A DNA stretch of 64,000 nucleotides, from the NCBI RefSeq assembly GCF_011064615.1, contig NZ_JAALJH010000034.1:1-64000 (forward strand), given 5' to 3'. The DNA is from Aquisphaera insulae (GTDB lineage Bacteria; Planctomycetota; Planctomycetia; Isosphaerales; Isosphaeraceae). The translations under genes and the position numbers were made by a program. Below the pieces are notes generated by a model. It made no database searches. It was not told the origin of the DNA and saw only the letters and a list, made by a program, of their open reading frames with translations. Position 1 is the first letter of the stretch. Each line of letters starts with the position of its first letter. Positions 1 to 64,000 of this stretch are shown here, piece by piece.

Positions 1-3000
1 GTCGAATCCAACAACTCCGCGACTCTCGCCAACCGGATTACGCTGACGGAGGTCCTGACGGGGTTGGCCCTCGCTGGAGCCCGCGGATCGCTCTCGACCG
101 ACTCGGACACCGATTACTGGTCGTTTGAAGGAACGACAGGGCAAGTCGTCTCCTTCAGCACGGAGAATCCAGGCAGCCAGCCCTACACCGGTTTGCAGTA
201 CAGCATCACCGGACCGGGCGGCAGCTATGTCGGGAGCTATGGCTCCTACGACGGCCGCAACCAGTCTCGACTCACCCTGACCTCGTCCGGGACGTATACG
301 ATTCGGGTCGGTCGATACTACAACTATGCCGGCGAGTACCGGATCACGCTGGCGTCGGCGTCCCAGCCGCTCGAGCTCGCGGCGGACAATGGCGATACGA
401 TCTCGGCGGCGTCTCCGATCAAGCTGACGACCTTCGGCTCATCGCGACTGGGTAGCATCGCCGGCGCGATCTCCGGGCCGGGCGACCTGGATTACTACAG
501 CCTGGGGACGATCGACGCCGGCGAGACCGTGCGACTGTCGCTGCGCCGACCGGCGGGCAGCACGCTGCTGCCGGCCGTCAGCCTCTATGACGCCGCCAAC
601 GGCTACCTGGTCGAGGACTTCGGCCAGGTCCCCTTCGACGACATCGCCCAGATTCGCATCCCCTATCGGGGGGTCTTCTACGCGGTCGTCTGGGGCCGCA
701 ACGGGACCGGCGGCCCGCGCGAGTACTACGTGCTCGACGTCCAGGTTGGCCCGTCCGGGCCGGCCACGGTGCCCAACCTCCAGGTCAGCGCGGTCGTCAC
801 GCCGACGGCCACCGATCTCCGCAGCGGCGGGCCGGTCCAGTTCTCGTACACGGTCCGGAACTCCGGCCTGCTGGCGACCCAGGTCCCGGCCTGGTCCGAT
901 CGCGCGGTGCTCTCGAAGAACAGCGTGGCGGGGGACGCAGACGACATCCCCCTGGGCCTCTTCCGCCACGAGGGGGCGCTGGCCGTCAACGGTTCCTACA
1001 CCGCCACGATCAACACGACGCTTCCGGACGGAATCGACGGCCCGTACTACCTGATCATCTCGGCCGATGCGCTGAACGAGGTCAACGAGTTCCTCGACGA
1101 GCGCGACAATTCGCGCGTGTCCGGCTCGACGTTCCGCGTGACGCGAGCCCCCTACCCGGACCTCGTGGTCGAGTCGATCACGCCTTCCGGCGGGGATGCC
1201 AACGGCCTGGTGACGATCTCCTGGCAGACGGCCAACCGCGGCACAATCGCCGCCACGGGCGGCTTCCGCGAGCGTGTGACGGTCACCGACAAGGCCGGCG
1301 GCTACGTCGTCTACGACCGGACCTATGAGGTGAGCGGCGACCTCGCCACCGGGGCGATCCGCGCCGGCTCCGATCAGTTCTATCTCACGTATGGCCGCGT
1401 CTACACGGTCCGGGTGACGACCGATTCCGGCGGTCGGCTCTATGAGTACAACGACACGGGCCATGAGGCCGCGGAGGCCAACAACGTCCGCGATCTGGAC
1501 TTCACGGCGCAGCAGTTGGCCGACGCCGACCTGGTGGTGTCCGTGTTCACGGCCCCGACGAGCCTGCTCGTCGGCGACCCGGCGACCGCGGCCCTGAGCT
1601 GGACCGTGGAGAATCGGGGCGAGTCCACGGGCTCGGCCACGCGCTGGATCGATCGCGTGGTCCTCAGCCGCGACGCCGTGCTGGGCAACGGCGACGACGT
1701 GACGGTGGTCGAGGTCGAGCATACCGGGGCGCTCGCCACGAATGGCTCGTACTCGGTGAGCCGGTCGGTGACGCTGCCGGGCGGACTCTCCGGCGATTAC
1801 ACCCTGTTCGTGGTCGCCGACGCGACCGGCCAGGTCTCCGAGGGGGGCGACGAGTCGAACAACGCCTCCGCCGGCCGCGCGATCGAGGTCGTCCCCCGAG
1901 CCTTCGCCGATCTCGTGGTCGACACGATCTCCGCTCCCGGAGCCGTCCGCAGCGGCGGCTCGGTCACGGTCGGCTGGACGGTCTCCAATCGGGGTATCGC
2001 GGCAACGGGTGCAGGCCCGTGGATCGATCGGGTGGTCCTCTCCAGTGATGCCGTGCTCGATACCGGCGACCTGGAGCTGGCGCGAGTCTCGCACGGCGGC
2101 TCGCTGGCGGTCGGCGGCTCTTACCCGGCCACGGCCACGGCCGTCGTGCCCAACGGGATCTCCGGCACGTACTACGTCTTCGTGACGACCGACGCGGGCG
2201 AGGTCCTCTACGAGTACCGCTACGAGGCGAATAACACGCTCCGCGCCGCCGACCCGGTCGTGGTCTCGCTTACTCCGCCCGACCTGAAGGTCACCTCGAT
2301 CTCAAACCCGACGCGCGGCCAGGCAGGGCAGGTTGCCCACATGGCCTGGACCGTCAAGAACGACGGGACCGGATCGGCCGACGGGTCGTGGGACGACCGC
2401 GTCTACATCTCGGCCAACGGCAGCCTCTCCGGAGCAACCCTCCTGACCACCGTACGGCGGACGTCGTCCCTGGCCGTCGGCGCCAGCTACTCGGCGTCGG
2501 CGGACGTCTCGCTCCCGGATCTCGCGGACGGCAGCTACACGATCCTGGTGGTCACCGATGCGTCCGGCGAGGTCTACGAGGATCAGTTCGAGGGGAACAA
2601 CACCACGGCTTCGAGCAGCGTGCTGGTCCTGGGCCATCCCGACCTCGCCGCGCAGGTGCTCTCGCTCCCCGCCTCGGCCGTGGCGGGCACGTCCATCACG
2701 GTCCGCTGGTCGGTCCGCAACACGGGCACCGAGGTCGCCACGGCCCCGTGGGCCGACCGAGTCTACCTGTCAACGGACGGGACGCTCGACCCCCAGGACA
2801 TCCTCCTGGTCGAGGTCGCCCGCGCCTCGAGCCTCGCCCAAGGGGCCTCGTACGAGGCCCAGGCCGCGGCCGTGGTGCCGCCGATCGGCCAGTCCGGAAC
2901 CTACTACCTCATCATCCGGGCGGACGCCGGGGAGAAGGTCGCGGAGAGCGGCTCCGAGGCGAACAACGTGGCGTTGTCGTCGATTCGCCTGGCGCGGGAG

Positions 3001-6000
3001 CCGTACGCCGATCTGACCGTCGCCGACGTCGTGGCACCCGCGCTGACCGTCGGCGACCCGGCCAGGGTGACGGTGAGCTGGAAGGTGGCCAACCAGGGCA
3101 CCGGAGCCGGCTCGGCGACCGGCTGGACCGACGTCGTCATGGCCTCGACCGACGACGTGGCGGGCAACGGCGATGATGTCGTCCTCGCCCGCTTCTCGCA
3201 CGCCGGGGCGCTGGCCGTCGGCGAGTCGTACGCGCGATCGGAGACGTTCCGCCTCCCCCCGGCCTTCCAGTTCCACGGGCGGCTCTTCGTCAAGGCCGAC
3301 GCGGATAACGCCGTCGACGAGTTCGACTTCGAAGGCAACAACGCGGCCCGGTCGCCTGGTGCCTTCGATGTGACGCCGAGGCCCTACGCCGACCTGGTCG
3401 TCCGCTCGGTCGTCCCCGGCGCCGGTGCGTCCAGCGGACGAGCGTTGCACGTCACCTGGACGGTCGCCAACCAGGGGATCGGCCTGACTGACATCCCGGA
3501 TTGGAACGACGCGGTCTACCTGGCCACGAGCCCCGACGGATCGGGGGCTCAATACCTCGGAAGCTTCAGCCATCAAGGCCACCTCTCGGTCGGGGCGTTC
3601 TACACTCGCGAGGCCGATGTCGTCCTGCCGAACGGCATTTCGGGCACCTACTACCTCATGGTGGCCACCGGCGGGCCTTATGAGTTTATTTACGGGAACA
3701 ACAACTCGACCGTATCCGCCGCGTTCTCGGTGCAACTGACGCCGCCTCCCGACCTGACCGTGGTCGACATCACGGCCCCGCCCGAGGTCGTGTCGGGCAC
3801 CAAGATCGACCTGACGTGGCAGGTCCGCAACGTAGGGCCGGGCGCGGCGCTCGGCTCGTGGTCGGATTCCGTGGAGCTCCGCTCGACCGACGGCGCCAGC
3901 GTGATCCCGCTCGGCAACTTCTCCTACAACAGCGGCCTGGAGGCCGGGAAGTCCTACACGCGGAGCGAGCAGTTCGCCCTGCCCGATAACATCCAGGGCC
4001 TCTACCGCGTCCAGGTCCGGACCAACGCGAACAACGCCCTGTACGAGCATGGCGCCACCGGCAACAACTTGGTGGCCGACGACGCGACGATCCTGGTCCG
4101 CCTGGCCCCCCATCCCGACCTCCAGGTCTCGTCGGTCTCCGCACCCGATCGGGTCCAGGGCGGCGGCACGATCGCGGTCGAGTTCACGGTGCGGAACCAG
4201 GGGACGGCGATGACCTCGACGCCCCGCTGGACCGACTACGTCTACATGTCGATCGACGACACGATCTCGGGAGATGATATCCTGATCGGGGCTTTCGAGA
4301 ACGGCTCGGCCCTGGCACCCGGCGACAGCTACCCGACCCGCGCCGGAAGCCTGGTGGTGCCCAAGCGATTCCGCGGCGACGCGTATATCCTTGTGCGGAC
4401 CGATGGCAACGACGCCGTCAACGAGTTCCCCAACGAGGACAACAACCTCTTCGTGAAGCCGGTCTACGTCCAGCCGCTCCCCCCCGCGGATCTGGTCATC
4501 GGGGCCGGCGACGTGGTGGCCCCGGCCCAGGCCTTCAACGGCTCGTCCATCGACGTCCGCTACACGGTCCGGAACCTCGGGGCGAACTCCACCGACCAGG
4601 ACGCCTGGACCGACACGCTCTGGCTGATGCCCGACCGCAAGGAGCCCCGCGCGCGGGTCCAGAACCCGTTCAAGGAAGGGGGCATCCTGCTGGGCAGCTA
4701 CTACCACTCCGGCGCCCTGGCCGTGGGCGGGAGCTACCAGACGACCGCCCGCGTCACCCTGCCCGAGACGATTTTCGACGAGAACGGCGTCCAGGTCGCC
4801 CTGTCCGGCCAGTGGTACATCACGCCCTGGGCCGACGCATACGACGTCGTGCTCGAGGATACGTTCTCGAACGTCCTGAACCCGGACGACCCGACCGAGA
4901 CGGACAACAACAACTACAAGGCCCGGCCCATCACGATCCTCGTGGTTCCGCCGCCGGACCTGGTCGTCACGTCGGTCTCGCCGACGGCCTCGGCGGTGGG
5001 GGGCGACTCGTTCAAGGTCCAATGGACGGTCACCAACCGCGGCGCCGGCGAGACGATCCAGGACGGCTGGTACGACGAGGTCTACCTCTCCGACAGGCCC
5101 ACGCTGAACGCGCCGGGCGCGAAGCAGTGGCGGCTCGACAACTACCCGGGCATCCTCCACAACGGACGGCTCGGGCCCGACCAGTCGTATGCGGCCGAGG
5201 CCACGTTCGCACTGACGCCCGAGATCGCGGGCCTGTACGTCCTGGTGAAGACGGGCGTGGGGGCCTGGGAGGGCCCGTACACGACCAACAACACGACGTC
5301 CGCGGGCACCTCGGTCGTGCCGCTCGCGCCGGCCGACCTCCGCGTCGAGTCGATCACGGTGCCCGCGTCCAACTCCTCGGGCGAGAAGGCGACCATCTCC
5401 TGGACGGTCGTCAACGCCGGAGCCTCCGCCTGGGAGGGGACTCGGTACTGGTACGACGCGGTCTACATCTCGCCGGACCCGGAGTTCATCCCGAGCCGGG
5501 CGATCGGCCTGGGGTCGTTCTACCAGGGCAACGCCCCGGGCCTGCCCGCGGGGGCGAGGTACACGCGGACAGTAGAAGTCACGCTGCCCCGTGGCATCGG
5601 CGGCGAGTACTTCATCCACATCGTGACGGACCCGAACGGCGCCCTCTCGGCCGGGTTCCCCAGTAATGACAACAGCCGGGGCTACTTCACGACGAACGGC
5701 TACGAGGATCCGTCGAACAACCTCAAGAGCGTGCCGATCCCCGTCGTCTACCGCGAGCCCGACCTGAAGGTGACGAGCCTCACGGTGCCGAACACGACGC
5801 CGAAGTCGGGCGAGACCATCCGCGTCGGCTGGACGGTCAGCAACATCGGCACCCGCGCCACCCGCGAGGACGAGTGGGTCGATCGGGTCTACCTCTCGCT
5901 CGATCCGTCGCTCGACTTCGGCGATCAGCTCCTGGGCGAGTCGCTCCGGTCCGGCGCCCCGCTCGCGATCGGCGGGACGTACGACCGCACCCTCGACGTG

Positions 6001-9000
6001 TCCCTCCCGGACGGCATCCAGGGCACGTTCTACATCCTCGTCTTCGTGGATTCGAACGTCACCGGCCCCCTGCCCCCGGCCGATCCTTCGCTCCGCTACG
6101 AATACTACTCCGGCGACTTCGTCAGGATGGCGCGGGTGCAGGAGTTCCAGGACGAGGGGAACAACGTGACCTCGAGCTCGCTGCCGATCACGCTGACTCC
6201 GCCGCCGGACCTGAAAGTCTCGCTGGTTGACGTCCCCGCGCAAGTGATCGCGGGCCAGCCGTTCAGTCTGACCTACACCGTGACCAACGCGGGCCCGGGG
6301 GGCACGCCCGCCCGGCAGTCGTCGTGGGACGATTACATCTACCTCTCTCGCGACGCCTTCCTGGACCTCCAGGCCGATCGTTACCTCGGGGCCGTGTCTC
6401 ACCAGGGCGGCCTGGCGGCCGGCGATAAGTACACGATCACCCAGCTCCTCCGCGCCCCTCGCGACCTGACCGGACCGTTCTATGTCTTCGTGCTCACCGA
6501 TCCGCCCCTGTACGGCAACCGCGGCCGGGTCTTCGAGCTGGACAAGGAAGGGAACAACGCCTCCCCCTCTCCACAGCCGATGATCATCAGCGTGCCCCCG
6601 CCGTCCGACCTGCAAGTGCGCACGATCAACCTCCCGGACACGGTGAAATCGGGCGAGCCGATCACGGTCTCCTGGACGGTTGGGAATGAGGGCCGCAACC
6701 CCGCCGAAGGGTCGTGGACCGATGCCGTTTACCTGTCCGTGGATGCCACGTGGGACATCGGCGACATCCCGCTCGGCCGCGTCGTCCACTCGGGGACGCT
6801 CGGCCGCGGCGAGTCGTACACCTCGACCCTCAACGTCGCCCTGCCTCCCGCGCGTCCGGGAAGCTACCGGATCATCGTCCGCCCGGACATCCTGAACGAG
6901 GTTTACGAAGGGCCGGACGAGGCCAACAACCGAACGGCCTCGCCGAACGTCCTGCGCGTGACCGTGGACGAGCTCCAACTCGGTGTGCCGAAGCCGATCA
7001 CGCTTAGCACCGGCCAGGAATTGCTCTTCCAGGTCACCGTCGATCAGGGCCGCACGCTCCGGATCAGCCTCGACGGATCGGCCGTCGGCGCGGCCAACGA
7101 GCTGTTCGTGCGATTCGGTGACGTGCCGACCGGGATCGCCTACGACGCCTCTTATGAAGGCCCCCTGGCACCCGACCAGATTGCCGTCATCCCGACGACG
7201 AAGCCGGGCGTGTATTACATCCTGGTGCGAGGCCATTCCGAGCCTGCGCCGGGGACGCCGGCGACGATCCTGGCGGAGCTGGTGCCGCTGGCCATCACGT
7301 CCATCACGCCCGACTCCGGCGGCGACAGCCGATGGGTGACCACGACGATTCGCGGCGCGCGCTTCGATCCCTCGGCCATCGTCAAGCTCGTCCGCCCCGG
7401 CTTCGCGGAGTACGAGCCGGTCCAGTATCAGGTCATCGACAGCACCAGGATCATCGCCACGTTCGACCTCAGGGACGCGCCCCACGGACTGTACGACGTC
7501 CGGGTCACGAACCCCGGCGGCGAGTCCGCGGTCGTCCCGTACCGCTACCTGGTCGAGACGGCCCTCGAGCCGGAGGTCCGCGTCGGCCTGGGAGGCCCCC
7601 GCACCCTGGCGCCGGGGGCCACGGGGACCTATGGGGTCTCGCTCGAGAATCTCAGCAACGTCGATCAGCCCTACATCTACTTCAAGTTCGGCGTCCCCGA
7701 GCTCGGGGTGAATCCCAACCTCGACCTGCGCTATCTCAACTTCTTCAACAACCTCCGGGGCAGTCCGGATCTCGGCGGCCTGGACAATCTGCCCTGGGCG
7801 AGCCTGGAATCGACCGTCAACACAACCGCGGAGGATCTCGCGCCGGGCTTTGCCTTCGATCTCTATGCCCGCGGCTACGTCGGCATGACGTTCAACGTGG
7901 AGACCTATCCCGGGCTGGCCGAGAAGCTCAAGCAGGATCCCGACTTCCTGCTCAAGTTCGCGGACACGCCGGAGGAGATCGCCTTTCAGTTCTACATGCT
8001 CGCCGCGGCGACGCCGATGACCCGCGCCGAGTTCGTCGCCTTCCAGCGTGAGGAGGCGGAGAAGCTCCGCCTGCGAGCGCTCGCCGATCCGACGGCCAGC
8101 CAGGCCCTCTCGGTCCTGGCCGCCGACGCGACCACGTGGGGCGACCTCTACATCGCCGCGCTCGAGGACGCCGGCCTGCTCCGGCCCGAAGACCAGGCGC
8201 CGCCGATCCGCCAGGATCCGAAGGTGATGAGCCTGGTCGCGACCCTGGCCAGCGGCCTGCTCGTCGGCCCGGCGGGCGACCAGATCGTCACCAACGGCAA
8301 CCTGCTGAACTTCTGGGCGCAGGTCCGCCGCTGGTACGGCAACGACCCGAGCCTCGTCGCGCCGGGCGCCGGGGATGAGCCTCGAATCGTCCCCGCGCCG
8401 GGCTCCGATGCCTACGACCTGAAGATGTCGAGCGCGACCGCCTTCGAGGCGTTCAACCTCTACGTCCCCTTCGGCGACATCACCTTCGAGCGAGGGATCG
8501 CCAAGGCGCCGCCGCCGGATTTCGCCCAGTACTTCAATCTGCCCGGATCCACCACGCGGAACGTGGCGATGACCGGGCCGGAAGGCCAGGGTCCTCGACA
8601 GTTCGTCCCGGTGGGTCAGTCGCTGCCTTACACGGTCAACTTCGAGAACCCGGCCACGGCCGCCTCCGCCGTGGGCGAGGTCCAGATCGTCCAGAAGCTC
8701 GACTCCGACCTGGACCCACGCTCCTTCCGGCTGGGCGACCTTCGGCTGGGCGATATTACCGTGCACATCCCGTCCGGCCGCGGGATCTTCCAGGGCGAGT
8801 TCGATTTCACCAAGTCGAAGGGCTTCATCCTTCGCGTGAGTGCCGGGCTCGACGTCTTCTCGAACACCGCCACCTGGCTCCTCCAGGCGATCGACCCCGA
8901 CACCGGCGAGGTCATCCAGGATCCCGCGCGTGGCCTCCTGCGTCCCAATGACGCCGCCGGCCTGGGCAGCGGCTACGTCGGCTACACGATCGAGCCGCTC

Positions 9001-12000
9001 GAGGCCACGCCGACCGGCACCGAGATCCGGTCGACGGCGCGGATTCTCTTCAACAACGCGCCGCCCCAGGATACCGAGGAGATCGTCTCCACGATCGACG
9101 GCCAGGCCCCGACGACGACGCTCACGGTGGCCCCCCTGACTTCCGGCGGGAGCGACCTCCTGGTCTCGTGGTCGTCGGCGGATGACGGCGGCGGCTCGGG
9201 CGTGAAGCATGTGACGGTCTACGTCTCGGAGGACGGCGGCGACTACACCATCTGGCTGCGGCAATCGACGGCAACGTCCGGCGTCTACGCCGCGAAGCCC
9301 GGCCACAACTACCGCTTCCTCGCCCTGGCCACCGACCTCGCCGGCAACCGCGAGCGGCCCGGCGCGGGCGTCTCGGCCCCCGACGACGGGTCGACCGTGA
9401 ACCTCGGGGCACTCCCCGTCGCCCCCGAGACGACCACCGATGAGGACCTCGGGCCGGTCGCCTCGCCGAGCCCGTCGCCCTCGACCAACCCGCTTTTCCT
9501 GGAGGCCGAGCAGGCCATCCCGTCGGCCGGCAACGCGAGCCGTCCGAGCGAGTTCGCCACGGTCCTGCGGCCGTTCGTGGGCGAGTCGTTCGCCACGGGC
9601 ATCGCGACGAGCCACGCCGGGATCGGGCCGATGGCGATCGTCGTGCTGCCCGATCGCTCGGTGATCATCAGCGGCGGGGCTGGCCGGAACCAGCTCTTCC
9701 GCCTGACGGCGGCCGGCGGCGCCGTCGGGACGCCCCTGGCAACGCTCGATGTTCCCGTCTTCGACCTGGCCCTGGACGCGTCCGGCCAGCTCTGGGCGTC
9801 GACCGGCGGCGGCCCGCTCCTCAAGCTGGATCCCGCGACCGGAGCCGTCCTGGGCCGCTACGGCGATGCGATCACCCAGGCGGTGGCGGTCCAGCCCTCG
9901 ACGGGGCGGGTGTATGTCTCCTCCAGCGGCGGTGTCGAGATCTTCGACCCGGTCTCTCTGACCTTCAGCCACTTCTCGGACGTCCGCGTGGGCAACCTCG
10001 CGTTCGCCCCCGACGGCACCCTTTGGGGCACGACCTGGCCGAACCGCGGGAGCGTCGTTCGGTTCGACCATCGGGGCCGCGCCGAGCGGATGCTCGCATT
10101 CGACACGCCCGTCGATTCGATCGCCTTCGGCCAGGCGGGCAGCCGGCTCGATGGGCTGCTCTTCGTCTCGAACAACGCCGGCAAGCAGGCGGGCGCCGGC
10201 GGCGACGTCGTCATGGTCGACCTGGTCACCCTCAGGACGGTCGTGGTGGCGAAGGCCGGGACCCGCGGCGACATCATCCGGACGACGCCGGACGGGCGAG
10301 TGCTGATCAGCGAGTCCCACCAGGTCGATGTCCTGAGCCCCGCCCTCGCCCCGCGCGTGGCCGCGACCAATCCCGCGCCCGGGGGCGTCGTCGCGCTCCC
10401 GCTCGGCTCGCTCACGGTGACGTTCGACCGCGACATGTACGACGGGCCGGCCGACGATCTGACGTCGGTCCTGAACCCGGCGAACTACGCCCTCTCCGGC
10501 GACGTCTCCGGGGTCATCCGGATCCGGGGCGTGGCCTACGATCGCACCAGCCGGACGGTCGCCTTGAGCGTGGAACCCCTGGTTCCGGACCGCTACTCCT
10601 TGAAGGTCGTGGCGAACGTCCGGAGTGCCGATGGCCTGTCGCTGGCCGAGCCGTACGAGGGACGCTTCACCGGGATCTCCGATTTCACCTCGCAGGTCCG
10701 GGTCAGCCTCAGCAATGTCCGCGTCGATTCCAGGTCTGGCACGGTCACCTACGACGTGCGTGTCACGAACACGTCGTCGTACGACCTTCGCGGCCCGCTG
10801 ATGTTGAGGCTCGACGGCCTCCAGCCGGCCGACGCCCGATTGCTGGGCTCTCGCTTCGATCCGTCCGACGGCACCTTCTGGCTGGACCTCACATCGGCCG
10901 CGACGGGCGGCGTGCTCACGGCCGGCCAGACGACCGCGGTGAGGCCGCTCACGATCGCCTACCCGATCGGCTCCAAGCTGACGTTCCGCCCCGCGCTCCT
11001 CGCCCTGCCCTACCCGAACGCGGCCCCGGTATTCGATTCGCTGCCGATCACGACCGCGACCGCCGGCACCGCATACCGCTACCAACCGCAAGCCCACGAT
11101 CCAGACGGCGTGAGCCTGGGCTATCTGCTGGTCAAGGGCCCGGCCGGGATGACCGTTGACGCGAAGACCGGGCTCGTCTTCTGGGCCCCCGATGCGTCCG
11201 CCCCGGCGCTGGCGCAGGTCATCCTCCACGTGTACGACGCCCGGGGCGGCCGCGGTTCGCAGGAGTTCGCCATCTCCGTCGCCGGGGTGAATGCCCCGCC
11301 GACCCTGGGCGCAATCGGGCCGATCGTCCAGGCCACCGAGGGGCAGCCCCTTGCCCTGCCCCTTCAGGTTGCGGATCCCGAGGGGGACACGCTCCTCTCC
11401 TGGGCCGAGAACCTGCCGCCCGGCGCGACCTATGACGCCGCCGCCCGGACCCTCAACTGGACCCCGGGATTCGACGCGGCGGGGACCTACGAGGACGTCC
11501 GCCTGGTCGTCAGCGATGGCTACCATCGCGTGCTTCGTACGTTCACCATCCTCGTTGCGCCGGCCAACCAGGCGCCCACGCTTGTCCGACCGGCTGATCG
11601 CGTGGTCCGCGAAGGAGACCCGATCCGGATTAACCTCCGGGCCCAGGATCCCGAGGGGTCGGCGCTGACCTTCTTCAGCGACTTGCTTCCCGGCGGCGCC
11701 ACGATCGATCCGGCCACCGGCCTGTTCGAGTGGACGCCGCTCTTCATCCAGCACGGCGAGTACGACATCCCGATCAGCGTGAGCGACGGCGTCAACACCA
11801 CGACCCGGACCATGCATCTGACGGTGCTGAACGTCAACGCACCGCCGGAGTTCGACGACCTCAGCCGGTGGGAGGTCCAGGAAGGGCAGGTGCTCCACTT
11901 CCGCGCCTTCGCCTTCGACCCGGATAACCCGACCTTCGTGCTCCAGACCAGGATGGCCAATGGCGAGTTGACGCCCCTTGAGGAGACGGCGGCCAGTGTG

Positions 12001-15000
12001 ACCTATGCTGTCGAGGGGCTTCCCGCCGGCGCGAATTTCGATCCCGTGAGCGCCACTCTCACGTGGGTGCCCGGCTACGACCAGGCCGGGACCTACACGA
12101 TCACTTTCACCGCCACCGACGACGGCGACGGCACCGGGATCCCCGCCACCGCCACGGCGACCGCCCGGATCACGGTGAAGAACACGAACCGGCCGCCGGT
12201 GCTGACTCCCATCGACAACCTCAGCGTCGACCGCGGCGCGAGCGTCTCGCTGGTCGTCCAGGCGGTCGATCCCGACGGCGACCCGATCCGGCTGTCGGCC
12301 ACGGGCTTGCCGGGCTTCCCCATCCCCGGATTCGCGACCTTCGTGGACAACGGCAACGGCACCGGCCGTTTCGTCTTCGCCCCGAGGCCCGGCGATCGCG
12401 GCAACCACACGATCACGATCGTGGCCGCCGACGATGGCGACAAGGACGGCCCGTGGGCGGTCAGCACGTCGGAAACCAGCTTCGTGGTCACGGTGGTCTC
12501 TCCCAACGAGCCGCCCAGCCTCGCCTTCATCGGCGACAGCGTCGCGATCGTGGGCAGGACGCTTCACCTCCCGATCTCGGCCTTCGATTTCGACGAGGAG
12601 CCCCTGACCTTCACGGCCACGGGACTCCCCGCGGGAGCCAGCCTCGTCCCTTCGTCGACCTACGGCCAGGCCGAGATTGTCTGGACACCGTCGGCCGCCA
12701 CCTCCTCCACCGTGACGGTCCGCGTCGCCGACGGCGGCAACGGCGACATCTCGCGCGGCCTCTTCGCCGAGCGGACATTCCGACTCGTGGCCAGGGCCGC
12801 CAATGCAGCGCCGGTGCTTGCACCGGTCGGCTCGAAATCCGTCACCGAAGGGCAGCTCCTCGGCTTCACTCTCGCGGCAACGGACCCCGACGGCGACACC
12901 CCGAGCTACCGCGTCGACACGCTCCCCCCGGGAGCCTCGTTCGACCCGGCCTCCGGCCGGTTCTCCTGGACCCCCAACCTCTTCCAGGCCGGTTCGTACA
13001 GCCTGGTCTTCTCGGCGACCGATGGGAACCTGTCCGACTCCGAATCCGTAACGATTACGGTGGCGAACAAGAATCAGTCGCCCACGATCGTGCCCCTGGC
13101 CCCGCAATCAGGCCGCGAAGGCGTGACGCTCCAGTTCACGCTTGCAACGGGCGATCTCGACGGCGACTTGCTGCTGAATAGCCTGGTGTCTCCCCTTCCG
13201 GCCGGGGCGAGGTTCGACGCACGGACCGGGCAGTTCACCTGGACGCCCGGCTATGAGCAGGCGGGAACCTACACGCTCACCTTCCGCACCGTCGATCCGG
13301 AGGGCCTGACGGCCACGGCGGACGTCATCCTGAAGATCGAGAACGCGAATCGCTCCCCCTCGCTCCAGGTCTCGAGCCATCAGGTCGCGCTCGGCGAGCC
13401 GCTGACGTTCACGCTCCGCGGCTCCGATCCGGACCTGGGCACCACGCTCGTCTACTCGGCCGTCGGCCTGCCCGACGGCGCCACGATCGACCCGGCCACC
13501 GGTCGATTCTCCTGGCGCCCAGGGCCGGGCCAGGCCGGCGATGCGGTCGTGCAGTTCTCGGTGAGCGACGGCGAGGCAACCGCGATGGTCCCGGTCGTCC
13601 TGCGGGCCGCGATCGTGCCCGAGCCGCCGGCCGTGAGCATCGAGCTGACGCCCAGCTTTCCGGTCGTCCCCGGGCAGAAGGTCCTGGTCCACGCGATCGC
13701 CGCCGGACTGGCTGAGATCGCCGGCCTGACCCTCTCGATCGACGGCCAGTCCGTCACGCTCGACGCCCAGGGCCGGGCCCAGATCGTCGCCGGGGCGCCG
13801 GGCCGTCGCGTCGTCGAGGCGCTCGCCACCGACATCGACGGCCTGGTGGGTCGCACGACGGCCGTGCTCAAGGTCCGGGACCCGGCCGACGAGCAGGCGC
13901 CGACCGTCGCGCTCGCCTCGTCGCTCGCCGGCTCCCGGCTGACGGCGGCCGTGGACGTGATCGGCACGATCGCCGACACGAATCTCGACACCTGGACGCT
14001 CGAACTGGCCCCGCTCGGCTCTGACGCTTACGTCCGGCTTGCCTCGGGCTCCTCGCCCGTCGCGAACGGGCTCCTCGCCCGACTCGACCCGGCGACGCTG
14101 ATCGACGGCTCGTACCGCCTACGGCTGACGGCCACCGACATCTCCGGCCGGACCAGCCGCGCCGAGGTCCAGGTCGAGGCCAGGTCGGCGACCAAGCCGG
14201 CGCGGTATGAGCGCCGCGAGACCGACCTGACCGTCTCGCTCGACGGGGTCACCGTCGAACTCGCCCGCGCCTACGACTCGTTCGCGTCGGGGCAGCCCGG
14301 CTCCTTCGGGGCCGGTTGGCGGATGACGCTGTCCGAGTACGAGATCTCGACGAGCGTGCCCCCCACCGGGCGTGAATCGCTGGGGGTCTACGAGCCGTTC
14401 CGCACCGGCTCGCGCGTCTATCTGACGCTGCCGGACGGCCGTCGCCTGGGCTTCACCTTCACCCCGGTCAAGCTGCAGGTCGCCGGCCTGACCTACTACC
14501 GCCCGGCCTTCTCGGCCGACGCCGGCAATCCTTACACCCTGGAGGGCCCCGAGGCCCGGCTGACGCTCGCGGGCGATCGCTACTTCGACGTCCTCACCGC
14601 CCGGCCTTACAATCCGGCCAGCCCCGAGTTCACCGGCTTCGCCTACACGCTCGTCGGCCTCGATCGCAGCGTAATTCGGCTCTCCGCCTCGGGCGAGGTG
14701 CTGGAGCAGGTCACGCCCGACGACCGCAAGCTGATCGTCCGCGACACGGGGATCATCGGCCCGGCCGGTAGCACGATCCAGTTCCTCAGGGACGCGTCCG
14801 GGCGGATCACGACCATCCTCGCCCCCGACGGCACCCGACTCAATTACGAGTACGACTCCGCCGGCCGGCTCGTGTCCGCCCGCAACGTCCAGAGCGGGCA
14901 GGCCAGCCGCTACGGCTACGACGCCGCCGGGCGGCTGACGCTGGCCGTCACGCCGACGGTCGCAACCAGCCAGGTCGTCGTCTACGGTCCGACGTCCGCC

Positions 15001-18000
15001 CAGCCGCTGACGCTCGCCGGCAACCTCGGTGGATCGGGGCAGTATCTCGCCGCGCCCACCGCCGGGAACCTCGCCGCCGGCCGGACCGACCGGTACGCAT
15101 TCGCCTTGCGGCCGTCCGAGCGGCTCGCCACCGCCTCGGGCCGCGTGCTGCTGTCGGTCGAGATCAAGACGGCGACCGGGAGTTCGTTCCGGCCCGCCAC
15201 GCCGAGCATCGCCGGCCTCACCCCGCTGGTGGTCCGGACGACGGTCGGCGGTGCATACGCCCTGTTCCTCGCGGATCGCGACGGCCTCTTCGAGCTCGAC
15301 ATCGCCGGCGCCGATACGTCTTCATCCGGCGGCTACACGCTGGCCCTGTCGGTCGTCGGCGACGTCGACGGCAATCGGAAGGTCGACGGCGTCGACTCCC
15401 AGCTCCTGCAGGCGGCGTTCGGCAAGTCCGCCGGCCAGCCCGGCTACGTCCTTTCCGCCGACACCGACCGCGACGGCGTGATCACCGCGGCCGACGTCCA
15501 GAATCTGGCCTCCAACCTCGGCTTCGCCGCCAACTCGCCGCCGGTGGTCACTCCGACCACCATCCTCACCCACGTGGGCTTGGCGGTCGAGTACACGCTC
15601 GGTACGCTCGTGTCCGACCTCGAGGACGACCCCGTCTATTTCCGCATCATCTCCTCCAGTAACGGAACGGCTCGCCTCAGCCCCGACGGTCGGACTCTCG
15701 TCTATGCACCAATCCCTGGATTTGGCGGTCCGGGAAAGGTGTCAATCCTGGCGGACGACGGCTACGCCATGTCGGCGGTGACCGAGGTGACCATCAATGT
15801 CAGCAGCGCTCCACTGATCCGGCTCGACTTCGCCCAGCGGGCACCGGTGATCGTCCTGGGGAGCCGCATACAGATGGAACTCGTCGGAGACTTCGCCGAC
15901 CAGCAGGATGTGCGCCTGGCCCCTGCCTACGCGAATCTCTCCATCAGGAATTCGGGGATCGCCACGGTTGGGCTCGATGCGGTCGTGACAGGGGTAGGAC
16001 TCGGCGGGACTGCTCTCGTGGCGTCAGCCGGCGGCCTGGTCGCGGCCACCGGAGTGCAGGTCGTGACGTCCGATGAGTGGCTTCTTGGCGATTTCGGCTC
16101 GGCGCTCTCGCTCTATCCTGGCGGCGTCAGTCTGGCTGTTGATGGCACAAGGGCCCTTAGGGTTTACGACGACCCTGAGTTGGACCTCTCGTCGACATCC
16201 TCTGGGACGGAGTACTTCGTCAGCCAGCCCGCAGTAGCGACCGTTGACGCGAACGGCGTGATTACGGCTCACCAGTTCGGTGAGGCCCGAATCATCGCGA
16301 TCAACTCGGGCCGTGAAGGCTCCTTGCCGATCCGGGTGATCGCCCCGGTTGACGGTCCCCTGATTGTAGGGCCGGAGGGTGCGATCGTTCGAGGACCAGA
16401 CGGTTCTACGGTGCAGATTGCCCCGAATGAGCTACCTGAAGGAACTGCCGTCTCAGTCTCCCCGGTGAGCGAGGCGCAGCTACCGGCCGGCTATTCGGTC
16501 CCGGCCGGGATGGCATACCTCGCGGCGGTGAACCTCGACCTGGGAGGCCGCGAGGTCAATACTCCGCTCCAACTCTCCGTGCCGGTCGCGCCGGGGACGC
16601 CGGCCGGAACGAGAGTCTACTTCTTCGCCCAGGGGACAGTCCCGGATGAGGCTGGTGTCGAGAAGCCGATCTGGCTCCAGACCGAAGTCGGCGTGGTGGG
16701 CTCGGATGGATTCGCTCGAACAACGTCGTTCCCGTTCCCCGGGCTTCTCGGAGGTGGGATCTATCTGCTTGCGGTCGGCGTCGTCGCCTTTGAACTCGTC
16801 CTGATCGACATCGGGAATGATCTAGCCTCTGGTACGGCGATCGTCGCACCTCAGTACGTTGATACCGCTCCTCTCCTCGGGATCCCATTCGGGTGGATTC
16901 CCGGTTATTTCACCGGTGCATTATTCATGCGTCCGGGGAACGCTCAGAGCGTCAAGGTGGTCCAGCCGAGCGTCGCGGGACCGCCACGAATCGACACGCT
17001 GACATTCGACGTGGGCTCTGGGACCAACAGGGTTGTGGCCAGGGTCCAGCCGAACTTCGCGGGGGCGACCGGTCGAACGTTGGAGAGCCCAGCCATCACC
17101 GAGACGAGCCTGGAGTTCGAATCCGACGATACCCCGGTGCTGACCATCAGAGGAGAGGGATTCGCTTCAACCACGACTGCCAGAACCGAGGTCGTATTCG
17201 TCCTCGGCCAGTCCGATGTGGAGAGTCGGACGGCGAGCGGGCAGATTGATCTGCTCAGCTTGCCGCGCGATGTTATTGTGACCGACTTCATCTCCATCAG
17301 CGCGACTGAGATCCGGCTCAGGGTGCCGAGGACGGTCCCACTCGGCCTGGCAAGCATCTTCGTCGCCCGCCGACCGGTGAGTACCCCATATCCGGCAGTC
17401 ACGCCATCGACTCCGGTTCGGACGGCGACCAACCTCGCGACGTTCCGGTCGGTGCCTCGACGCAACGCGACGGATCTGAGCCTGGAAGCCACTTACCTGC
17501 GTTCGAACCAGATCCAGGTTCCGTTAGCGGACGACCGCCTGCTGGGCTTCGTGGTGAACTCGTCAGGCCCATCGGTCTACGTATTTGACACAGGAGACTC
17601 CGGCACGTCCCGTACTCCGGTGTTCCTCCAGGAGATCGAAATCGTGGGGCCAGCCGGTGATCGACCTTTCATCCGGGATGTCGCCACGACTGCCGACGGG
17701 ACTCGAGCCTACGTCACTTCGCGAGATCATGGCGTTACCGTGATCGACGCCTTGACTTTGAGGCAAATCGACGCCGATCCGGCTCTAACCAATGCCAACC
17801 CAGCCCGCCAGCCGACAGCGGACGTGGATTGGATCCCGGTCAACGGTCATGTCCGTGGGATCGCCATTGATCCGGCCGACCGGTTTGCGTTCTTGGCCGA
17901 TGAGAATGTCGGCATGGTCTATGTGCTGGACATTCGCCCGTGGTCGCAATTCTTCCATCAGATTATCCTCAGCATCCCTATTTCCAATGCGCCGAACGGT

Positions 18001-21000
18001 CTTGAAGGCGTAACGGTGGCTCCGGACGGTGACACCATCTACGTCACCGTCCCCGGACGGGCGACGGCTCAACTGTACGGGACCGGCAACCCCGGGAAGG
18101 TGGTGTCCATCGACATCCGCAACCCGGACCCCTCGTACTGGCGAGTCGGCTCAGCCAAGGGGACCGGAGGCGAATATCCCGCCGGGGTAATCGTTGCTCC
18201 GGGAAACAGGAACGACCCGGATAGGCTCCTCGTGGCGAACATGATCGGCGATTCGGGGGGACTCGCCACATTCGGGGGAGGCGGCCTCGTCAATATTGGG
18301 ATGAGCCTTGGTCAGAGTGACGATTCTTATGACGTGGACAACGTGCGTGACGTTGCCTTCCTTTCTTCCTCGATCTCCAGGAGATCCGTGGACTTTGCCT
18401 TCGTCACCGGCTACAACATCCCCGGAAATGCCGACCAACCTAGCCACTTCCACGGCTATCGCTACCAGAGCCGGTACGCGGCCGGCAGCAACATCGGCAT
18501 AGTTCGCGACCCCTTCGGAACCGGCAAGTTGGTGGCCGGGACTATCCCCATTCCGCTCGGATGGTCGCAGGGCATCTCCCTGACTCCGGACGGTCGATAT
18601 CTGTACGTTTCTTACGTTTACGAAGGCCAGCTTCGGATTTATGACGTTGATCGTATGCTCGATGTCATTGAGGGCAACTCCCAAGACACACTTGACCGCC
18701 GCGCCGTTGACGATCTCGACTCCTCGATCGTCCAGGTGATTGCAATCCCAGGACTACTCCGGGACATCGCGATCCAATCCCCTCGGCTGACCGTCACTGC
18801 GACTGGGCTTCAGGGGGAATCGATTCCGATTGATATCCTCAACCAGTTGCGCAACCAGTTAGGACAGTCGAACGCCCAGGGCCTGCAACTCACACTCACC
18901 TCCTTCGTCGGTGGCCAGGTCGCACTGACCGCGGACGTATGGGCAAATGCCACCCAGAACAACGCGATGAAGAATGGCGTCACGGCGCTCTCTCTCATCA
19001 ATCAGGCCACCCAGTCTCAGATCCTTCAGGCCACCACTGACACTCCCTACAATCCTCCGGCCTTCGATCCCCCCACCGGGCCGCCGCAGTTTCCGGAACT
19101 GGCCGGGCACCAGGATCTTGTGACCCTCGGGACGAGCTTCGCGACCTCGGGGGCGTTCTTTTTCCTGCCGGATCTCTATGCCACGGGATCATTCGCCATC
19201 CCGGTGACCAACGCCGCGTCGACCGCTTCAGGCCAGTTCTCATTTCGCGATCAGTCGGGATCTCTTCGGATAGGACGGATACAGGTCAGAGTCAATCCGT
19301 CGCCGGAGATCAAGCCATTTTCATTCGACACGGCCGGCCTCAATTTCACCTATCAGAACGAAGAGTTTCGAACCATCCCCTACCTGGTGTTCGACGGCAG
19401 AACGGCGGATATCGCCGGCCGATCTGGGATCACGGTCTCGATCGGATATGACGCCGGCCAGCAGTCCGCTCAGACCATCCTGAAGGAATTCACCGCGGCC
19501 GGCGTGCCTCTGTCTACGGCAATTGTATATGCAAACGCATATAATCAAATCCGCAATACAGGTCGTGATTACTTCTGGCGTCATGAGGGAGAGTTCAATC
19601 ACCTGACGACCCGTCAGGCGGAAAAGCTGTATCGTATCGTCTACGAACGTCATGTTGACCTCGCCCGAAGTACGTACAATGGCGCGGGGTTGACGGGGGC
19701 CCCGAGTTGGGAAAACCTCAACGGCACGATCCGGGACATCCTGGTGGACATGCGATACCGAGGCGACTTGACTCGAGGTGAGTTGCAGGGGATCTTCCGG
19801 ACCTCATTGGTCAATAACAGTCTCCAGCAATTCCGAGCGGCACTTGCCCTGTCAACCATGAGCCAGCGTGAGGAGCATCGGCACGATGCCCGGCTCGCCT
19901 TCGTGGACCAGGCCCTCGGCTCCCCTTTGCTCGCGTTCGGCGAGCCGCCCTCCGCCGCTCTCGGTGAGTTGCTCACACCAGAAGTTCTTCTGCCGGTTGC
20001 TGCGGAAGCTCTCGCTCGATGGCTCGGGGCGTCCCCTGGGCTGGCGAACTTGCGCGGCGACATTCACTTTGTGGTTAGCGAGCTACCCCGTGGCGTCCTC
20101 GGGCTTGCTCATGCGACCGCGACGGCTGGAAACCTGGTCATTGAGGTCGATGACAATGCGGCTGGCTTCGGCTGGTTCATCGACCCCACTCCAGGCAACA
20201 ATTCGGAGTTCGAGTCTACGGGCGCTCCAGGGGAGCTTCGTGCAGCAACGGGAAGTCCGGCGTATGGTCAGATCGACCTGCTGACGGTGCTCTCGCACGA
20301 GTTGGGGCATGTCCTCGGGCTCAAAGACCTCGATGCTGAGCAGCATCCGCATGAAGTGATGACCGAGTCCCTGAGATCCGGCGAGAGGAGACTACCTGGA
20401 GCAAACGGCACCGGATTGACCTCTTCAACCACGGCGGAGGCGAGTGGGGTATTCGTCGTGAGCAACGGCTACGTCGCACTCGCCACCGGCGGCAACGACG
20501 ACAGTATGGTGGTCGATGCACGAGCGATCGAGTTCGAGGCTGGGGCAGTTGTGACCATGAAGATGGTCGCGGCACACGTGGGCGATCAAGTCGGACCTAC
20601 CAGGGTTTCGACGGTCCGTCGCGATGACAGGTCCTGGGGCGCCACCTCGGTGATCGATCGAACGCCGGTTTATCGACCACTCTCACTCGATCCGATTTCA
20701 CTCCGCGTCACGGTCTCGACTTCGCCCGCCGGGGCGGGGCCGGACCCCGACGCGGTCGCCGGTTCGCCGGCCTGGGACCTTCCCGAGGACTCCGGCCGGC
20801 TCGTCGCCGACTCAAGCCTCGATGACCTGGCCCGCGTGCTCGCGGCGGACTCGACCGCCGGGGCTGGCGGCGTTCGCGACAACGCGACGCCCTCGCCGTC
20901 ACCGAAGACAGTCCGACTCGCTCGCCGTCAGCGACTGGCGAAGGCCGGCCCGGCGTCGGAGCGACCTCGGCTTCCGTTGAGCCGCCTCTTCCGGCACCCG

Positions 21001-21042
21001 TCGAATCCCGGCCAGAGCCGGCCGGGACGCCTGCTCGACTGA
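1..21042 (+). CDS. Giant multi-domain surface protein (5' end outside window): PPC, CARDB, Ig, RHS, dockerin, propeller, muramidase-like and metallopeptidase-like domains
   Basis: The frame is open from base 1, so the start lies upstream. Residues here are counted from the TTG at 64 (6992 residues). Order by eye: two PPC-like domains (10-230), 16 CARDB repeats (237-2300), a TIG/IPT domain (2408-2500), a conserved block (2500-3015), a beta-propeller (3160-3430), an SbsA-type Ig domain (3430-3540), nine He_PIG/cadherin-like repeats (3655-4515), an RHS/YD segment (4715-4965), a type I dockerin (5098-5160), Big2- and TIG-like domains, a second propeller (5800-6240), a pesticin-like muramidase candidate (6420-6615) and a metallopeptidase-like domain with HELGHVLGLKD at 6745. 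It is probably secreted or surface-anchored and used in adhesion or as a scaffold for hydrolases. Codon use drops in GC from about 15.6 to 20.7 kb. The domain calls are family knowledge; the overall role is inferred. Confidence 0.9.
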   Translation, partial: VESNNSATLANRITLTEVLTGLALAGARGSLSTDSDTDYWSFEGTTGQVVSFSTENPGSQPYTGLQYSITGPGGSYVGSYGSYDGRNQSRLTLTSSGTYTIRVGRYYNYAGEYRITLASASQPLELAADNGDTISAASPIKLTTFGSSRLGSIAGAISGPGDLDYYSLGTIDAGETVRLSLRRPAGSTLLPAVSLYDAANGYLVEDFGQVPFDDIAQIRIPYRGVFYAVVWGRNGTGGPREYYVLDVQVGPSGPATVPNLQVSAVVTPTATDLRSGGPVQFSYTVRNSGLLATQVPAWSDRAVLSKNSVAGDADDIPLGLFRHEGALAVNGSYTATINTTLPDGIDGPYYLIISADALNEVNEFLDERDNSRVSGSTFRVTRAPYPDLVVESITPSGGDANGLVTISWQTANRGTIAATGGFRERVTVTDKAGGYVVYDRTYEVSGDLATGAIRAGSDQFYLTYGRVYTVRVTTDSGGRLYEYNDTGHEAAEANNVRDLDFTAQQLADADLVVSVFTAPTSLLVGDPATAALSWTVENRGESTGSATRWIDRVVLSRDAVLGNGDDVTVVEVEHTGALATNGSYSVSRSVTLPGGLSGDYTLFVVADATGQVSEGGDESNNASAGRAIEVVPRAFADLVVDTISAPGAVRSGGSVTVGWTVSNRGIAATGAGPWIDRVVLSSDAVLDTGDLELARVSHGGSLAVGGSYPATATAVVPNGISGTYYVFVTTDAGEVLYEYRYEANNTLRAADPVVVSLTPPDLKVTSISNPTRGQAGQVAHMAWTVKNDGTGSADGSWDDRVYISANGSLSGATLLTTVRRTSSLAVGASYSASADVSLPDLADGSYTILVVTDASGEVYEDQFEGNNTTASSSVLVLGHPDLAAQVLSLPASAVAGTSITVRWSVRNTGTEVATAPWADRVYLSTDGTLDPQDILLVEVARASSLAQGASYEAQAAAVVPPIGQSGTYYLIIRADAGEKVAESGSEANNVALSSIRLAREPYADLTVADVVAPALTVGDPARVTVSWKVANQGTGAGSATGWTDVVMASTDDVAGNGDDVVLARFSHAGALAVGESYARSETFRLPPAFQFHGRLFVKADADNAVDEFDFEGNNAARSPGAFDVTPRPYADLVVRSVVPGAGASSGRALHVTWTVANQGIGLTDIPDWNDAVYLATSPDGSGAQYLGSFSHQGHLSVGAFYTREADVVLPNGISGTYYLMVATGGPYEFIYGNNNSTVSAAFSVQLTPPPDLTVVDITAPPEVVSGTKIDLTWQVRNVGPGAALGSWSDSVELRSTDGASVIPLGNFSYNSGLEAGKSYTRSEQFALPDNIQGLYRVQVRTNANNALYEHGATGNNLVADDATILVRLAPHPDLQVSSVSAPDRVQGGGTIAVEFTVRNQGTAMTSTPRWTDYVYMSIDDTISGDDILIGAFENGSALAPGDSYPTRAGSLVVPKRFRGDAYILVRTDGNDAVNEFPNEDNNLFVKPVYVQPLPPADLVIGAGDVVAPAQAFNGSSIDVRYTVRNLGANSTDQDAWTDTLWLMPDRKEPRARVQNPFKEGGILLGSYYHSGALAVGGSYQTTARVTLPETIFDENGVQVALSGQWYITPWADAYDVVLEDTFSNVLNPDDPTETDNNNYKARPITILVVPPPDLVVTSVSPTASAVGGDSFKVQWTVTNRGAGETIQDGWYDEVYLSDRPTLNAPGAKQWRLDNYPGILHNGRLGPDQSYAAEATFALTPEIAGLYVLVKTGVGAWEGPYTTNNTTSAGTSVVPLAPADLRVESITVPASNSSGEKATISWTVVNAGASAWEGTRYWYDAVYISPDPEFIPSRAIGLGSFYQGNAPGLPAGARYTRTVEVTLPRGIGGEYFIHIVTDPNGALSAGFPSNDNSRGYFTTNGYEDPSNNLKSVPIPVVYREPDLKVTSLTVPNTTPKSGETIRVGWTVSNIGTRATREDEWVDRVYLSLDPSLDFGDQLLGESLRSGAPLAIGGTYDRTLDVSLPDGIQGTFYILVFVDSNVTGPLPPADPSLRYEYYSGDFVRMARVQEFQDEGNNVTSSSLPITLTPPPDLKVSLVDVPAQVIAGQPFSLTYTVTNAGPGGTPARQSSWDDYIYLSRDAFLDLQADRYLGAVSHQGGLAAGDKYTITQLLRAPRDLTGPFYVFVLTDPPLYGNRGRVFELDKEGNNASPSPQPMIISVPPPSDLQVRTINLPDTVKSGEPITVSWTVGNEGRNPAEGSWTDAVYLSVDATWDIGDIPLGRVVHSGTLGRGESYTSTLNVALPPARPGSYRIIVRPDILNEVYEGPDEANNRTASPNVLRVTVDELQLGVPKPITLSTGQELLFQVTVDQGRTLRISLDGSAVGAANELFVRFGDVPTGIAYDASYEGPLAPDQIAVIPTTKPGVYYILVRGHSEPAPGTPATILAELVPLAITSITPDSGGDSRWVTTTIRGARFDPSAIVKLVRPGFAEYEPVQYQVIDSTRIIATFDLRDAPHGLYDVRVTNPGGESAVVPYRYLVETALEPEVRVGLGGPRTLAPGATGTYGVSLENLSNVDQPYIYFKFGVPELGVNPNLDLRYLNFFNNLRGSPDLGGLDNLPWASLESTVNTTAEDLAPGFAFDLYARGYVGMTFNVETYPGLAEKLKQDPDFLLKFADTPEEIAFQFYMLAAATPMTRAEFVAFQREEAEKLRLRALADPTASQALSVLAADATTWGDLYIAALEDAGLLRPEDQAPPIRQDPKVMSLVATLASGLLVGPAGDQIVTNGNLLNFWAQVRRWYGNDPSLVAPGAGDEPRIVPAPGSDAYDLKMSSATAFEAFNLYVPFGDITFERGIAKAPPPDFAQYFNLPGSTTRNVAMTGPEGQGPRQFVPVGQSLPYTVNFENPATAASAVGEVQIVQKLDSDLDPRSFRLGDLRLGDITVHIPSGRGIFQGEFDFTKSKGFILRVSAGLDVFSNTATWLLQAIDPDTGEVIQDPARGLLRPNDAAGLGSGYVGYTIEPLEATPTGTEIRSTARILFNNAPPQDTEEIVSTIDGQAPTTTLTVAPLTSGGSDLLVSWSSADDGGGSGVKHVTVYVSEDGGDYTIWLRQSTATSGVYAAKPGHNYRFLALATDLAGNRERPGAGVSAPDDGSTVNLGALPVAPETTTDEDLGPVASPSPSPSTNPLFLEAEQAIPSAGNASRPSEFATVLRPFVGESFATGIATSHAGIGPMAIVVLPDRSVIISGGAGRNQLFRLTAAGGAVGTPLATLDVPVFDLALDASGQLWASTGGGPLLKLDPATGAVLGRYGDAITQAVAVQPSTGRVYVSSSGGVEIFDPVSLTFSHFSDVRVGNLAFAPDGTLWGTTWPNRGSVVRFDHRGRAERMLAFDTPVDSIAFGQAGSRLDGLLFVSNNAGKQAGAGGDVVMVDLVTLRTVVVAKAGTRGDIIRTTPDGRVLISESHQVDVLSPALAPRVAATNPAPGGVVALPLGSLTVTFDRDMYDGPADDLTSVLNPANYALSGDVSGVIRIRGVAYDRTSRTVALSVEPLVPDRYSLKVVANVRSADGLSLAEPYEGRFTGISDFTSQVRVSLSNVRVDSRSGTVTYDVRVTNTSSYDLRGPLMLRLDGLQPADARLLGSRFDPSDGTFWLDLTSAATGGVLTAGQTTAVRPLTIAYPIGSKLTFRPALLALPYPNAAPVFDSLPITTATAGTAYRYQPQAHDPDGVSLGYLLVKGPAGMTVDAKTGLVFWAPDASAPALAQVILHVYDARGGRGSQEFAISVAGVNAPPTLGAIGPIVQATEGQPLALPLQVADPEGDTLLSWAENLPPGATYDAAARTLNWTPGFDAAGTYEDVRLVVSDGYHRVLRTFTILVAPANQAPTLVRPADRVVREGDPIRINLRAQDPEGSALTFFSDLLPGGATIDPATGLFEWTPLFIQHGEYDIPISVSDGVNTTTRTMHLTVLNVNAPPEFDDLSRWEVQEGQVLHFRAFAFDPDNPTFVLQTRMANGELTPLEETAASVTYAVEGLPAGANFDPVSATLTWVPGYDQAGTYTITFTATDDGDGTGIPATATATARITVKNTNRPPVLTPIDNLSVDRGASVSLVVQAVDPDGDPIRLSATGLPGFPIPGFATFVDNGNGTGRFVFAPRPGDRGNHTITIVAADDGDKDGPWAVSTSETSFVVTVVSPNEPPSLAFIGDSVAIVGRTLHLPISAFDFDEEPLTFTATGLPAGASLVPSSTYGQAEIVWTPSAATSSTVTVRVADGGNGDISRGLFAERTFRLVARAANAAPVLAPVGSKSVTEGQLLGFTLAATDPDGDTPSYRVDTLPPGASFDPASGRFSWTPNLFQAGSYSLVFSATDGNLSDSESVTITVANKNQSPTIVPLAPQSGREGVTLQFTLATGDLDGDLLLNSLVSPLPAGARFDARTGQFTWTPGYEQAGTYTLTFRTVDPEGLTATADVILKIENANRSPSLQVSSHQVALGEPLTFTLRGSDPDLGTTLVYSAVGLPDGATIDPATGRFSWRPGPGQAGDAVVQFSVSDGEATAMVPVVLRAAIVPEPPAVSIELTPSFPVVPGQKVLVHAIAAGLAEIAGLTLSIDGQSVTLDAQGRAQIVAGAPGRRVVEALATDIDGLVGRTTAVLKVRDPADEQAPTVALASSLAGSRLTAAVDVIGTIADTNLDTWTLELAPLGSDAYVRLASGSSPVANGLLARLDPATLIDGSYRLRLTATDISGRTSRAEVQVEARSATKPARYERRETDLTVSLDGVTVELARAYDSFASGQPGSFGAGWRMTLSEYEISTSVPPTGRESLGVYEPFRTGSRVYLTLPDGRRLGFTFTPVKLQVAGLTYYRPAFSADAGNPYTLEGPEARLTLAGDRYFDVLTARPYNPASPEFTGFAYTLVGLDRSVIRLSASGEVLEQVTPDDRKLIVRDTGIIGPAGSTIQFLRDASGRITTILAPDGTRLNYEYDSAGRLVSARNVQSGQASRYGYDAAGRLTLAVTPTVATSQVVVYGPTSAQPLTLAGNLGGSGQYLAAPTAGNLAAGRTDRYAFALRPSERLATASGRVLLSVEIKTATGSSFRPATPSIAGLTPLVVRTTVGGAYALFLADRDGLFELDIAGADTSSSGGYTLALSVVGDVDGNRKVDGVDSQLLQAAFGKSAGQPGYVLSADTDRDGVITAADVQNLASNLGFAANSPPVVTPTTILTHVGLAVEYTLGTLVSDLEDDPVYFRIISSSNGTARLSPDGRTLVYAPIPGFGGPGKVSILADDGYAMSAVTEVTINVSSAPLIRLDFAQRAPVIVLGSRIQMELVGDFADQQDVRLAPAYANLSIRNSGIATVGLDAVVTGVGLGGTALVASAGGLVAATGVQVVTSDEWLLGDFGSALSLYPGGVSLAVDGTRALRVYDDPELDLSSTSSGTEYFVSQPAVATVDANGVITAHQFGEARIIAINSGREGSLPIRVIAPVDGPLIVGPEGAIVRGPDGSTVQIAPNELPEGTAVSVSPVSEAQLPAGYSVPAGMAYLAAVNLDLGGREVNTPLQLSVPVAPGTPAGTRVYFFAQGTVPDEAGVEKPIWLQTEVGVVGSDGFARTTSFPFPGLLGGGIYLLAVGVVAFELVLIDIGNDLASGTAIVAPQYVDTAPLLGIPFGWIPGYFTGALFMRPGNAQSVKVVQPSVAGPPRIDTLTFDVGSGTNRVVARVQPNFAGATGRTLESPAITETSLEFESDDTPVLTIRGEGFASTTTARTEVVFVLGQSDVESRTASGQIDLLSLPRDVIVTDFISISATEIRLRVPRTVPLGLASIFVARRPVSTPYPAVTPSTPVRTATNLATFRSVPRRNATDLSLEATYLRSNQIQVPLADDRLLGFVVNSSGPSVYVFDTGDSGTSRTPVFLQEIEIVGPAGDRPFIRDVATTADGTRAYVTSRDHGVTVIDALTLRQIDADPALTNANPARQPTADVDWIPVNGHVRGIAIDPADRFAFLADENVGMVYVLDIRPWSQFFHQIILSIPISNAPNGLEGVTVAPDGDTIYVTVPGRATAQLYGTGNPGKVVSIDIRNPDPSYWRVGSAKGTGGEYPAGVIVAPGNRNDPDRLLVANMIGDSGGLATFGGGGLVNIGMSLGQSDDSYDVDNVRDVAFLSSSISRRSVDFAFVTGYNIPGNADQPSHFHGYRYQSRYAAGSNIGIVRDPFGTGKLVAGTIPIPLGWSQGISLTPDGRYLYVSYVYEGQLRIYDVDRMLDVIEGNSQDTLDRRAVDDLDSSIVQVIAIPGLLRDIAIQSPRLTVTATGLQGESIPIDILNQLRNQLGQSNAQGLQLTLTSFVGGQVALTADVWANATQNNAMKNGVTALSLINQATQSQILQATTDTPYNPPAFDPPTGPPQFPELAGHQDLVTLGTSFATSGAFFFLPDLYATGSFAIPVTNAASTASGQFSFRDQSGSLRIGRIQVRVNPSPEIKPFSFDTAGLNFTYQNEEFRTIPYLVFDGRTADIAGRSGITVSIGYDAGQQSAQTILKEFTAAGVPLSTAIVYANAYNQIRNTGRDYFWRHEGEFNHLTTRQAEKLYRIVYERHVDLARSTYNGAGLTGAPSWENLNGTIRDILVDMRYRGDLTRGELQGIFRTSLVNNSLQQFRAALALSTMSQREEHRHDARLAFVDQALGSPLLAFGEPPSAALGELLTPEVLLPVAAEALARWLGASPGLANLRGDIHFVVSELPRGVLGLAHATATAGNLVIEVDDNAAGFGWFIDPTPGNNSEFESTGAPGELRAATGSPAYGQIDLLTVLSHELGHVLGLKDLDAEQHPHEVMTESLRSGERRLPGANGTGLTSSTTAEASGVFVVSNGYVALATGGNDDSMVVDARAIEFEAGAVVTMKMVAAHVGDQVGPTRVSTVRRDDRSWGATSVIDRTPVYRPLSLDPISLRVTVSTSPAGAGPDPDAVAGSPAWDLPEDSGRLVADSSLDDLARVLAADSTAGAGGVRDNATPSPSPKTVRLARRQRLAKAGPASERPRLPLSRLFRHPSNPGQSRPGRLLD

Positions 21043-21060
21043 GTCCATTTCAACCTCAGA

Positions 21061-21098
21061 GGCCGACTGTCCCGACCGCGACACCGGGGCAGTCGGCC
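21061..21098 (+). terminator. Stem-loop after the giant gene
   Basis: A perfect 9-bp stem (GGCCGACTG at 21061-21069 with CAGTCGGCC at 21090-21098) has an inner CCCG/CGGG helix. It starts 19 bp after the stop codon. There is no U-tract, so it may only protect the transcript end or act weakly. Confidence 0.45.
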
Positions 21099-21227
21099 GA
21101 TGGTGTCTCGGGGGGCCCCCGCGTCCACCTTTCTTCGCCGCGTCCAGCCTCTATACTGGCGAGCATCGGAGAGCCCCGGGAAACTCGTCCGGGCTGCGAG
21201 CGATCACCGACGCGGGGAGCGAGCGAC

Positions 21228-23339
21228 ATGAACGGGCATCGACAGATCGGATGGTGCTGCGCCGTAGGGTTGTTGGCGATCGCCATCGCGACCGGAGTGG
21301 CGGCCGCAGAAAAGACTCCGCCGCTCAAGGACAGGACACTCGTGGTCTGGGCAACGCTCGGCGACCTCCAGCAGCGTGGAGGCGGCGTGTTCGGGCTCGC
21401 GGACCCGGCGGAACGGTTCGACGCGATCACCTTCGGCGAGATCACACCCGGCAAGTGGATGGCCGGGAGCGACTTCTTCCGCCGGACCCCGCAGGACCAA
21501 TCGGGCTGGGCTGCCGAGACGGCCGGACCGGACGAGACGCTCCAGCTCGCCATCGTCATCCAGGGGCATCAGTCCCGGTTCTACCGCAACGGCACGCTGC
21601 TGACCGCGAACGACTTCAAGGATGAGCAGACATACGGCGACGACCTGGCCGCGGTGATCGGCCTACGACACCCCAGCAGCGCCGCCGATGGCGAAGGCGC
21701 GGGCTTCTTCCACGGCAGCGTCAGCGAGGCCAGGCTCTACGACCGCCCCCTCGACGCCGCGACGATCGCGAGGCTGAAGGCTGGCCGGGACGACGATGGC
21801 CCGCCGCCGCTGGGCCGGTGGATCTTCCGCGATGGCAAGGCGATCGAGACGACCGGGCACTTCCCCTACCTGAAGCTTCACGGCGGTGCCCGCGTCGAGG
21901 GGGATCGCCTCCTCCTCAACGGCGAGGACGCGTCGCTGATCAGCCGCCGCCACTTGCCTCCCCCGACCTACCGATCTCCGATCCACTACCGTCCCGAGGT
22001 CGGACGGCTGGCGGACACGATCCCCTTCTACCACGAGGGCAAGTACCACGTCTTCTACCTGCGAGCCCTGAGCAAGGTCCCCTGGGAGCACATCGTCTCC
22101 ACCGACCTGATCCACTGGACCGAACTCCCGACGGCGTTGAAATCAGACGGCCCCGCCGATGGGCCCGACGGCCTGCACATGTTCACGGGGAGCGTCGTCC
22201 AGGGCGGAGGCAAATTCCACATCTTCTACACCGGCTGGAACGACCGGAACCCGGCCGGCCAGGAGTTCCTCCGCCACGCCACCAGCCCCGATCTGGTCAC
22301 CTGGACGAAGGACCCGAAGTTCCTCTTCGGTCCCGACGGAGCGCTCTACTCGAAGGCCCGCCAGCGCGACTTCCGCGACCCCTACGTCTGGCGGAACGCG
22401 GACGACGGAAAATACTGGATGGCCTTCTGCTCGACCGGCAAGACCGGCGTGGCCACCTCCCCGGACCTCGAGACCTGGACACTCCAGCCCCCCCTGCTCT
22501 CCGACTACAAGGACATGGGCACGCCCGAATGCCCGGACCTCTTCAAGATCCGCGACACCTATTACCTGATCATGTCGCCGACCGCCACCGCGAGCACCTT
22601 CGCCCGGTCCTCGAGAACCCTCCGAGGGCCATACCTCGACCCGGTTTCGCCGGCCCTGGATACTCGGATTCTTTACGCCGCAAAGCGGATGGACGCCCAC
22701 GGGCGGCATGTCCTGGTCGGCTGGATTCGCGACCTGGCCGGCAACCGGGACGACGGCGCCGAGCAATGGGGCGGCACGATGTGCGTCCCCCGCGAGCTGA
22801 TCCCCGGTCCCGACGGCCAGCTCCATTCCCAGCCCGCGCATGAGGCGCTCGCCCCGTTCCAGAAGACGGTCCTTTCCCTGGCCGGCCGACCTGGAGGGAC
22901 GGGCCACGGATGGCTCTACTCAGGCCCCGCGCTCGCCGCCGATCCGATCCTGGATCCGCACGCGATGATCGACTTCGACGTCCCCGATCATTTCCTGCTA
23001 CAGGCCACCGCTCAGCTCGATTCGAGGGCCGATTTTTCGCTGATTTTCCGGGCCCAGGACGAGGAGTCGCAAGGCTACCATCTGGCTCTCCACCCCGCCT
23101 CGCAGGAGGCCGAAATCCGCGGCCAGGGCTTCCGCTACGCCCGCAAGATCCGCCTGGATACGTCGCGGCCGGTGACGATCACGGCCTTCGTCCAGGGGAC
23201 CATCATCGAGTGCTTCATCAACGACGCCTACGCCTTCAGTTGCCGCGCATACAACCATCCGAAGGGCCGGCTCCGGATCGTGGCATCCGGTGGCTCCGCA
23301 AGGGTGCTCGACCTCGCGGTGAAGACGACCGGGGATTGA
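21228..23339 (+). CDS. Exported GH32-like beta-fructosidase with N-terminal LamG-like domain
   Basis: 703 residues with a signal peptide (MNGHRQIGWCCAVGLLAIAI, cleaved near AAA). Residues about 30-190 look like a LamG/concanavalin-like module with the family's usual ending SEARLYDRPLDAATI. Residues 245-500 resemble the GH32/GH43-type five-bladed propeller: a likely nucleophile Asp in LADTIPFY (D263), the transition-state motif FRDP (382-385) and the acid/base EC motif in PECPDLF (E434). A C-terminal beta-sandwich follows. GH32 enzymes hydrolyse fructans or sucrose in the periplasm or outside the cell; the exact substrate cannot be read from the sequence. The start is supported by the signal peptide and by a purine-rich GGGAGCGAGCGAC upstream. 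It probably forms its own transcription unit. Confidence 0.8.
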   Translation: MNGHRQIGWCCAVGLLAIAIATGVAAAEKTPPLKDRTLVVWATLGDLQQRGGGVFGLADPAERFDAITFGEITPGKWMAGSDFFRRTPQDQSGWAAETAGPDETLQLAIVIQGHQSRFYRNGTLLTANDFKDEQTYGDDLAAVIGLRHPSSAADGEGAGFFHGSVSEARLYDRPLDAATIARLKAGRDDDGPPPLGRWIFRDGKAIETTGHFPYLKLHGGARVEGDRLLLNGEDASLISRRHLPPPTYRSPIHYRPEVGRLADTIPFYHEGKYHVFYLRALSKVPWEHIVSTDLIHWTELPTALKSDGPADGPDGLHMFTGSVVQGGGKFHIFYTGWNDRNPAGQEFLRHATSPDLVTWTKDPKFLFGPDGALYSKARQRDFRDPYVWRNADDGKYWMAFCSTGKTGVATSPDLETWTLQPPLLSDYKDMGTPECPDLFKIRDTYYLIMSPTATASTFARSSRTLRGPYLDPVSPALDTRILYAAKRMDAHGRHVLVGWIRDLAGNRDDGAEQWGGTMCVPRELIPGPDGQLHSQPAHEALAPFQKTVLSLAGRPGGTGHGWLYSGPALAADPILDPHAMIDFDVPDHFLLQATAQLDSRADFSLIFRAQDEESQGYHLALHPASQEAEIRGQGFRYARKIRLDTSRPVTITAFVQGTIIECFINDAYAFSCRAYNHPKGRLRIVASGGSARVLDLAVKTTGD

Positions 23340-23421
23340 CGACGCCTCCCGCTGGAGCTGGCTCCGCCTGGCGACCACGCAGGCCGTCGCCTTCTCTCAA
23401 CTGCAACAGCGACCGCCTCTC

Positions 23422-23453
23422 TTGACAGGAGTAACTTTACTCTGCAAAGTAAA
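23422..23453 (+). promoter_or_regulatory. TTGACA box with overlapping inverted repeat TTTACT-N6-AGTAAA
   Basis: A consensus -35 hexamer TTGACA (23422-23427) is followed by the inverted repeat TTTACT-ctgcaa-AGTAAA (23436-23453), which covers where a -10 box would lie. It sits 40 bp before the membrane-protein pair. The island is A/T-rich in a very GC-rich neighbourhood, as expected for a promoter with an operator. No good -10 hexamer is visible, and the regulator is unknown. Confidence 0.5.
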
Positions 23454-23492
23454 AGACCGTGACGATCCCTGCGTCCATTTGGAGGGCGAGCG

Positions 23493-24341
23493 ATGGTGCT
23501 GGGCGAGGACGGGGTGAAGGGCGAGCGGGGGCTGCGGGCGTGGTTCCGGGACCTTGACCGGATCCTGGGCGGGGACCTGACGGGGCTCTCGACGCTCCGG
23601 GAGCGGGGGCTCGGGGTTTCCGCCTGGAGGCTGTCGGCGTGCGTGGTCATCTTGGGGATGCTCTATGGGGCCTGCATGGGGACCTTCGCGGTATTCGGCG
23701 TGAAGGGGCCGAACCTGATGCAGGTCGTCGCGAGCACGATCAAGGTGCCGCTCCTGTTCTACCTGACGCTGGTGGTGACGTTGCCATCGCTTTATGTGTT
23801 CAATGCGTTGGTGGGTTCGCGGCTTTCGCTCCCGGACGTCTTGCGGCTGCTGGTCGCGTCGCTCGGGGTGAACGTGGCGGTGCTGGCGTCGCTCGGGCCG
23901 ATCGTGGCGTTCTTCTCGGTCTGCACCACGAGCTATCCGTTCATGGTCCTCTTCAACGTCGCGGTCTTCGCCGTGGCGGGAGCCTTCGGGTTGAGGTTCC
24001 TGCTCCAGACGCTGCATCGGCTGAACCTGGCGACGACGCTCCCGCCCCCTCCTTCGGCACGCACGGGGTCGGCGGCGATGATCGCCGGCGACGACGCAGA
24101 GGTCGAGGTCGCGGCGGAGCCGGCCGGGGCGCTCGAGCCGGTGCCGAATCGCGCGATCGCGGAGCACGTCCGGACGGTGTTCCGGATCTGGGTGATCGTC
24201 TTCGGGTTGGTCGGGGCGCAGATGGGCTGGGTGCTTCGGCCGTTCATCGGCAATCCGAACATCCCGTTCACCTGGTTCCGTGCGCGCGAATCGAACTTCT
24301 TCATGGCGGTGATGCAGGCCTTTTCGCACCTCTTCCAGTGA
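23493..24341 (+). CDS. Multi-pass membrane protein, first of a related tandem pair
   Basis: 282 residues. A charged N-terminus (about 45 residues) is followed by roughly six hydrophobic segments, e.g. LSACVVILGMLYGACMGTFA, a segment around LLFYLTLVVTLPSLYVFNAL, and one near VVFGLVGAQMGWVLRP. The ending GWVLRPFIGNPNIPFTWFR is echoed in the next gene (GWVLRPFIGDPLSPVQFFR), as are a GxxYGxxMG motif in the first segment and a V[VT]LPS[LF]YV-type segment, so the two are paralogues. Comparable planctomycete proteins carry only hypothetical or misleading labels as far as I recall. No catalytic motif is seen. The start is the first ATG after the promoter-like region; a purine-rich GGAGGGCGAGCG precedes it. 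Function unknown. Confidence 0.75.
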   Translation: MVLGEDGVKGERGLRAWFRDLDRILGGDLTGLSTLRERGLGVSAWRLSACVVILGMLYGACMGTFAVFGVKGPNLMQVVASTIKVPLLFYLTLVVTLPSLYVFNALVGSRLSLPDVLRLLVASLGVNVAVLASLGPIVAFFSVCTTSYPFMVLFNVAVFAVAGAFGLRFLLQTLHRLNLATTLPPPPSARTGSAAMIAGDDAEVEVAAEPAGALEPVPNRAIAEHVRTVFRIWVIVFGLVGAQMGWVLRPFIGNPNIPFTWFRARESNFFMAVMQAFSHLFQ

Positions 24342-24364
24342 TCGGACGAGGAGGCGCGGATCCC

Positions 24365-25060
24365 ATGCATGTCCTGTTACGCCCGCTCCGGTCGGCGGAG
24401 GCCGTGCTCCGGGGCCGGGGCGAGACGACCGTCGGGCGCGATGTCCGGCCGGTGGCGGGCCCGACGCTCGGGCTGATGATCCTTGGTTTCGGGATGTTCT
24501 ACGGCGGGGTGATGGGCCTGTACGGCGGGCTCTCGGGCCATCGGCTCTGGCAGCCCGTCTTCTCGGCCGTCAAGGTCCCATTCCTGATCGTCACGACGTT
24601 CGTCCTAAGTGTGCCGAGCTTCTACGTTGTCAACGCGCTCCTCGGCCTCCGGGCGGACTTCCCTCGCGTGCTCCGTGCCCTGGTGACGACCCAGGCGGGC
24701 CTGACCGCGATCCTGGCCTCGCTGGCCCCCTTGACGGCGTTCTGGTACGCCTCGAAGAGCCCTTACCAGGCGGCGATCCTCTTCAACGGCCTGATGTTCG
24801 CCGTGGCGAGCCTCGGCGCCCAGTGGATCCTCCGCCGCGAGTATCGGCCTCTGATCCAGAAGGACGGAAGGCACCGATGGCTCCTGCGAGCCTGGATCTT
24901 GATCTACGTCTTCGTGGGCATCCAGATGGGCTGGGTGCTCCGGCCCTTCATCGGCGACCCGCTCTCGCCGGTCCAGTTCTTCCGGCAGGATAGCTGGAGC
25001 AATGCCTACGAGGTCGTTCTCCGGATGGGCTGGGACGTGCTGGCCGGGCGGGGGCGATGA
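24365..25060 (+). CDS. Multi-pass membrane protein, second of a related tandem pair
   Basis: 231 residues, starting at the ATG 23 bp after the upstream stop, with a strong GAGGAGG ribosome site between. The layout matches the upstream protein: a short charged N-terminus, about six membrane segments with the shared GMFYGGVMGLYGG and VLSVPSFYVVNALLGL blocks, and the conserved ending GWVLRPFIGDP. The N-terminus begins RPLRSAEAVLRGRGE, like the RDLDRILGGDL of its partner. The two are almost certainly co-transcribed and may form a heteromeric membrane complex. That partnership is inferred from homology and spacing only. It ends 15 bp from a convergent gene. Confidence 0.78.
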   Translation: MHVLLRPLRSAEAVLRGRGETTVGRDVRPVAGPTLGLMILGFGMFYGGVMGLYGGLSGHRLWQPVFSAVKVPFLIVTTFVLSVPSFYVVNALLGLRADFPRVLRALVTTQAGLTAILASLAPLTAFWYASKSPYQAAILFNGLMFAVASLGAQWILRREYRPLIQKDGRHRWLLRAWILIYVFVGIQMGWVLRPFIGDPLSPVQFFRQDSWSNAYEVVLRMGWDVLAGRGR

Positions 25061-25075
25061 GCGGACGGCTGGTCG

Positions 25076-26194
25076 TCACCGAGGGCTGGGCGTCCCCCTC
25101 CGCTCGCCGAACGGCCGCGGCGGGTTGGCGACGTAGGCCGCGACGTCCTTCGCCGCCTTCGTCTCCACGCCGGGCTTCTGAAGGAAGCCGAGGTCGCGGG
25201 CCCAGTCGATGAAGCGGTACTGCCAGGTGCCGAACGGGATCCCGTTGCGGTCGGTCAGGCCGCCGGACATTCGCGAGCCGTCGGGCAATGCGTCCCCGGG
25301 ATGACGGCCGTTGCCGTAGAGGTGGATCTCCACGTTGGGAACCCCGGCATGGAGCATGGCCTGGTAGTAGTCGAGGGCCCAGACGGCGTGGACCTGGTCC
25401 CCCGCACCGCCGCAGACGAGGAACGCGGGCGGCACGTCCTTCGGGATCGCCGGCGCAGTCCGGCCCCGAGCGAAGGGGGTCGGGCCGGGGTAGATGATGC
25501 CGGCGAAGTCGGGCCGCGAGGAGACACCGGCGAACGGATCGGCGGGGTCGCTGTTCGCCTTATCCCATTCCTCGTACAGGAGCGCGGACGGTGCGGCCAG
25601 CTCGGCGCCGGCGGAGAAGCCCATGACGCCGATCCGCTTCGGGTCGATCCGGAACTCCTTCGCGTAGGCGCGGACCATCCGGACGGCCTGCTGGGCATCG
25701 TGGACGGCGTCCACCTCGGCCACGTATCCGTCGGCGCGGAGGCGGTTGCGGAGGATGACGGTGCTGATCCCGTAGTTGGCGAAGAAGGGGACGAAGTCCG
25801 CCGCCTCGCCGCCGACGTTCAGCGTCCGGTGCCCGCCCCCGGCGATGACGATGATCGCGGTTCCGGTGTTGATCCCCTGCTCCACCGTGTGGATCTCGAT
25901 CGACGGATTGTGGATCGAGACGATGCTGCTGATCCGTCCGGGGACCGCCCCGCTCATCTTGTAGACCTCGGGCGAGTGGACCTTGTCGGCGTGGAGATAC
26001 GGGGAGCCCGGAGCGTACAGGGGCACGACGACGCCCCCCGGAAGGATCGACTGGGGCGAGTACGGGCCGCCGGTGTCGGCCGCGGGCTTCGGCACCGACT
26101 GCGGCGGCGGCAGGGGCGGCAACGGGGCCTTCGTCTGGGCGTTCGCGTCGGCGGCAAGGGACGCGAGGATGAAGAGGAGCAGGGCGCGTCTCAT
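25076..26194 (-). CDS. Exported alpha/beta hydrolase (acetyl-xylan-esterase/BD-FAE-like)
   Basis: 372 residues. The start chosen gives a clean signal peptide (MRRALLLFILASLAADANAQ); a longer frame adds 16 charged residues that would hide it. After a proline-rich linker comes an alpha/beta-hydrolase core: oxyanion region VIAGGGHRTLNVGGEA, nucleophile elbow GFSAGAE, a likely acid in CGGAGDQVH, and a His in NGRHPGD. This pattern is typical of the exported esterases that de-acetylate or de-esterify plant or algal polysaccharides, which are abundant in planctomycetes. It converges on the membrane-protein pair and diverges from the NHL/MBG gene. The exact substrate is unknown. Confidence 0.78.
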   Translation of the reverse strand: MRRALLLFILASLAADANAQTKAPLPPLPPPQSVPKPAADTGGPYSPQSILPGGVVVPLYAPGSPYLHADKVHSPEVYKMSGAVPGRISSIVSIHNPSIEIHTVEQGINTGTAIIVIAGGGHRTLNVGGEAADFVPFFANYGISTVILRNRLRADGYVAEVDAVHDAQQAVRMVRAYAKEFRIDPKRIGVMGFSAGAELAAPSALLYEEWDKANSDPADPFAGVSSRPDFAGIIYPGPTPFARGRTAPAIPKDVPPAFLVCGGAGDQVHAVWALDYYQAMLHAGVPNVEIHLYGNGRHPGDALPDGSRMSGGLTDRNGIPFGTWQYRFIDWARDLGFLQKPGVETKAAKDVAAYVANPPRPFGERRGTPSPR

Positions 26195-26538
26195 CGGTTC
26201 TGAAATCCCGTGATCCTTCCCGCGGCGTCGGCTCGCCTCCACGCCGGATCGACACCTCGCCGCGCGCCAGGCGGGATTCTACCACGCCCCGTCCTTCGAG
26301 ACCGGTTGCGTCTTCTCGAGCCGGTCGAGACTACATTCTGGACTTCGGGGTATTTTGGATCAAAATAGTGGGATAGGGCGACGAGGGCGACCGTGGAGCC
26401 GCCAGACCTTCTTGCATCCCCACGGCCTACGAGCACTCCGCATCGACTCGCGGACGATCCCTCCACTCGCCTGCGCTCAAAAGCTGGTGCGACGTCGCTG
26501 TCACCGGCCTCGCTCGACGCTCAGAGAGGATCCGACCG
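26195..26538. other. Divergent intergenic region with a 17-bp palindrome
   Basis: A 344-bp region between the esterase (minus) and the NHL/MBG gene (plus). Its only clear landmark is the palindrome at 26351-26367 in an A/T-rich patch (listed separately). No RNA gene or additional coding frame is convincing. Confidence 0.6.
26351..26367. promoter_or_regulatory. Perfect palindrome TATTTTG-gat-CAAAATA
   Basis: Seven-base arms are fully complementary around a GAT centre. It lies in the short A/T-rich patch between two divergent secreted-protein genes, so it could be an operator for either or both. It is too short and has too little U-tract to be a terminator. Confidence 0.5.
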
Positions 26539-29500
26539 ATGTTCGTGATCTCCCCCCCATCCTCCCATCGCTGTCCCGGATTCGCCCGGTATCCCCACGC
26601 AAGGCGAGGCCGGCGCCGGCAGACTCCTCTCGTCGATTCGCTCGAGGATCGGACGCTCCTGAGCTTGCAGCCGACGCTGACCACGATCATCCCGCCGGCC
26701 GTCGCCCCGGTGTACGGACAGGCGATCACGCTGACGGCGGCGGTCGCGTCGTCCGCGGGCGTCCCGACCGGAGGCACGGTGGCCTTCCTGGACGGCGGAG
26801 ATGTCCTGGGGACCGCGGCGGTGGTTGACGGGACGGCCGCGCTCACCACCGCGGCCCTCGGCGTCGGCTCGCACACGATCTCCGCGACCTACACCGGCGA
26901 CGGCACGACCTTCGCGGGGAGTGCGACCGGCGGCATCTTGGCCGTGGCCGGCACCATGTTCACGAGCTTCCGCGGCGATGGCGGTCCCGCGACCTCCGCG
27001 AGCATCCTGCGGCCTTCGGGCGTGGCGGTGGATTCCGCGGGCAACCTGTACATCGCCGACATGGACAACAACCGGATCCGCGAGGTGATCCGGGCCACCG
27101 GGCAAATCATCACCGTGGCCGGCAATGGCGGCCAGGTCTATTACGGCGAAGGCGGGCCCGCCACCGAGGCCTCGTTCGGCGCACCCACGGGGGTGGCTCT
27201 TGACGCCGACGGCAACCTGTACATTGCCTCCCAGTCCGGCAACCGCATCCTCAAGGTGATCCGGGCCACGGGGGTGATCGTCACGGTCGCGGGCGACGGC
27301 CGCCTCGGCTATCCCGACGACGGCGACGACGGCGATGGCGGGCTCGCGACCTCCGCCAGGCTCGGATGGCCCGCGGGCGTCGCGGTCGATGCCGAGGGCA
27401 ACGTCTTCATCGCGGACACGAACAATTCACGCGTTCGCATGGTCTCGAAGGCGACCGGAGTGATCACCACCGTCGCCGGTGATGGCTCGTCGGGCTATGC
27501 CGGCGATGGCGGGCCGGCCACCGCGAGCCGGGTCAACGCCCCCCAGGGCGTGGCGGTGGACGCGGACGGCAACCTGTACATCGCCGATTCCGACAACGAC
27601 CGGATCCGCGAGGTGATCCGGTCCACCGGCATCATCACCACCATCGTCGGGGACGGCAACCCAGGGAGCGGCGGCGACGGCGGGCTCGCCGCGGAGGCCC
27701 GCGTGTATCGGCCCTGCGGAGTGATGGTGGACAGTCAGGGCGATCTCTTCATCGTCGATTCGGGTTCGTCCCGGATCCGCCAGGTCTCGAAGTCGACCGG
27801 GCTGATCACCACCGCGGCCGGATCCACGTTCGGCTACTCCGGAGACGCTGGGCCGGCCACCGCCGCTCGCCTCAACCTCCCGAATGCCGTGGCGGTGGAC
27901 GCCTTGGGCAACCTCTTCATCGCGGATACGAACAACAACCGGATCCGCGAGGTGGTCAAGGTCACCGGACGGATTGATACCGTGGCGGGCGACGGCACGT
28001 TCGGCTTCGGCGGCGAGGGGGGGCCGGCGACCGAGGCCCGGTTCTACAACCCGACGAGCGTGGCGGTCGATCCCGCGGGCAACCTGTACATCGCCGACAC
28101 CAACAACCATCGAATTCGCGAGGTCGTCAAGGCCACCGGGATCATCGTCACCATCGCCGGGACGGGGACGGCGGGCTATGGCGGAGACGGCGGCCCGGCG
28201 ACCGCCGCCAGGCTCAGCCGGCCGTCGTCGATCACGCTCGATGCCCAGGGCAATGTCTACTTCGTCGATCAGGACAACAACCGCGTCCGCAAGGTCGTGA
28301 GGGCCACCGGGGCCATCGTGACCGTGGCGGGCGACGGACTTCCGGGATACGGAGGAGACGGCGGCTCGGCGACCGCCGCCCGGCTTTCTCAGCCCGAGGG
28401 GCTCGCGGTGGATGTCGACGGGAATCTCTACATCGCCGACCAGGGGAACAACCGCATCCGCAAGGTCATCAAGGACACCGGCATCATCATCACCGTGGCC
28501 GGCGACGGCACCGAGGGGAATTCCGGCGATGGCGGACCGGCCACGGCCGCGAAGCTCCACGGGCCGGCGGGACTTGCCCTCGACGCCGCGGGCAACCTGT
28601 TCTTCGCGGATCGGGGCAACTTCACCGTCCGCGAGCTGATCAGGTCCTCCGGCAAGATCGTCACCGTGGCCGGCAATGGGACCTATGGCTACGCGGGCGA
28701 TGGGGGGCCGGCCGTCGCCGCCGGGTTCATCTGGCCGTCGACCCTGGCTTTCGACGTCGCCGGCAATCTCCTCATCGGCGATGCGTACAACATGCGCGTT
28801 CGCCTCGTCGACCGGTCGACCGGCCTGATTTCCACCGTCGTCGGTTACGGGATCGGTGGCCAGGCCGGCGAGGGGGGGCCGGCCGTCGCCGCCCAGTTCA
28901 ACGGGATCTCGAGCCTGGCGATCGATGCGGCCGGCAACCTCTTCATCGCCGACCCCGGCAACGCCATCATCCGCGAGGTGTCGGCTCCGGTCACGCTGGT
29001 CGTCTCGCCGTCCGCCCCGAGCGTCCTGCTGAGCGCCTCGACGGAGAGCCCGACGTTCGGTCAGTCCGTCACGTTCACCGCCATGGTGTCTTCCAGCTTC
29101 GGCGACGCGGCGGCCACGGGCACGGTGCAGTTCGCGGTCGACGGCGCGACGTTCGGGCCCGCCGTGGCCCTGGTCGGCGGTTCGGCCACCAGCCTGGCGC
29201 TCTCCTCACTGACCGCGGGTGACCACGTGGTCACCGTCCGGTATTCGGGCGACGCCAACGTGCTGTCGGCCGTCGCATCCATCCCCGGGTTCGCGGTGGC
29301 GAAGGCCCATCTCAGGGTCAAGGCAGAGGACCAGCTCCGCCCTCGAGGCTGGGCCGATCCGACGTTCACGGCCTCGATCACGGGCCTCGTCAACGGCGAC
29401 TCGGCCGAGGTCGTCGCGGGCTCGCCGGCCCTCAGCACGACCGCCACCGTCTCCAGCCCGATCGGAGCCTATCCGATCACGGTCAAGGCGGGAACCCTGT

Positions 29501-31449
29501 CCGCCGCCAACTACGACTTCGAGTTCGTCGACGGGACGCTGTCGGTGACCGCGCCACCGCTTCCACTGGTGACCATCGCTTCCGTCGTCGTCTCCCCGGC
29601 CTACGGCCAGGCCACCAGGCTCACGGCGAGCGTCGGCTCCTTGCCAGGCGGGCCGGTGCCGGGCGGCTCGATCCAGTTCGTCTTCGACGGCGTCAACCTG
29701 GGACCGCCCGTGGCCCTCGTCGCCGGCTCGGCCACGAGCATCGCCGTGGCGCCGCACTCCGCGGGGGATCATGCCATCGGCGCCGTCTACACCGGCAACA
29801 CCGCCTATGCCTCCGTCAAGGGGAGCGGGACGATGTCCGTGGCGAAGGCCCAGCTCACGGTCATCGCCGAGGATCAGGCCCGATACCGTGGCTGGTCCAA
29901 TCCGACCTTCTCCGCCGCCATCACGGGCTTCGTCAACGGCGACTCCGCGAGCGTTGTCTCCGGCATCCCCTCCCTGACCACGACGGCCGCCGTCGCCAGC
30001 CCGGAGGGGTCCTATCCGATCACCGTGGGCGCGGGGACGCTCTCGGCGGCCAACTACGAGTTCGTCACATTCATCCCCGGCAAGCTCTCGGTGGTCGCGT
30101 CTCCCGCGCCCGCGTTGACCGTGACTCCCGGCACGTCATCGCCCGTCTACGGCCAGTCGCTCGCTTTCAGGGCGAGCCTGGGGGCCCTCCCCGGCGGGCC
30201 GGCTCCGACCGGGACGGTACAGTTCGTCGTCGACGGGGCGAATTACGGGGAGCCCATCCCCCTCGCCGGATCGACGGCCGACAGCCTCGCCTCGACCACC
30301 TTGCTGGCGGGCCGCCATTCCATCGGCGTGATCTACTCCGGAGACTCCGCCTATTCCGGGACGACGTCCGACCAGTCCGTCATCGTCGCCAGGGCTCGAC
30401 TCGTCGTGACGGCCGACTCGCAATCGCGGCCTCGGGGTGCGGGTAACCCCACGCTGACGGCCAGGATCGCGGGGTTCGTCAACGGCGAGTCGTCCGCGGT
30501 GGTCTCCGGAGCCCCCGTGCTGGCAACCGCCGCAACAGCGGCGAGCCCCGCAGGCACCTATCCGATCACCGTGGCCCGGGGGACCCTGGCGGCGGAGAAC
30601 TACGACTTCGCGCTCGTCGCCGGCAGCCTCATCGTGACCGCGCCCTCGGCGGCGGCCGTGTCCGTCGTCCCGAGCCTCACCTCGCCGACCTACGGCCAGG
30701 CCGTCGCCTTCACCGCCACCGTCGCCGATCTTTCCGGCGGGCCGGCGCCCGGCGGGACCGTGCAGTTCCTGGTGGACGGCGCGAACTTCGGGCCGGCGGT
30801 CGTCGTCGTCAACGGTGCCGCGACAAGCCCGGGGACGTCCGGACTCGTCGCGGGCAGCCACACCGTCGCCGCGGTCTACTCCGGCGACTCGGGGCACGAC
30901 GGCAACACGGCGAGCGCCAATCTGTCCGTGGCGAAGGCCCCCCTCACGGTCACGGCGGCGATGACGAAGGTCTACGGCGCCCCGATGCCCCCCCTGGCCG
31001 TGAGCTTCATCGGCCTGGTTAACGGCGACACGGCAAGCGACATCGCCGGCGCCCCGACGCTCGTCACGACCGCGACGGCGAAGAGCAATGCCGGCACCTA
31101 CCCCATCGTCGTCGGTCGTGGGACGCTGTCCGCGGCGAACTATGAGTTCCCTACGGTCATCGACGGCACGTTCACCGTTGCCAGGGCGCATCTCTACGTC
31201 ACGGCGGCGAACAAGGCCCGGAAGCAAGGGGCGGCGAATCCGAAGCTGACGTACAGCATCGGCGGGTTCGTCAACGGCGAGAGGTCGAAAGTCGTCCACG
31301 GCAAGCCAACACTCCGGACCACGGCCGTGAAGTCCAGCTCGCCGGGGATCTACGCGATCGTGGTCAACACGGGTTCCCTGACGGCGATCAATTACGACTT
31401 CGTGGGGATCAACGGCACGCTCACCGTCAAGCCGAAGGGGCGGCGCTGA
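26539..31449 (+). CDS. Surface protein with 12 NHL repeats, Ig-like and MBG-type repeats, N-terminal LEPR-like motif
   Basis: 1636 residues. The N-terminus is basic and carries SLEDRTLLS at about 35-43, matching the LEPR/LEDR-xLL motif known at the start of large planctomycete surface proteins in place of an ordinary signal peptide. One Ig-like domain follows, then 12 NHL repeats of about 56 residues (roughly 155-825), each with a core like AVDxxGNLYIADxxNNRIREV, enough for two six-bladed propellers. After these come four Ig-like (Big3-type, SPxYGQ) and five MBG-type domains (FVNGDSA, YPITV, AANYDF) in mostly alternating order. The C-terminus ends in a basic PKGRR. Likely role: adhesion or ligand display outside the cell. 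There is no catalytic motif. Confidence 0.88.
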   Translation: MFVISPPSSHRCPGFARYPHARRGRRRQTPLVDSLEDRTLLSLQPTLTTIIPPAVAPVYGQAITLTAAVASSAGVPTGGTVAFLDGGDVLGTAAVVDGTAALTTAALGVGSHTISATYTGDGTTFAGSATGGILAVAGTMFTSFRGDGGPATSASILRPSGVAVDSAGNLYIADMDNNRIREVIRATGQIITVAGNGGQVYYGEGGPATEASFGAPTGVALDADGNLYIASQSGNRILKVIRATGVIVTVAGDGRLGYPDDGDDGDGGLATSARLGWPAGVAVDAEGNVFIADTNNSRVRMVSKATGVITTVAGDGSSGYAGDGGPATASRVNAPQGVAVDADGNLYIADSDNDRIREVIRSTGIITTIVGDGNPGSGGDGGLAAEARVYRPCGVMVDSQGDLFIVDSGSSRIRQVSKSTGLITTAAGSTFGYSGDAGPATAARLNLPNAVAVDALGNLFIADTNNNRIREVVKVTGRIDTVAGDGTFGFGGEGGPATEARFYNPTSVAVDPAGNLYIADTNNHRIREVVKATGIIVTIAGTGTAGYGGDGGPATAARLSRPSSITLDAQGNVYFVDQDNNRVRKVVRATGAIVTVAGDGLPGYGGDGGSATAARLSQPEGLAVDVDGNLYIADQGNNRIRKVIKDTGIIITVAGDGTEGNSGDGGPATAAKLHGPAGLALDAAGNLFFADRGNFTVRELIRSSGKIVTVAGNGTYGYAGDGGPAVAAGFIWPSTLAFDVAGNLLIGDAYNMRVRLVDRSTGLISTVVGYGIGGQAGEGGPAVAAQFNGISSLAIDAAGNLFIADPGNAIIREVSAPVTLVVSPSAPSVLLSASTESPTFGQSVTFTAMVSSSFGDAAATGTVQFAVDGATFGPAVALVGGSATSLALSSLTAGDHVVTVRYSGDANVLSAVASIPGFAVAKAHLRVKAEDQLRPRGWADPTFTASITGLVNGDSAEVVAGSPALSTTATVSSPIGAYPITVKAGTLSAANYDFEFVDGTLSVTAPPLPLVTIASVVVSPAYGQATRLTASVGSLPGGPVPGGSIQFVFDGVNLGPPVALVAGSATSIAVAPHSAGDHAIGAVYTGNTAYASVKGSGTMSVAKAQLTVIAEDQARYRGWSNPTFSAAITGFVNGDSASVVSGIPSLTTTAAVASPEGSYPITVGAGTLSAANYEFVTFIPGKLSVVASPAPALTVTPGTSSPVYGQSLAFRASLGALPGGPAPTGTVQFVVDGANYGEPIPLAGSTADSLASTTLLAGRHSIGVIYSGDSAYSGTTSDQSVIVARARLVVTADSQSRPRGAGNPTLTARIAGFVNGESSAVVSGAPVLATAATAASPAGTYPITVARGTLAAENYDFALVAGSLIVTAPSAAAVSVVPSLTSPTYGQAVAFTATVADLSGGPAPGGTVQFLVDGANFGPAVVVVNGAATSPGTSGLVAGSHTVAAVYSGDSGHDGNTASANLSVAKAPLTVTAAMTKVYGAPMPPLAVSFIGLVNGDTASDIAGAPTLVTTATAKSNAGTYPIVVGRGTLSAANYEFPTVIDGTFTVARAHLYVTAANKARKQGAANPKLTYSIGGFVNGERSKVVHGKPTLRTTAVKSSSPGIYAIVVNTGSLTAINYDFVGINGTLTVKPKGRR

Positions 31450-31640
31450 GGGTCCTCGGCGCCGGCCGCCTCGAGCCGGGTTCGCCCTGCGCGGTCGGTC
31501 CCGGCTTCAGTCCCCTGGGCAAGGCGTGGCCGGGGCCCTAAGATGTGAGGGGTCCTGGAGGCGTCATCAAGCGGGCGCGAGGCGAAGTGCCGGCTACGGA
31601 GGTCGGGCCGCTGCCGGGCTTCGTGGTGGAGCAGATTCTC

Positions 31641-33239
31641 ATGGCTCATCATTCATCTCCTCGTGGCGGAGGTCGCGGCCCCTCGAAGAAGGGCCCGAGG
31701 CCCGGCGGCAACCCAGGCGGCGGACCGCCTCGGAAGTTCGAGGGCAAGCGCCCCGCGCCGGGCGGTCCCGGCGGCTCGCGCAAGCCCGGCCCCGGCGGCC
31801 CGCACAAGCCCGACCCCGGCGGCCCGCGCAAGCCCGGTCCCGGCGGGCCAGGGGCGAAACCTCGCCCCGCGCTCAAGGATGTGACGAAGTCCCAGGCCCC
31901 GCATGAGACCCGGGGACCGGAATCGGGGAAGCCGGAGCGGCTCCAGAAGGTGCTCGCGCACGCCGGCCTCGGGTCGAGGCGGGAGTGCGAGGAGTACATC
32001 CTCCAGGGGCGGGTCACCATCGACGGACAGGTGGCGAAGGAGCTCGGCACGAAGGTCGATCTCGAGAGTCAGGCCGTGGCGGTGGACGGCGAGCGGATCA
32101 AGCTCGAGCGGATGGTCTATTTCGCCGTCAACAAACCGAAGGGCTACGTCTCCACGAACTCGGACCCTGCCGGTCGCCCGCGCGTGATCGACCTGCTGCC
32201 GGAGGTCCTGGAGCGGGTCTACTCGGTCGGTCGGCTCGACGAGGACAGCACCGGGCTGATGATCCTCACCAACGACGGCGAGCTCGCCAACCGCCTGGCC
32301 CATCCCAAGTTCGGCGTGGAGAAGACTTACCGGGCCCTGATCGCCGGATCGCCCGGCCGCGAGCTCCTCGACAGGCTGACGGAGGGGATCTGGCTGTCCG
32401 ACGGCAAGGTGCGCGCCAAGCGAGCGAAGATCGTCGGCTCGCAGGGCGAGGCCACCTTGCTGGAGCTGGTCCTGGCCGAGGGCAAGAATCGCGAGGTCCG
32501 CCGGATGCTCGCAAAGCTCGGGCACAAGGTGATGCGGCTCAACCGCGTGGCGATCGGCCCTGTCGTCCTGAAGGGGCTGCCGATCGGCGAGCATCGTCCC
32601 CTTTCGCGGACCGAGATCGATCTGCTGCGGAAGGTCGCCGCCGGCATCGAGGTCGCCCCGCCCCGATTCTCCGATACGGGGGGCGGCCATCGCCCCGGTC
32701 GTGGAACGAAGCTCGTCGAGGGCCCCAGAGCCCGACGCGAAGCTCCCGCGCCGCCACCTCGCTCCGGTCGTCCCGGAAGACCCGGACCCGCGGCTCCCGG
32801 GAACAAGGCGATGCCGGGCAAGCCGGCCATGCCGGGGACGAAGCCCATGCCGGGGGCGAAGTCCATGCCGGGGGCGAAGCCCATGCCCGGTTCACTTGCG
32901 GCGAAGCGACCCCCGATCGCCGCCGAGGGCAACCCCGGAGCGCCGAAGCGGCCGCGGATGCCTGGCCCCGTGGGGGGGACTCCCAGACCTCCCCTCTCTG
33001 GCGGGGCCGGTGGTCCGGCGAGCCGCAAGCCGGGACCGGCCAGGCCGGCCCCGAGAAAGGCCGCTGAGCCGGTGGCTGAGGGACCTCCCCCCAGGCGGAT
33101 CATCGGCCTCGATCCGAAGGTTGCGGCCGAGGCCGGACTGGGGCTTTCGGGCAAGCCGCCGCGGAAACGTCCGACGATCAAGCGCAAGCCACCGCGGCGG
33201 GCTTCCGGAATCCGCCGGCCTGGAGAAGGTGAAGGATGA
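31641..33239 (+). CDS. 16S/23S rRNA pseudouridine synthase, RsuA/RluB family, with low-complexity extensions
   Basis: 532 residues; the start at 31641 has a GGTGGAG ribosome site, and longer frames lack one. Residues 1-90 are Gly/Pro/Lys/Arg-rich (PGGPRKPGPGGP-like repeats). An S4 RNA-binding domain (about 95-150, RLQKVLAHAGLGSRRECEEY) and the RsuA/RluB catalytic domain follow, with the motif GRLDEDSTGLMILTNDG; the catalytic Asp is D200. The last 170 residues are again basic and proline-rich, with tandem MPGxKPMPGAK units. The family isomerises a specific uridine in rRNA. The tails are typical of RNA-binding disorder and greatly exceed the usual 240-300 residues. Its stop overlaps the pyrK start. 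Confidence 0.9.
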   Translation: MAHHSSPRGGGRGPSKKGPRPGGNPGGGPPRKFEGKRPAPGGPGGSRKPGPGGPHKPDPGGPRKPGPGGPGAKPRPALKDVTKSQAPHETRGPESGKPERLQKVLAHAGLGSRRECEEYILQGRVTIDGQVAKELGTKVDLESQAVAVDGERIKLERMVYFAVNKPKGYVSTNSDPAGRPRVIDLLPEVLERVYSVGRLDEDSTGLMILTNDGELANRLAHPKFGVEKTYRALIAGSPGRELLDRLTEGIWLSDGKVRAKRAKIVGSQGEATLLELVLAEGKNREVRRMLAKLGHKVMRLNRVAIGPVVLKGLPIGEHRPLSRTEIDLLRKVAAGIEVAPPRFSDTGGGHRPGRGTKLVEGPRARREAPAPPPRSGRPGRPGPAAPGNKAMPGKPAMPGTKPMPGAKSMPGAKPMPGSLAAKRPPIAAEGNPGAPKRPRMPGPVGGTPRPPLSGGAGGPASRKPGPARPAPRKAAEPVAEGPPPRRIIGLDPKVAAEAGLGLSGKPPRKRPTIKRKPPRRASGIRRPGEGEG

Positions 33240-34198
33240 GCGGCATTCCCGAAGGAGCGCACGAAGCGGACGATCAACCCGCGTGCTCCGGTCCCCGAGG
33301 GGGGGGATACTCACCGGCGGCGACTCCGGAGTCATCATGGCGGCGCTGGGCTGTCGTGATGGAGAATGTCCCGATCGCGCGCGACACATATCGCCTGCGA
33401 CTGGCGGAGCCGTCGATCGCGAGCGCGATCCGGCCGGGCCAGTTCCTCATGGTTCGGCCGGGGCCCGAAGGGGCTTCCGACCCCCTGCTTGGCCGTCCCT
33501 TCGCCCTCTACGACGTGGTGCTCGACGGCGCCGGAGTGCCCGCCGCGGTGGACATCGTCTACCTCGTCATCGGTCGCGGCACCTCGGCACTCGCGAGCCG
33601 CCGGCCGGGCGAACGGCTCTCGGTCTGGGGGCCGCTCGGCAACGGCTTCGGCCCTCCGCCTGGCGGCGAAGGCGGCGTCATCTTCGTGGCCGGCGGGATC
33701 GGCCAGACCCCCTTCCTCGCGCTCGGCCGATCCTGGATGGGCCGCCAGGCGTACGGCGGCGAGCGAACCGATCCCCCCCTGCCCGCCTCGCCCGTGATGC
33801 TTTACGGCGTCCGGAACGCCGGCCTGCTTGCGGGCGTGGACGACTTCCGCGCGGCGGGGATCACCGTAGAGATCGCCACCGACGACGGCTCGGCCGGACA
33901 TCATGGTTTCGTCACGGGGCTGCTGGGCCGTCGCCTGGAGCGGGGCGAGCAGCCCTCTCGCGTGATCGGCTGCGGGCCGGCCCCGATGCTCGCGGCCCTG
34001 ACGCGGCTGACGGCGCGATACCGAGTCTCCTGCGAGGTCTCGCTCGAGAATCACATGGCCTGCGGCTTCGGCGCCTGCTTCAGTTGCGTCGCACCGATCC
34101 TCCAGTCCGATGGTTCCACGGACCTTCGCCGCGTCTGCGTCGAGGGCCCGGTCTTCCCCGCGGAAGCCGTGGACTGGTCCGGGATCTCCGGGCACTGA
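33236..34198 (+). CDS. pyrK: Dihydroorotate dehydrogenase electron-transfer subunit
   Basis: 320 residues. It has a ferredoxin-reductase-like fold: FAD-binding region with GQFLMVRP and RPFALYDV, NAD-binding region with FVAGGIGQTPF, and a C-terminal 2Fe-2S site of the PyrK spacing (C276-x4-C281-x2-C284-x16-C301, around MACGFGACFSC). PyrK passes electrons from the type 1B dihydroorotate dehydrogenase PyrD to NAD+ in pyrimidine synthesis. No pyrD is in the window. The start overlaps the upstream stop (ATGA) with GGAGAAGGTGAAGG ahead, so the genes are translationally coupled. This start adds about 40 unusual residues before the conserved domain; an ATG at 33360 is an alternative. Confidence 0.88.
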   Translation: MSGIPEGAHEADDQPACSGPRGGGYSPAATPESSWRRWAVVMENVPIARDTYRLRLAEPSIASAIRPGQFLMVRPGPEGASDPLLGRPFALYDVVLDGAGVPAAVDIVYLVIGRGTSALASRRPGERLSVWGPLGNGFGPPPGGEGGVIFVAGGIGQTPFLALGRSWMGRQAYGGERTDPPLPASPVMLYGVRNAGLLAGVDDFRAAGITVEIATDDGSAGHHGFVTGLLGRRLERGEQPSRVIGCGPAPMLAALTRLTARYRVSCEVSLENHMACGFGACFSCVAPILQSDGSTDLRRVCVEGPVFPAEAVDWSGISGH

Positions 34199-34221
34199 GG
34201 AAAGCGAATCGTCTCCGTGAA

Positions 34222-35004
34222 TCACCTGCGGGCGCGGGTCTGCTGGGCGCGGATGAGGTCGCGGATCCTTGCCGCCTGCTCGTAGTCCTCGCGGGCAACG
34301 GCCTCATCGAGCTGCTCGCGGAGGGTCTTCTCGACGGCGTAGTTCCTGCGGATTTCCTGTTCGAAGTGGCGAAGCTGGTCGAGCAGCGAAGGGTTGGGCG
34401 ACTCGCCGGTTTCGCCCTCGCGGGCGTCCCACCAGGTGCGCTGGTGGGCGGAGATTTTCTCCATGCCGTCCCGGAGGGCGTCGATGGCCTCTTCGGGGTG
34501 GCGTTTCTCGATGGCGATCAGGGCCTGCGCCTGGCTGCGGTGGAACTGGACGAGGCCGCGGAACTGCTCGTGCGAGGCGATGTACTCGTCGTCATTGCCG
34601 TGGCGCTTGACGAAGTCCATCAGGGCCAGGGTATGGTCGGCGTCGAGGAGGGCCTTGTCGTAGCGGCGGAGGGAGAGCCAGGCCATGCGGCGGTGGTAAT
34701 ACTGGAGGAACTCGCGATCGGCGTCGGCGCAGTGCTCCTGGTCCATCGTCCACGGGGGGGCCTTGCCGCCCGGCGCCTGGCCGCGACTGGCGGCACAGTA
34801 GCGTAGGTAGTCAAGGTAGGTGGCGAAACCATGCGGCCGCGAGCCATCCGGCCTCCCGGAGATCTCGAGCTGAAGGACGCCGAGCTCGATCCGAATCTGG
34901 AGGACGCTGCGGCCATCGCGAGCGCGGACCTCGCGTGCGAGGACCTCTCCCGGCTCGGGATCGTAGGGCCATCCCTGGATCACGTCATCCAAATCCCGCC
35001 GCAT
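34222..35004 (-). CDS. UVR-motif protein (UvrB/UvrC interaction motif)
   Basis: 260 residues. The C-terminus (about 222-256, LREQLDEAVAREDYEQAARI) is a UVR motif, the short helical hairpin by which UvrB and UvrC bind each other and which is also found in McsA/ClpC-type adaptors. The N-terminal part binds nothing recognisable: about 65 residues of beta-type sequence (LQIRIELGVLQLEISGRPDG), then a long helical region with a tetratricopeptide-like stretch (YHRRMAWLSLRRYDKALLDA). The protein is not a nuclease. A stress or protein-quality role is possible but unproven. It converges with pyrK. Confidence 0.75.
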   Translation of the reverse strand: MRRDLDDVIQGWPYDPEPGEVLAREVRARDGRSVLQIRIELGVLQLEISGRPDGSRPHGFATYLDYLRYCAASRGQAPGGKAPPWTMDQEHCADADREFLQYYHRRMAWLSLRRYDKALLDADHTLALMDFVKRHGNDDEYIASHEQFRGLVQFHRSQAQALIAIEKRHPEEAIDALRDGMEKISAHQRTWWDAREGETGESPNPSLLDQLRHFEQEIRRNYAVEKTLREQLDEAVAREDYEQAARIRDLIRAQQTRARR

Positions 35005-35501
35005 GGAAGACCCCCGCGCGCCGAAAGAGAGTGTCCAGGGAACCGAACAGGCCCGGGAAATCGATCACTGCCGGCTCGGACCTCGATGGGTCACCGGCGG
35101 GGACATCTGGAGGAACACGCCGCGGGCCCCGGCATTTGCTTGAAGGTGAAGCGTGCAGGGATCCGCGGATCTAGACGGCAATCCTGGCTCCGACCTCGAT
35201 GCTCACGAAAGGATTATAGCCGCCGCCCTGCCGGGATCCCACCTCACCCGTCAGGTCGCCTCTCAAAACCTTCATCATGTCACGAGCAAGCAACATGTCG
35301 GTTGCCTTGCCTCCTCCCGGCAGGATCATCAGCAACGCCTCGGCTTCCCCACAGCTCCGGTCCAGAAATGCCGCTCATCGCCCCGGTCCGCCGAGGGCAC
35401 TGGTTTGACCCCCTTGAAAATCCGCCCGCCGTCTGCAACAATACCTTCCTGCCAAGTGGAATCGGGTCTTCACCCGTGGCGTGAGAAACGCACTCCACCC
35501 C
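35005..35501. other. Intergenic region between the UVR gene and tRNA-Lys
   Basis: A 497-bp stretch. Apart from the promoter-like boxes at 35414-35442 for the tRNA, I see no coding frame with credible composition, no RNA gene and no repeats. Confidence 0.5.
35414..35442 (+). promoter_or_regulatory. Sigma-70-like promoter for tRNA-Lys
   Basis: TTGAAA (35414-35419), a 17-bp spacer and AACAAT (35437-35442) lie 60 bp before the tRNA gene. Spacing is ideal; the -10 box is a four-of-six match to TATAAT. Confidence 0.5.
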
Positions 35502-35574
<73 letters not shown>

Positions 35575-35592
35575 CTTCTCCTTCCTTGCATC

Positions 35593-35613
35593 ACCCGCAA
35601 ACTCGCGGGTTTC
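35593..35613 (+). terminator. Stem-loop between tRNA-Lys and the ankyrin gene
   Basis: ACCCGC-aaactc-GCGGGT followed by TTC. It is 18 bp after the tRNA and just past the stop of the convergent ankyrin gene, so it could serve both. The stem is 6 bp and the T-run is short. Confidence 0.5.
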
Positions 35614-35617
35614 GCTC

Positions 35618-38600
35618 TCACTCCCAGTAGAACCCAATTCGGGCGTGCGAGCCGAAGTACTCCATCAGTTCCTCCTCCTCCGGATACTCCGAGAGGCCGG
35701 TGACGCCAAGGGTCATTCGGATGGTGAGCAGCCGGCGGACCAGCTCGGCCGGGTCCGCAATCGGCGTGGTGAATTCCAGCTCCAGCCAGTGGGACGAGCA
35801 ACCGATCAGGCGGAAGGGGAAGTCTGCCTCAAGGGACCTGAGGTCGCGGATCGTGAAGGCGGGACAGACCCAACCGAAGTCTGTCCCCGGCGCGCAGAGC
35901 GCGGCGATCGCGACATAGGGATCGTCTGTGGGTAGCAGGCCGATTTTCTGGGTGTCTCCATCGAAATCGAAGCCGCCGAAGGAGTCATCATCCCGGGTCA
36001 TGCGGTACGCTTCGGTCCGGACGGGGAAGACGCCCCGCCGTCGCCAGTTCTCCTGATCGGCCAGGATCGCCTCGGACACCGCGCGGGTCGTCTCGAACTG
36101 AGCACCGATCGTCGGCCCGAGCGGGAACCGGCCAAGACGGTCCGGGTTGCGGAAGTCGCGGCTCGAAGGGTGACCGATCAAGGGCTGCGACTCGACGTCA
36201 TAATGAGCGGCGAAGGCCCCGGCCTGGGACAGGAACTCCGGCGATCGCGCCGCGCGGGAGAGCTCCCTGGCCTTCAGGTAGGCGGCGCTCACCTCGTCGC
36301 CCCCCGCGCCGGCCGCGAGCAGGATTTCGGCAATCTCCGGTTCGTGCACGTCGAGCGCGTACCAGAGCGGCTGACTGCCATCGTCATCCGCCAGATTGAC
36401 GTCCGCGCCGGCATCGATGAGGGCTCGAATCATCGCCAGCGGAACCTTCCTGGCGAGGGACTCGTCCTCCGCGTCCGCTCCCGCCGGGACGGCATCCGAG
36501 GCGTTATCGATGACGACGAGCAGGGGCGTCCGCCGCTCATCGCTGCGGTGCGTCGGGGCCCCGGCATCGGGGTCAGCCCCGGCGGCGAGGAGGAGACGAA
36601 CGAACTCGAGCCGGTTCGCCTCGATCGCGGCCATCAGCGGCGTGAGGTCGTCAGCGTCGCGCTTGTTGGGATCGGCGCCAGCGGCAAGCAGCATCTCCAC
36701 AGCCTGGGTGTATCCTTGCTCCACGGCGATCAGGAGCGGCGTCTTCCCGCCCGAGAGCCGCGCATTCACGTCTGCTCCGGCGTCCACAAGCGTCCGGATC
36801 GCGTCGACGTCGCCCGCCTCGACGGCCTTACAGAGTCGCCCGGTCAGGGACTTGCCGGGGCGAGGACGATCGGCGGCCTGGGCATGAAGTTCCCGGGCGA
36901 GCGTCTCGTGGCGGCCCCGGCGCGCGAGGTCCTCGGGCGTCAGGCCGTCGGCGTCCTCGGCCAGGACGTCGGCTCCGGCGGCGATCAGGAGGCGGGCCGC
37001 ACCCGTCCGACCCGCGTGCGCGGCCCAGTGCAGGGCCGTGCGGCTATCCCGATCGTCGCGGGCGTCCACCTTCGCACCGGCCTCCAGCAGGACACGGACG
37101 ATGTCCTCGCGTGCCTCCTCGGCCGCGTGCATCAGGGCGGTTCGACCGCCGGCCTCGTCGCGGGCCTCGAGATCGGCGCCGTGGGCGATCAGGATGCGGA
37201 CCATCTCGAGGCCGTGAGCCCAGGCTCGGGTCTGGAAATCAGGATTTCTCGTCCAGGTCCAATGCGATTTCAAACCCTGGCCGGAAAGGGTGATGAGCGC
37301 CGTCTCGCGCTTCGACGCGTCGCCGATTCGACCATCCGGATCGGCGCCTCGTTCCAGCAGCAAACGGAGGACATCCGGGCCGCCGGAGAAGATCCCGGAC
37401 CGGATGCTCGGCCCCTGCGGGCGGGTTGCGTTGAGATCCGCGCCGGCGTCCAGGAGGAGCCGGACCATCTCGATGCCTGATTCACAGGCCCATTCCAGCG
37501 GCGACAGGTCGCTCGAGTCGTGACGCGATGGGTCAACACCGGCCTCCAGAAGATGCCGCACGAGGTCGATCTTCTTGGAGAAGACCGCGCTCCCCAGCGT
37601 CTTCGGCTCCGGCTCGATGTTCCGGACTTTCAGGGCGTCGAGCAGGACGATCGCGGTCTCGACGTGTCCATGCAGGGCCGCGTTGGTGAGATCCCGTGGC
37701 CTGGGTGTGGCGCCGGCGTCCAGGAGCGCGCGGACGCAGTCGGGGTTGCCTCCCTGGGCCGCGAGCTCGAGCGGTGTCTGGCGATTGTGATCCTTGAGGT
37801 CCACCCTCGCCCCGGCCGCGATCAGGTCGCGGACGATGTCGGCGTGACCGGCTTCGGCCGCGCGGAAGATCGGGGTCTGGCCGTTGGGGTCGGCTTCCTC
37901 GACGTTCGCACCGGCGGTCAGCAGGCTCTGGACGAGCTCGCGTGGCCCTTTCTCCGCGGCCACGCCCAGGGGGATCGTCTCCTTCCGGCCCAGCCGGGAG
38001 CCTGCCGTGCCCTCGGTGGACGCCCCTGCTGCCAGGAGGACGGCGGCGATCGACTCGTGCCCGCGCTCGATCGCCAGGGCGAGAGCCGATCGACCGGCGT
38101 CGCCGAATGTACCAGGGCCACGGTCCCTGCTCGGGTCGAAGTCGCCGAAGTTATCTCGCAGCTCGCAGCGAAGAAGGTAGTGATACTTGAATGTGTCAGG
38201 AATGGTCGCTCGCGGGTCGGCACCCGCTGCCAGCGAGGCCCGGACGGCCAGCTCATCGCCGCGTCGAACGGCCGCGATCAGCTCGTAAGCGCGGAGGACC
38301 GGAATCTCGTCCTCGGTCGGGGGAGCGGCCGATCGCAGGAGGTCCGCCGCCTTGACGTCTCCGGTCGCCAGGGCGAGAGCCAGCGGCGTGAAGCCGAGCG
38401 AGTCCTGCCATTGTGGATCGGCACCCGCCGCGAGCAGGTCGGCGACGCATTCGGGCTCCTCGCGGCAGGCCGCTAGGTGCAACGCGGTCGCTCCTTGAGG
38501 GAGGGCTTGGGGGCCGAAACCCTCGCTGCGCTTGCCACCCGTGAGGGCCCGATTCAGATCGACGCCGGCCGCGAGGAGATGCCGCAGGGCGGCACGATCG

Positions 38601-39454
38601 CCGCGGGCCACGGCGATGAGCAGGGGCGTGAGCCCGCGGCCGTCGCGCTGCTCGAGATCCGCGCCGCCGACTGCGAGCAGAGCGACGATATCGGCATGTC
38701 CCTCCCGGAGTGCCAGGTCAAGAGGTGTCCTGTCGAAGATCTTCTCCTCTGGATCGGCGCTCGCCGCGAGCAGGATGCGCACTGCCTCGACATGGCCGTA
38801 TTGAGCCGCGGCCTGAAGTGGCGAGTAGGCATCGTTCGCCGCGGACGTCAGGTCTGATCCCGCTTCCGCCAGGGTTCGCACCGCGCCGACCTGGCCGAGC
38901 AGGGCTGCGATGCCGACGGGCCGCATGCCGTGGTGATCGACCGTGTTGAGATCGGCCCCCGATTGGATCAAGGTGTCAACGATCTCGTCGCGTCCGAACG
39001 CCGCTGCGTAGGCGAGTGCCGTGAAGCCATCGCGGTCCGTCCGTTTCACATCGGCACCGGCGCCCCGCAGCATGGCGACGATTCCCGCATGGCCGGCCGC
39101 GGCGGCGGTCATCAGCGGCGATGGCCCGTCCTGGTTCCCCTTGCGGCGTCCGCGGACGGTAAGCTGGCCGCCCAGGATCGGCCAGATCCGGTCGATCAGG
39201 CCGCGGCGGCAGACGACCGCAAGGATCGGGCCCGTGGGCGGCTCGTTCGAGTCGTCGCCCGGCGGCAGCACCGGGGCGTTGACGTCGGCCCCGGCCTCGA
39301 TCAGGGCACGGACGGCGGCGACGTGTCCGGCCTCGGCGGCGATCAGGAGCGGCGTCCTCCCCTCGTCGTCGCGAGCCTCGATGTCTGCCCTCTCGTGGAC
39401 CAGGTCGCGGATCACTTCCGCCTCGCCGCGCCGCGAGGCTTCGTGGAGAGTCAT
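35618..39454 (-). CDS. Large ankyrin-repeat protein with a C-terminal DUF4253-like domain
   Basis: 1278 residues. From residue 1 to about 1050 it is an almost unbroken array of some 25-30 ankyrin repeats with the consensus G-x-TPLLIAAExGHxxAVRxLLxAGADVN. There is no signal peptide or membrane segment, so it is probably cytoplasmic and a protein-binding scaffold. The last 210 residues are different, with conserved-looking stretches DDPYVAIAALCAPGTDFGW and SHWLELEFTTPIADPAELV. They resemble DUF4253-type domains that accompany ankyrins or immunity-like proteins; this resemblance is from memory and uncertain. It begins with MTLHEASRRGEAEVIRDLV directly in the first repeat. The stretch between about 380 and 460 is a weak, insertion-bearing repeat region. 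The partner is unknown. Confidence 0.88.
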   Translation of the reverse strand: MTLHEASRRGEAEVIRDLVHERADIEARDDEGRTPLLIAAEAGHVAAVRALIEAGADVNAPVLPPGDDSNEPPTGPILAVVCRRGLIDRIWPILGGQLTVRGRRKGNQDGPSPLMTAAAAGHAGIVAMLRGAGADVKRTDRDGFTALAYAAAFGRDEIVDTLIQSGADLNTVDHHGMRPVGIAALLGQVGAVRTLAEAGSDLTSAANDAYSPLQAAAQYGHVEAVRILLAASADPEEKIFDRTPLDLALREGHADIVALLAVGGADLEQRDGRGLTPLLIAVARGDRAALRHLLAAGVDLNRALTGGKRSEGFGPQALPQGATALHLAACREEPECVADLLAAGADPQWQDSLGFTPLALALATGDVKAADLLRSAAPPTEDEIPVLRAYELIAAVRRGDELAVRASLAAGADPRATIPDTFKYHYLLRCELRDNFGDFDPSRDRGPGTFGDAGRSALALAIERGHESIAAVLLAAGASTEGTAGSRLGRKETIPLGVAAEKGPRELVQSLLTAGANVEEADPNGQTPIFRAAEAGHADIVRDLIAAGARVDLKDHNRQTPLELAAQGGNPDCVRALLDAGATPRPRDLTNAALHGHVETAIVLLDALKVRNIEPEPKTLGSAVFSKKIDLVRHLLEAGVDPSRHDSSDLSPLEWACESGIEMVRLLLDAGADLNATRPQGPSIRSGIFSGGPDVLRLLLERGADPDGRIGDASKRETALITLSGQGLKSHWTWTRNPDFQTRAWAHGLEMVRILIAHGADLEARDEAGGRTALMHAAEEAREDIVRVLLEAGAKVDARDDRDSRTALHWAAHAGRTGAARLLIAAGADVLAEDADGLTPEDLARRGRHETLARELHAQAADRPRPGKSLTGRLCKAVEAGDVDAIRTLVDAGADVNARLSGGKTPLLIAVEQGYTQAVEMLLAAGADPNKRDADDLTPLMAAIEANRLEFVRLLLAAGADPDAGAPTHRSDERRTPLLVVIDNASDAVPAGADAEDESLARKVPLAMIRALIDAGADVNLADDDGSQPLWYALDVHEPEIAEILLAAGAGGDEVSAAYLKARELSRAARSPEFLSQAGAFAAHYDVESQPLIGHPSSRDFRNPDRLGRFPLGPTIGAQFETTRAVSEAILADQENWRRRGVFPVRTEAYRMTRDDDSFGGFDFDGDTQKIGLLPTDDPYVAIAALCAPGTDFGWVCPAFTIRDLRSLEADFPFRLIGCSSHWLELEFTTPIADPAELVRRLLTIRMTLGVTGLSEYPEEEELMEYFGSHARIGFYWE

Positions 39455-39591
39455 CGTTCTTGCTCCTCCAGGCCGAATCGGCGGCCGTGTCTGTACCAGC
39501 GTTCATGATACCCCGTCGTCGAAGGCAATCTCCTCCCTCCGTCGTCGACCGCGCCCGATCGAGGCCGACGAGAATCGAACTCCCGCGTCCC

Positions 39592-39620
39592 TTGACGTGC
39601 CCTTTGGTCGTATATACAAC
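39592..39620 (+). promoter_or_regulatory. Promoter-like boxes with operator copy 1 (GTCGTA-TA-TACAAC)
   Basis: TTGACG (39592-39597), 17 bp, then TACAAC (39615-39620). The palindrome GTCGTATATACAAC at 39607-39620 overlaps the -10 box and matches the second copy at 39674 in its two half-sites except one base. Overlap of -10 and palindrome suggests repression. Confidence 0.55.
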
Positions 39621-39673
39621 TTACTCGTGGGCCGTGAAGTCGAGGTTCTCTGGCGGATCGCCGCGGCGCAAAA

Positions 39674-39687
39674 GTTGTAAATACAAC
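39674..39687 (+). promoter_or_regulatory. Operator copy 2 (GTTGTA-AA-TACAAC)
   Basis: A perfect palindrome with 6-bp arms and a 2-bp centre, ending immediately before the GAAGGGG ribosome site of the ferredoxin/SCP2 gene. Its centre is 67 bp from that of copy 1, so two bound dimers could loop or cooperate. Confidence 0.6.
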
Positions 39688-39697
39688 GAAGGGGCGA

Positions 39698-41029
39698 ATG
39701 ATGGCGAAACTGGACGAACATCCGAGCGTGGTCCGCCACCGCGAGCGGCCGAGGACGGTCGAGGCGACGGCGCTCGATGCGGGATGGCTGCGGCAGATCT
39801 GCCTGGACGCCGGCGCCGACGACGTCGGGTTCGTCGCGATCGACCGGCCGGAGCTCGGCGAGCAGCGGTCCGAGATCCTCGCGGCCTTCCCCGGGGTGCG
39901 GACGCTCGTCAGCCTCGTCTGCCGGCTCAACCCCGAGCCGATCCGGAGCCCGGCCCGGTCGATCGCCAATCAGGAGTTTCATGCAAACTATGATCACGTC
40001 AACGAGGTAACGCGACGGATCGTCCGGGTCCTGGGCGATGCGGGCGTGCCGGCGATGAATCCCGCCTCCGCCTTCCCGATGGAGATGGACCGCTATCCGG
40101 GGCGGATCTGGGTCGTGGCGCACAAGCCGGTCGCGGTCGCCGCCGGGCTGGGGCAGATGGGGATTCATCGCTGCGTCATCCATCCGGTCTTCGGCAGCTT
40201 CATCAACCTCGGGACGGTCCTGGTGGGGCGTGAGGTCTCGGACCAGGGAGCGCCCGTCGATTTCAACCCGTGTGTCGAGTGCAAGCTCTGCGTGGCGGCA
40301 TGCCCGGTGGGGGCCATCGGGCCGGACGGGCATTTCAGCTTCTCGGCCTGCGTGACGCACAACTATCGCGAGTTCATGAGCGGCTTCACCGACTGGGTCG
40401 CGACGATCGCGGACAGCCGCGACGGCGATGACTACCGGCGCCGGGTCCCGGCGAGCGAGTCGGCGTCGATGTGGCAGAGCCTGTCGTTCAAGGCCAACTA
40501 CAAGGCCGCCTACTGCGTCGCGGTCTGTCCCGCCGGCGAGGATGTCATCGGCCCGTTCCTCGATGACCGAAAGGGCTTCCTCGAGACGGTCGTCGATCCG
40601 CTCAAGGTCAAGGAGGAGCCGGTCTACGTCGTCCCCGGCTCGGACGCGGAGGCGCACGTCGCCAGGCGATTCCCGAGCAAGACCATCCGGCGGGTGCGTG
40701 GGCTTCGGCCGGTCTCCATCGCGGGGTTCCTGTTCGGGATGAAGCTCAACTTCCAGCGCGAGGCGTCGCGAGGGCTCTCCGCGACCTATCACTTCATTTT
40801 CACCGGCCGGGAGCCGGCCGAGGCGACCGTCGAGATTCGCGATCGTGGGCTCACGGTCCGACAAGGGCTCGCGGGCGAGGCCCAGGTCCGCGTCACGGCC
40901 GACAGCGACACCTGGATCGGCTTCCTGAACGGCACGCGAAGTCTGGTCTGGGCCATGCTACGGAGGAAGGTCCGGGTCCGCGGCCGTTTGCGGCTGCTCG
41001 CCGCCTTCGCGAAGTGCTTCCCGAGCTGA
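39698..41029 (+). CDS. 4Fe-4S ferredoxin (QueG-like core) fused to SCP2 sterol-carrier domain
   Basis: 443 residues. Residues 20-180 resemble the N-terminal part of epoxyqueuosine-reductase-type proteins (DDVGFVAIDRPEL, AGLGQMGIHRCVIHP). The ferredoxin motif C192-x2-C195-x2-C198-x3-C202-P (CVECKLCVAACP) follows, with a second cysteine set including C273 and C277 (YCVAVCPAG). Residues 335-443 are an SCP2-like lipid-binding domain (YHFIFTGREPAEATVEIRDR, DSDTWIGFLNG). QueG itself needs no SCP2 domain, so this is probably a different redox protein acting on a hydrophobic substrate. The start has GAAGGGG 8 bp before, preceded by the paired palindromes, so it is likely repressor-controlled. Confidence 0.8.
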   Translation: MMAKLDEHPSVVRHRERPRTVEATALDAGWLRQICLDAGADDVGFVAIDRPELGEQRSEILAAFPGVRTLVSLVCRLNPEPIRSPARSIANQEFHANYDHVNEVTRRIVRVLGDAGVPAMNPASAFPMEMDRYPGRIWVVAHKPVAVAAGLGQMGIHRCVIHPVFGSFINLGTVLVGREVSDQGAPVDFNPCVECKLCVAACPVGAIGPDGHFSFSACVTHNYREFMSGFTDWVATIADSRDGDDYRRRVPASESASMWQSLSFKANYKAAYCVAVCPAGEDVIGPFLDDRKGFLETVVDPLKVKEEPVYVVPGSDAEAHVARRFPSKTIRRVRGLRPVSIAGFLFGMKLNFQREASRGLSATYHFIFTGREPAEATVEIRDRGLTVRQGLAGEAQVRVTADSDTWIGFLNGTRSLVWAMLRRKVRVRGRLRLLAAFAKCFPS

Positions 41030-41047
41030 TGACCCCCCCCGCGGGAC

Positions 41048-41119
41048 TGAGCCCGGCCGGACTCGAACCGACAACCCGCTGATTAAGAGTCTGCTGCACT
41101 GACAATTGAGCTCGAGCTC
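41048..41119 (-). pseudogene. Degenerate tRNA-Lys(CTT) copy
   Basis: On the minus strand, a 33-base block covering the anticodon loop, 3' anticodon stem and T arm is identical to the tRNA-Lys at 35502 except for one base. The acceptor stem is different but fully paired (GAGCTCG with CGGGCTC). Defects: one base is missing between acceptor and D stem, the D loop has GT instead of GG, the D stem has a T-T mismatch and the anticodon stem an A-A mismatch. It therefore looks non-functional or decaying. The acceptor stem, though, has no mismatch, so a variant or regulatory tRNA-like RNA cannot be excluded. Confidence 0.65.
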
Positions 41120-41128
41120 GACGAAGGC

Positions 41129-41566
41129 TCACTCTACGCGGCTCGGCCGGGCGGCGAGGATGGCGAGGATGTCGCCCAGCTCGACGGGCTTGACCAGGTG
41201 ATGGGCGAAGCCCGCTTCCCTCGACCGACGACGGTCTTCCTCCTGGCTGTAACCGGAGACGGCGACGAGGACGGCGTCTCGCCCCGGGCCTTCTTCGCGG
41301 AGTCGGGCGGCGACCTGGTAGCCATTCATGATCGGCAGGCCAATGTCCATGAGGATGAACTCCGGCCTCTTCTCCCGGGCGAGGACCAGGGCGTCCGCTC
41401 CGCTGTGGGCCGTCGCGACCTCGTGCCCCAGCACCTCGAGGAGCATGGCCAGGCTGCGGGCCATGTCCGGGTTGTCGTCGACCACCAGGATCCGCCGGCG
41501 CACATCCGCTGCTCCGGGCGGGGAGTGGGACGATGGGCGGTCGCTCGGGGAGTAGATCTCGGACAT
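41129..41566 (-). CDS. Single-domain response regulator (CheY-like receiver)
   Basis: 145 residues, of which about 24-140 form a receiver domain: acidic pocket D30/D31 (LVVDDN), phosphoacceptor D74 (ILMDIGLP), S104 (AVSGYS) and K126 (LVKPVELGD). There is no output domain. The 20-residue N-terminal extension is Ser/Pro-rich. No histidine kinase is adjacent, so it is an orphan. It probably works as a phosphorylation-dependent protein-protein switch. Confidence 0.88.
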   Translation of the reverse strand: MSEIYSPSDRPSSHSPPGAADVRRRILVVDDNPDMARSLAMLLEVLGHEVATAHSGADALVLAREKRPEFILMDIGLPIMNGYQVAARLREEGPGRDAVLVAVSGYSQEEDRRRSREAGFAHHLVKPVELGDILAILAARPSRVE

Positions 41567-41685
41567 CGGGGAGGCCTTCTCTCGGAAAGGAATGCGGATC
41601 CGGACCGCTCGCGTCCGGGGCGGCGATCATGGCTCCAGCCTATCGGGTCCACGCCTCGGCGGCCAAGCCGGGATTCTCGGACTGG

Positions 41686-42276
41686 TCATCGAGCCATCGA
41701 TTCATCGGAGAACGACGACTCCGCGCCTTCACCCCAGGATTCGGTTTCGAAGGCCAGCAGACTGTCCTGCACCGGATCGAAACTCCCGGGGGAGATCCCG
41801 GCCTTGTGGTAGAGGGCCGACAGGAACTCCTCCGGGGTCCGCAGCCCGAAGTGCAGCGGGACCTCCGGCAGGAGCAGCCCGGACCGCCTCCACCGCTTCA
41901 CGATCAGGCCGTGACGGCCCACGACGATCTCCTCGGGCGCGATCGGCTTCGGGACGGTGAGCGCGCTGATGCGGATGCTCAGCCCGGGCAACTCCTCGGG
42001 CGTGACCGGCGAGAATCGGGGGTCATCCGTGGCTGATGCGATGGCCTCTCGGATGATGGACTCGATGAGGGGGCGGGTGGGGTTGCACTCACCACGGCAG
42101 CCTCGAAGCTCGCCTCCGTCGCGGCGTCTGAGGGTGATGAAGGCTCCTCGCGCCTCGAGCAGGCAGGGGGCCCGAGTGTCGACCCGGATGACGGCCTCGT
42201 GGTCCAGATATTCCGCGATGGCCCTGCGGGCCGCACCGATCGCCAGGGCGCGTTCCTCTTCTCCGACGGGAAGCAT
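41686..42276 (-). CDS. AMMECR1-domain protein
   Basis: 196 residues; the start at 42276 has GGGAGG 5 bp upstream and removes ten residues of a longer frame. It has the AMMECR1 fold signature: GAFITLRRRDGGELRGCRGE (the LRGC(I)G motif) at about 60-80, then IIREAIASATDDPRFSPVTPEEL and LRISALTVP-type strands, ending with the family's EEFLSALYHKAGI. AMMECR1 proteins are conserved from archaea to humans and their biochemical role is unsettled; in many bacteria they sit next to MEMO-family or radical-SAM genes, neither of which is seen here. Confidence 0.85.
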   Translation of the reverse strand: MLPVGEEERALAIGAARRAIAEYLDHEAVIRVDTRAPCLLEARGAFITLRRRDGGELRGCRGECNPTRPLIESIIREAIASATDDPRFSPVTPEELPGLSIRISALTVPKPIAPEEIVVGRHGLIVKRWRRSGLLLPEVPLHFGLRTPEEFLSALYHKAGISPGSFDPVQDSLLAFETESWGEGAESSFSDESMAR

Positions 42277-42414
42277 GGAAACCTCCCTTCCTGTCCTTGC
42301 TATCATAGATCGGCCCGCCCGGCGGGGCGAGGCTGCGGTGCCGCGGCGATCCTCGACCTTGCCACCCTCGCCCGTAGAATGTGCGGGTGGAGTTCAGCGC
42401 GTGGAGACGACCGC

Positions 42415-43254
42415 ATGTTCGGCTTCCTCAGGCGGCGCCGCCGCGAACGAATCCGTGGCCGACCACTCCCGGAGGAATGGCTGCGGATCGTCCGCCGGAA
42501 CGTGCCGATATTCGACCGCCTCACGGATAGCGACCGCGAGGAATTGCTGGGACACGTCCAGGTCTTCGTCGAGGAGAAGTACTATGAGGGCTGCGGCGGC
42601 CTGGCGCTGACGGAGGAGATCCGGGTGACCATCGCGGCGGCGGCCTGCATACTCCTCCTCCACCGACAAACGGACTACTTCCCCGGGCTGACCTCCATCC
42701 TGGTCTACCCCGATGCTTACGTCGCGCCGACGACCACGCCGATGGGGGGCGGCCTGGTCATGGAGGAGAGCCAGATCCGACTCGGCGAGGCCTGGAAGGG
42801 GGGCGTCGTCGTGGTTTCCTGGAAGGACCTGATGGAGACCGCGGCCGGCCGCGACGACGGCCGCAACCTGGTCCTCCACGAGTTCGCCCATCTCCTGGAC
42901 ATGGAGGATGGGGCCGTGGACGGCACCCCGGTCCTCGAGACCCGAAAGCAGTACGCGCGGTGGTCGGCCGTCATGGAGCCCGCGTTCGAGCGGCTCCGCC
43001 GCGACCGGGCGCTCGGCCGGTACTCGGTCCTGGACCCCTACGGGGCCACCGATCCGGCCGAGTTCTTCGCGGTGGCGACCGAGGCATTCTTCGAAAAGCC
43101 TGGCGTGCTCCGCCGCCGCCAGCCCGACCTCTACGAGGAGCTGCGTGCCTTTTATCGTCAAGATCCGGATCGCTGGCAGCCGCGGTCGAGGGTCGCCCTC
43201 CACCAACCGGAGGTGGACACGGAGGAACTCCCGGCCGTCGAGGAGCCGTCGTGA
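42415..43254 (+). CDS. mtfA: MtfA-family zinc peptidase
   Basis: 279 residues, starting at MFGFLRRRRR with GGAGACG upstream; longer in-frame sequence reads through intergenic DNA. The gluzincin motif HEFAH is at 155-159 (LVLHEFAHLLDMEDGAVDGTP), with a downstream helix EFFAVATEAFFEKP that would supply the third zinc ligand. In E. coli MtfA is a cytoplasmic aminopeptidase that binds the repressor Mlc and so affects glucose-PTS expression; no PTS genes are near here. Its TGA overlaps an ATG (TGATG) of a possible long start of the next gene. Confidence 0.88.
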   Translation: MFGFLRRRRRERIRGRPLPEEWLRIVRRNVPIFDRLTDSDREELLGHVQVFVEEKYYEGCGGLALTEEIRVTIAAAACILLLHRQTDYFPGLTSILVYPDAYVAPTTTPMGGGLVMEESQIRLGEAWKGGVVVVSWKDLMETAAGRDDGRNLVLHEFAHLLDMEDGAVDGTPVLETRKQYARWSAVMEPAFERLRRDRALGRYSVLDPYGATDPAEFFAVATEAFFEKPGVLRRRQPDLYEELRAFYRQDPDRWQPRSRVALHQPEVDTEELPAVEEPS

Positions 43255-43364
43255 TGCGGCCGGCGGGAACCCATGGCGTGGCGGCCCCGCGGCCGGTAAG
43301 GTCGGCTCCCGGCGAGTCCTCGCCCCGCGAGATCAACGAGATTGGAATTGGGAGAGCCCCTGTC

Positions 43365-44072
43365 ATGGGTGGATCACGCCGTGAGGCGATTGGTGAGATG
43401 GTCGTCGTGATGATCATGATCTTCGCTGCTGCCGTCCCGTTCGCGACGTCAGGTCGGTCCGTCGCCGATGACACGGCTGCGGGTCGCCGCGTGCTCTTCG
43501 ACGGCAAGTCGCTCGAAGGCTGGACGAAGACCCCGTTCCCGGGCGCCGGTTCGGTGGAAGTGAAGGATGCGACGATCATCCTCTCGACGGGCCAGGCGAT
43601 GACGGGGATCACGACCACGCTCAAGGATCTGCCGAAAACCGACTACGAGCTGAGCTACGAGGCGATGAAGCTCTCCGGCCAGGACTTCTTCGCCGCCGCC
43701 ACGTTCCCGGTCGGCGACGCCTTCATCACCTTCGTCAACGGCGGCTGGGGGGGGAACGTCACGGGGCTCTCCAGCCTGGACGGGCAGGACGCCTCGGAGA
43801 ACGAGACGACCCGATCGTTCCGCTATGCCGAGAAGACCTGGTACAAGTTCCGCGTCCGCGTGACCGGCACCACGATTCGAACCTGGATCGACGGCAAGGA
43901 GATGGCGGCCGTACGATACAAGGGTCGCCGGGTGAATACCCGCATCGAGACCCGCCGCAACCAGCCGCTGGGGTTCGCCTCGTACGAGACGGCCGGCGCG
44001 ATCCGCAACGTCGAGGTCCGCCCGCTCACGCCCGCCGAGGTTACGCAGGCCGAGAAGCCCGAGGAGGAATGA
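43365..44072 (+). CDS. Exported DUF1080 (3-keto-disaccharide hydrolase-like) protein
   Basis: 235 residues. The start at 43365 has GGGAGAG 8 bp before it and gives a hydrophobic signal (EMVVVMIMIFAAAVPFA); an ATG at 43254 would add 37 residues. The rest is a single DUF1080 concanavalin-like domain opening with VLFDGKSLEGW and ending NVEVRPLTP. These domains are very numerous in planctomycetes and are thought to bind or cleave sugars (some act on 3-keto-glycosides). Enzymatic activity here is unproven. The stop overlaps the MFS start (ATGA), so the two are probably coupled. Confidence 0.82.
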   Translation: MGGSRREAIGEMVVVMIMIFAAAVPFATSGRSVADDTAAGRRVLFDGKSLEGWTKTPFPGAGSVEVKDATIILSTGQAMTGITTTLKDLPKTDYELSYEAMKLSGQDFFAAATFPVGDAFITFVNGGWGGNVTGLSSLDGQDASENETTRSFRYAEKTWYKFRVRVTGTTIRTWIDGKEMAAVRYKGRRVNTRIETRRNQPLGFASYETAGAIRNVEVRPLTPAEVTQAEKPEEE

Positions 44073-45388
44073 CTGCCCCGATGGGAGAGGAGCCCCAGGA
44101 GCCCGCGGCCACCGGCCGCTACGCCGTATTCCGGGATATCGGCTTCCGCCACTACATCCTGGCGGGGATGGCCGTGACGATCGGCACCCAGATGCAGGGG
44201 GTCGCTGTCGGCTGGGAGATCTACGAGCGAACCGGCAGCAAGATGGCGCTCGGCATGGTGGGCCTGGCGCAGGTGCTGCCCGTCCTGCTGCTCGCCATCC
44301 CCTCCGGCCACGCGGCCGACCGCTACAGCCGGAAGTGGCAGATCGTGGCGGCCCTCGGCGTCCTCGTCGCCTCGTCGCTCGGCCTGGCCTGGCTCTCGAT
44401 CGCTCACGGGCCGGTCGAACTGATCTACGTCTTCCTGGTGCTCAACGGAATCGGGCAGTCGTTCAACCGCCCGGCGCGATGGGCAATCTTGCGGGAGATC
44501 GTCGATCGCGACGATCTGGTCTCCGCGATCACCTGGAACTCGAGCACCTGGCAGGTCGCCGCGGTGGCCGGCCCGGCGCTCGGCGGGCTGCTCGTCGCCC
44601 AGACGCGCGGGGCGACGGCGAGCTACCTCGGGAACGCGGCTTGCTGCACCCTGGGCGCCGTCCTGATGGCGACGCTCCGGCCGCGGCCGATCGCCCGGGA
44701 CGTACAGCCGGTGTCGCTGGCCTCGCTGCTTGCCGGGCTCCGGTTCGTCTTCCGGACCGACCTGCTCCTGGCCACGATGACCCTGGACCTGTTCGCGGTC
44801 CTGCTCGGCGGCGCGTCGGCCCTCCTCCCGGTCTTCGCGCGAGACATCCTCAAGACCGGGCCCGAAGGCCTGGGCTGGCTGCGAGCGGCCCCCTCCATCG
44901 GCTCGTTCGCGATGGCGATCATGCTGGCACACCTGCCGCCGCTCCGGCGGGCGGGCGTGACGCTCCTGGGGGCGGTGGTCGGGTTCGGCGCGGCGACGAT
45001 CGTCTTCGGCCTGTCCACCAATCCGTATCTCTCGTTCGCCATGCTCCTGCTCACCGGGGCGTTCGACAACATCAGCGTCGTGGTCCGCCAGACGCTGGCG
45101 CAGCTCCTGACGCCGGACTCGATGCGGGGGCGGGTGTCGGCCGTGAACACGATCTTCATCACCTCGTCGAACGAGCTGGGCGAATTCGAGTCGGGGGTCG
45201 TCGCGAGCTGGCTGGGGACGGTGCCGGCCGTGGTGGTCGGAGGCGTCGGGACGATCCTCGTGGTGCTCTCCGTCGCCGCGAGGTGGCCGCGGCTGGCGGC
45301 CCTCGGTAGGCTGGGCGAGCTGGAGCCGCCGGGAACCGCGGCGGTATCGATCGAGGAGGATGAAGAGGCGCGGGCGACTCCGCCGTGA
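44069..45388 (+). CDS. MFS exporter (EntS/MFS_3-like)
   Basis: 439 residues with 12 predicted hydrophobic segments. The motif AIPSGHAADRYSRKWQ (about 76-91) is the MFS loop 2-3 signature and FLVLNGIGQSFNRPARWAIL (around 125-145) is typical of the EntS/MFS_3 group, as is DSMRGRVSAVN near 350. The family exports siderophores, drugs or metabolites in exchange for protons. The substrate is unknown. It follows a DUF1080 sugar-binding protein with an ATGA overlap and a GGAGGA ribosome site, so a sugar-related or shared export role is possible but inferred. Confidence 0.85.
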   Translation: MTAPMGEEPQEPAATGRYAVFRDIGFRHYILAGMAVTIGTQMQGVAVGWEIYERTGSKMALGMVGLAQVLPVLLLAIPSGHAADRYSRKWQIVAALGVLVASSLGLAWLSIAHGPVELIYVFLVLNGIGQSFNRPARWAILREIVDRDDLVSAITWNSSTWQVAAVAGPALGGLLVAQTRGATASYLGNAACCTLGAVLMATLRPRPIARDVQPVSLASLLAGLRFVFRTDLLLATMTLDLFAVLLGGASALLPVFARDILKTGPEGLGWLRAAPSIGSFAMAIMLAHLPPLRRAGVTLLGAVVGFGAATIVFGLSTNPYLSFAMLLLTGAFDNISVVVRQTLAQLLTPDSMRGRVSAVNTIFITSSNELGEFESGVVASWLGTVPAVVVGGVGTILVVLSVAARWPRLAALGRLGELEPPGTAAVSIEEDEEARATPP

Positions 45389-45443
45389 CGCGGCACCCGG
45401 CGGCTGATTTCCTGGGTCACATCGAGAAGGAAAGGCGAGATCC

Positions 45444-46211
45444 ATGAATCGGAAGTCGAGCGGCAAGGGCGCCTCGATGGCGGCGATGACGGCGGCGGCC
45501 GGCCTCGTCGCGGGCGCGGCGTGGGCGGGCCAGGAAGGGTCGGGGAAGCAAGAGAAGCCGAGGGCCGGGCACGAGGCCAAGGACGTACAAGGCGGCAGGG
45601 TGGACCACAAGATCAACGCCCAGTTCGAGAAGGCCGACGTCCGCGATTACATCAAGAAGTTCGAGTCCGAGGATCGGGAGGTCTTCGCCCGACGATCGGA
45701 GATCGTGTCCTCGCTCGGGCTGAGGCCCGGCATGGCCGTCGCGGACATCGGCGCCGGGACCGGCCTGTTCACCCGATTGATGGCCGACGCCGTCGGGCCG
45801 GAAGGCAAGGTCTACGCCGTGGACGTGGCGAGGAATTTCCTGGACTACATCGCGGAGCGGGCGAAGCAGGATGGCACGGGCCAGATCATCACCGTGAAGG
45901 GATCGCAGGTTTCCACGAACCTGAAGCCCGGCTCCGTGGACCTGGTCTTCCTGTGCGACGTCTACCACCACCTGGAGGACCACGAGAAGGTCCTCGCCTC
46001 GATCCGCGCGGCCCTCCGCGACGGCGGCCGCCTCGTGCTCGTCGAGTTCGACCGTGTGGAGGGGAAGAGCTCGAAATTCGTCCTCGACCACATCCGCGCC
46101 GACCAGGCCACGTTCCGCCGCGAGATCATCGCGGCCGGATTCGGGCCGGTCCCGGGCTACCACGCTCCGCGATTGAAGGAGAACTTCGTGGCCATGTTCA
46201 AAAAACGCTGA
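45444..46211 (+). CDS. Class I SAM-dependent methyltransferase with an apparent export signal
   Basis: 255 residues. Residues 1-33 look like a signal peptide (basic start, AAMTAAAGLVAGAAWA), then a charged linker. Motif I is VADIGAGTGLFTRLM (about 98-112), with VYAVDVA as the acidic end of strand 2, LVFLCDVYHHLEDHEKVLAS (motif IV region) and LRDGGRLVLVEFDR. This is a UbiE/Methyltransf_11-type fold. Export of a SAM-dependent enzyme would be odd, because SAM is cytoplasmic; the N-terminus may instead be an anchor, or the true start further in. The start has GAGAAGGAAAGGCGAG upstream. Confidence 0.82.
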   Translation: MNRKSSGKGASMAAMTAAAGLVAGAAWAGQEGSGKQEKPRAGHEAKDVQGGRVDHKINAQFEKADVRDYIKKFESEDREVFARRSEIVSSLGLRPGMAVADIGAGTGLFTRLMADAVGPEGKVYAVDVARNFLDYIAERAKQDGTGQIITVKGSQVSTNLKPGSVDLVFLCDVYHHLEDHEKVLASIRAALRDGGRLVLVEFDRVEGKSSKFVLDHIRADQATFRREIIAAGFGPVPGYHAPRLKENFVAMFKKR

Positions 46212-46232
46212 TGCGTAAAGCTCATGAATTTG

Positions 46233-46268
46233 TAGGGCGTGTCGATTGAGAGGCGGGCACACCCTACC
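46233..46268. terminator. Stem-loop between convergent genes (GTAGGGcGTGT / ACACCCTAC)
   Basis: A 10-bp stem with one bulged C encloses a 16-nt loop between the methyltransferase (plus) and the prenyltransferase-fold gene (minus). There is no U-tract. The sequence type recalls interspersed GTAGGGTGTG...CACACCCTAC elements of planctomycete genomes (from memory), so it may be a small repeat that also ends transcripts. Confidence 0.4.
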
Positions 46269-46292
46269 CGGTTTCATCCGGCTTGCGAATGC

Positions 46293-47456
46293 TCAGCCCG
46301 CGGCCAGGGCCATGAGGGCGTAGGAGGTGACGATGTTCGGGTCGCCCTCCATGAAGCGGTCGTCCTTGTTGGCCCAGGCGCCGCTCGCGTCCTGGCGCCT
46401 GGCCAGGGCGGCGGCGAGGTCGGCCTTCCAGTCGTGCTCCTTGCCCTCGGCGTCGGTGAAGGTCTTCTTGCCGAGCGCGCCCAAGCCCCGGCCGAACATG
46501 AGGTAGTAGTAGTAGAGCCCTCGCTGGCCGCCGCCGGGGTTCTCTTCCAGGTTGTAGTTCCTGGCGATGAAGGCGAGCGCGGCCTTGACGCGGACATCGT
46601 CCGGGTGGAGGCCGGCGTAGACCATGCTCTTGAGGCCGGCGTAGGTCATGCCGGCGGTCGAGCGGATGCCGCCCACCGGGGCCTTGGCGTCGGCCTTGGC
46701 CTCGGCGCGCGTCTTGGCGGCCTCGCGGCCCCTGCCGGCCTTGCCCGGCGCCGGAGCGACGGCGCCCGACGTGTAGATGAATCCGCCGTCGTTCACCCTG
46801 TCGGCGAACGGCTGGTCGTTGAACTCGCTCTTGAGGTTCTGGCACCGGGACACGAAGATCAGCGCCTTCTGGAGCGCCGGGTCGTCGGGCGGCAGGCCGG
46901 AGTCGTGCAGCGCCTCCATCATGAACGAGGTGTTCGAGAGGTCCGGCCGGCTGCGGTCGCCGCCGTAGCCGAGGCCGCCGTACTGAGGGTCGGACCTGTC
47001 CTTCTTCTCCCCCTCGTCGAACTGCGACTCCTTCAGGAAGTCCTGGCAGCCCTTGATCACGCGGTCATACTTGCCCCCGACGTTGGCCTCGTGGAAGGCC
47101 ATCAGCGCCACGGAGGTCGCGTAGACGGAGTGCGGGGCCTCGGACATCCCCCCCCTGGCACCCACGTACTTTTCCAGATAGGCGAGCGCCTTCTCGATGG
47201 CCGGGTCGGCCGGCGGGACCTGCTTGCTCCGGAGCAACGCCGTCACCACCAGCGCCGTGATCCCCGGCTCCTGGCGGTCGCCCGACCAGCTCCCGTCCCT
47301 GCCCTGCTTCGACCGCAGGTAAGCCACGGCCTTGGTGACCATCGCGGGGACGTCCACCGCCGCGGTCTCCTGGGCGAAGGCCGCTCGTGGGCCGATTCGG
47401 AGGCCGGCCAGGCCGGCGGCACCAAGGGCCAGGAACGTGCGTCTTGTGCTCGTCAT
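46293..47456 (-). CDS. Tat-exported prenyltransferase/squalene-cyclase-fold protein
   Basis: 387 residues from the chosen ATG (GGATGGAG 6 bp before; another ATG 12 bp upstream would add METT). It begins STRRTFLALGAAGLAGL, a twin-arginine signal. The rest is alpha/alpha-barrel repeats of the terpene-cyclase/prenyltransferase type: AVAYLRSKQGRDGSWSGD, FLKESQ...YGGLGYGG, then a GGIRSTAGMTYAGLKSMVYAG block and QDASGAWANKDDRFMEGDPN. QW-like GxW motifs recur, but the DxDD catalytic motif of squalene-hopene cyclases is not seen. It is therefore more likely a periplasmic structural or binding protein than a cyclase, as in many planctomycete paralogues. Confidence 0.82.
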   Translation of the reverse strand: MTSTRRTFLALGAAGLAGLRIGPRAAFAQETAAVDVPAMVTKAVAYLRSKQGRDGSWSGDRQEPGITALVVTALLRSKQVPPADPAIEKALAYLEKYVGARGGMSEAPHSVYATSVALMAFHEANVGGKYDRVIKGCQDFLKESQFDEGEKKDRSDPQYGGLGYGGDRSRPDLSNTSFMMEALHDSGLPPDDPALQKALIFVSRCQNLKSEFNDQPFADRVNDGGFIYTSGAVAPAPGKAGRGREAAKTRAEAKADAKAPVGGIRSTAGMTYAGLKSMVYAGLHPDDVRVKAALAFIARNYNLEENPGGGQRGLYYYYLMFGRGLGALGKKTFTDAEGKEHDWKADLAAALARRQDASGAWANKDDRFMEGDPNIVTSYALMALAAG

Positions 47457-47976
47457 CGTTGTCTCCATCCTTCTTCCACGGGCCGGGTCGCCGTCTCGCA
47501 GGAAACACCGCCGGGACCCCGACGCATGGACCCCGAGATCACGCCGGACCATTCCCGACCTGCCGAAGCGCTCCCCCGAATGCATACGGTGAGCCAGCCC
47601 CAGGCCCGCGGGATCACGACGGCGAGAGTCCCCCACGACGAAGCCAAGGGACGTGCTGTAAAGACTTTGCTGATAGATCTTTCCTCGCCGCTCATGGGGA
47701 GCTGACTCGGATGGGGCTCGTACGCCCGGCCTCTTTACCGGTAAGCGATCTTCGGGTGAAGAACCGCCATTTCGGCCGTCATTTCGCCGTCAGCGGCCAA
47801 AAAGCCGCCGCCCCGCATTGACGGAGTTTCGGCGTCGGCGGAAGGCCGCTCCGTGCTCGCCGTTCGGGGGCCTCTTGCCTCAGGCTCACCGGTTGCGTTG
47901 AATGAACTCCGGCATGGAATCGCACGCGAACATCCCCGCCTGTCATCCCCCCTGCTCTTTCTCTCCGGAGCGTCTC
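47457..47976. other. Divergent intergenic region
   Basis: A 520-bp region between the Tat-exported protein (minus) and the TIM-barrel gene (plus). It holds a 10-bp palindrome TTACCGGTAA (47735-47744) and an A/T-richer patch around 47660-47690. No convincing RNA or coding gene; the frames that cross it read straight into neighbours. Confidence 0.45.
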
Positions 47977-50145
47977 ATGGATCGCAAGGTCGTCACGCTG
48001 CTCGTGCTGGCCTGGATCGTCCCTGCGTCTCGAGCCTGGGCCGACGACGTGCCGTGGTATCAGCGGAGTCTCGTCGGCATGGAGGTCGGCCCGACCGGCG
48101 CGCAGTTCGGGGCCGATCCCTCCGACGTGGGCTATGCGGCGCGGTTCGATGGCCGCGAGGTCGTCCGCCGGTGCGCGGAGGCGGGATCGGAGTACGTGGT
48201 GATCTGGGCGCGAGACGGCGAGTACGCCTACTACGACTCGAAGGTCGTGGCGAAGTGCCCGGGGCTCGGGGCGCGCGACGTGCTCCGCGAGGCCGTGGAG
48301 GAGGGCGCGAAACGCGGCCTCCCGATCATCGCCTACTGCGTGGTCCAGCAGGGCGGGCATTACCTCGAGCAGCACCCCGAGTTCGCCATGCGCGACGCCG
48401 CCGGTGCGATCATCCCGGGGCGTTTCTGCCTCAATTCGGGATATCTGGAGACCTTGAAGTCGCTCGCGACGGAGATGATCGGGTATGGGATCGCGGGCTT
48501 CCACATCGACATGCTCGACCAGGGCTTCGGCCGGCCTTACGGTTGCTGGTGCGAGGCTTGCCGCAAGCTCTTCGAGGCGGAACATCACGCGAAGCCGCCG
48601 GGCGGGGCTTCCTGGGACGAGGGCTGGGACCGGATGCTCGCCTTCCGGTACGCATCGAGCCGGCGGTTCGAACGGGCGCTCTATCAGCACGTGAAGGCCG
48701 TGAAGCCCTCGGTCACGGTGGATTTCAACTATCACGGCAGTCCGCCGTTCTCGTTCGAGGTCGGCCAGCAGCCGGTGGCCCACGGCGAGAACGGCGACTT
48801 CCTCACCGGCGAGACGGGCGTCTGGGGCTTCAGCGCGCTGGGCGTGGGCCTGAACGCGGAGTTCTACCGGGCCGCCACCCCCGGCAAGCGGTTCCAGGTC
48901 GCCATGCAGCGCGGGGTCCGGATGTACCACGACCAGACGACCCGGCCGCTCAACGACATTCGCTGGGAGCTCGCCACGCTCCTCGCCCACGGGGCGTTCG
49001 TGACGATGGTGGACAAGACCGGCTACGACGGCGGACTCGACCCGGTCGCCTACCGACGCATCGGTGAGGCCTTCCGCGACGCGAGGGCCGGCCGCGCGGA
49101 CCTCACGGGCGAGCCGGTCCGGGACGTGGCGATCTACTTCTCGTCGCGAACCAGGGACTGGTACGGCCGCGAGGAGCCGTCGCGGATGTTCCGGTCGATC
49201 CAGGGTGCCCATCGGGCGATGGTGCTGGAACACATCCCCTGGGGCATTGCCCTCGACGAAAACGCGACGGAGGCCACGTTGGGGGCGTTTCCGGTCGTGT
49301 TGCTGTCGAATGCCGCGATCCTCTCGGACGAGGAGGTCGCGCGGCTCACTCGCTACGTGGAGGCCGGGGGGGCGCTCCTCGTCACCGGATGGAGCGGGAC
49401 CCTGGGTGGTCGCGGCGAGCCACGTGATCGGTCCTCCCTGGAATCGCTGATCGGCGCCCGGTTTGTCCGCCGACTCGATTCGGAGGATAACCACGTCCGT
49501 CTGCCGGCCGATGCTCCGCCACCCTTGCTCACCGGGATCGAGCCGGCCTGGCCGTTCCTCGTCGAGGGCCCGGCGTGCGTCTATCGGCCGACGACGGCGA
49601 GGCCGATCGGCGAGCTGATGGCCCCGCATCGGACGGTCCGGCAGAAGCAGGGGAAGGAGGGGACCGGCTGGCCGATGAGCGCGGGAACGCCCGTCGGTCC
49701 GGCCGTGCTGCTACACCAGGTCGGCAAGGGCCGCGTCCTGACGATCGCCGCCTCGCCCGACGCCGCGACCGGGGGCGAGCATCCGATCGTCGAGGCCCGC
49801 CGGTTCCTGGTCAACTCCGTCCGCCTGCTGCATCCGTCGCCCCGCGTGCGGGTCGAAGCGCCGGCATTCGTCGAGTCCGTCGTGACCGACGACCCCTCCA
49901 GTCGAACCCTGCGAGTCCACCTGATTGCCTACGCGTCCACCCCGGCCACCACGCCGGCCTCGAACCGCCCCGCCGTCATCCCGGGGCTGATCGAGGACGC
50001 CCCGATGTATCGTGTGCGGGTCATGCTATCGACCCCACCGCGGGCGGCACGCGCCGGGCATGCGGGGCAGGCCGCGACCGTCGACGGTGGTTCGGTCGTC
50101 GCGACGGTGGGCAACATTCACGAGGTATTACTGATCCAGTATTGA
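47977..50145 (+). CDS. Exported glycoside-hydrolase-like TIM barrel with beta-galactosidase trimerisation-like domain
   Basis: 722 residues; the start gives a signal peptide (MDRKVVTLLVLAWIVPASRA, ending AWA) and follows CCGGAG at a good distance. Residues 30-380 form a probable (beta/alpha)8 barrel with family-like motifs EYVVIWARDGEYAYY, GLPIIAYCVVQQGGHYL, GFHIDMLDQGFG (an Asp that would suit a nucleophile) and CWCEACRKLF. Residues 400-570 resemble the glutamine-amidotransferase-like trimerisation domain of GH42-type beta-galactosidases (FPVVLLSNAAILSDEEVARL, YVEAGGALLVTG). It is probably a periplasmic glycosidase with unknown specificity, close to uncharacterised GHL-type families. Confidence 0.78.
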   Translation: MDRKVVTLLVLAWIVPASRAWADDVPWYQRSLVGMEVGPTGAQFGADPSDVGYAARFDGREVVRRCAEAGSEYVVIWARDGEYAYYDSKVVAKCPGLGARDVLREAVEEGAKRGLPIIAYCVVQQGGHYLEQHPEFAMRDAAGAIIPGRFCLNSGYLETLKSLATEMIGYGIAGFHIDMLDQGFGRPYGCWCEACRKLFEAEHHAKPPGGASWDEGWDRMLAFRYASSRRFERALYQHVKAVKPSVTVDFNYHGSPPFSFEVGQQPVAHGENGDFLTGETGVWGFSALGVGLNAEFYRAATPGKRFQVAMQRGVRMYHDQTTRPLNDIRWELATLLAHGAFVTMVDKTGYDGGLDPVAYRRIGEAFRDARAGRADLTGEPVRDVAIYFSSRTRDWYGREEPSRMFRSIQGAHRAMVLEHIPWGIALDENATEATLGAFPVVLLSNAAILSDEEVARLTRYVEAGGALLVTGWSGTLGGRGEPRDRSSLESLIGARFVRRLDSEDNHVRLPADAPPPLLTGIEPAWPFLVEGPACVYRPTTARPIGELMAPHRTVRQKQGKEGTGWPMSAGTPVGPAVLLHQVGKGRVLTIAASPDAATGGEHPIVEARRFLVNSVRLLHPSPRVRVEAPAFVESVVTDDPSSRTLRVHLIAYASTPATTPASNRPAVIPGLIEDAPMYRVRVMLSTPPRAARAGHAGQAATVDGGSVVATVGNIHEVLLIQY

Positions 50146-50223
50146 TCGTCGAGCCCCGGCGGCCTGGCTACCGCGAGCGTCATGTATCGGTCCTCCTGCA
50201 GGTGCCTCACGCTGCTCCGACGC

Positions 50224-50628
50224 TCAGGGGTTCGGGGCCATTTCAGGCAACCAGAAGACCTGAGGGGAAAGTCCTCCTCTCGTCTCGCAGAAGTGTCGGA
50301 GCACCTCGATGGCGACCTTCCTCGGGAGCCGCATGTTGCGGGGGAGCTGCGTGTGCTGGCCGCCGTATGTTATGTTGACGCGTTCGCGTGAGACCTCGGG
50401 GGACGTGGAAGCGTCCAGCAGCCTCGGATCTTTCGAGTCGTCGTGAAAGATGATCGCCATGCCGCGTCGGTTGATGACGACGACAAGGTAGACGTGGCGA
50501 TGGAGTTCGAGCAAGGCGCCGTCGAAACCGGCTCGTTCCAGTTCCCTGATAAGCCGCGGCATTCGCACCGGCGTGTCGACGGGGAGCTTGACCGTACCTC
50601 TCGCGTTCGTGGCGATGAACGTGCACAT
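50224..50628 (-). CDS. Imm1-like immunity protein, orphan
   Basis: 134 residues from an ATG with a textbook AAGGAG 6 bp before it. The pattern is that of polymorphic-toxin immunity family Imm1: LIRELERAGFDGALLEL, two beta strands (VYLVVVINRRGMAIIFHDD), then RVNITYGGQHTQLP, a helix VAIEVLRHFCET and the ending PQVFWLPE, matching the family's yGG..t.lP...xlP...A...v..F..tG..P..v.W. No toxin or RHS gene is adjacent. The family assignment is by eye and moderately certain. It may protect against toxins from rivals, or be a retained scavenger. Confidence 0.6.
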   Translation of the reverse strand: MCTFIATNARGTVKLPVDTPVRMPRLIRELERAGFDGALLELHRHVYLVVVINRRGMAIIFHDDSKDPRLLDASTSPEVSRERVNITYGGQHTQLPRNMRLPRKVAIEVLRHFCETRGGLSPQVFWLPEMAPNP

Positions 50629-50770
50629 GGTTTCTCCTTGAGCCGGCGAGTACCGCCCAAGCCGGGGCTCGCGCAGTCGCCGCACGGACCAGGCTCCTTC
50701 AGGGCAAGAGCGGCCATGTGAACGGTTCAGAGTCGAGGGTCCCGCGGGGACCGTGACACAGCTCGATCGA

Positions 50771-51187
50771 TCAGTTCGCGCCGGGGTCGACTGCCGAGGA
50801 GCCGGCAATCTCGCCCTGCCTCATCTCATTCCAGGCCTCGACGAACGCCTGGGTCTCGGCATCGCGCCAGGAAAGGCCGGTGTCCTCGAGCTCGTTGGCG
50901 CGGAGGCCCCAGCGCTCGCGGCGGTCGATGGGCCACTCGGCGATGATGCTGCGATAGGCCAACGGGTGGAAGATGGGCGCCGGCCGCCGCGAGTCGTCGC
51001 GGTTCTCGGCCTGCGGCCGCGCGGCCTTCGACGGCCGGCGGGCACGACTCGGCCGCGCAAATTTCGGTGGCTCGACCCGTGGCAACGGGTCATCAAGGCT
51101 TTCGTCGAGGTCGATGGAGAGCCTTCCCTGGACGCCCCGAACTCGCGGCCCTCCTCGGGCCGGCTTCAGCGTTCGAAGTTCACTCAT
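50771..51187 (-). CDS. Small hypothetical protein
   Basis: 138 residues, not recognised. It has a good GGAGG site 7 bp before its ATG. The N-terminal half is basic and proline/alanine-rich (KPARGGPRVRGVQ, RPSRARRPSKAARPQA), while residues 80-125 look folded and conserved (AEWPIDRRERWGLRANELEDTGLSWRDAE, a helical pattern with regularly spaced W/L residues). It has the same orientation as the Imm1-like gene 142 bp downstream. A short stem ACAGC/GCTGT followed by five T lies between its leader and ATG (51204-51219). Confidence 0.6.
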   Translation of the reverse strand: MSELRTLKPARGGPRVRGVQGRLSIDLDESLDDPLPRVEPPKFARPSRARRPSKAARPQAENRDDSRRPAPIFHPLAYRSIIAEWPIDRRERWGLRANELEDTGLSWRDAETQAFVEAWNEMRQGEIAGSSAVDPGAN

Positions 51188-51203
51188 GAGAGGTCCTCCA
51201 AAA

Positions 51204-51219
51204 ACAGCCTCGTAGCTGT
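51204..51219 (-). promoter_or_regulatory. Short stem-loop with T-run ahead of the hypothetical gene
   Basis: Read on the minus strand: ACAGC-TACGAG-GCTGT, then TTTTGGAGG, so the T-run leads directly into the ribosome site. It could be an attenuator-like hairpin or chance. The stem is only 5 bp. Confidence 0.3.
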
Positions 51220-51361
51220 GGAGCACTCCTGAAGTCGGACTCTCGATCCTTTACTATTATTCGTTCACGCTCCCCGGTTTCCAGATGTTCACTAAATCTT
51301 CCTGGATTACTACCTCAAATTACCCGGGCCCATACACTTTACCAGAATTATACGACATCCT

Positions 51362-52795
51362 ATGCAAGAAAACGACAGTCCTCGCGAGATTGATGGCAAC
51401 TCAGGCTCGACATGGCGTGATGACGCCACGTCGATGCCCGCCGAGTTCGGCCTGCCGATGGCGACGTTCGTGGTGATCGCCAGCATGGTGGGCGTGGGCG
51501 TGCTGACGACGTCGGGCTACACGATGGCCGGGGTGGGGAGCAATCAGTACATGCTGCTCCTCTGGGTGGTCGGGGGGATCATCGCGCTTTGTGGCGCGCT
51601 GACCCTGGCGGAACTCTCCGCGGCCTTGCCCCATACGGGAGGAGACTTCGTCTATCTCCTCCATGCATACGGGCCGCTCGTCGCCTTCCTGTCCGGGTGG
51701 GTGTCCTTCGTGTGCGGCTTCTCGGGGCCCTGCGCGGCGGCGGCTCTCGCGTCGGCCAAGTATGTGCTCGCCCCGTTCGCCATCGATCCGGCCAGGTTGA
51801 CGCTGATCCAGCGAGTGCTCGCGACGGCGGGGATCCTCTCTTTCGCCGTCGTTCATGTCTCCGGGCGGAGCCGGACGGCCCGCGTTCAGGGGTGGATCAC
51901 GGGGCTGAAGGTGGGCCTGCTGGGCCTGCTGGTCGTGGCGGGCCTCCTCGTGGGCTGGCCCAACCTGGCCAACCTGAACGACCCCATGCCGGTGGATGGG
52001 CCTCTGGCGGAGTCGATGCTGTTCTCGCTCGTCTACATTTACTATGCCTACATCGGATGGAACGGAGCCTCGTACCTGGCCGGGGAGATACGCGAGCCCC
52101 AGCGGATCCTGCCCAGGGCCATCCTCTACGGAACGGGAGGCGTGACGATCCTCTATCTGGCGCTGAACGCGGTGTACGGCCTGGCGCTCACGCCGGCGGA
52201 CTTGAAGGCGATGATCGATGCCCCGGGCAACCAGCAGGGCATGGATGTTGTGGATCCGATCGCGGAGATCGCGGCGAAGCGGCTCTTCGGCACGTCGTGG
52301 TCCACGCCCCTGAGCCTCGCGATCGGCCTGATGCTCCTCTCCACGCTGAGTGCCTATCTGCTGCTGGGCCCGCGAGTCATCTACGCGATGGCGCGGGCCG
52401 GCCAGTTTCCGGGGATCGCGGCGAGGCTCTCCCCATCCGCCGGCACGCCCTTCGTGGCGACGGCCCTGCAAGTGGCCATGACGCTGGTGCTCCTCTGGAC
52501 GGGATCCTTCCAGTGGATCGTCCTCTACGCCAGCGTGGGGCTGTCCCTCTTCTCCATGCTGGCGATGAGCTCGATCTTCGTCCTCCGCTGGAAGCGGCCC
52601 GACCTGGTTCGGCCGTTCCGAACTCCCGGCTATCCCGTGACCCCGCTGATCTACCTGATTCTGACCGCGGCCCTGGCGCTGGCAGCGTTCCGGAAGGAGC
52701 CCTGGATCTCGACCGCGGCCCTGGCGAGCATCCTGGCCGGCATCCCCGTCTATTACCTCATGAAGCGTCTCGTCCCGGGCGGTCCCGTTTCTTGA
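51362..52795 (+). CDS. APC-family amino acid/polyamine permease
   Basis: 477 residues with about 12 membrane segments: an N-terminal unwound-helix motif MVGVGVLTTSGYTM (around 40-53), LAELSAALPHTGGDFVYLL (the AxxPxxGGxYxY signature) at about 80-98, and AYIGWNGASYLAGEIREPQR near 225-245 (the typical W/N..aEEikdP). The substrate cannot be told from sequence, but it is likely an amino acid or amine. The start (CCTATGCAAG) lacks a ribosome site and follows an unusually A/T-rich stretch (51240-51360) with a TTATAC box, so it may have a short leader. An internal ATG at 51434 is an alternative. Confidence 0.85.
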   Translation: MQENDSPREIDGNSGSTWRDDATSMPAEFGLPMATFVVIASMVGVGVLTTSGYTMAGVGSNQYMLLLWVVGGIIALCGALTLAELSAALPHTGGDFVYLLHAYGPLVAFLSGWVSFVCGFSGPCAAAALASAKYVLAPFAIDPARLTLIQRVLATAGILSFAVVHVSGRSRTARVQGWITGLKVGLLGLLVVAGLLVGWPNLANLNDPMPVDGPLAESMLFSLVYIYYAYIGWNGASYLAGEIREPQRILPRAILYGTGGVTILYLALNAVYGLALTPADLKAMIDAPGNQQGMDVVDPIAEIAAKRLFGTSWSTPLSLAIGLMLLSTLSAYLLLGPRVIYAMARAGQFPGIAARLSPSAGTPFVATALQVAMTLVLLWTGSFQWIVLYASVGLSLFSMLAMSSIFVLRWKRPDLVRPFRTPGYPVTPLIYLILTAALALAAFRKEPWISTAALASILAGIPVYYLMKRLVPGGPVS

Positions 52796-52876
52796 CGCGC
52801 GTCCCCCGCCCTTTACACTGGACGGGACATCGCCGGCGGGCCAAGGCCGCGTTCTCCTTGCCCATCAGCCCGGAAG

Positions 52877-53965
52877 ATGGCGCCTCTCCCCCGATCTCGT
52901 GAAAGCCCACCCACCGTGCAAGACCGCCATGCCCATGATCCCGCGGATCCGAGAGTCGGCCCGGATGGCTCCTTAGGAGGCCTTCCGCCGGAGCTGCCGG
53001 ACCTGCCGCCGGTGGAAACGCCCTCGGCCGGGTTCGTGGTGCAGCTCTTCGTGATCCCAGCCATCGTCGTGGCGGTGGTCATCTTCGTCTGGCTCCTCTT
53101 CGGCAAGCTCGCCGGCGGCGAGCGGGACCCTGCGGAGTACGTCCGGAGGTTTCGCGAAGGGAAGGGGGACTGGCGATCGGCGTTCGAGCTGGCGAGCCTG
53201 ATCCAGAACGACTCGCGGCTGGCCGCAGACCCGCACCTGCTCGGCGAGCTGACCGAGCTGCTGGACGGCGAGCTGAAGCAGGACGCACCTGCCACCGACC
53301 TTACGGTCTACCTGATCAAGACCCTGGGTATCTTCGGGACGCTGGAAGCGACGCTCAACGACGGCCGGAAGGTCGACCCGATCGGCACCCTGGCCGAGGC
53401 GCTCGCACCCCGCTTCAAACCGTCCCTCCGCATGGAAGCTGCGGCGAGCCTCGCCAGGCAGGCGGCCCGCCTGGAGGGGACTCTCGAAGACCCCAGGGTG
53501 GTAGCAGGCCTCTCCGCCGCGGCCGCCGAGGGCGAGCCCGAGCTCCGGCAGGTCGCCACCTATGCGCTCGGGTTCGTCGCCGGAGCGAAGGCGACCGATG
53601 CGCTCCGGGAGCGTGTCCGCGTCGACGAGGACCGGTTCGTCCGCTATAACGCCGCCGTCGCGCTCGGCCGTCGGGGCGATCTCGTCGCGGCGCCGACCCT
53701 CAAGGAGATGCTCTCCACCGCGGACCTGGACCGGGTCGTCGAGGCCCCGAACGCGGACGAGAAGCAGGGCCGGGTCGAGGCGATCCAGCTCGAGGCCCTG
53801 GGCGCGCTCGATGCATCGATCTCGTCCGGCGAGCCGGATCTCGTCGCGATGCTCCGTCCCCAGGTCGAGGAGCTGGGACGGTCGGGCCTGATCGGCGTCC
53901 GCACCCTGGCCCGGTCGGTCTTGCAGAAATTACAACCGCCGGGACGATCGTTGCCGACCGGCTGA
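52877..53965 (+). CDS. Membrane-anchored HEAT-repeat protein
   Basis: 362 residues. One transmembrane segment (about 54-77, FVVQLFVIPAIVVAVVIFVW) follows a proline-rich N-terminus. About residues 105-350 are alpha-helical repeats of HEAT type (e.g. LRQVATYALGFVAGAKATDAL, RYNAAVALGRRGDLVAAPTL). Such proteins act as scaffolds; the partner is unknown. The start is uncertain because the ATG at 52877 has GGAAG directly adjacent, and a GTG at 52916 is possible. Confidence 0.75.
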   Translation: MAPLPRSRESPPTVQDRHAHDPADPRVGPDGSLGGLPPELPDLPPVETPSAGFVVQLFVIPAIVVAVVIFVWLLFGKLAGGERDPAEYVRRFREGKGDWRSAFELASLIQNDSRLAADPHLLGELTELLDGELKQDAPATDLTVYLIKTLGIFGTLEATLNDGRKVDPIGTLAEALAPRFKPSLRMEAAASLARQAARLEGTLEDPRVVAGLSAAAAEGEPELRQVATYALGFVAGAKATDALRERVRVDEDRFVRYNAAVALGRRGDLVAAPTLKEMLSTADLDRVVEAPNADEKQGRVEAIQLEALGALDASISSGEPDLVAMLRPQVEELGRSGLIGVRTLARSVLQKLQPPGRSLPTG

Positions 53966-54566
53966 GACGATCGCGACGCATCGAGCGAACGGGGCGGTCG
54001 TTTCGATGTTGTGGATCTGTCTGTCCTTGTGACTCACCTTCGACTCGCGGGACGGTGCGCCCGTGCGTCCCGGCGCGCCTTGTGCATCTCAACGTCGACG
54101 GCACAGGGGCACCGGTGCGATGTCAACGTGTTGTGATCGGTACAGGATGACCGCGGACTTGAGGAAAACTGCGCGATTCCCGGTAGGACAATCGCCCGTG
54201 GTGATATACTGCTCTGGAAGGCTGGTCGCGGGCCTCAATCGTTATTTCATCGGCCGGCTCCTACTGCCGGCTGGAGAATTCCCCGAGAACTTTCGAAGGG
54301 GTGATGAGCCCCCGTTTCGGATGGGGCGAATGTAGCGATTCTGCGGCCGCGGGGCCGGCCGATGGCCATGGTCCTTGCACTCGCGAACAGGGCGCCGTCT
54401 GGCCGCGTCTTTCTAACCGTCTGCCGTGCTGTAACAGGAATTGCCGTCGTTGTCACGCGGAGGGCCTTCTCAGGGACGAGACAGTGCACTCCTCTGGGCC
54501 GTGCGAGATGACCCCGTTCTGGCGACTCGCGACAGGGATGCCCGAGGATCCGCCGAGGAGTAACGC
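53966..54566. other. Long leader region before the YTV gene
   Basis: A 601-bp region. A TATACT box (54205-54210) gives a possible transcription start about 350 bp upstream of the gene. The hairpin GCCGGC-tcctact-GCCGGC is at 54253-54271. There is a good GAGGAG ribosome site at 54555. The only frames are short, uncharacteristic and lack ribosome sites. The leader may be regulatory, but no known riboswitch is recognised. Confidence 0.4.
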
Positions 54567-56144
54567 ATGTTCAAGTCCTTGAAAATCGTGAGCCTGGCCG
54601 CCGCGGCGGCCGCGGCCATGCTGGGCGGGCTGGCACCGCCGGCGCGTGCGTCGTACTGCGGCGGCGGGTGCAACAGCGTCGCCCCGGCCCCCGTGGTGGC
54701 GACGCAGCTCAGCGTCGTCACCCTGACGCCGCAGGTGGAGACCGTCTACCGGACCGTGTATGAGACGGTCTACGAGGCCGAGCCCACCACCGTGATGGAG
54801 ACCCGCTACCGCACGGCCTACCAGACCGAGAACTACACGGTCCAGCGGCCTGTGTGGGAGACCTCCTTCGTCGATCGCAAGTACACCGTGATGAAGCCGG
54901 TGTACCAGACGGAGAACCGCGAGCGCCGCTACACGGTGCAGCGCCCCGTCTACCAGACGGAACGCCGCGAGCGCCGCTACACGGTGCAGCGCCCCGTCTA
55001 CCAGACCGTCAACACCGAGCGGCGTTATACCGTCATGAAGCCCGTCGTCAAGACGCAGCAGATGGAACGCCGCTACGCCGTGATGAAGCCGGTGTACCAG
55101 ACGGAGAACCGAGAGCGCCGCTACACCGTCCAGCGTCCGGTGTACCAGACGGAGAACCGCGAGCGCCGCTACACCGTCCAGCGTCCGGTCTACCAGACGG
55201 AGAACCGCGAGCGCCGCTACACCGTGATGAAGCCGGTCACGGAGACGACGATGGTGGAGCAGCCCTACACGGTCTGCCGCCCCGTCACCACCGTCCGGCA
55301 GGAGACGGTAGAATGCGGCTACTATGAAAGGCAGTACACGACGATCCCCGGCCCGGTGGTGGAGCGTCAGGTGAGGGTGCCGGTCGAGGAATGCGACGCT
55401 TGCGGAGAGGCGCCTCGTCGGGGGCTCTTCGGCTGCCTGAAGTGCAAGAAGAAGGTCACCGCCACGGTCGCCGTGCAGTGCCCCCCTCGCACGGTCAGCC
55501 AGCGGGTCTTCGTCTCCCGGCCGGTCACCCGCGACGTCACCGAAACGACCTATGTCCGCGAAACCATGGTCCGTCAGGTCCCGGTCACTCGCTGTCGGAT
55601 GGTGGCGGAGGAGCGGGTGGAGCCCTATCAGGTGACCACCTGCCGGTACGTGGCGGAGGAGCGGGTGGAGCCGTACCAGGTCCAGACCTGCAAGATGGTG
55701 GCGGAGGAGCGGGTGGAGCCTTACCAGGTCCAGACCTGCAATTACGTCCGCGAGGAGCGGGTGGAGCCTTACGAGGTCCGCACCTGCGAGATGGTGGCCG
55801 AGGAGAAGGTCGAGTCCGTCCCGGTCACGACGTGCAGCTATGTCAGCGAGGAGCGGGTGGAGCCGTACGAGGTGCAGACCTGCCAGCTCGTCGCCGAGGA
55901 GCGCGTGGAGCCCTACCAGGTGACCACCTGCAGCTACGCCGCCGAGGAGCGAGTGGAGAAGGTGCCCGTGCGGACCTGCCGGATGGTCTCCGAGACCGCT
56001 TCGCGGCAAGTGCCGGTCTGCGTGGCGGAGCAGGTCCCCGTCACCGTCAATCGCGTCGTCGCCCGCCAGGTCGCCCGCACCGTGGCGGTCCAGCAGACCA
56101 CGGCGGTCCCTGTGGTCGTCCCGACCTGCCTCTCCTGCCAGTAG
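54567..56144 (+). CDS. YTV-repeat cell-wall protein
   Basis: 525 residues with a signal peptide (MFKSLKIVSLAAAAAAAMLG, cleaved near ARA). Two blocks of 16-residue repeats: the first (about 75-255) is of YTV type with unit ERRYTVQRPVYQTENR and eight or more copies, and the second (about 345-470) is of type VAEERVEPYQVTTC with about nine copies, each with one Cys. Between them is a Cys-rich linker (ECDACGE...LFGCLKCKKKV). YTV domains are characteristic of planctomycete cell-wall proteins, rich in Cys and Pro, where disulfides are thought to hold the proteinaceous wall. At DNA level both repeat blocks have a 48-bp period with near-identical units, so the copy number could vary by recombination. 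A terminator follows. Confidence 0.92.
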   Translation: MFKSLKIVSLAAAAAAAMLGGLAPPARASYCGGGCNSVAPAPVVATQLSVVTLTPQVETVYRTVYETVYEAEPTTVMETRYRTAYQTENYTVQRPVWETSFVDRKYTVMKPVYQTENRERRYTVQRPVYQTERRERRYTVQRPVYQTVNTERRYTVMKPVVKTQQMERRYAVMKPVYQTENRERRYTVQRPVYQTENRERRYTVQRPVYQTENRERRYTVMKPVTETTMVEQPYTVCRPVTTVRQETVECGYYERQYTTIPGPVVERQVRVPVEECDACGEAPRRGLFGCLKCKKKVTATVAVQCPPRTVSQRVFVSRPVTRDVTETTYVRETMVRQVPVTRCRMVAEERVEPYQVTTCRYVAEERVEPYQVQTCKMVAEERVEPYQVQTCNYVREERVEPYEVRTCEMVAEEKVESVPVTTCSYVSEERVEPYEVQTCQLVAEERVEPYQVTTCSYAAEERVEKVPVRTCRMVSETASRQVPVCVAEQVPVTVNRVVARQVARTVAVQQTTAVPVVVPTCLSCQ

Positions 56145-56179
56145 CTCCCAATCCCCGAGATCGACAACCCGAAATGAGA

Positions 56180-56214
56180 AGAGCCCGCCGGATCCAGGCG
56201 ATCCGGCGGGCTCT
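56180..56214. terminator. Bidirectional terminator
   Basis: A perfect 15-bp stem (AGAGCCCGCCGGATC with GATCCGGCGGGCTCT) around a 5-nt loop, between the convergent YTV and lipoprotein-like genes. A T-rich patch lies on each side (CTTGCT on plus, TTCTCATTTC on minus). Confidence 0.85.
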
Positions 56215-56252
56215 CTTGCTAGTTCCCGACCAGCCCGCCCCAAGGCGGTCGC

Positions 56253-56738
56253 TCAGGCCTTGGGCTCGCTGCGAAGATCAATCTGGATCCAGCGGGAGTT
56301 CCGCTCCACTTTGGCCCAGATCCCGGACTGCTCGGCGCTATAGAACCGGTCGGGGAGTTCCACAGCCGTCGCCGTCGCGGCCCTGCCCTCTCGCTGATCT
56401 CCTTCTTCGGCGTTCCGCGAGCCGGGCCGCTTGCGGAGGAAGATGTTGTAGACTCCCGGCGCCAGGCTATCGTCATGCAAGCAGGCCGAAACGGCAAAAT
56501 TGCCTTCGGCGTCGGTGACGGCCATCCCCCAATTGTCGTATTTCGCGTCCTTGGGGGTGAAGACGATCATCTGATTCGTGAGCGCCTGGCCGTTGTAGGT
56601 GATGCGGCCGGCGAATTTCGGGGCGACCGGCCCGGCGGACGAGGTTCCGCACCCCGGGGTTGCCAGGGCACCAACCATCATCGCACCAGCCAGTGCGAGC
56701 GAGGCGCCCAGGGGGGCGCGGGCCATGAGACCGTTCAT
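56253..56738 (-). CDS. Small exported lipoprotein-like protein with transthyretin/carboxypeptidase-regulatory-like domain
   Basis: 161 residues from an ATG with GGGAGGAAG upstream. It has a hydrophobic N-terminus ending ALATPGCG with a possible lipobox Cys at about residue 30. Residues 40-110 carry the pattern KFAGRITYNGQALTNQMIVF...GMAVTDAEGNFAVSA, seen in the many planctomycete proteins with a carboxypeptidase-regulatory/transthyretin-like fold. The C-terminus continues with ELPDRFYSAEQSGIWAKV. It is probably a cell-envelope protein of unknown function. It converges with the YTV gene across a strong terminator. Confidence 0.75.
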   Translation of the reverse strand: MNGLMARAPLGASLALAGAMMVGALATPGCGTSSAGPVAPKFAGRITYNGQALTNQMIVFTPKDAKYDNWGMAVTDAEGNFAVSACLHDDSLAPGVYNIFLRKRPGSRNAEEGDQREGRAATATAVELPDRFYSAEQSGIWAKVERNSRWIQIDLRSEPKA

Positions 56739-57402
56739 GCGTCTTCCTCCCGCCCGGTCGACTGGAGAGGTGCCTTCGAGCGTCCGCTCGACAGACGCGA
56801 GCGAGCGGGAATGCACGGGTGTCAACCGGGCTTCGTCTCGGATTTCGAGGTCGTACGTTTTCGACCGGCTCTGGTTCCGCGAGAGGCATCCGGCCTCCGA
56901 CGGCACCCGCCCTGGCGCATGCAGAAACGATCCGGCCGCACGCGGGACGACGACGAAACGATCGGCGGGTGGAGGAACGTTCTCCTCCGCGCGCCCGGGG
57001 ACCCACTCGCCGGCCGCTCCCGGATCTTTGCACAACCTCTCCTAAACCTTACGGAGGATTTCCCCCCCGGTCAAGTCGCAAAACGTCCAGGCTGGGGAGG
57101 ATGTTTCGATCTTTCGGCGCGGGCCTCGCCTCCCGGTCCCTGTTATGCTGAATGCGCGGCTCGCAACGCCCATGATCTCGCTGAGGAAGTTGTGGACGTG
57201 GCTGGAGCCGGGCACCTTGGCGACGACACCAGAGTCGGCGGGGCCAGGCTCGTCGAATTCCCTTCCCAGGGCGCCTCCCGGGTCAGCTACTGAGGACCTG
57301 ACCGGCGGATCGAAGGGAGCCCATCCTGGACATCGGCCCGCGGAGGCCATCGTCGGCCCCTCCCCGGTCGTCATCCGTCTCGCTGTCCGGAGTGAATGAT
57401 CG
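56739..57402. other. Divergent intergenic region
   Basis: A 664-bp region between the lipoprotein-like gene (minus) and the EF-hand esterase (plus). It includes a TTATGCT box near 57144 (possible -10 for the plus gene), but no coding frame or RNA gene is convincing. Confidence 0.4.
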
Positions 57403-58566
57403 ATGAGATGCAGAACCAGCCTCGGGGCGTCGCTCCTTTCCATCGGCCTGCTTTACGCCCCGGCGGCGACGGCCCAGCCGCCGGGTGGAGCGGGGAACGG
57501 GAGCATGTTCGACCGGCTCGACAAGAACCAGGACGGCAAGCTGACGAAGGAGGAGTTTCCGGAGTTCCTCCGCGGCGGTTTCAAGGCGGTCGACACGAAC
57601 GGTGACGGTTCCGTCTCCCGCCAGGAGGACGCCGCCTTCCAGAAGAAGTTGTTGCAGGGAGGACCGGGAGCCGGCGGATTCGGCCGGCTGAACGTCTCGG
57701 CCACGGTCAAGATTGAGAAGGAGATCGCCTATGCCGGTACGACTGACCCGCGGCAGAAGCTGGATCTCTACCTGCCCAGGGAGCCGAAGGGGACGGGGCC
57801 GCTGCCGGTGGTCGTGAACATCCACGGGGGCGCCTGGATGGGAGGCGACAAGAGCATGGGCGTGGACGAGCTCCTGCCCCTGGTCGCCAGCGGCGAATAT
57901 GCGGTCGCCTCCATCAACTACCGGCTCAGCGGACAGGCGATCTGGCCGGCGCAGGTCCACGACTGCAAGGCGGCGATTCGCTGGGTTCGGGCCAATGCGG
58001 CGAAGTACCACATCGACGCCGACCGCATCGGCGTGATCGGCGCCTCAGCCGGTGGGCACCTCGTGGCGATGCTCGGCGCCAGCGGCAAGGCCGCGGGCCT
58101 GGAAGGTGAGATCGGCCCGCACAAGGGGGTGAGTACGACGATCCGATGCGTGGTCGATGAGTTCGGCCCGTCCGACCTCCACGCCATGGGAGGTAGCCAT
58201 GACGCGGCGAACTCGCCGGAATCGAGGCTCATCGGGGCAACCGTGCCCGAGAACAAGGACCGGGCCCGGGCCGCCTCGCCGGTCACCTATGTGACGAAGG
58301 AGACGCCGCCGTTCCTGATCTTCCACGGGACGAAGGACCCCGTGGTCCCCTTCAACCAGTCGGAGCGGATGGCCGCGGCTCTCCGGGCGGCGGACGTGCC
58401 CGTACTCTTCGTCCACGTCGTGGGCGCGGGGCATGGCGGGTTCCGCAACCCGGAGGTCGGCCGTCGTGTCCGCCGGTTTTTCGACCGGAATCTCCGGGGC
58501 CAGGACGTGGGAACGATCTCGGAGGAGCCGATCCCCAACGACTCCCCGGCGGCCGGCAAATCCTGA
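57403..58566 (+). CDS. Exported EF-hand/alpha-beta-hydrolase fusion (BD-FAE-like esterase)
   Basis: 387 residues with a signal peptide (SLGASLLSIGLLYAPAATA). Two EF-hand loops (about 44-55, DKNQDGKLTKEE; about 65-76, DTNGDGSVSRQE) precede an esterase domain (100-365) with HGGAW oxyanion motif, GASAGGH nucleophile elbow, HGTKDPVVP acid region and GAGHGGF histidine. Ca2+ may stabilise or regulate it; such EF-hand/esterase joints are frequent in planctomycetes. It is probably a periplasmic polysaccharide esterase; the substrate is unknown. A CGGAG site about ten bases ahead supports the start. It ends 33 bp from convergent macB. Confidence 0.85.
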   Translation: MRCRTSLGASLLSIGLLYAPAATAQPPGGAGNGSMFDRLDKNQDGKLTKEEFPEFLRGGFKAVDTNGDGSVSRQEDAAFQKKLLQGGPGAGGFGRLNVSATVKIEKEIAYAGTTDPRQKLDLYLPREPKGTGPLPVVVNIHGGAWMGGDKSMGVDELLPLVASGEYAVASINYRLSGQAIWPAQVHDCKAAIRWVRANAAKYHIDADRIGVIGASAGGHLVAMLGASGKAAGLEGEIGPHKGVSTTIRCVVDEFGPSDLHAMGGSHDAANSPESRLIGATVPENKDRARAASPVTYVTKETPPFLIFHGTKDPVVPFNQSERMAAALRAADVPVLFVHVVGAGHGGFRNPEVGRRVRRFFDRNLRGQDVGTISEEPIPNDSPAAGKS

Positions 58567-58599
58567 TTGCCGACCGCTACGGGGCTGATGGTCGGATCG

Positions 58600-60849
58600 T
58601 CACTCGAACCGGAGCGCCTCGATCGGATCCAGCCGCGAGGCCTTCCAGGCCGGATAGTAGCCGAAGATCATGCCGATCGTCACCGAGACGGAGACACTTA
58701 CAATCACCGCGAGGGTGGAAGGCTCGGTCGGCCAGAGGGCGAGCAGCCGGACCACGGTCGAGGCGGAACGCCCCAACGCGATGCCCACCGCGCCGCCCAG
58801 GATGCAGAGCACGACCGACTCGACCAGGAACTGGCGAAGGATGTCGCTGGACCGCGCGCCGACGGCCATCCGCAGCCCGATCTCGCGGTATCGCTCGGTC
58901 ACCGAGACGAGCATGATGTTCATGATCCCGATCCCCCCCACCAGCAGCGAGATGAGCGCCACGCAGAGCAAGAGGCCGGCGACGAGACCGACCGTCCCCT
59001 TCACGGCGCCGACGACCTCGGTGAAGTCGCGGACGGAGAAATCATTGGGCTCGCCGTCCTTGATCCGGTGGCTCTCGCGGAGGACGTTCTCGATCTGCTC
59101 CATCGCCGCGGGGATCTCCTCGGTGGACTCGGCCCGGACCAGGATCGAGTCCACGTTGGAGAGCCGCTGGAGGGTCGGCGTGTTGAGCATCTGGATGGCC
59201 GACTGGGTGGGGAACGGATCGGCCTGCCCGCGAGGGTAGCGGCGGGCCATCGCGGTGAGGTCATCGGCCGGGTTGAGATGCAGGGCGTCCTTCGTCGGCG
59301 ACCCCGTCGCGGCCGCCGCGCTGATGCGGTACTTCACGGTGGTCCACGGGGCGACGAGGATATCATCCTGGTCCTCGCCGATGATGTCCGCCCCCTTGCG
59401 GGCGAGGACGCCGATCACGCGGAGGGGGACGTCGCTGACGTGGACCTCGCGGCCGACCGGGGACTCCTTGCCGAAGAGCTCGCGCGCGATCGTGTGGCCG
59501 AGCAGGCAGACCATGCCGGAGCTCGAGACGTCCTCGTCGGTGAATGGCTCGCCCTCTTCCAGGTCCTCCCACTCGCGGACCCGCAGGTAGCCGGGCGTCG
59601 TGCCGATGAACGTGGCGGGGACCCAGTTGGCGCTGCCGCTGACGACCTGCCGGCGGGTGAAGACCAGCGGCGCGAGGCTGTCGATGCTCGGGCACTCCCG
59701 CTCGATGAGCTCCGCGTCCTCCGGCGTGAGGGTCTTGATCGACCCGGAGCCCAGGCTCACTCCATTCCGCGACGCGGCGCCGGCCTGGATGACGATGTTG
59801 TCCACGCCCGTCTTCGTGAGCAGCGCCCGGATGGCTGTCCAGGCCCCCTGCCCGATCTCCGCGATCGCCAGCAGCGAGCCGACCCCGATGATGATCCCCA
59901 GCGTCGTCAGCGCCGATCGCATGGCGTTGCGCCGGAGGGACCGGAACGACGTGGCGACGGTCCGAGACAGGAACCGTGCCTCGTCGATGAGCCCGGGACG
60001 TGGCGGCGTCGGCGCGGATCCGCCGGCCGTCTCCCGCTCGTCCGCGGGCGAGGTCTTCCGCAGGAATGGGGCCGGACGCAGGGGCGGAGCCTCCACGTCC
60101 ACGGGGGCGAGGATCGACGCGGGAACGCTCTCCACCATCGTCCCCGCCGGGACCTCCGTCTCCTCCACGCCGTCCTCGGAGATCCTCCCGTCGCGGACGC
60201 GGATGGTGCGGTCGGCGTGCGAGGCGACGCCCGCGTCGTGGGTCACCAGCAGGATCGTCAGGCCTTCCTGGCGGTTCAGCTCCTGGAAGAGCGCGAGGAT
60301 CTCCTCGCCCGTCCTCGAGTCAAGGTTGCCGGTCGGCTCGTCGGCGATCAGCAGGCTCCCCTGGTTCATCAGCGCCCGAGCGATTGCCACCCGCTGTTGC
60401 TCTCCGCCGGAGAGCCGGGAGGGCTCGTGGTCCATCCGGCCGGCCAGGCCCACTCGCTCGAGCAGTCGCTCCGCACGGGAACGACACTCCGCGGACGAGA
60501 GCCCGTGCGCGCCGTACAGCATCGGCAGCATGACGTTCTCGAGCGCGCTCATCCTCGGCAGCAGGTTGAAGCTCTGGAAGACGAAGCCGATCCGGCGGCT
60601 CCGCAGGAAGGCCCGGCGGATGTCGTCCAGGCCGGAGACATCCGCTCCCTCGAACCAGTAGTTCCCCCGCGTGGGCCGGTCCAGGAACCCGAGCAGGTTG
60701 ATGAGCGTCGTCTTGCCCGACCCGGACGCCCCCATGAGGGCCACCATCTCCCCCTCGCGGATCGTCAGCGACACCCCCTTCAGCACCGGCACGGGCACGT
60801 CGCCGCGGAGGTACTCCTTGCAGATCGTCTCGAGCCGGATCACTTCCAC
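58600..60849 (-). CDS. macB: MacB-type ABC transporter (ATPase fused to permease)
   Basis: 749 residues. The N-terminal ATPase (1-235) has Walker A GASGSGKT (40-47), signature LSGGEQQ (146-152) and Walker B LLIADEPT. A linker (240-310) leads to the first membrane helix, a periplasmic MacB-core region (about 330-560) and three C-terminal FtsX-type segments (e.g. VAGLLLCVALISLLVGGIGI). MacB exports antibiotics, toxins or peptides with MacA and an outer-membrane channel. The linker of about 75 residues is longer than usual. It is downstream of macA on the same strand but separated from it by a 331-bp repeat-bearing gap. No TolC-like gene is seen. Confidence 0.92.
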   Translation of the reverse strand: MEVIRLETICKEYLRGDVPVPVLKGVSLTIREGEMVALMGASGSGKTTLINLLGFLDRPTRGNYWFEGADVSGLDDIRRAFLRSRRIGFVFQSFNLLPRMSALENVMLPMLYGAHGLSSAECRSRAERLLERVGLAGRMDHEPSRLSGGEQQRVAIARALMNQGSLLIADEPTGNLDSRTGEEILALFQELNRQEGLTILLVTHDAGVASHADRTIRVRDGRISEDGVEETEVPAGTMVESVPASILAPVDVEAPPLRPAPFLRKTSPADERETAGGSAPTPPRPGLIDEARFLSRTVATSFRSLRRNAMRSALTTLGIIIGVGSLLAIAEIGQGAWTAIRALLTKTGVDNIVIQAGAASRNGVSLGSGSIKTLTPEDAELIERECPSIDSLAPLVFTRRQVVSGSANWVPATFIGTTPGYLRVREWEDLEEGEPFTDEDVSSSGMVCLLGHTIARELFGKESPVGREVHVSDVPLRVIGVLARKGADIIGEDQDDILVAPWTTVKYRISAAAATGSPTKDALHLNPADDLTAMARRYPRGQADPFPTQSAIQMLNTPTLQRLSNVDSILVRAESTEEIPAAMEQIENVLRESHRIKDGEPNDFSVRDFTEVVGAVKGTVGLVAGLLLCVALISLLVGGIGIMNIMLVSVTERYREIGLRMAVGARSSDILRQFLVESVVLCILGGAVGIALGRSASTVVRLLALWPTEPSTLAVIVSVSVSVTIGMIFGYYPAWKASRLDPIEALRFE

Positions 60850-60871
60850 GGATGCCTCACTGTCAAGCCAC

Positions 60872-61012
60872 GAACGGGGGAGTGACTACCACGGATGACA
60901 CGAATGGAAGACGACGAGATAGGGAACGGGGGAGTGACTACCACGGATGACACGAATGGAAGACGACGAGATAGGGAACGGGGGAGTGACTACCACGGAT
61001 GACACGGATTGC
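60872..61012. repeat. 52-bp tandem repeat, about 2.7 copies
   Basis: Copies start at 60872, 60924 and 60976, each beginning GAACGGGGGAGTGACTACCA and containing CGGATGACACGAATGG. The first two copies are identical; the third diverges at GGATTGCACGGATGG. It is not a CRISPR: there is no spacer-repeat alternation. Confidence 0.9.
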
Positions 61013-61130
61013 ACGGATGGTACACAAGGAAATCAATTGGAGATTTGAACTTGTTGTATAATATTTGTGTGTCGTTTCTTTCCTGTCTTTGCTGATCTTA
61101 TCCGCGTTATCCGAGCTATCCGTGGTGGTA
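60990..61130. repeat. Imperfect inverted repeat TACCACGGAT...ATCCGTGGTGGTA
   Basis: TACCACGGATGACACGGATTGCACGGAT (about 60990-61017) faces a degenerate complement ending ATCCGTGGTGGTA near 61129. It is not perfect, but it could fold into a long hairpin. It recalls small interspersed elements with CACGGAT units in planctomycetes (memory, not checked). Confidence 0.45.
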
Positions 61131-61180
61131 ACGCAATTTGGTCCTATTCGTTGTTCGTTGCGGTGTTCCCCGTCCGTGGT

Positions 61181-62491
61181 CTACTTCTTCTCCGTCCAGG
61201 TGTGCGGCAGGATGGAGAGCGCGTCCGTCCCGGTCTCGGCGTGGGTGGCGCCGGTGACGAGGTTCATGCCTTCCTTCAGGCCGCCGCCCCGGATCTCGGT
61301 GGAGGTCCCGTCGGTGAGGCCAAGCTCGACGGGGAGGGGGCGGACGTAGTCGCCCTCGCGGATCCAGAGGACCGGCTTCCTGTCCTGCTCGGCGTCGGCC
61401 CTCGCCTCGGTGCCCGCGGCGTGGTCCGCGGCGGTGGACTTGTTGGCCCGGGTGTTGCGGCGAGTGTACGAGCTGAGGTTGGCGCGTTCCTCCGGGACCA
61501 CGTTCTCGGGCCGCGGCTGCCACCGGAGCGCGGCGTTGGGCACGACGGGGACATCCTTGCGGGATTCGACCTCGAACTGGAGCCGGGCCGTGAGATAGGG
61601 CATCAGCTTGCCGCTCGTGTTGTCGAAGCTGACGACGACGGTGTACGTGACGACGTTCTGGTTCATGCTGGCGTTCAGGCGGATCTGCGTGACCTTCCCC
61701 TCGAAGCGGTCGTGGGGGAAGGCGCCCACGGTGAACGTCACGGGCTGGCCCTCGCGGATCGAGCCGATGTCCGTCTCGTTCACCGAGGACCAGATCTCCA
61801 TCCGCGAGAGGTCCTTGGCGATCAGGAACAGGCTCGGGGCGTTCAGGCTGGCGACGACGGTCTGGCCGATGTTGATCCGACGGTCCAGGATCACCCCCTT
61901 CACCGGCGACTTGATCGTCGTGTAGCCGAGGTTGACCGTGGCCTCCTGGAGGTCGGCCTTCGAGACGAGGAGCGCCCCCTCGGCGACCACCAGCGCGGCC
62001 TTCGCGGCCTCGAAGTTGGAGAGGGCCACGTCGTATTCCTGGGGGGCGATCATGCCGTTGCCGCGGGCCTTCAGCTTGCTCGCCCGCTCGTGCTCGCGCT
62101 CGGCCTGGCCGAGCTTGGCCCGGGCCTGGGCGATGTCGGCCTCGTCGCGGGCGACTCGGCCCTTGGCCTGCTCGACGCGCGCCTTGAACAGGGAGCTGTC
62201 CAGGCGGGCCAGGACGGTCCCCTGCTCCACCCGGGTCCCGTAGCTGACGGGCTTGGCGGCGTCGGAGGGATCCGAGCCGAAGCTCTCGATCATCCCCGCG
62301 ACCTGGGCGCCGACGTCCACGACCTCCTCGGGCTCGATCGTGCCCGTGGCGTTGATCGTCGTCTTCAGGTCTCCGCGGCGGACGGTCACGGTCCGATACG
62401 TCACACGCGAGGTCCGCGCGTCGGCCCAGTACCAGAGGCCGAGGGCGCCGGCCGCCCAGAGCGTGGCGATCCCGAGGAGTAGCTTCTTCAT
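61181..62491 (-). CDS. macA: MacA-type periplasmic adaptor (HlyD/RND adaptor family)
   Basis: 436 residues; the start at 62491 overlaps the upstream stop (ATGA) and begins MKKLLLGIATLWAAGALGLW, one N-terminal membrane anchor. The adaptor pattern follows: TVRRGDLKTTINATGTIEPEEVVDVGAQVAG (first lipoyl half), a coiled coil (about 95-160, KGRVARDEADIAQARAKLGQ), and the second lipoyl half plus beta-barrel (TTIKSPVKGVILDRRINIGQ, VTQIRLNASMNQNVVTYTVV). The C-terminal region is extended and rather hydrophilic (NVVPEERANLSSYTRRNTRA). It links an inner-membrane ABC pump to an outer-membrane channel. Confidence 0.92.
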   Translation of the reverse strand: MKKLLLGIATLWAAGALGLWYWADARTSRVTYRTVTVRRGDLKTTINATGTIEPEEVVDVGAQVAGMIESFGSDPSDAAKPVSYGTRVEQGTVLARLDSSLFKARVEQAKGRVARDEADIAQARAKLGQAEREHERASKLKARGNGMIAPQEYDVALSNFEAAKAALVVAEGALLVSKADLQEATVNLGYTTIKSPVKGVILDRRINIGQTVVASLNAPSLFLIAKDLSRMEIWSSVNETDIGSIREGQPVTFTVGAFPHDRFEGKVTQIRLNASMNQNVVTYTVVVSFDNTSGKLMPYLTARLQFEVESRKDVPVVPNAALRWQPRPENVVPEERANLSSYTRRNTRANKSTAADHAAGTEARADAEQDRKPVLWIREGDYVRPLPVELGLTDGTSTEIRGGGLKEGMNLVTGATHAETGTDALSILPHTWTEKK

Positions 62492-64000
62492 CGTATGAGT
62501 CCTCGACCGATGGGGCCGGGCCAGATGGCGTCGGGGCTGGCCGGGGTCTCCTCGACGATTCGGCCCTCGTCGAGGCGGAGCACGCGGTCGGCGACGTCGA
62601 AATAGGTCTCGTCGTGGCTGACGACCAGGAGCGTCTTGCCGGCGGCGCGCAGGTCGTGGAGGATCCGGTGGTAGAAGACCCCCTTGAAGATCGGATCCTG
62701 GTTGGCCGCCCATTCATCCACGATGAGGATCGGCCGGTCCTCGAGCAAGGCCCCGAGCAGCGCGAGCCGTCGCCTCTGGCCCTGCGAAAGATCGGTCGTC
62801 GAGAACATCTCCCCGGGGGAGTCGACCTGCACGCGGTCGGCCAGCTCCAGCCGCTTGAGGCCGCTTGCCGCCCTGCGGGCGAGCTCTTCGGGGGGGGCCG
62901 GCAGCCCGCGGTAATCGCCGAAGAGGTGGCCGTCGGCGAAGACGACGGAGAACAGGCCCCGGTGCACGGCCGCGTCCTCCGTGCCGACGCGCTCGCCGTC
63001 GATCAGGACCTCCCCGGCCGTCGGCTCATACAGGCCGCAGATCAACTTCGCGAGCGTGGTCTTGCCGCTGCCATTGCCGCCGGCCAGGAAGACAACCTCC
63101 CCGGCCCTCAGCTCCAGGTCGATCGGGCCCAGCCGGAATTCGCGGTCGTCGGGACCGTCCTGGTATCGAAACGTGACGCCTTCCAGCCGGACGGATTCGC
63201 GGAACGAAGGCCGGGTTGCCGTCGGCGAAGGCACCGGCTCGATACGCCCCTCGCCCTCGGGCAGGAGCGCCCGGATCCGCTGGAGCGCGACCCGCGCTCG
63301 CCCCATCGCCGGCAGGCCGTTAATGATGATGTCGAGCGGCGTCATGAGGTAGAGCACCACCAGAACCGCCGCCGCGAGGGTCCCCGCCGGGATCGGTTGA
63401 AATCGGGGCGCCACGAACAGGACGAAGCCGATGAAGCCGAAGAAGGCGAGCTGGCTCCAGCCGTCGGCGATCGCGAAGGTCGCCAGGGCCTTCACGGACC
63501 GATCGCGGACGGCGGCCGAGCTCGGCTCGAGCGACTCGCGGAGGAATGCCCCGCGGCGGCCGTCGTGCTGCTTCAGCTCGCGGAAGCCCGAGATCAGGGT
63601 CTGGAATCCGGCCACCATCCGGTCCTGCTCCTGGCGTGCGTCCCGGAGGTCTCGGATCGCCCGCCGGGCCATCGCCATGTACGCGGCCACCGCGGCCGCC
63701 GCGAAGCTGACGCCGCAGAGGAAGACGAGCGGGCTGAGCCAGCCGACATAGGCCACGCTCGCGATCACGATCGGCACGTTGATGCCGAACTGGGGCACGT
63801 TCGACAGGGCGTTCGCCACCACCACCACGTCCTGCGTGAGCGTGGCGAGCAACCCCGCGGTGTCGATCGACTCGAACTCGCGGAGCGGCAAGCCCAGCGT
63901 CCGCCGGACGACCCGCAGCGCCAGGTCCCGAACGGCCCCCTGGCTGAGGCGGATCATCAGGACCTGCGAGGCGATCCTCATCGCGACGGCCATGACGCAG
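62488..64000 (-). CDS. SyrD/PvdE-type cyclic-peptide export ABC transporter (5' end outside window)
   Basis: At least 503 residues; the frame continues past the window edge, so the true start is unknown. The visible part has membrane segments (PIVIASVAYVGWLSPLVFLC, FAIADGWSQLAFFGFIGFVL) and an ATPase: GGNGSGKT Walker A, LSQGQRRRLAL signature and Walker B ILIVDEWAANQDPIFK. The DEWAA(N/D)QDP form is the hallmark of the cyclic-peptide transporter group (SyrD, PvdE), in which the usual DEPT is changed. These proteins move peptides, such as pyoverdine precursors, across the inner membrane. With macA and macB downstream, this resembles the PvdE plus PvdRT arrangement. No biosynthetic gene is visible in the window. 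Confidence 0.88.
   Translation of the reverse strand, partial: CVMAVAMRIASQVLMIRLSQGAVRDLALRVVRRTLGLPLREFESIDTAGLLATLTQDVVVVANALSNVPQFGINVPIVIASVAYVGWLSPLVFLCGVSFAAAAVAAYMAMARRAIRDLRDARQEQDRMVAGFQTLISGFRELKQHDGRRGAFLRESLEPSSAAVRDRSVKALATFAIADGWSQLAFFGFIGFVLFVAPRFQPIPAGTLAAAVLVVLYLMTPLDIIINGLPAMGRARVALQRIRALLPEGEGRIEPVPSPTATRPSFRESVRLEGVTFRYQDGPDDREFRLGPIDLELRAGEVVFLAGGNGSGKTTLAKLICGLYEPTAGEVLIDGERVGTEDAAVHRGLFSVVFADGHLFGDYRGLPAPPEELARRAASGLKRLELADRVQVDSPGEMFSTTDLSQGQRRRLALLGALLEDRPILIVDEWAANQDPIFKGVFYHRILHDLRAAGKTLLVVSHDETYFDVADRVLRLDEGRIVEETPASPDAIWPGPIGRGLIR

Follow-up and report, generated by a model that had tools for sequence, protein, structure and literature searches.

Which enzymes are carried at the C-terminal end of a giant planctomycete gene, and what may they be used for? 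The question is raised by the window analyzed here, that is, the leading 64 kb of the 90.6-kb contig C238, from a draft genome of 10.0 Mb in 309 contigs. Planctomycetes have an unusual abundance of giant genes of unknown purpose (PMC5177795). Giant genes, domain content and relatives point to a planctomycete as the host of the window. In the window, an open frame of 7013 residues (frame 1, + strand) spans bases 1-21042; it reaches the contig edge (G000:C238:1), and the N-terminus of the protein lies off the contig. A first-pass annotation had proposed a muramidase beside a zinc peptidase near the end of this protein. All of its motif strings are found in frame 1 of the + strand, while its residue numbers are 21 too low, because they were counted from a TTG at base 64. 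This TTG is not the true start, since the frame continues upstream of it to the contig edge, and full-frame numbering is used below. The main features of the gene are the following:

1..21042, + strand: giant ORF of at least 7013 aa, 5′ end open at the contig edge
2278..2607, + strand: CARDB repeats, best of 16 stretches (residues 760-869; Pfam PF07705)
12808..13065, + strand: He_PIG/Ig-like repeats, best of 9 stretches (residues 4270-4355; Pfam PF05345, E 4.2e-71)
14851..14955, + strand: RHS/YD repeat segment, best stretch (residues 4951-4985; Pfam PF05593, E 1.8e-12; NCBIfam YD repeat)
15301..21042, + strand: C-terminal part with lowered GC3 (~0.7 vs ~0.9 in the core)
15358..15519, + strand: dockerin type I (residues 5120-5173; Pfam PF00404, E 8.5e-6)
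17746..18672, + strand: propeller-like region (~residues 5916-6224; homology to the giants G022/G019 stops at 6204/6224)
19345..19911, + strand: pesticin-like muramidase domain (residues 6449-6637; profiles, homologues, AlphaFold/Foldseek)
19981..20400, + strand: matrixin-type metzincin-like domain (~residues 6661-6800; Pfam, homologues, PDB profile search)

CARDB reaches an E value of 1.2e-113 over the entire stretch 1-4666, the Ig-like repeats belong to He_PIG/Big_9 of Pfam, and the beta-propeller leaves only traces by Pfam. Antisense to the giant gene lies a 3445-aa open frame (2770-13107, − strand), which, most likely, is no gene but a consequence of the high GC3.

The assignment of residues ~6449-6637 to the pesticin family, as a divergent member, is largely supported. 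Pfam Pesticin matches residues 6451-6586 (E 1.5e-3, 18.9 bits), and the scores of the window protein, 18.9 to 22.1 bits, stay under the curated cut-off of PF16754 (25.8 bits), as do those of accepted homologues such as L049 and L091. That cut-off is exceeded by three other proteins, encoded by ORFs of 387-504 aa, in a search of 294 genomes of the phylum. When a profile is built from these three alone, with the window protein left out, the C-terminal 300-residue fragment scores 71.8 bits and the complete protein 65.5. The alignment used for scanning consisted of the window protein, the three proteins found by Pfam and an additional homologue. With it, the scan of genome contigs returned 241 relatives, of which 80 were retained, chiefly from Pseudomonadota but also from Myxococcota, Cyanobacteriota, Bacteroidota and Planctomycetota. 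The profile of these 80 homologues gives 117 bits for the fragment, a value that is partly circular, since similarity to the window protein had served to confirm the set, and for this reason the independent three-protein profile matters. Among 5000 shuffles of the domain, the best reached 9.9 bits against ~115 for the real domain under the larger homologue profile.

Other searches were less productive. Single-sequence PDB searches with the muramidase domain gave no useful match, PHROGs and PADLOC no informative one, and the scan of viral contigs with the single protein zero relatives; with the alignment, that scan found two relatives only. In the literature searched, no text mentions both planctomycetes and pesticin. 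Within the family, the pesticin domain is present in one of 45 genomes, namely that of the window, whereas the core of the giant protein recurs. Pesticin-like domains are also placed on other carriers, that is, an RHS-LysM protein (L091) and an eCIS-type protein (L102). The latter, from Sporocytophaga (L102:8999-11857), combines an eCIS core domain, a pesticin-like domain and LysM in one protein and is possibly an eCIS cargo muramidase.

The zinc-metallopeptidase-like domain announced beside the muramidase is likewise backed by its motif, by profiles and by homologues. Its landmarks are:

20296-20328, + strand, frame 1: HELGHVLGLKD zinc motif (HExxHxxGxxD), residues 6766-6776
20359..20361, + strand: Met6787 of the presumed Met-turn (EVM), an invariant alignment column

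From sequence comparison, residues ~6661-6800 appear to form a matrixin-type metzincin of a kind common in giant proteins of the host family and class, a reading that is largely supported. Pfam Matrixin (PF00413) matches the window protein with E 3.5e-3 (17.7 and 20.7 bits, under the cut-off of 24), and all 15 members of the domain family that were tested match it at least weakly. The metzincin profile finds stromelysin-3 (MMP11, E 6e-6) and karilysin (E 3e-5) among PDB chains, with ~35 residues at the zinc site as the only part that aligns. The domain resembles M10 metzincins in these matches, in HExxHxxGxx(H/D) and in the Met-turn; it differs from them in Asp as third ligand, in the short alignable part and in a conserved block of its own, GWFxDxTP. 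The full pattern with Met is present in 22 of 26 metzincin relatives, and the window protein has the Asp version. Across the 59 relatives searched (own genome included), 22 carry the domain, mostly in very long ORFs and in up to 11 copies per genome; a further match of that search, G047, concerns the pesticin part.

This distribution, together with the many different partners of the domain and the conservation of the non-catalytic GWFxDxTP and RRLP, would suit a metzincin that is chiefly a processing or sorting element of giant-protein ends and no effector, beside which the muramidase was inserted. The zinc ligands and the Met are retained as in active proteases (the 22 of 26 above), which speaks against it. 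Such a role is possible though doubtful, and it is compatible with the explanation preferred below.

The pesticin residues E178, T201 and D207 are important for its catalytic activity; in VgrG3cp, a T6SS effector that degrades peptidoglycan, D867A abolishes the activity (PMC9927483). The corresponding region of the window protein contains:

19333..19335, + strand: Ala6445 in FDTAG, at the Glu position in the rival register (MAFFT and pairwise alignments)
19357-19383, + strand, frame 1: NEEFRTIPY, residues 6453-6461
19360..19362, + strand: Glu6454, the favored catalytic Glu (model, fold search and tree for; MAFFT and pairwise alignments against)
19426-19467, + strand, frame 1: GITVSIGYDAGQQS, residues 6476-6489
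19432..19434, + strand: Thr6478, counterpart of pesticin T201, invariant in 83/83
19450..19452, + strand: Asp6484, counterpart of pesticin D207, invariant in 83/83
residues 6535-6554, + strand, frame 1: LTTRQAEKLYRIVYERHVDL
residues 6570-6590, + strand, frame 1: WENLNGTIRDILVDMRYRGDL
19741..19767, + strand: LVDMRYRGD, helix motif conserved in the pesticin-like family (homologue alignment)

The active site proposed earlier held up in part. Thr6478 and Asp6484 are conserved among the homologues, with the same spacing of 6 as T201-D207, while the catalytic Glu (E6433 of the first-pass annotation, E6454 here) is unsettled between E6454 and Ala6445. The Glu of the FDxEG motif in the family falls on pesticin residue 178 if ungapped, by alignment coordinates only (profile position 11 is chain residue 180, and the Glu is at about position 9). 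In register A, E6454 stands 24 residues ahead of the Thr, and in most homologues this distance is 20-27. In register B, FDTAG is placed on FDxEG and Ala6445 is 33 residues ahead of the Thr, like the enterobacterial long-insert group. MAFFT gave register B in both large untrimmed alignments. The highest-scoring single pair (41, with L059) is also in register B; 5 of 300 shuffles reached that score. Across all homologues, the pairwise registers scatter (A6445 28, Q6452 27, E6454 10, E6455 5, the remainder elsewhere), and thus sequence alone cannot decide. Around the favored Glu, E..R...Y of EEFRTIPY also fits EGLRLKIY of T4 lysozyme.

Structure models were computed for both registers. An alignment aimed at the E6454 register (A3) brought Q6452 under the Glu and was replaced by A4, which was trimmed further until E6454 stood at the Glu and was chosen to test register A. 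With the register-B alignment, AlphaFold gave a confident helical core but pLDDT <50 for residues 6448-6472, and Foldseek ranked pesticin first (E 1.2e-3, probability 1.00, TMq 0.53). The trimmed rows of register A yield a pTM of 0.84 and a mean pLDDT of 89.5 (pLDDT of 74 for residues 6449-6458, 61 for 6459-6468); pesticin is found with TMq 0.67 and E 5.2e-4, and T4 lysozymes come next. The comparison of models favors register A, with the reservation that length, rows and trimming were not the same in the two runs, that TMq is length-dependent and that B was not likewise forced. A quick tree that begins at the SGIT motif, with the disputed stretch excluded and with long rows placed unsurely, groups the window protein with the short-insert clade (SH-aLRT 92), on a branch of 2.0. 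E6454 is accordingly only a candidate for the catalytic Glu, with a likelihood judged at about two in three.

The fold claimed by the first-pass annotation, of pesticin/T4-lysozyme type, is borne out by profiles, homologues and the structure search; the fold-library search on the predicted structure returned the two groups in that very order. T4 phage lysozyme and the gp5 tail lysozyme are alike as the second-best Foldseek group, with structural scores beneath those of pesticin. The T-x-x-I-G motif of the present domain resembles TIGIG of T4, with the Asp after the Thr here and before it in T4 lysozyme.

If Ala6445 takes the position of the Glu, the enzyme is dead, and the domain would only bind peptidoglycan and anchor the giant protein to the wall. 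Apart from the two MAFFT alignments and the top pairwise match, three changes at near-invariant positions (His to Asp6470, Gly to Ser6480 and Arg to Ile6481), the long branch and the low GC3 agree with a decayed muramidase relative. On the contrary, Thr6478, Asp6484 and the LVDxRYRGD helix are retained, the spacing of E6454 is that of the majority group and gives the better model, and Ile at the Arg position is also found in a viral relative (L117). A dead enzyme is rather unlikely on this balance.

The explanation we prefer, with about an even chance of being right as a whole, is that of a giant protein of planctomycete type in which a long repeat arm (CARDB, Ig-like, RHS, propeller) would bear an exchanged muramidase/protease end for the hydrolysis of envelopes at the cell surface. 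The pesticin-like module would cut the glycan strand of peptidoglycan via Glu6454, Thr6478 and Asp6484, and the matrixin-type zinc protease next in line may free the module or cut surrounding protein. By analogy with VgrG3cp, L091 and L102, the exported arm would present or deliver the muramidase, most likely against the envelopes of neighbor or prey bacteria, or against debris. The attack on cell walls upon contact that had been suggested for this protein is plausible.

An active muramidase could also serve the cell's own wall, in remodeling, budding or the insertion of the giant protein, with no attack involved. Peptidoglycan synthesis genes are reported in Isosphaeraceae, for instance in Paludisphaera borealis, and no immunity gene is seen beside the ORF. 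However, the domain is missing from the other 44 family genomes searched, which argues against a housekeeping function, and its homologues are placed on carriers of T6SS, RHS and eCIS type. A role of this kind seems quite improbable, though the muramidase may act on the own wall or on debris. As to the lack of an immunity gene, none adjoining the giant ORF was seen downstream (the upstream side is off the contig), and this weakens a reading as toxin; the next gene downstream is GH32-like with LamG.

The relatives of the giant protein indicate how the muramidase of the preferred explanation may have come to its place. The paralogue C270 of the same genome (11156 aa) shares 45% identity over residues 510-5591, and G022 (a 10255-aa ORF) and G019 share 41% and 36%, respectively, over the stretch from 4601 to 6204/6224 and so across the propeller. 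Beyond the propeller, C270, G022 and G019 have in common a module of ~600 aa (32-37% identity), followed by various HExxH domains. This module has no match in Pfam and, by its motif (GHSRG in G022, AHSRG in C270), may be alpha/beta-hydrolase-like. The window protein has none of it and carries the muramidase there instead; with C270 it has in common the metzincin alone. In G002, a genome of the same genus in which an orthologous giant was looked for, a 6922-aa ORF shares little beyond the metzincin. The C-terminal part of C270 (L120/L121) shows three HExxH-type sites besides the alpha/beta-hydrolase-like module.

A common carrier is thus joined to different C-terminal enzyme modules, with two module types at the junction among the four carriers compared. 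Judged from these sequences, this looks like the exchange of an enzyme module on a common core, as in polymorphic toxins. Since the muramidase sits where the homologues have the alpha/beta-hydrolase-like module, it probably arrived by replacement of the gene end.

The GC3 fall, with a gradual border at ~residues 5100-5400 and low values up to the end of the protein, is consistent with a 3′ part that was acquired or recombined; the paralogue C270 does not have it. Homology to G022/G019 crosses this border, and hence the border of composition is not that of the module, which lies after 6224. The fall within one reading frame begins well upstream of the module border. An assembly chimera with a foreign 3′ end, which could be suspected from the GC3 shift inside the ORF and from a draft of 309 contigs with a contamination estimate of 5.09, is very unlikely, because the frame is continuous, the homology from 4601 to 6204/6224 spans the shift unbroken and the metzincin end is typical of the host family.

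Compared with known systems, the muramidase-metzincin end is a new combination of known parts. With pesticin (PF16754; PDB 4AQN) and VgrG3cp it shares the fold, the Thr-x5-Asp motif and the C-terminal position in a larger carrier; it differs in the giant repeat carrier, the very divergent sequence, the unsettled Glu register, the metzincin after the muramidase and the immunity gene, of which none was seen. Polymorphic toxins with RHS repeats (PMC3482391) are alike in the long repeat carrier and in differing C-terminal modules, including metallopeptidases and alpha/beta hydrolases. The comparison here covers four carriers; unlike in these toxins, several enzyme-like domains stand in tandem, with no immunity gene seen and no recognized trafficking domain (the N-terminus being off the contig). 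The giant genes described in Planctomycetes are similarly >20 kb, repeat-rich and presumed to encode surface proteins, and exchangeable enzyme ends go unmentioned in the accessible parts of these sources (PMC5177795, PMC5352709).

Giant proteins may therefore be long arms with exchangeable enzyme tips. Tentatively, and with the balance against it, the giants could be surface-displayed systems of enzyme delivery, in which a common multi-domain arm bears a C-terminal hydrolase (muramidase, lipase-like or protease) exchanged between lineages. If true, giant genes that have long lacked an explanation would have a part in microbial antagonism or predation. An enzyme-bearing exchangeable end would be a concrete and testable function for them. 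The giant protein is also a new kind of carrier for the pesticin-like muramidase, which had been described in a bacteriocin and in a T6SS effector and which the present searches located on RHS- and eCIS-type proteins as well.

Two more repeat-rich ORFs are located in the window. At 26539-31449 (+ strand), a 1636-aa ORF combines NHL/teneurin-like propeller repeats with Big_3_5 and five MBG_2 domains and is, by these predicted domains, another large surface-type repeat protein. At 35618-39454 (− strand), a 1278-aa ORF consists of ankyrin repeats nearly throughout.
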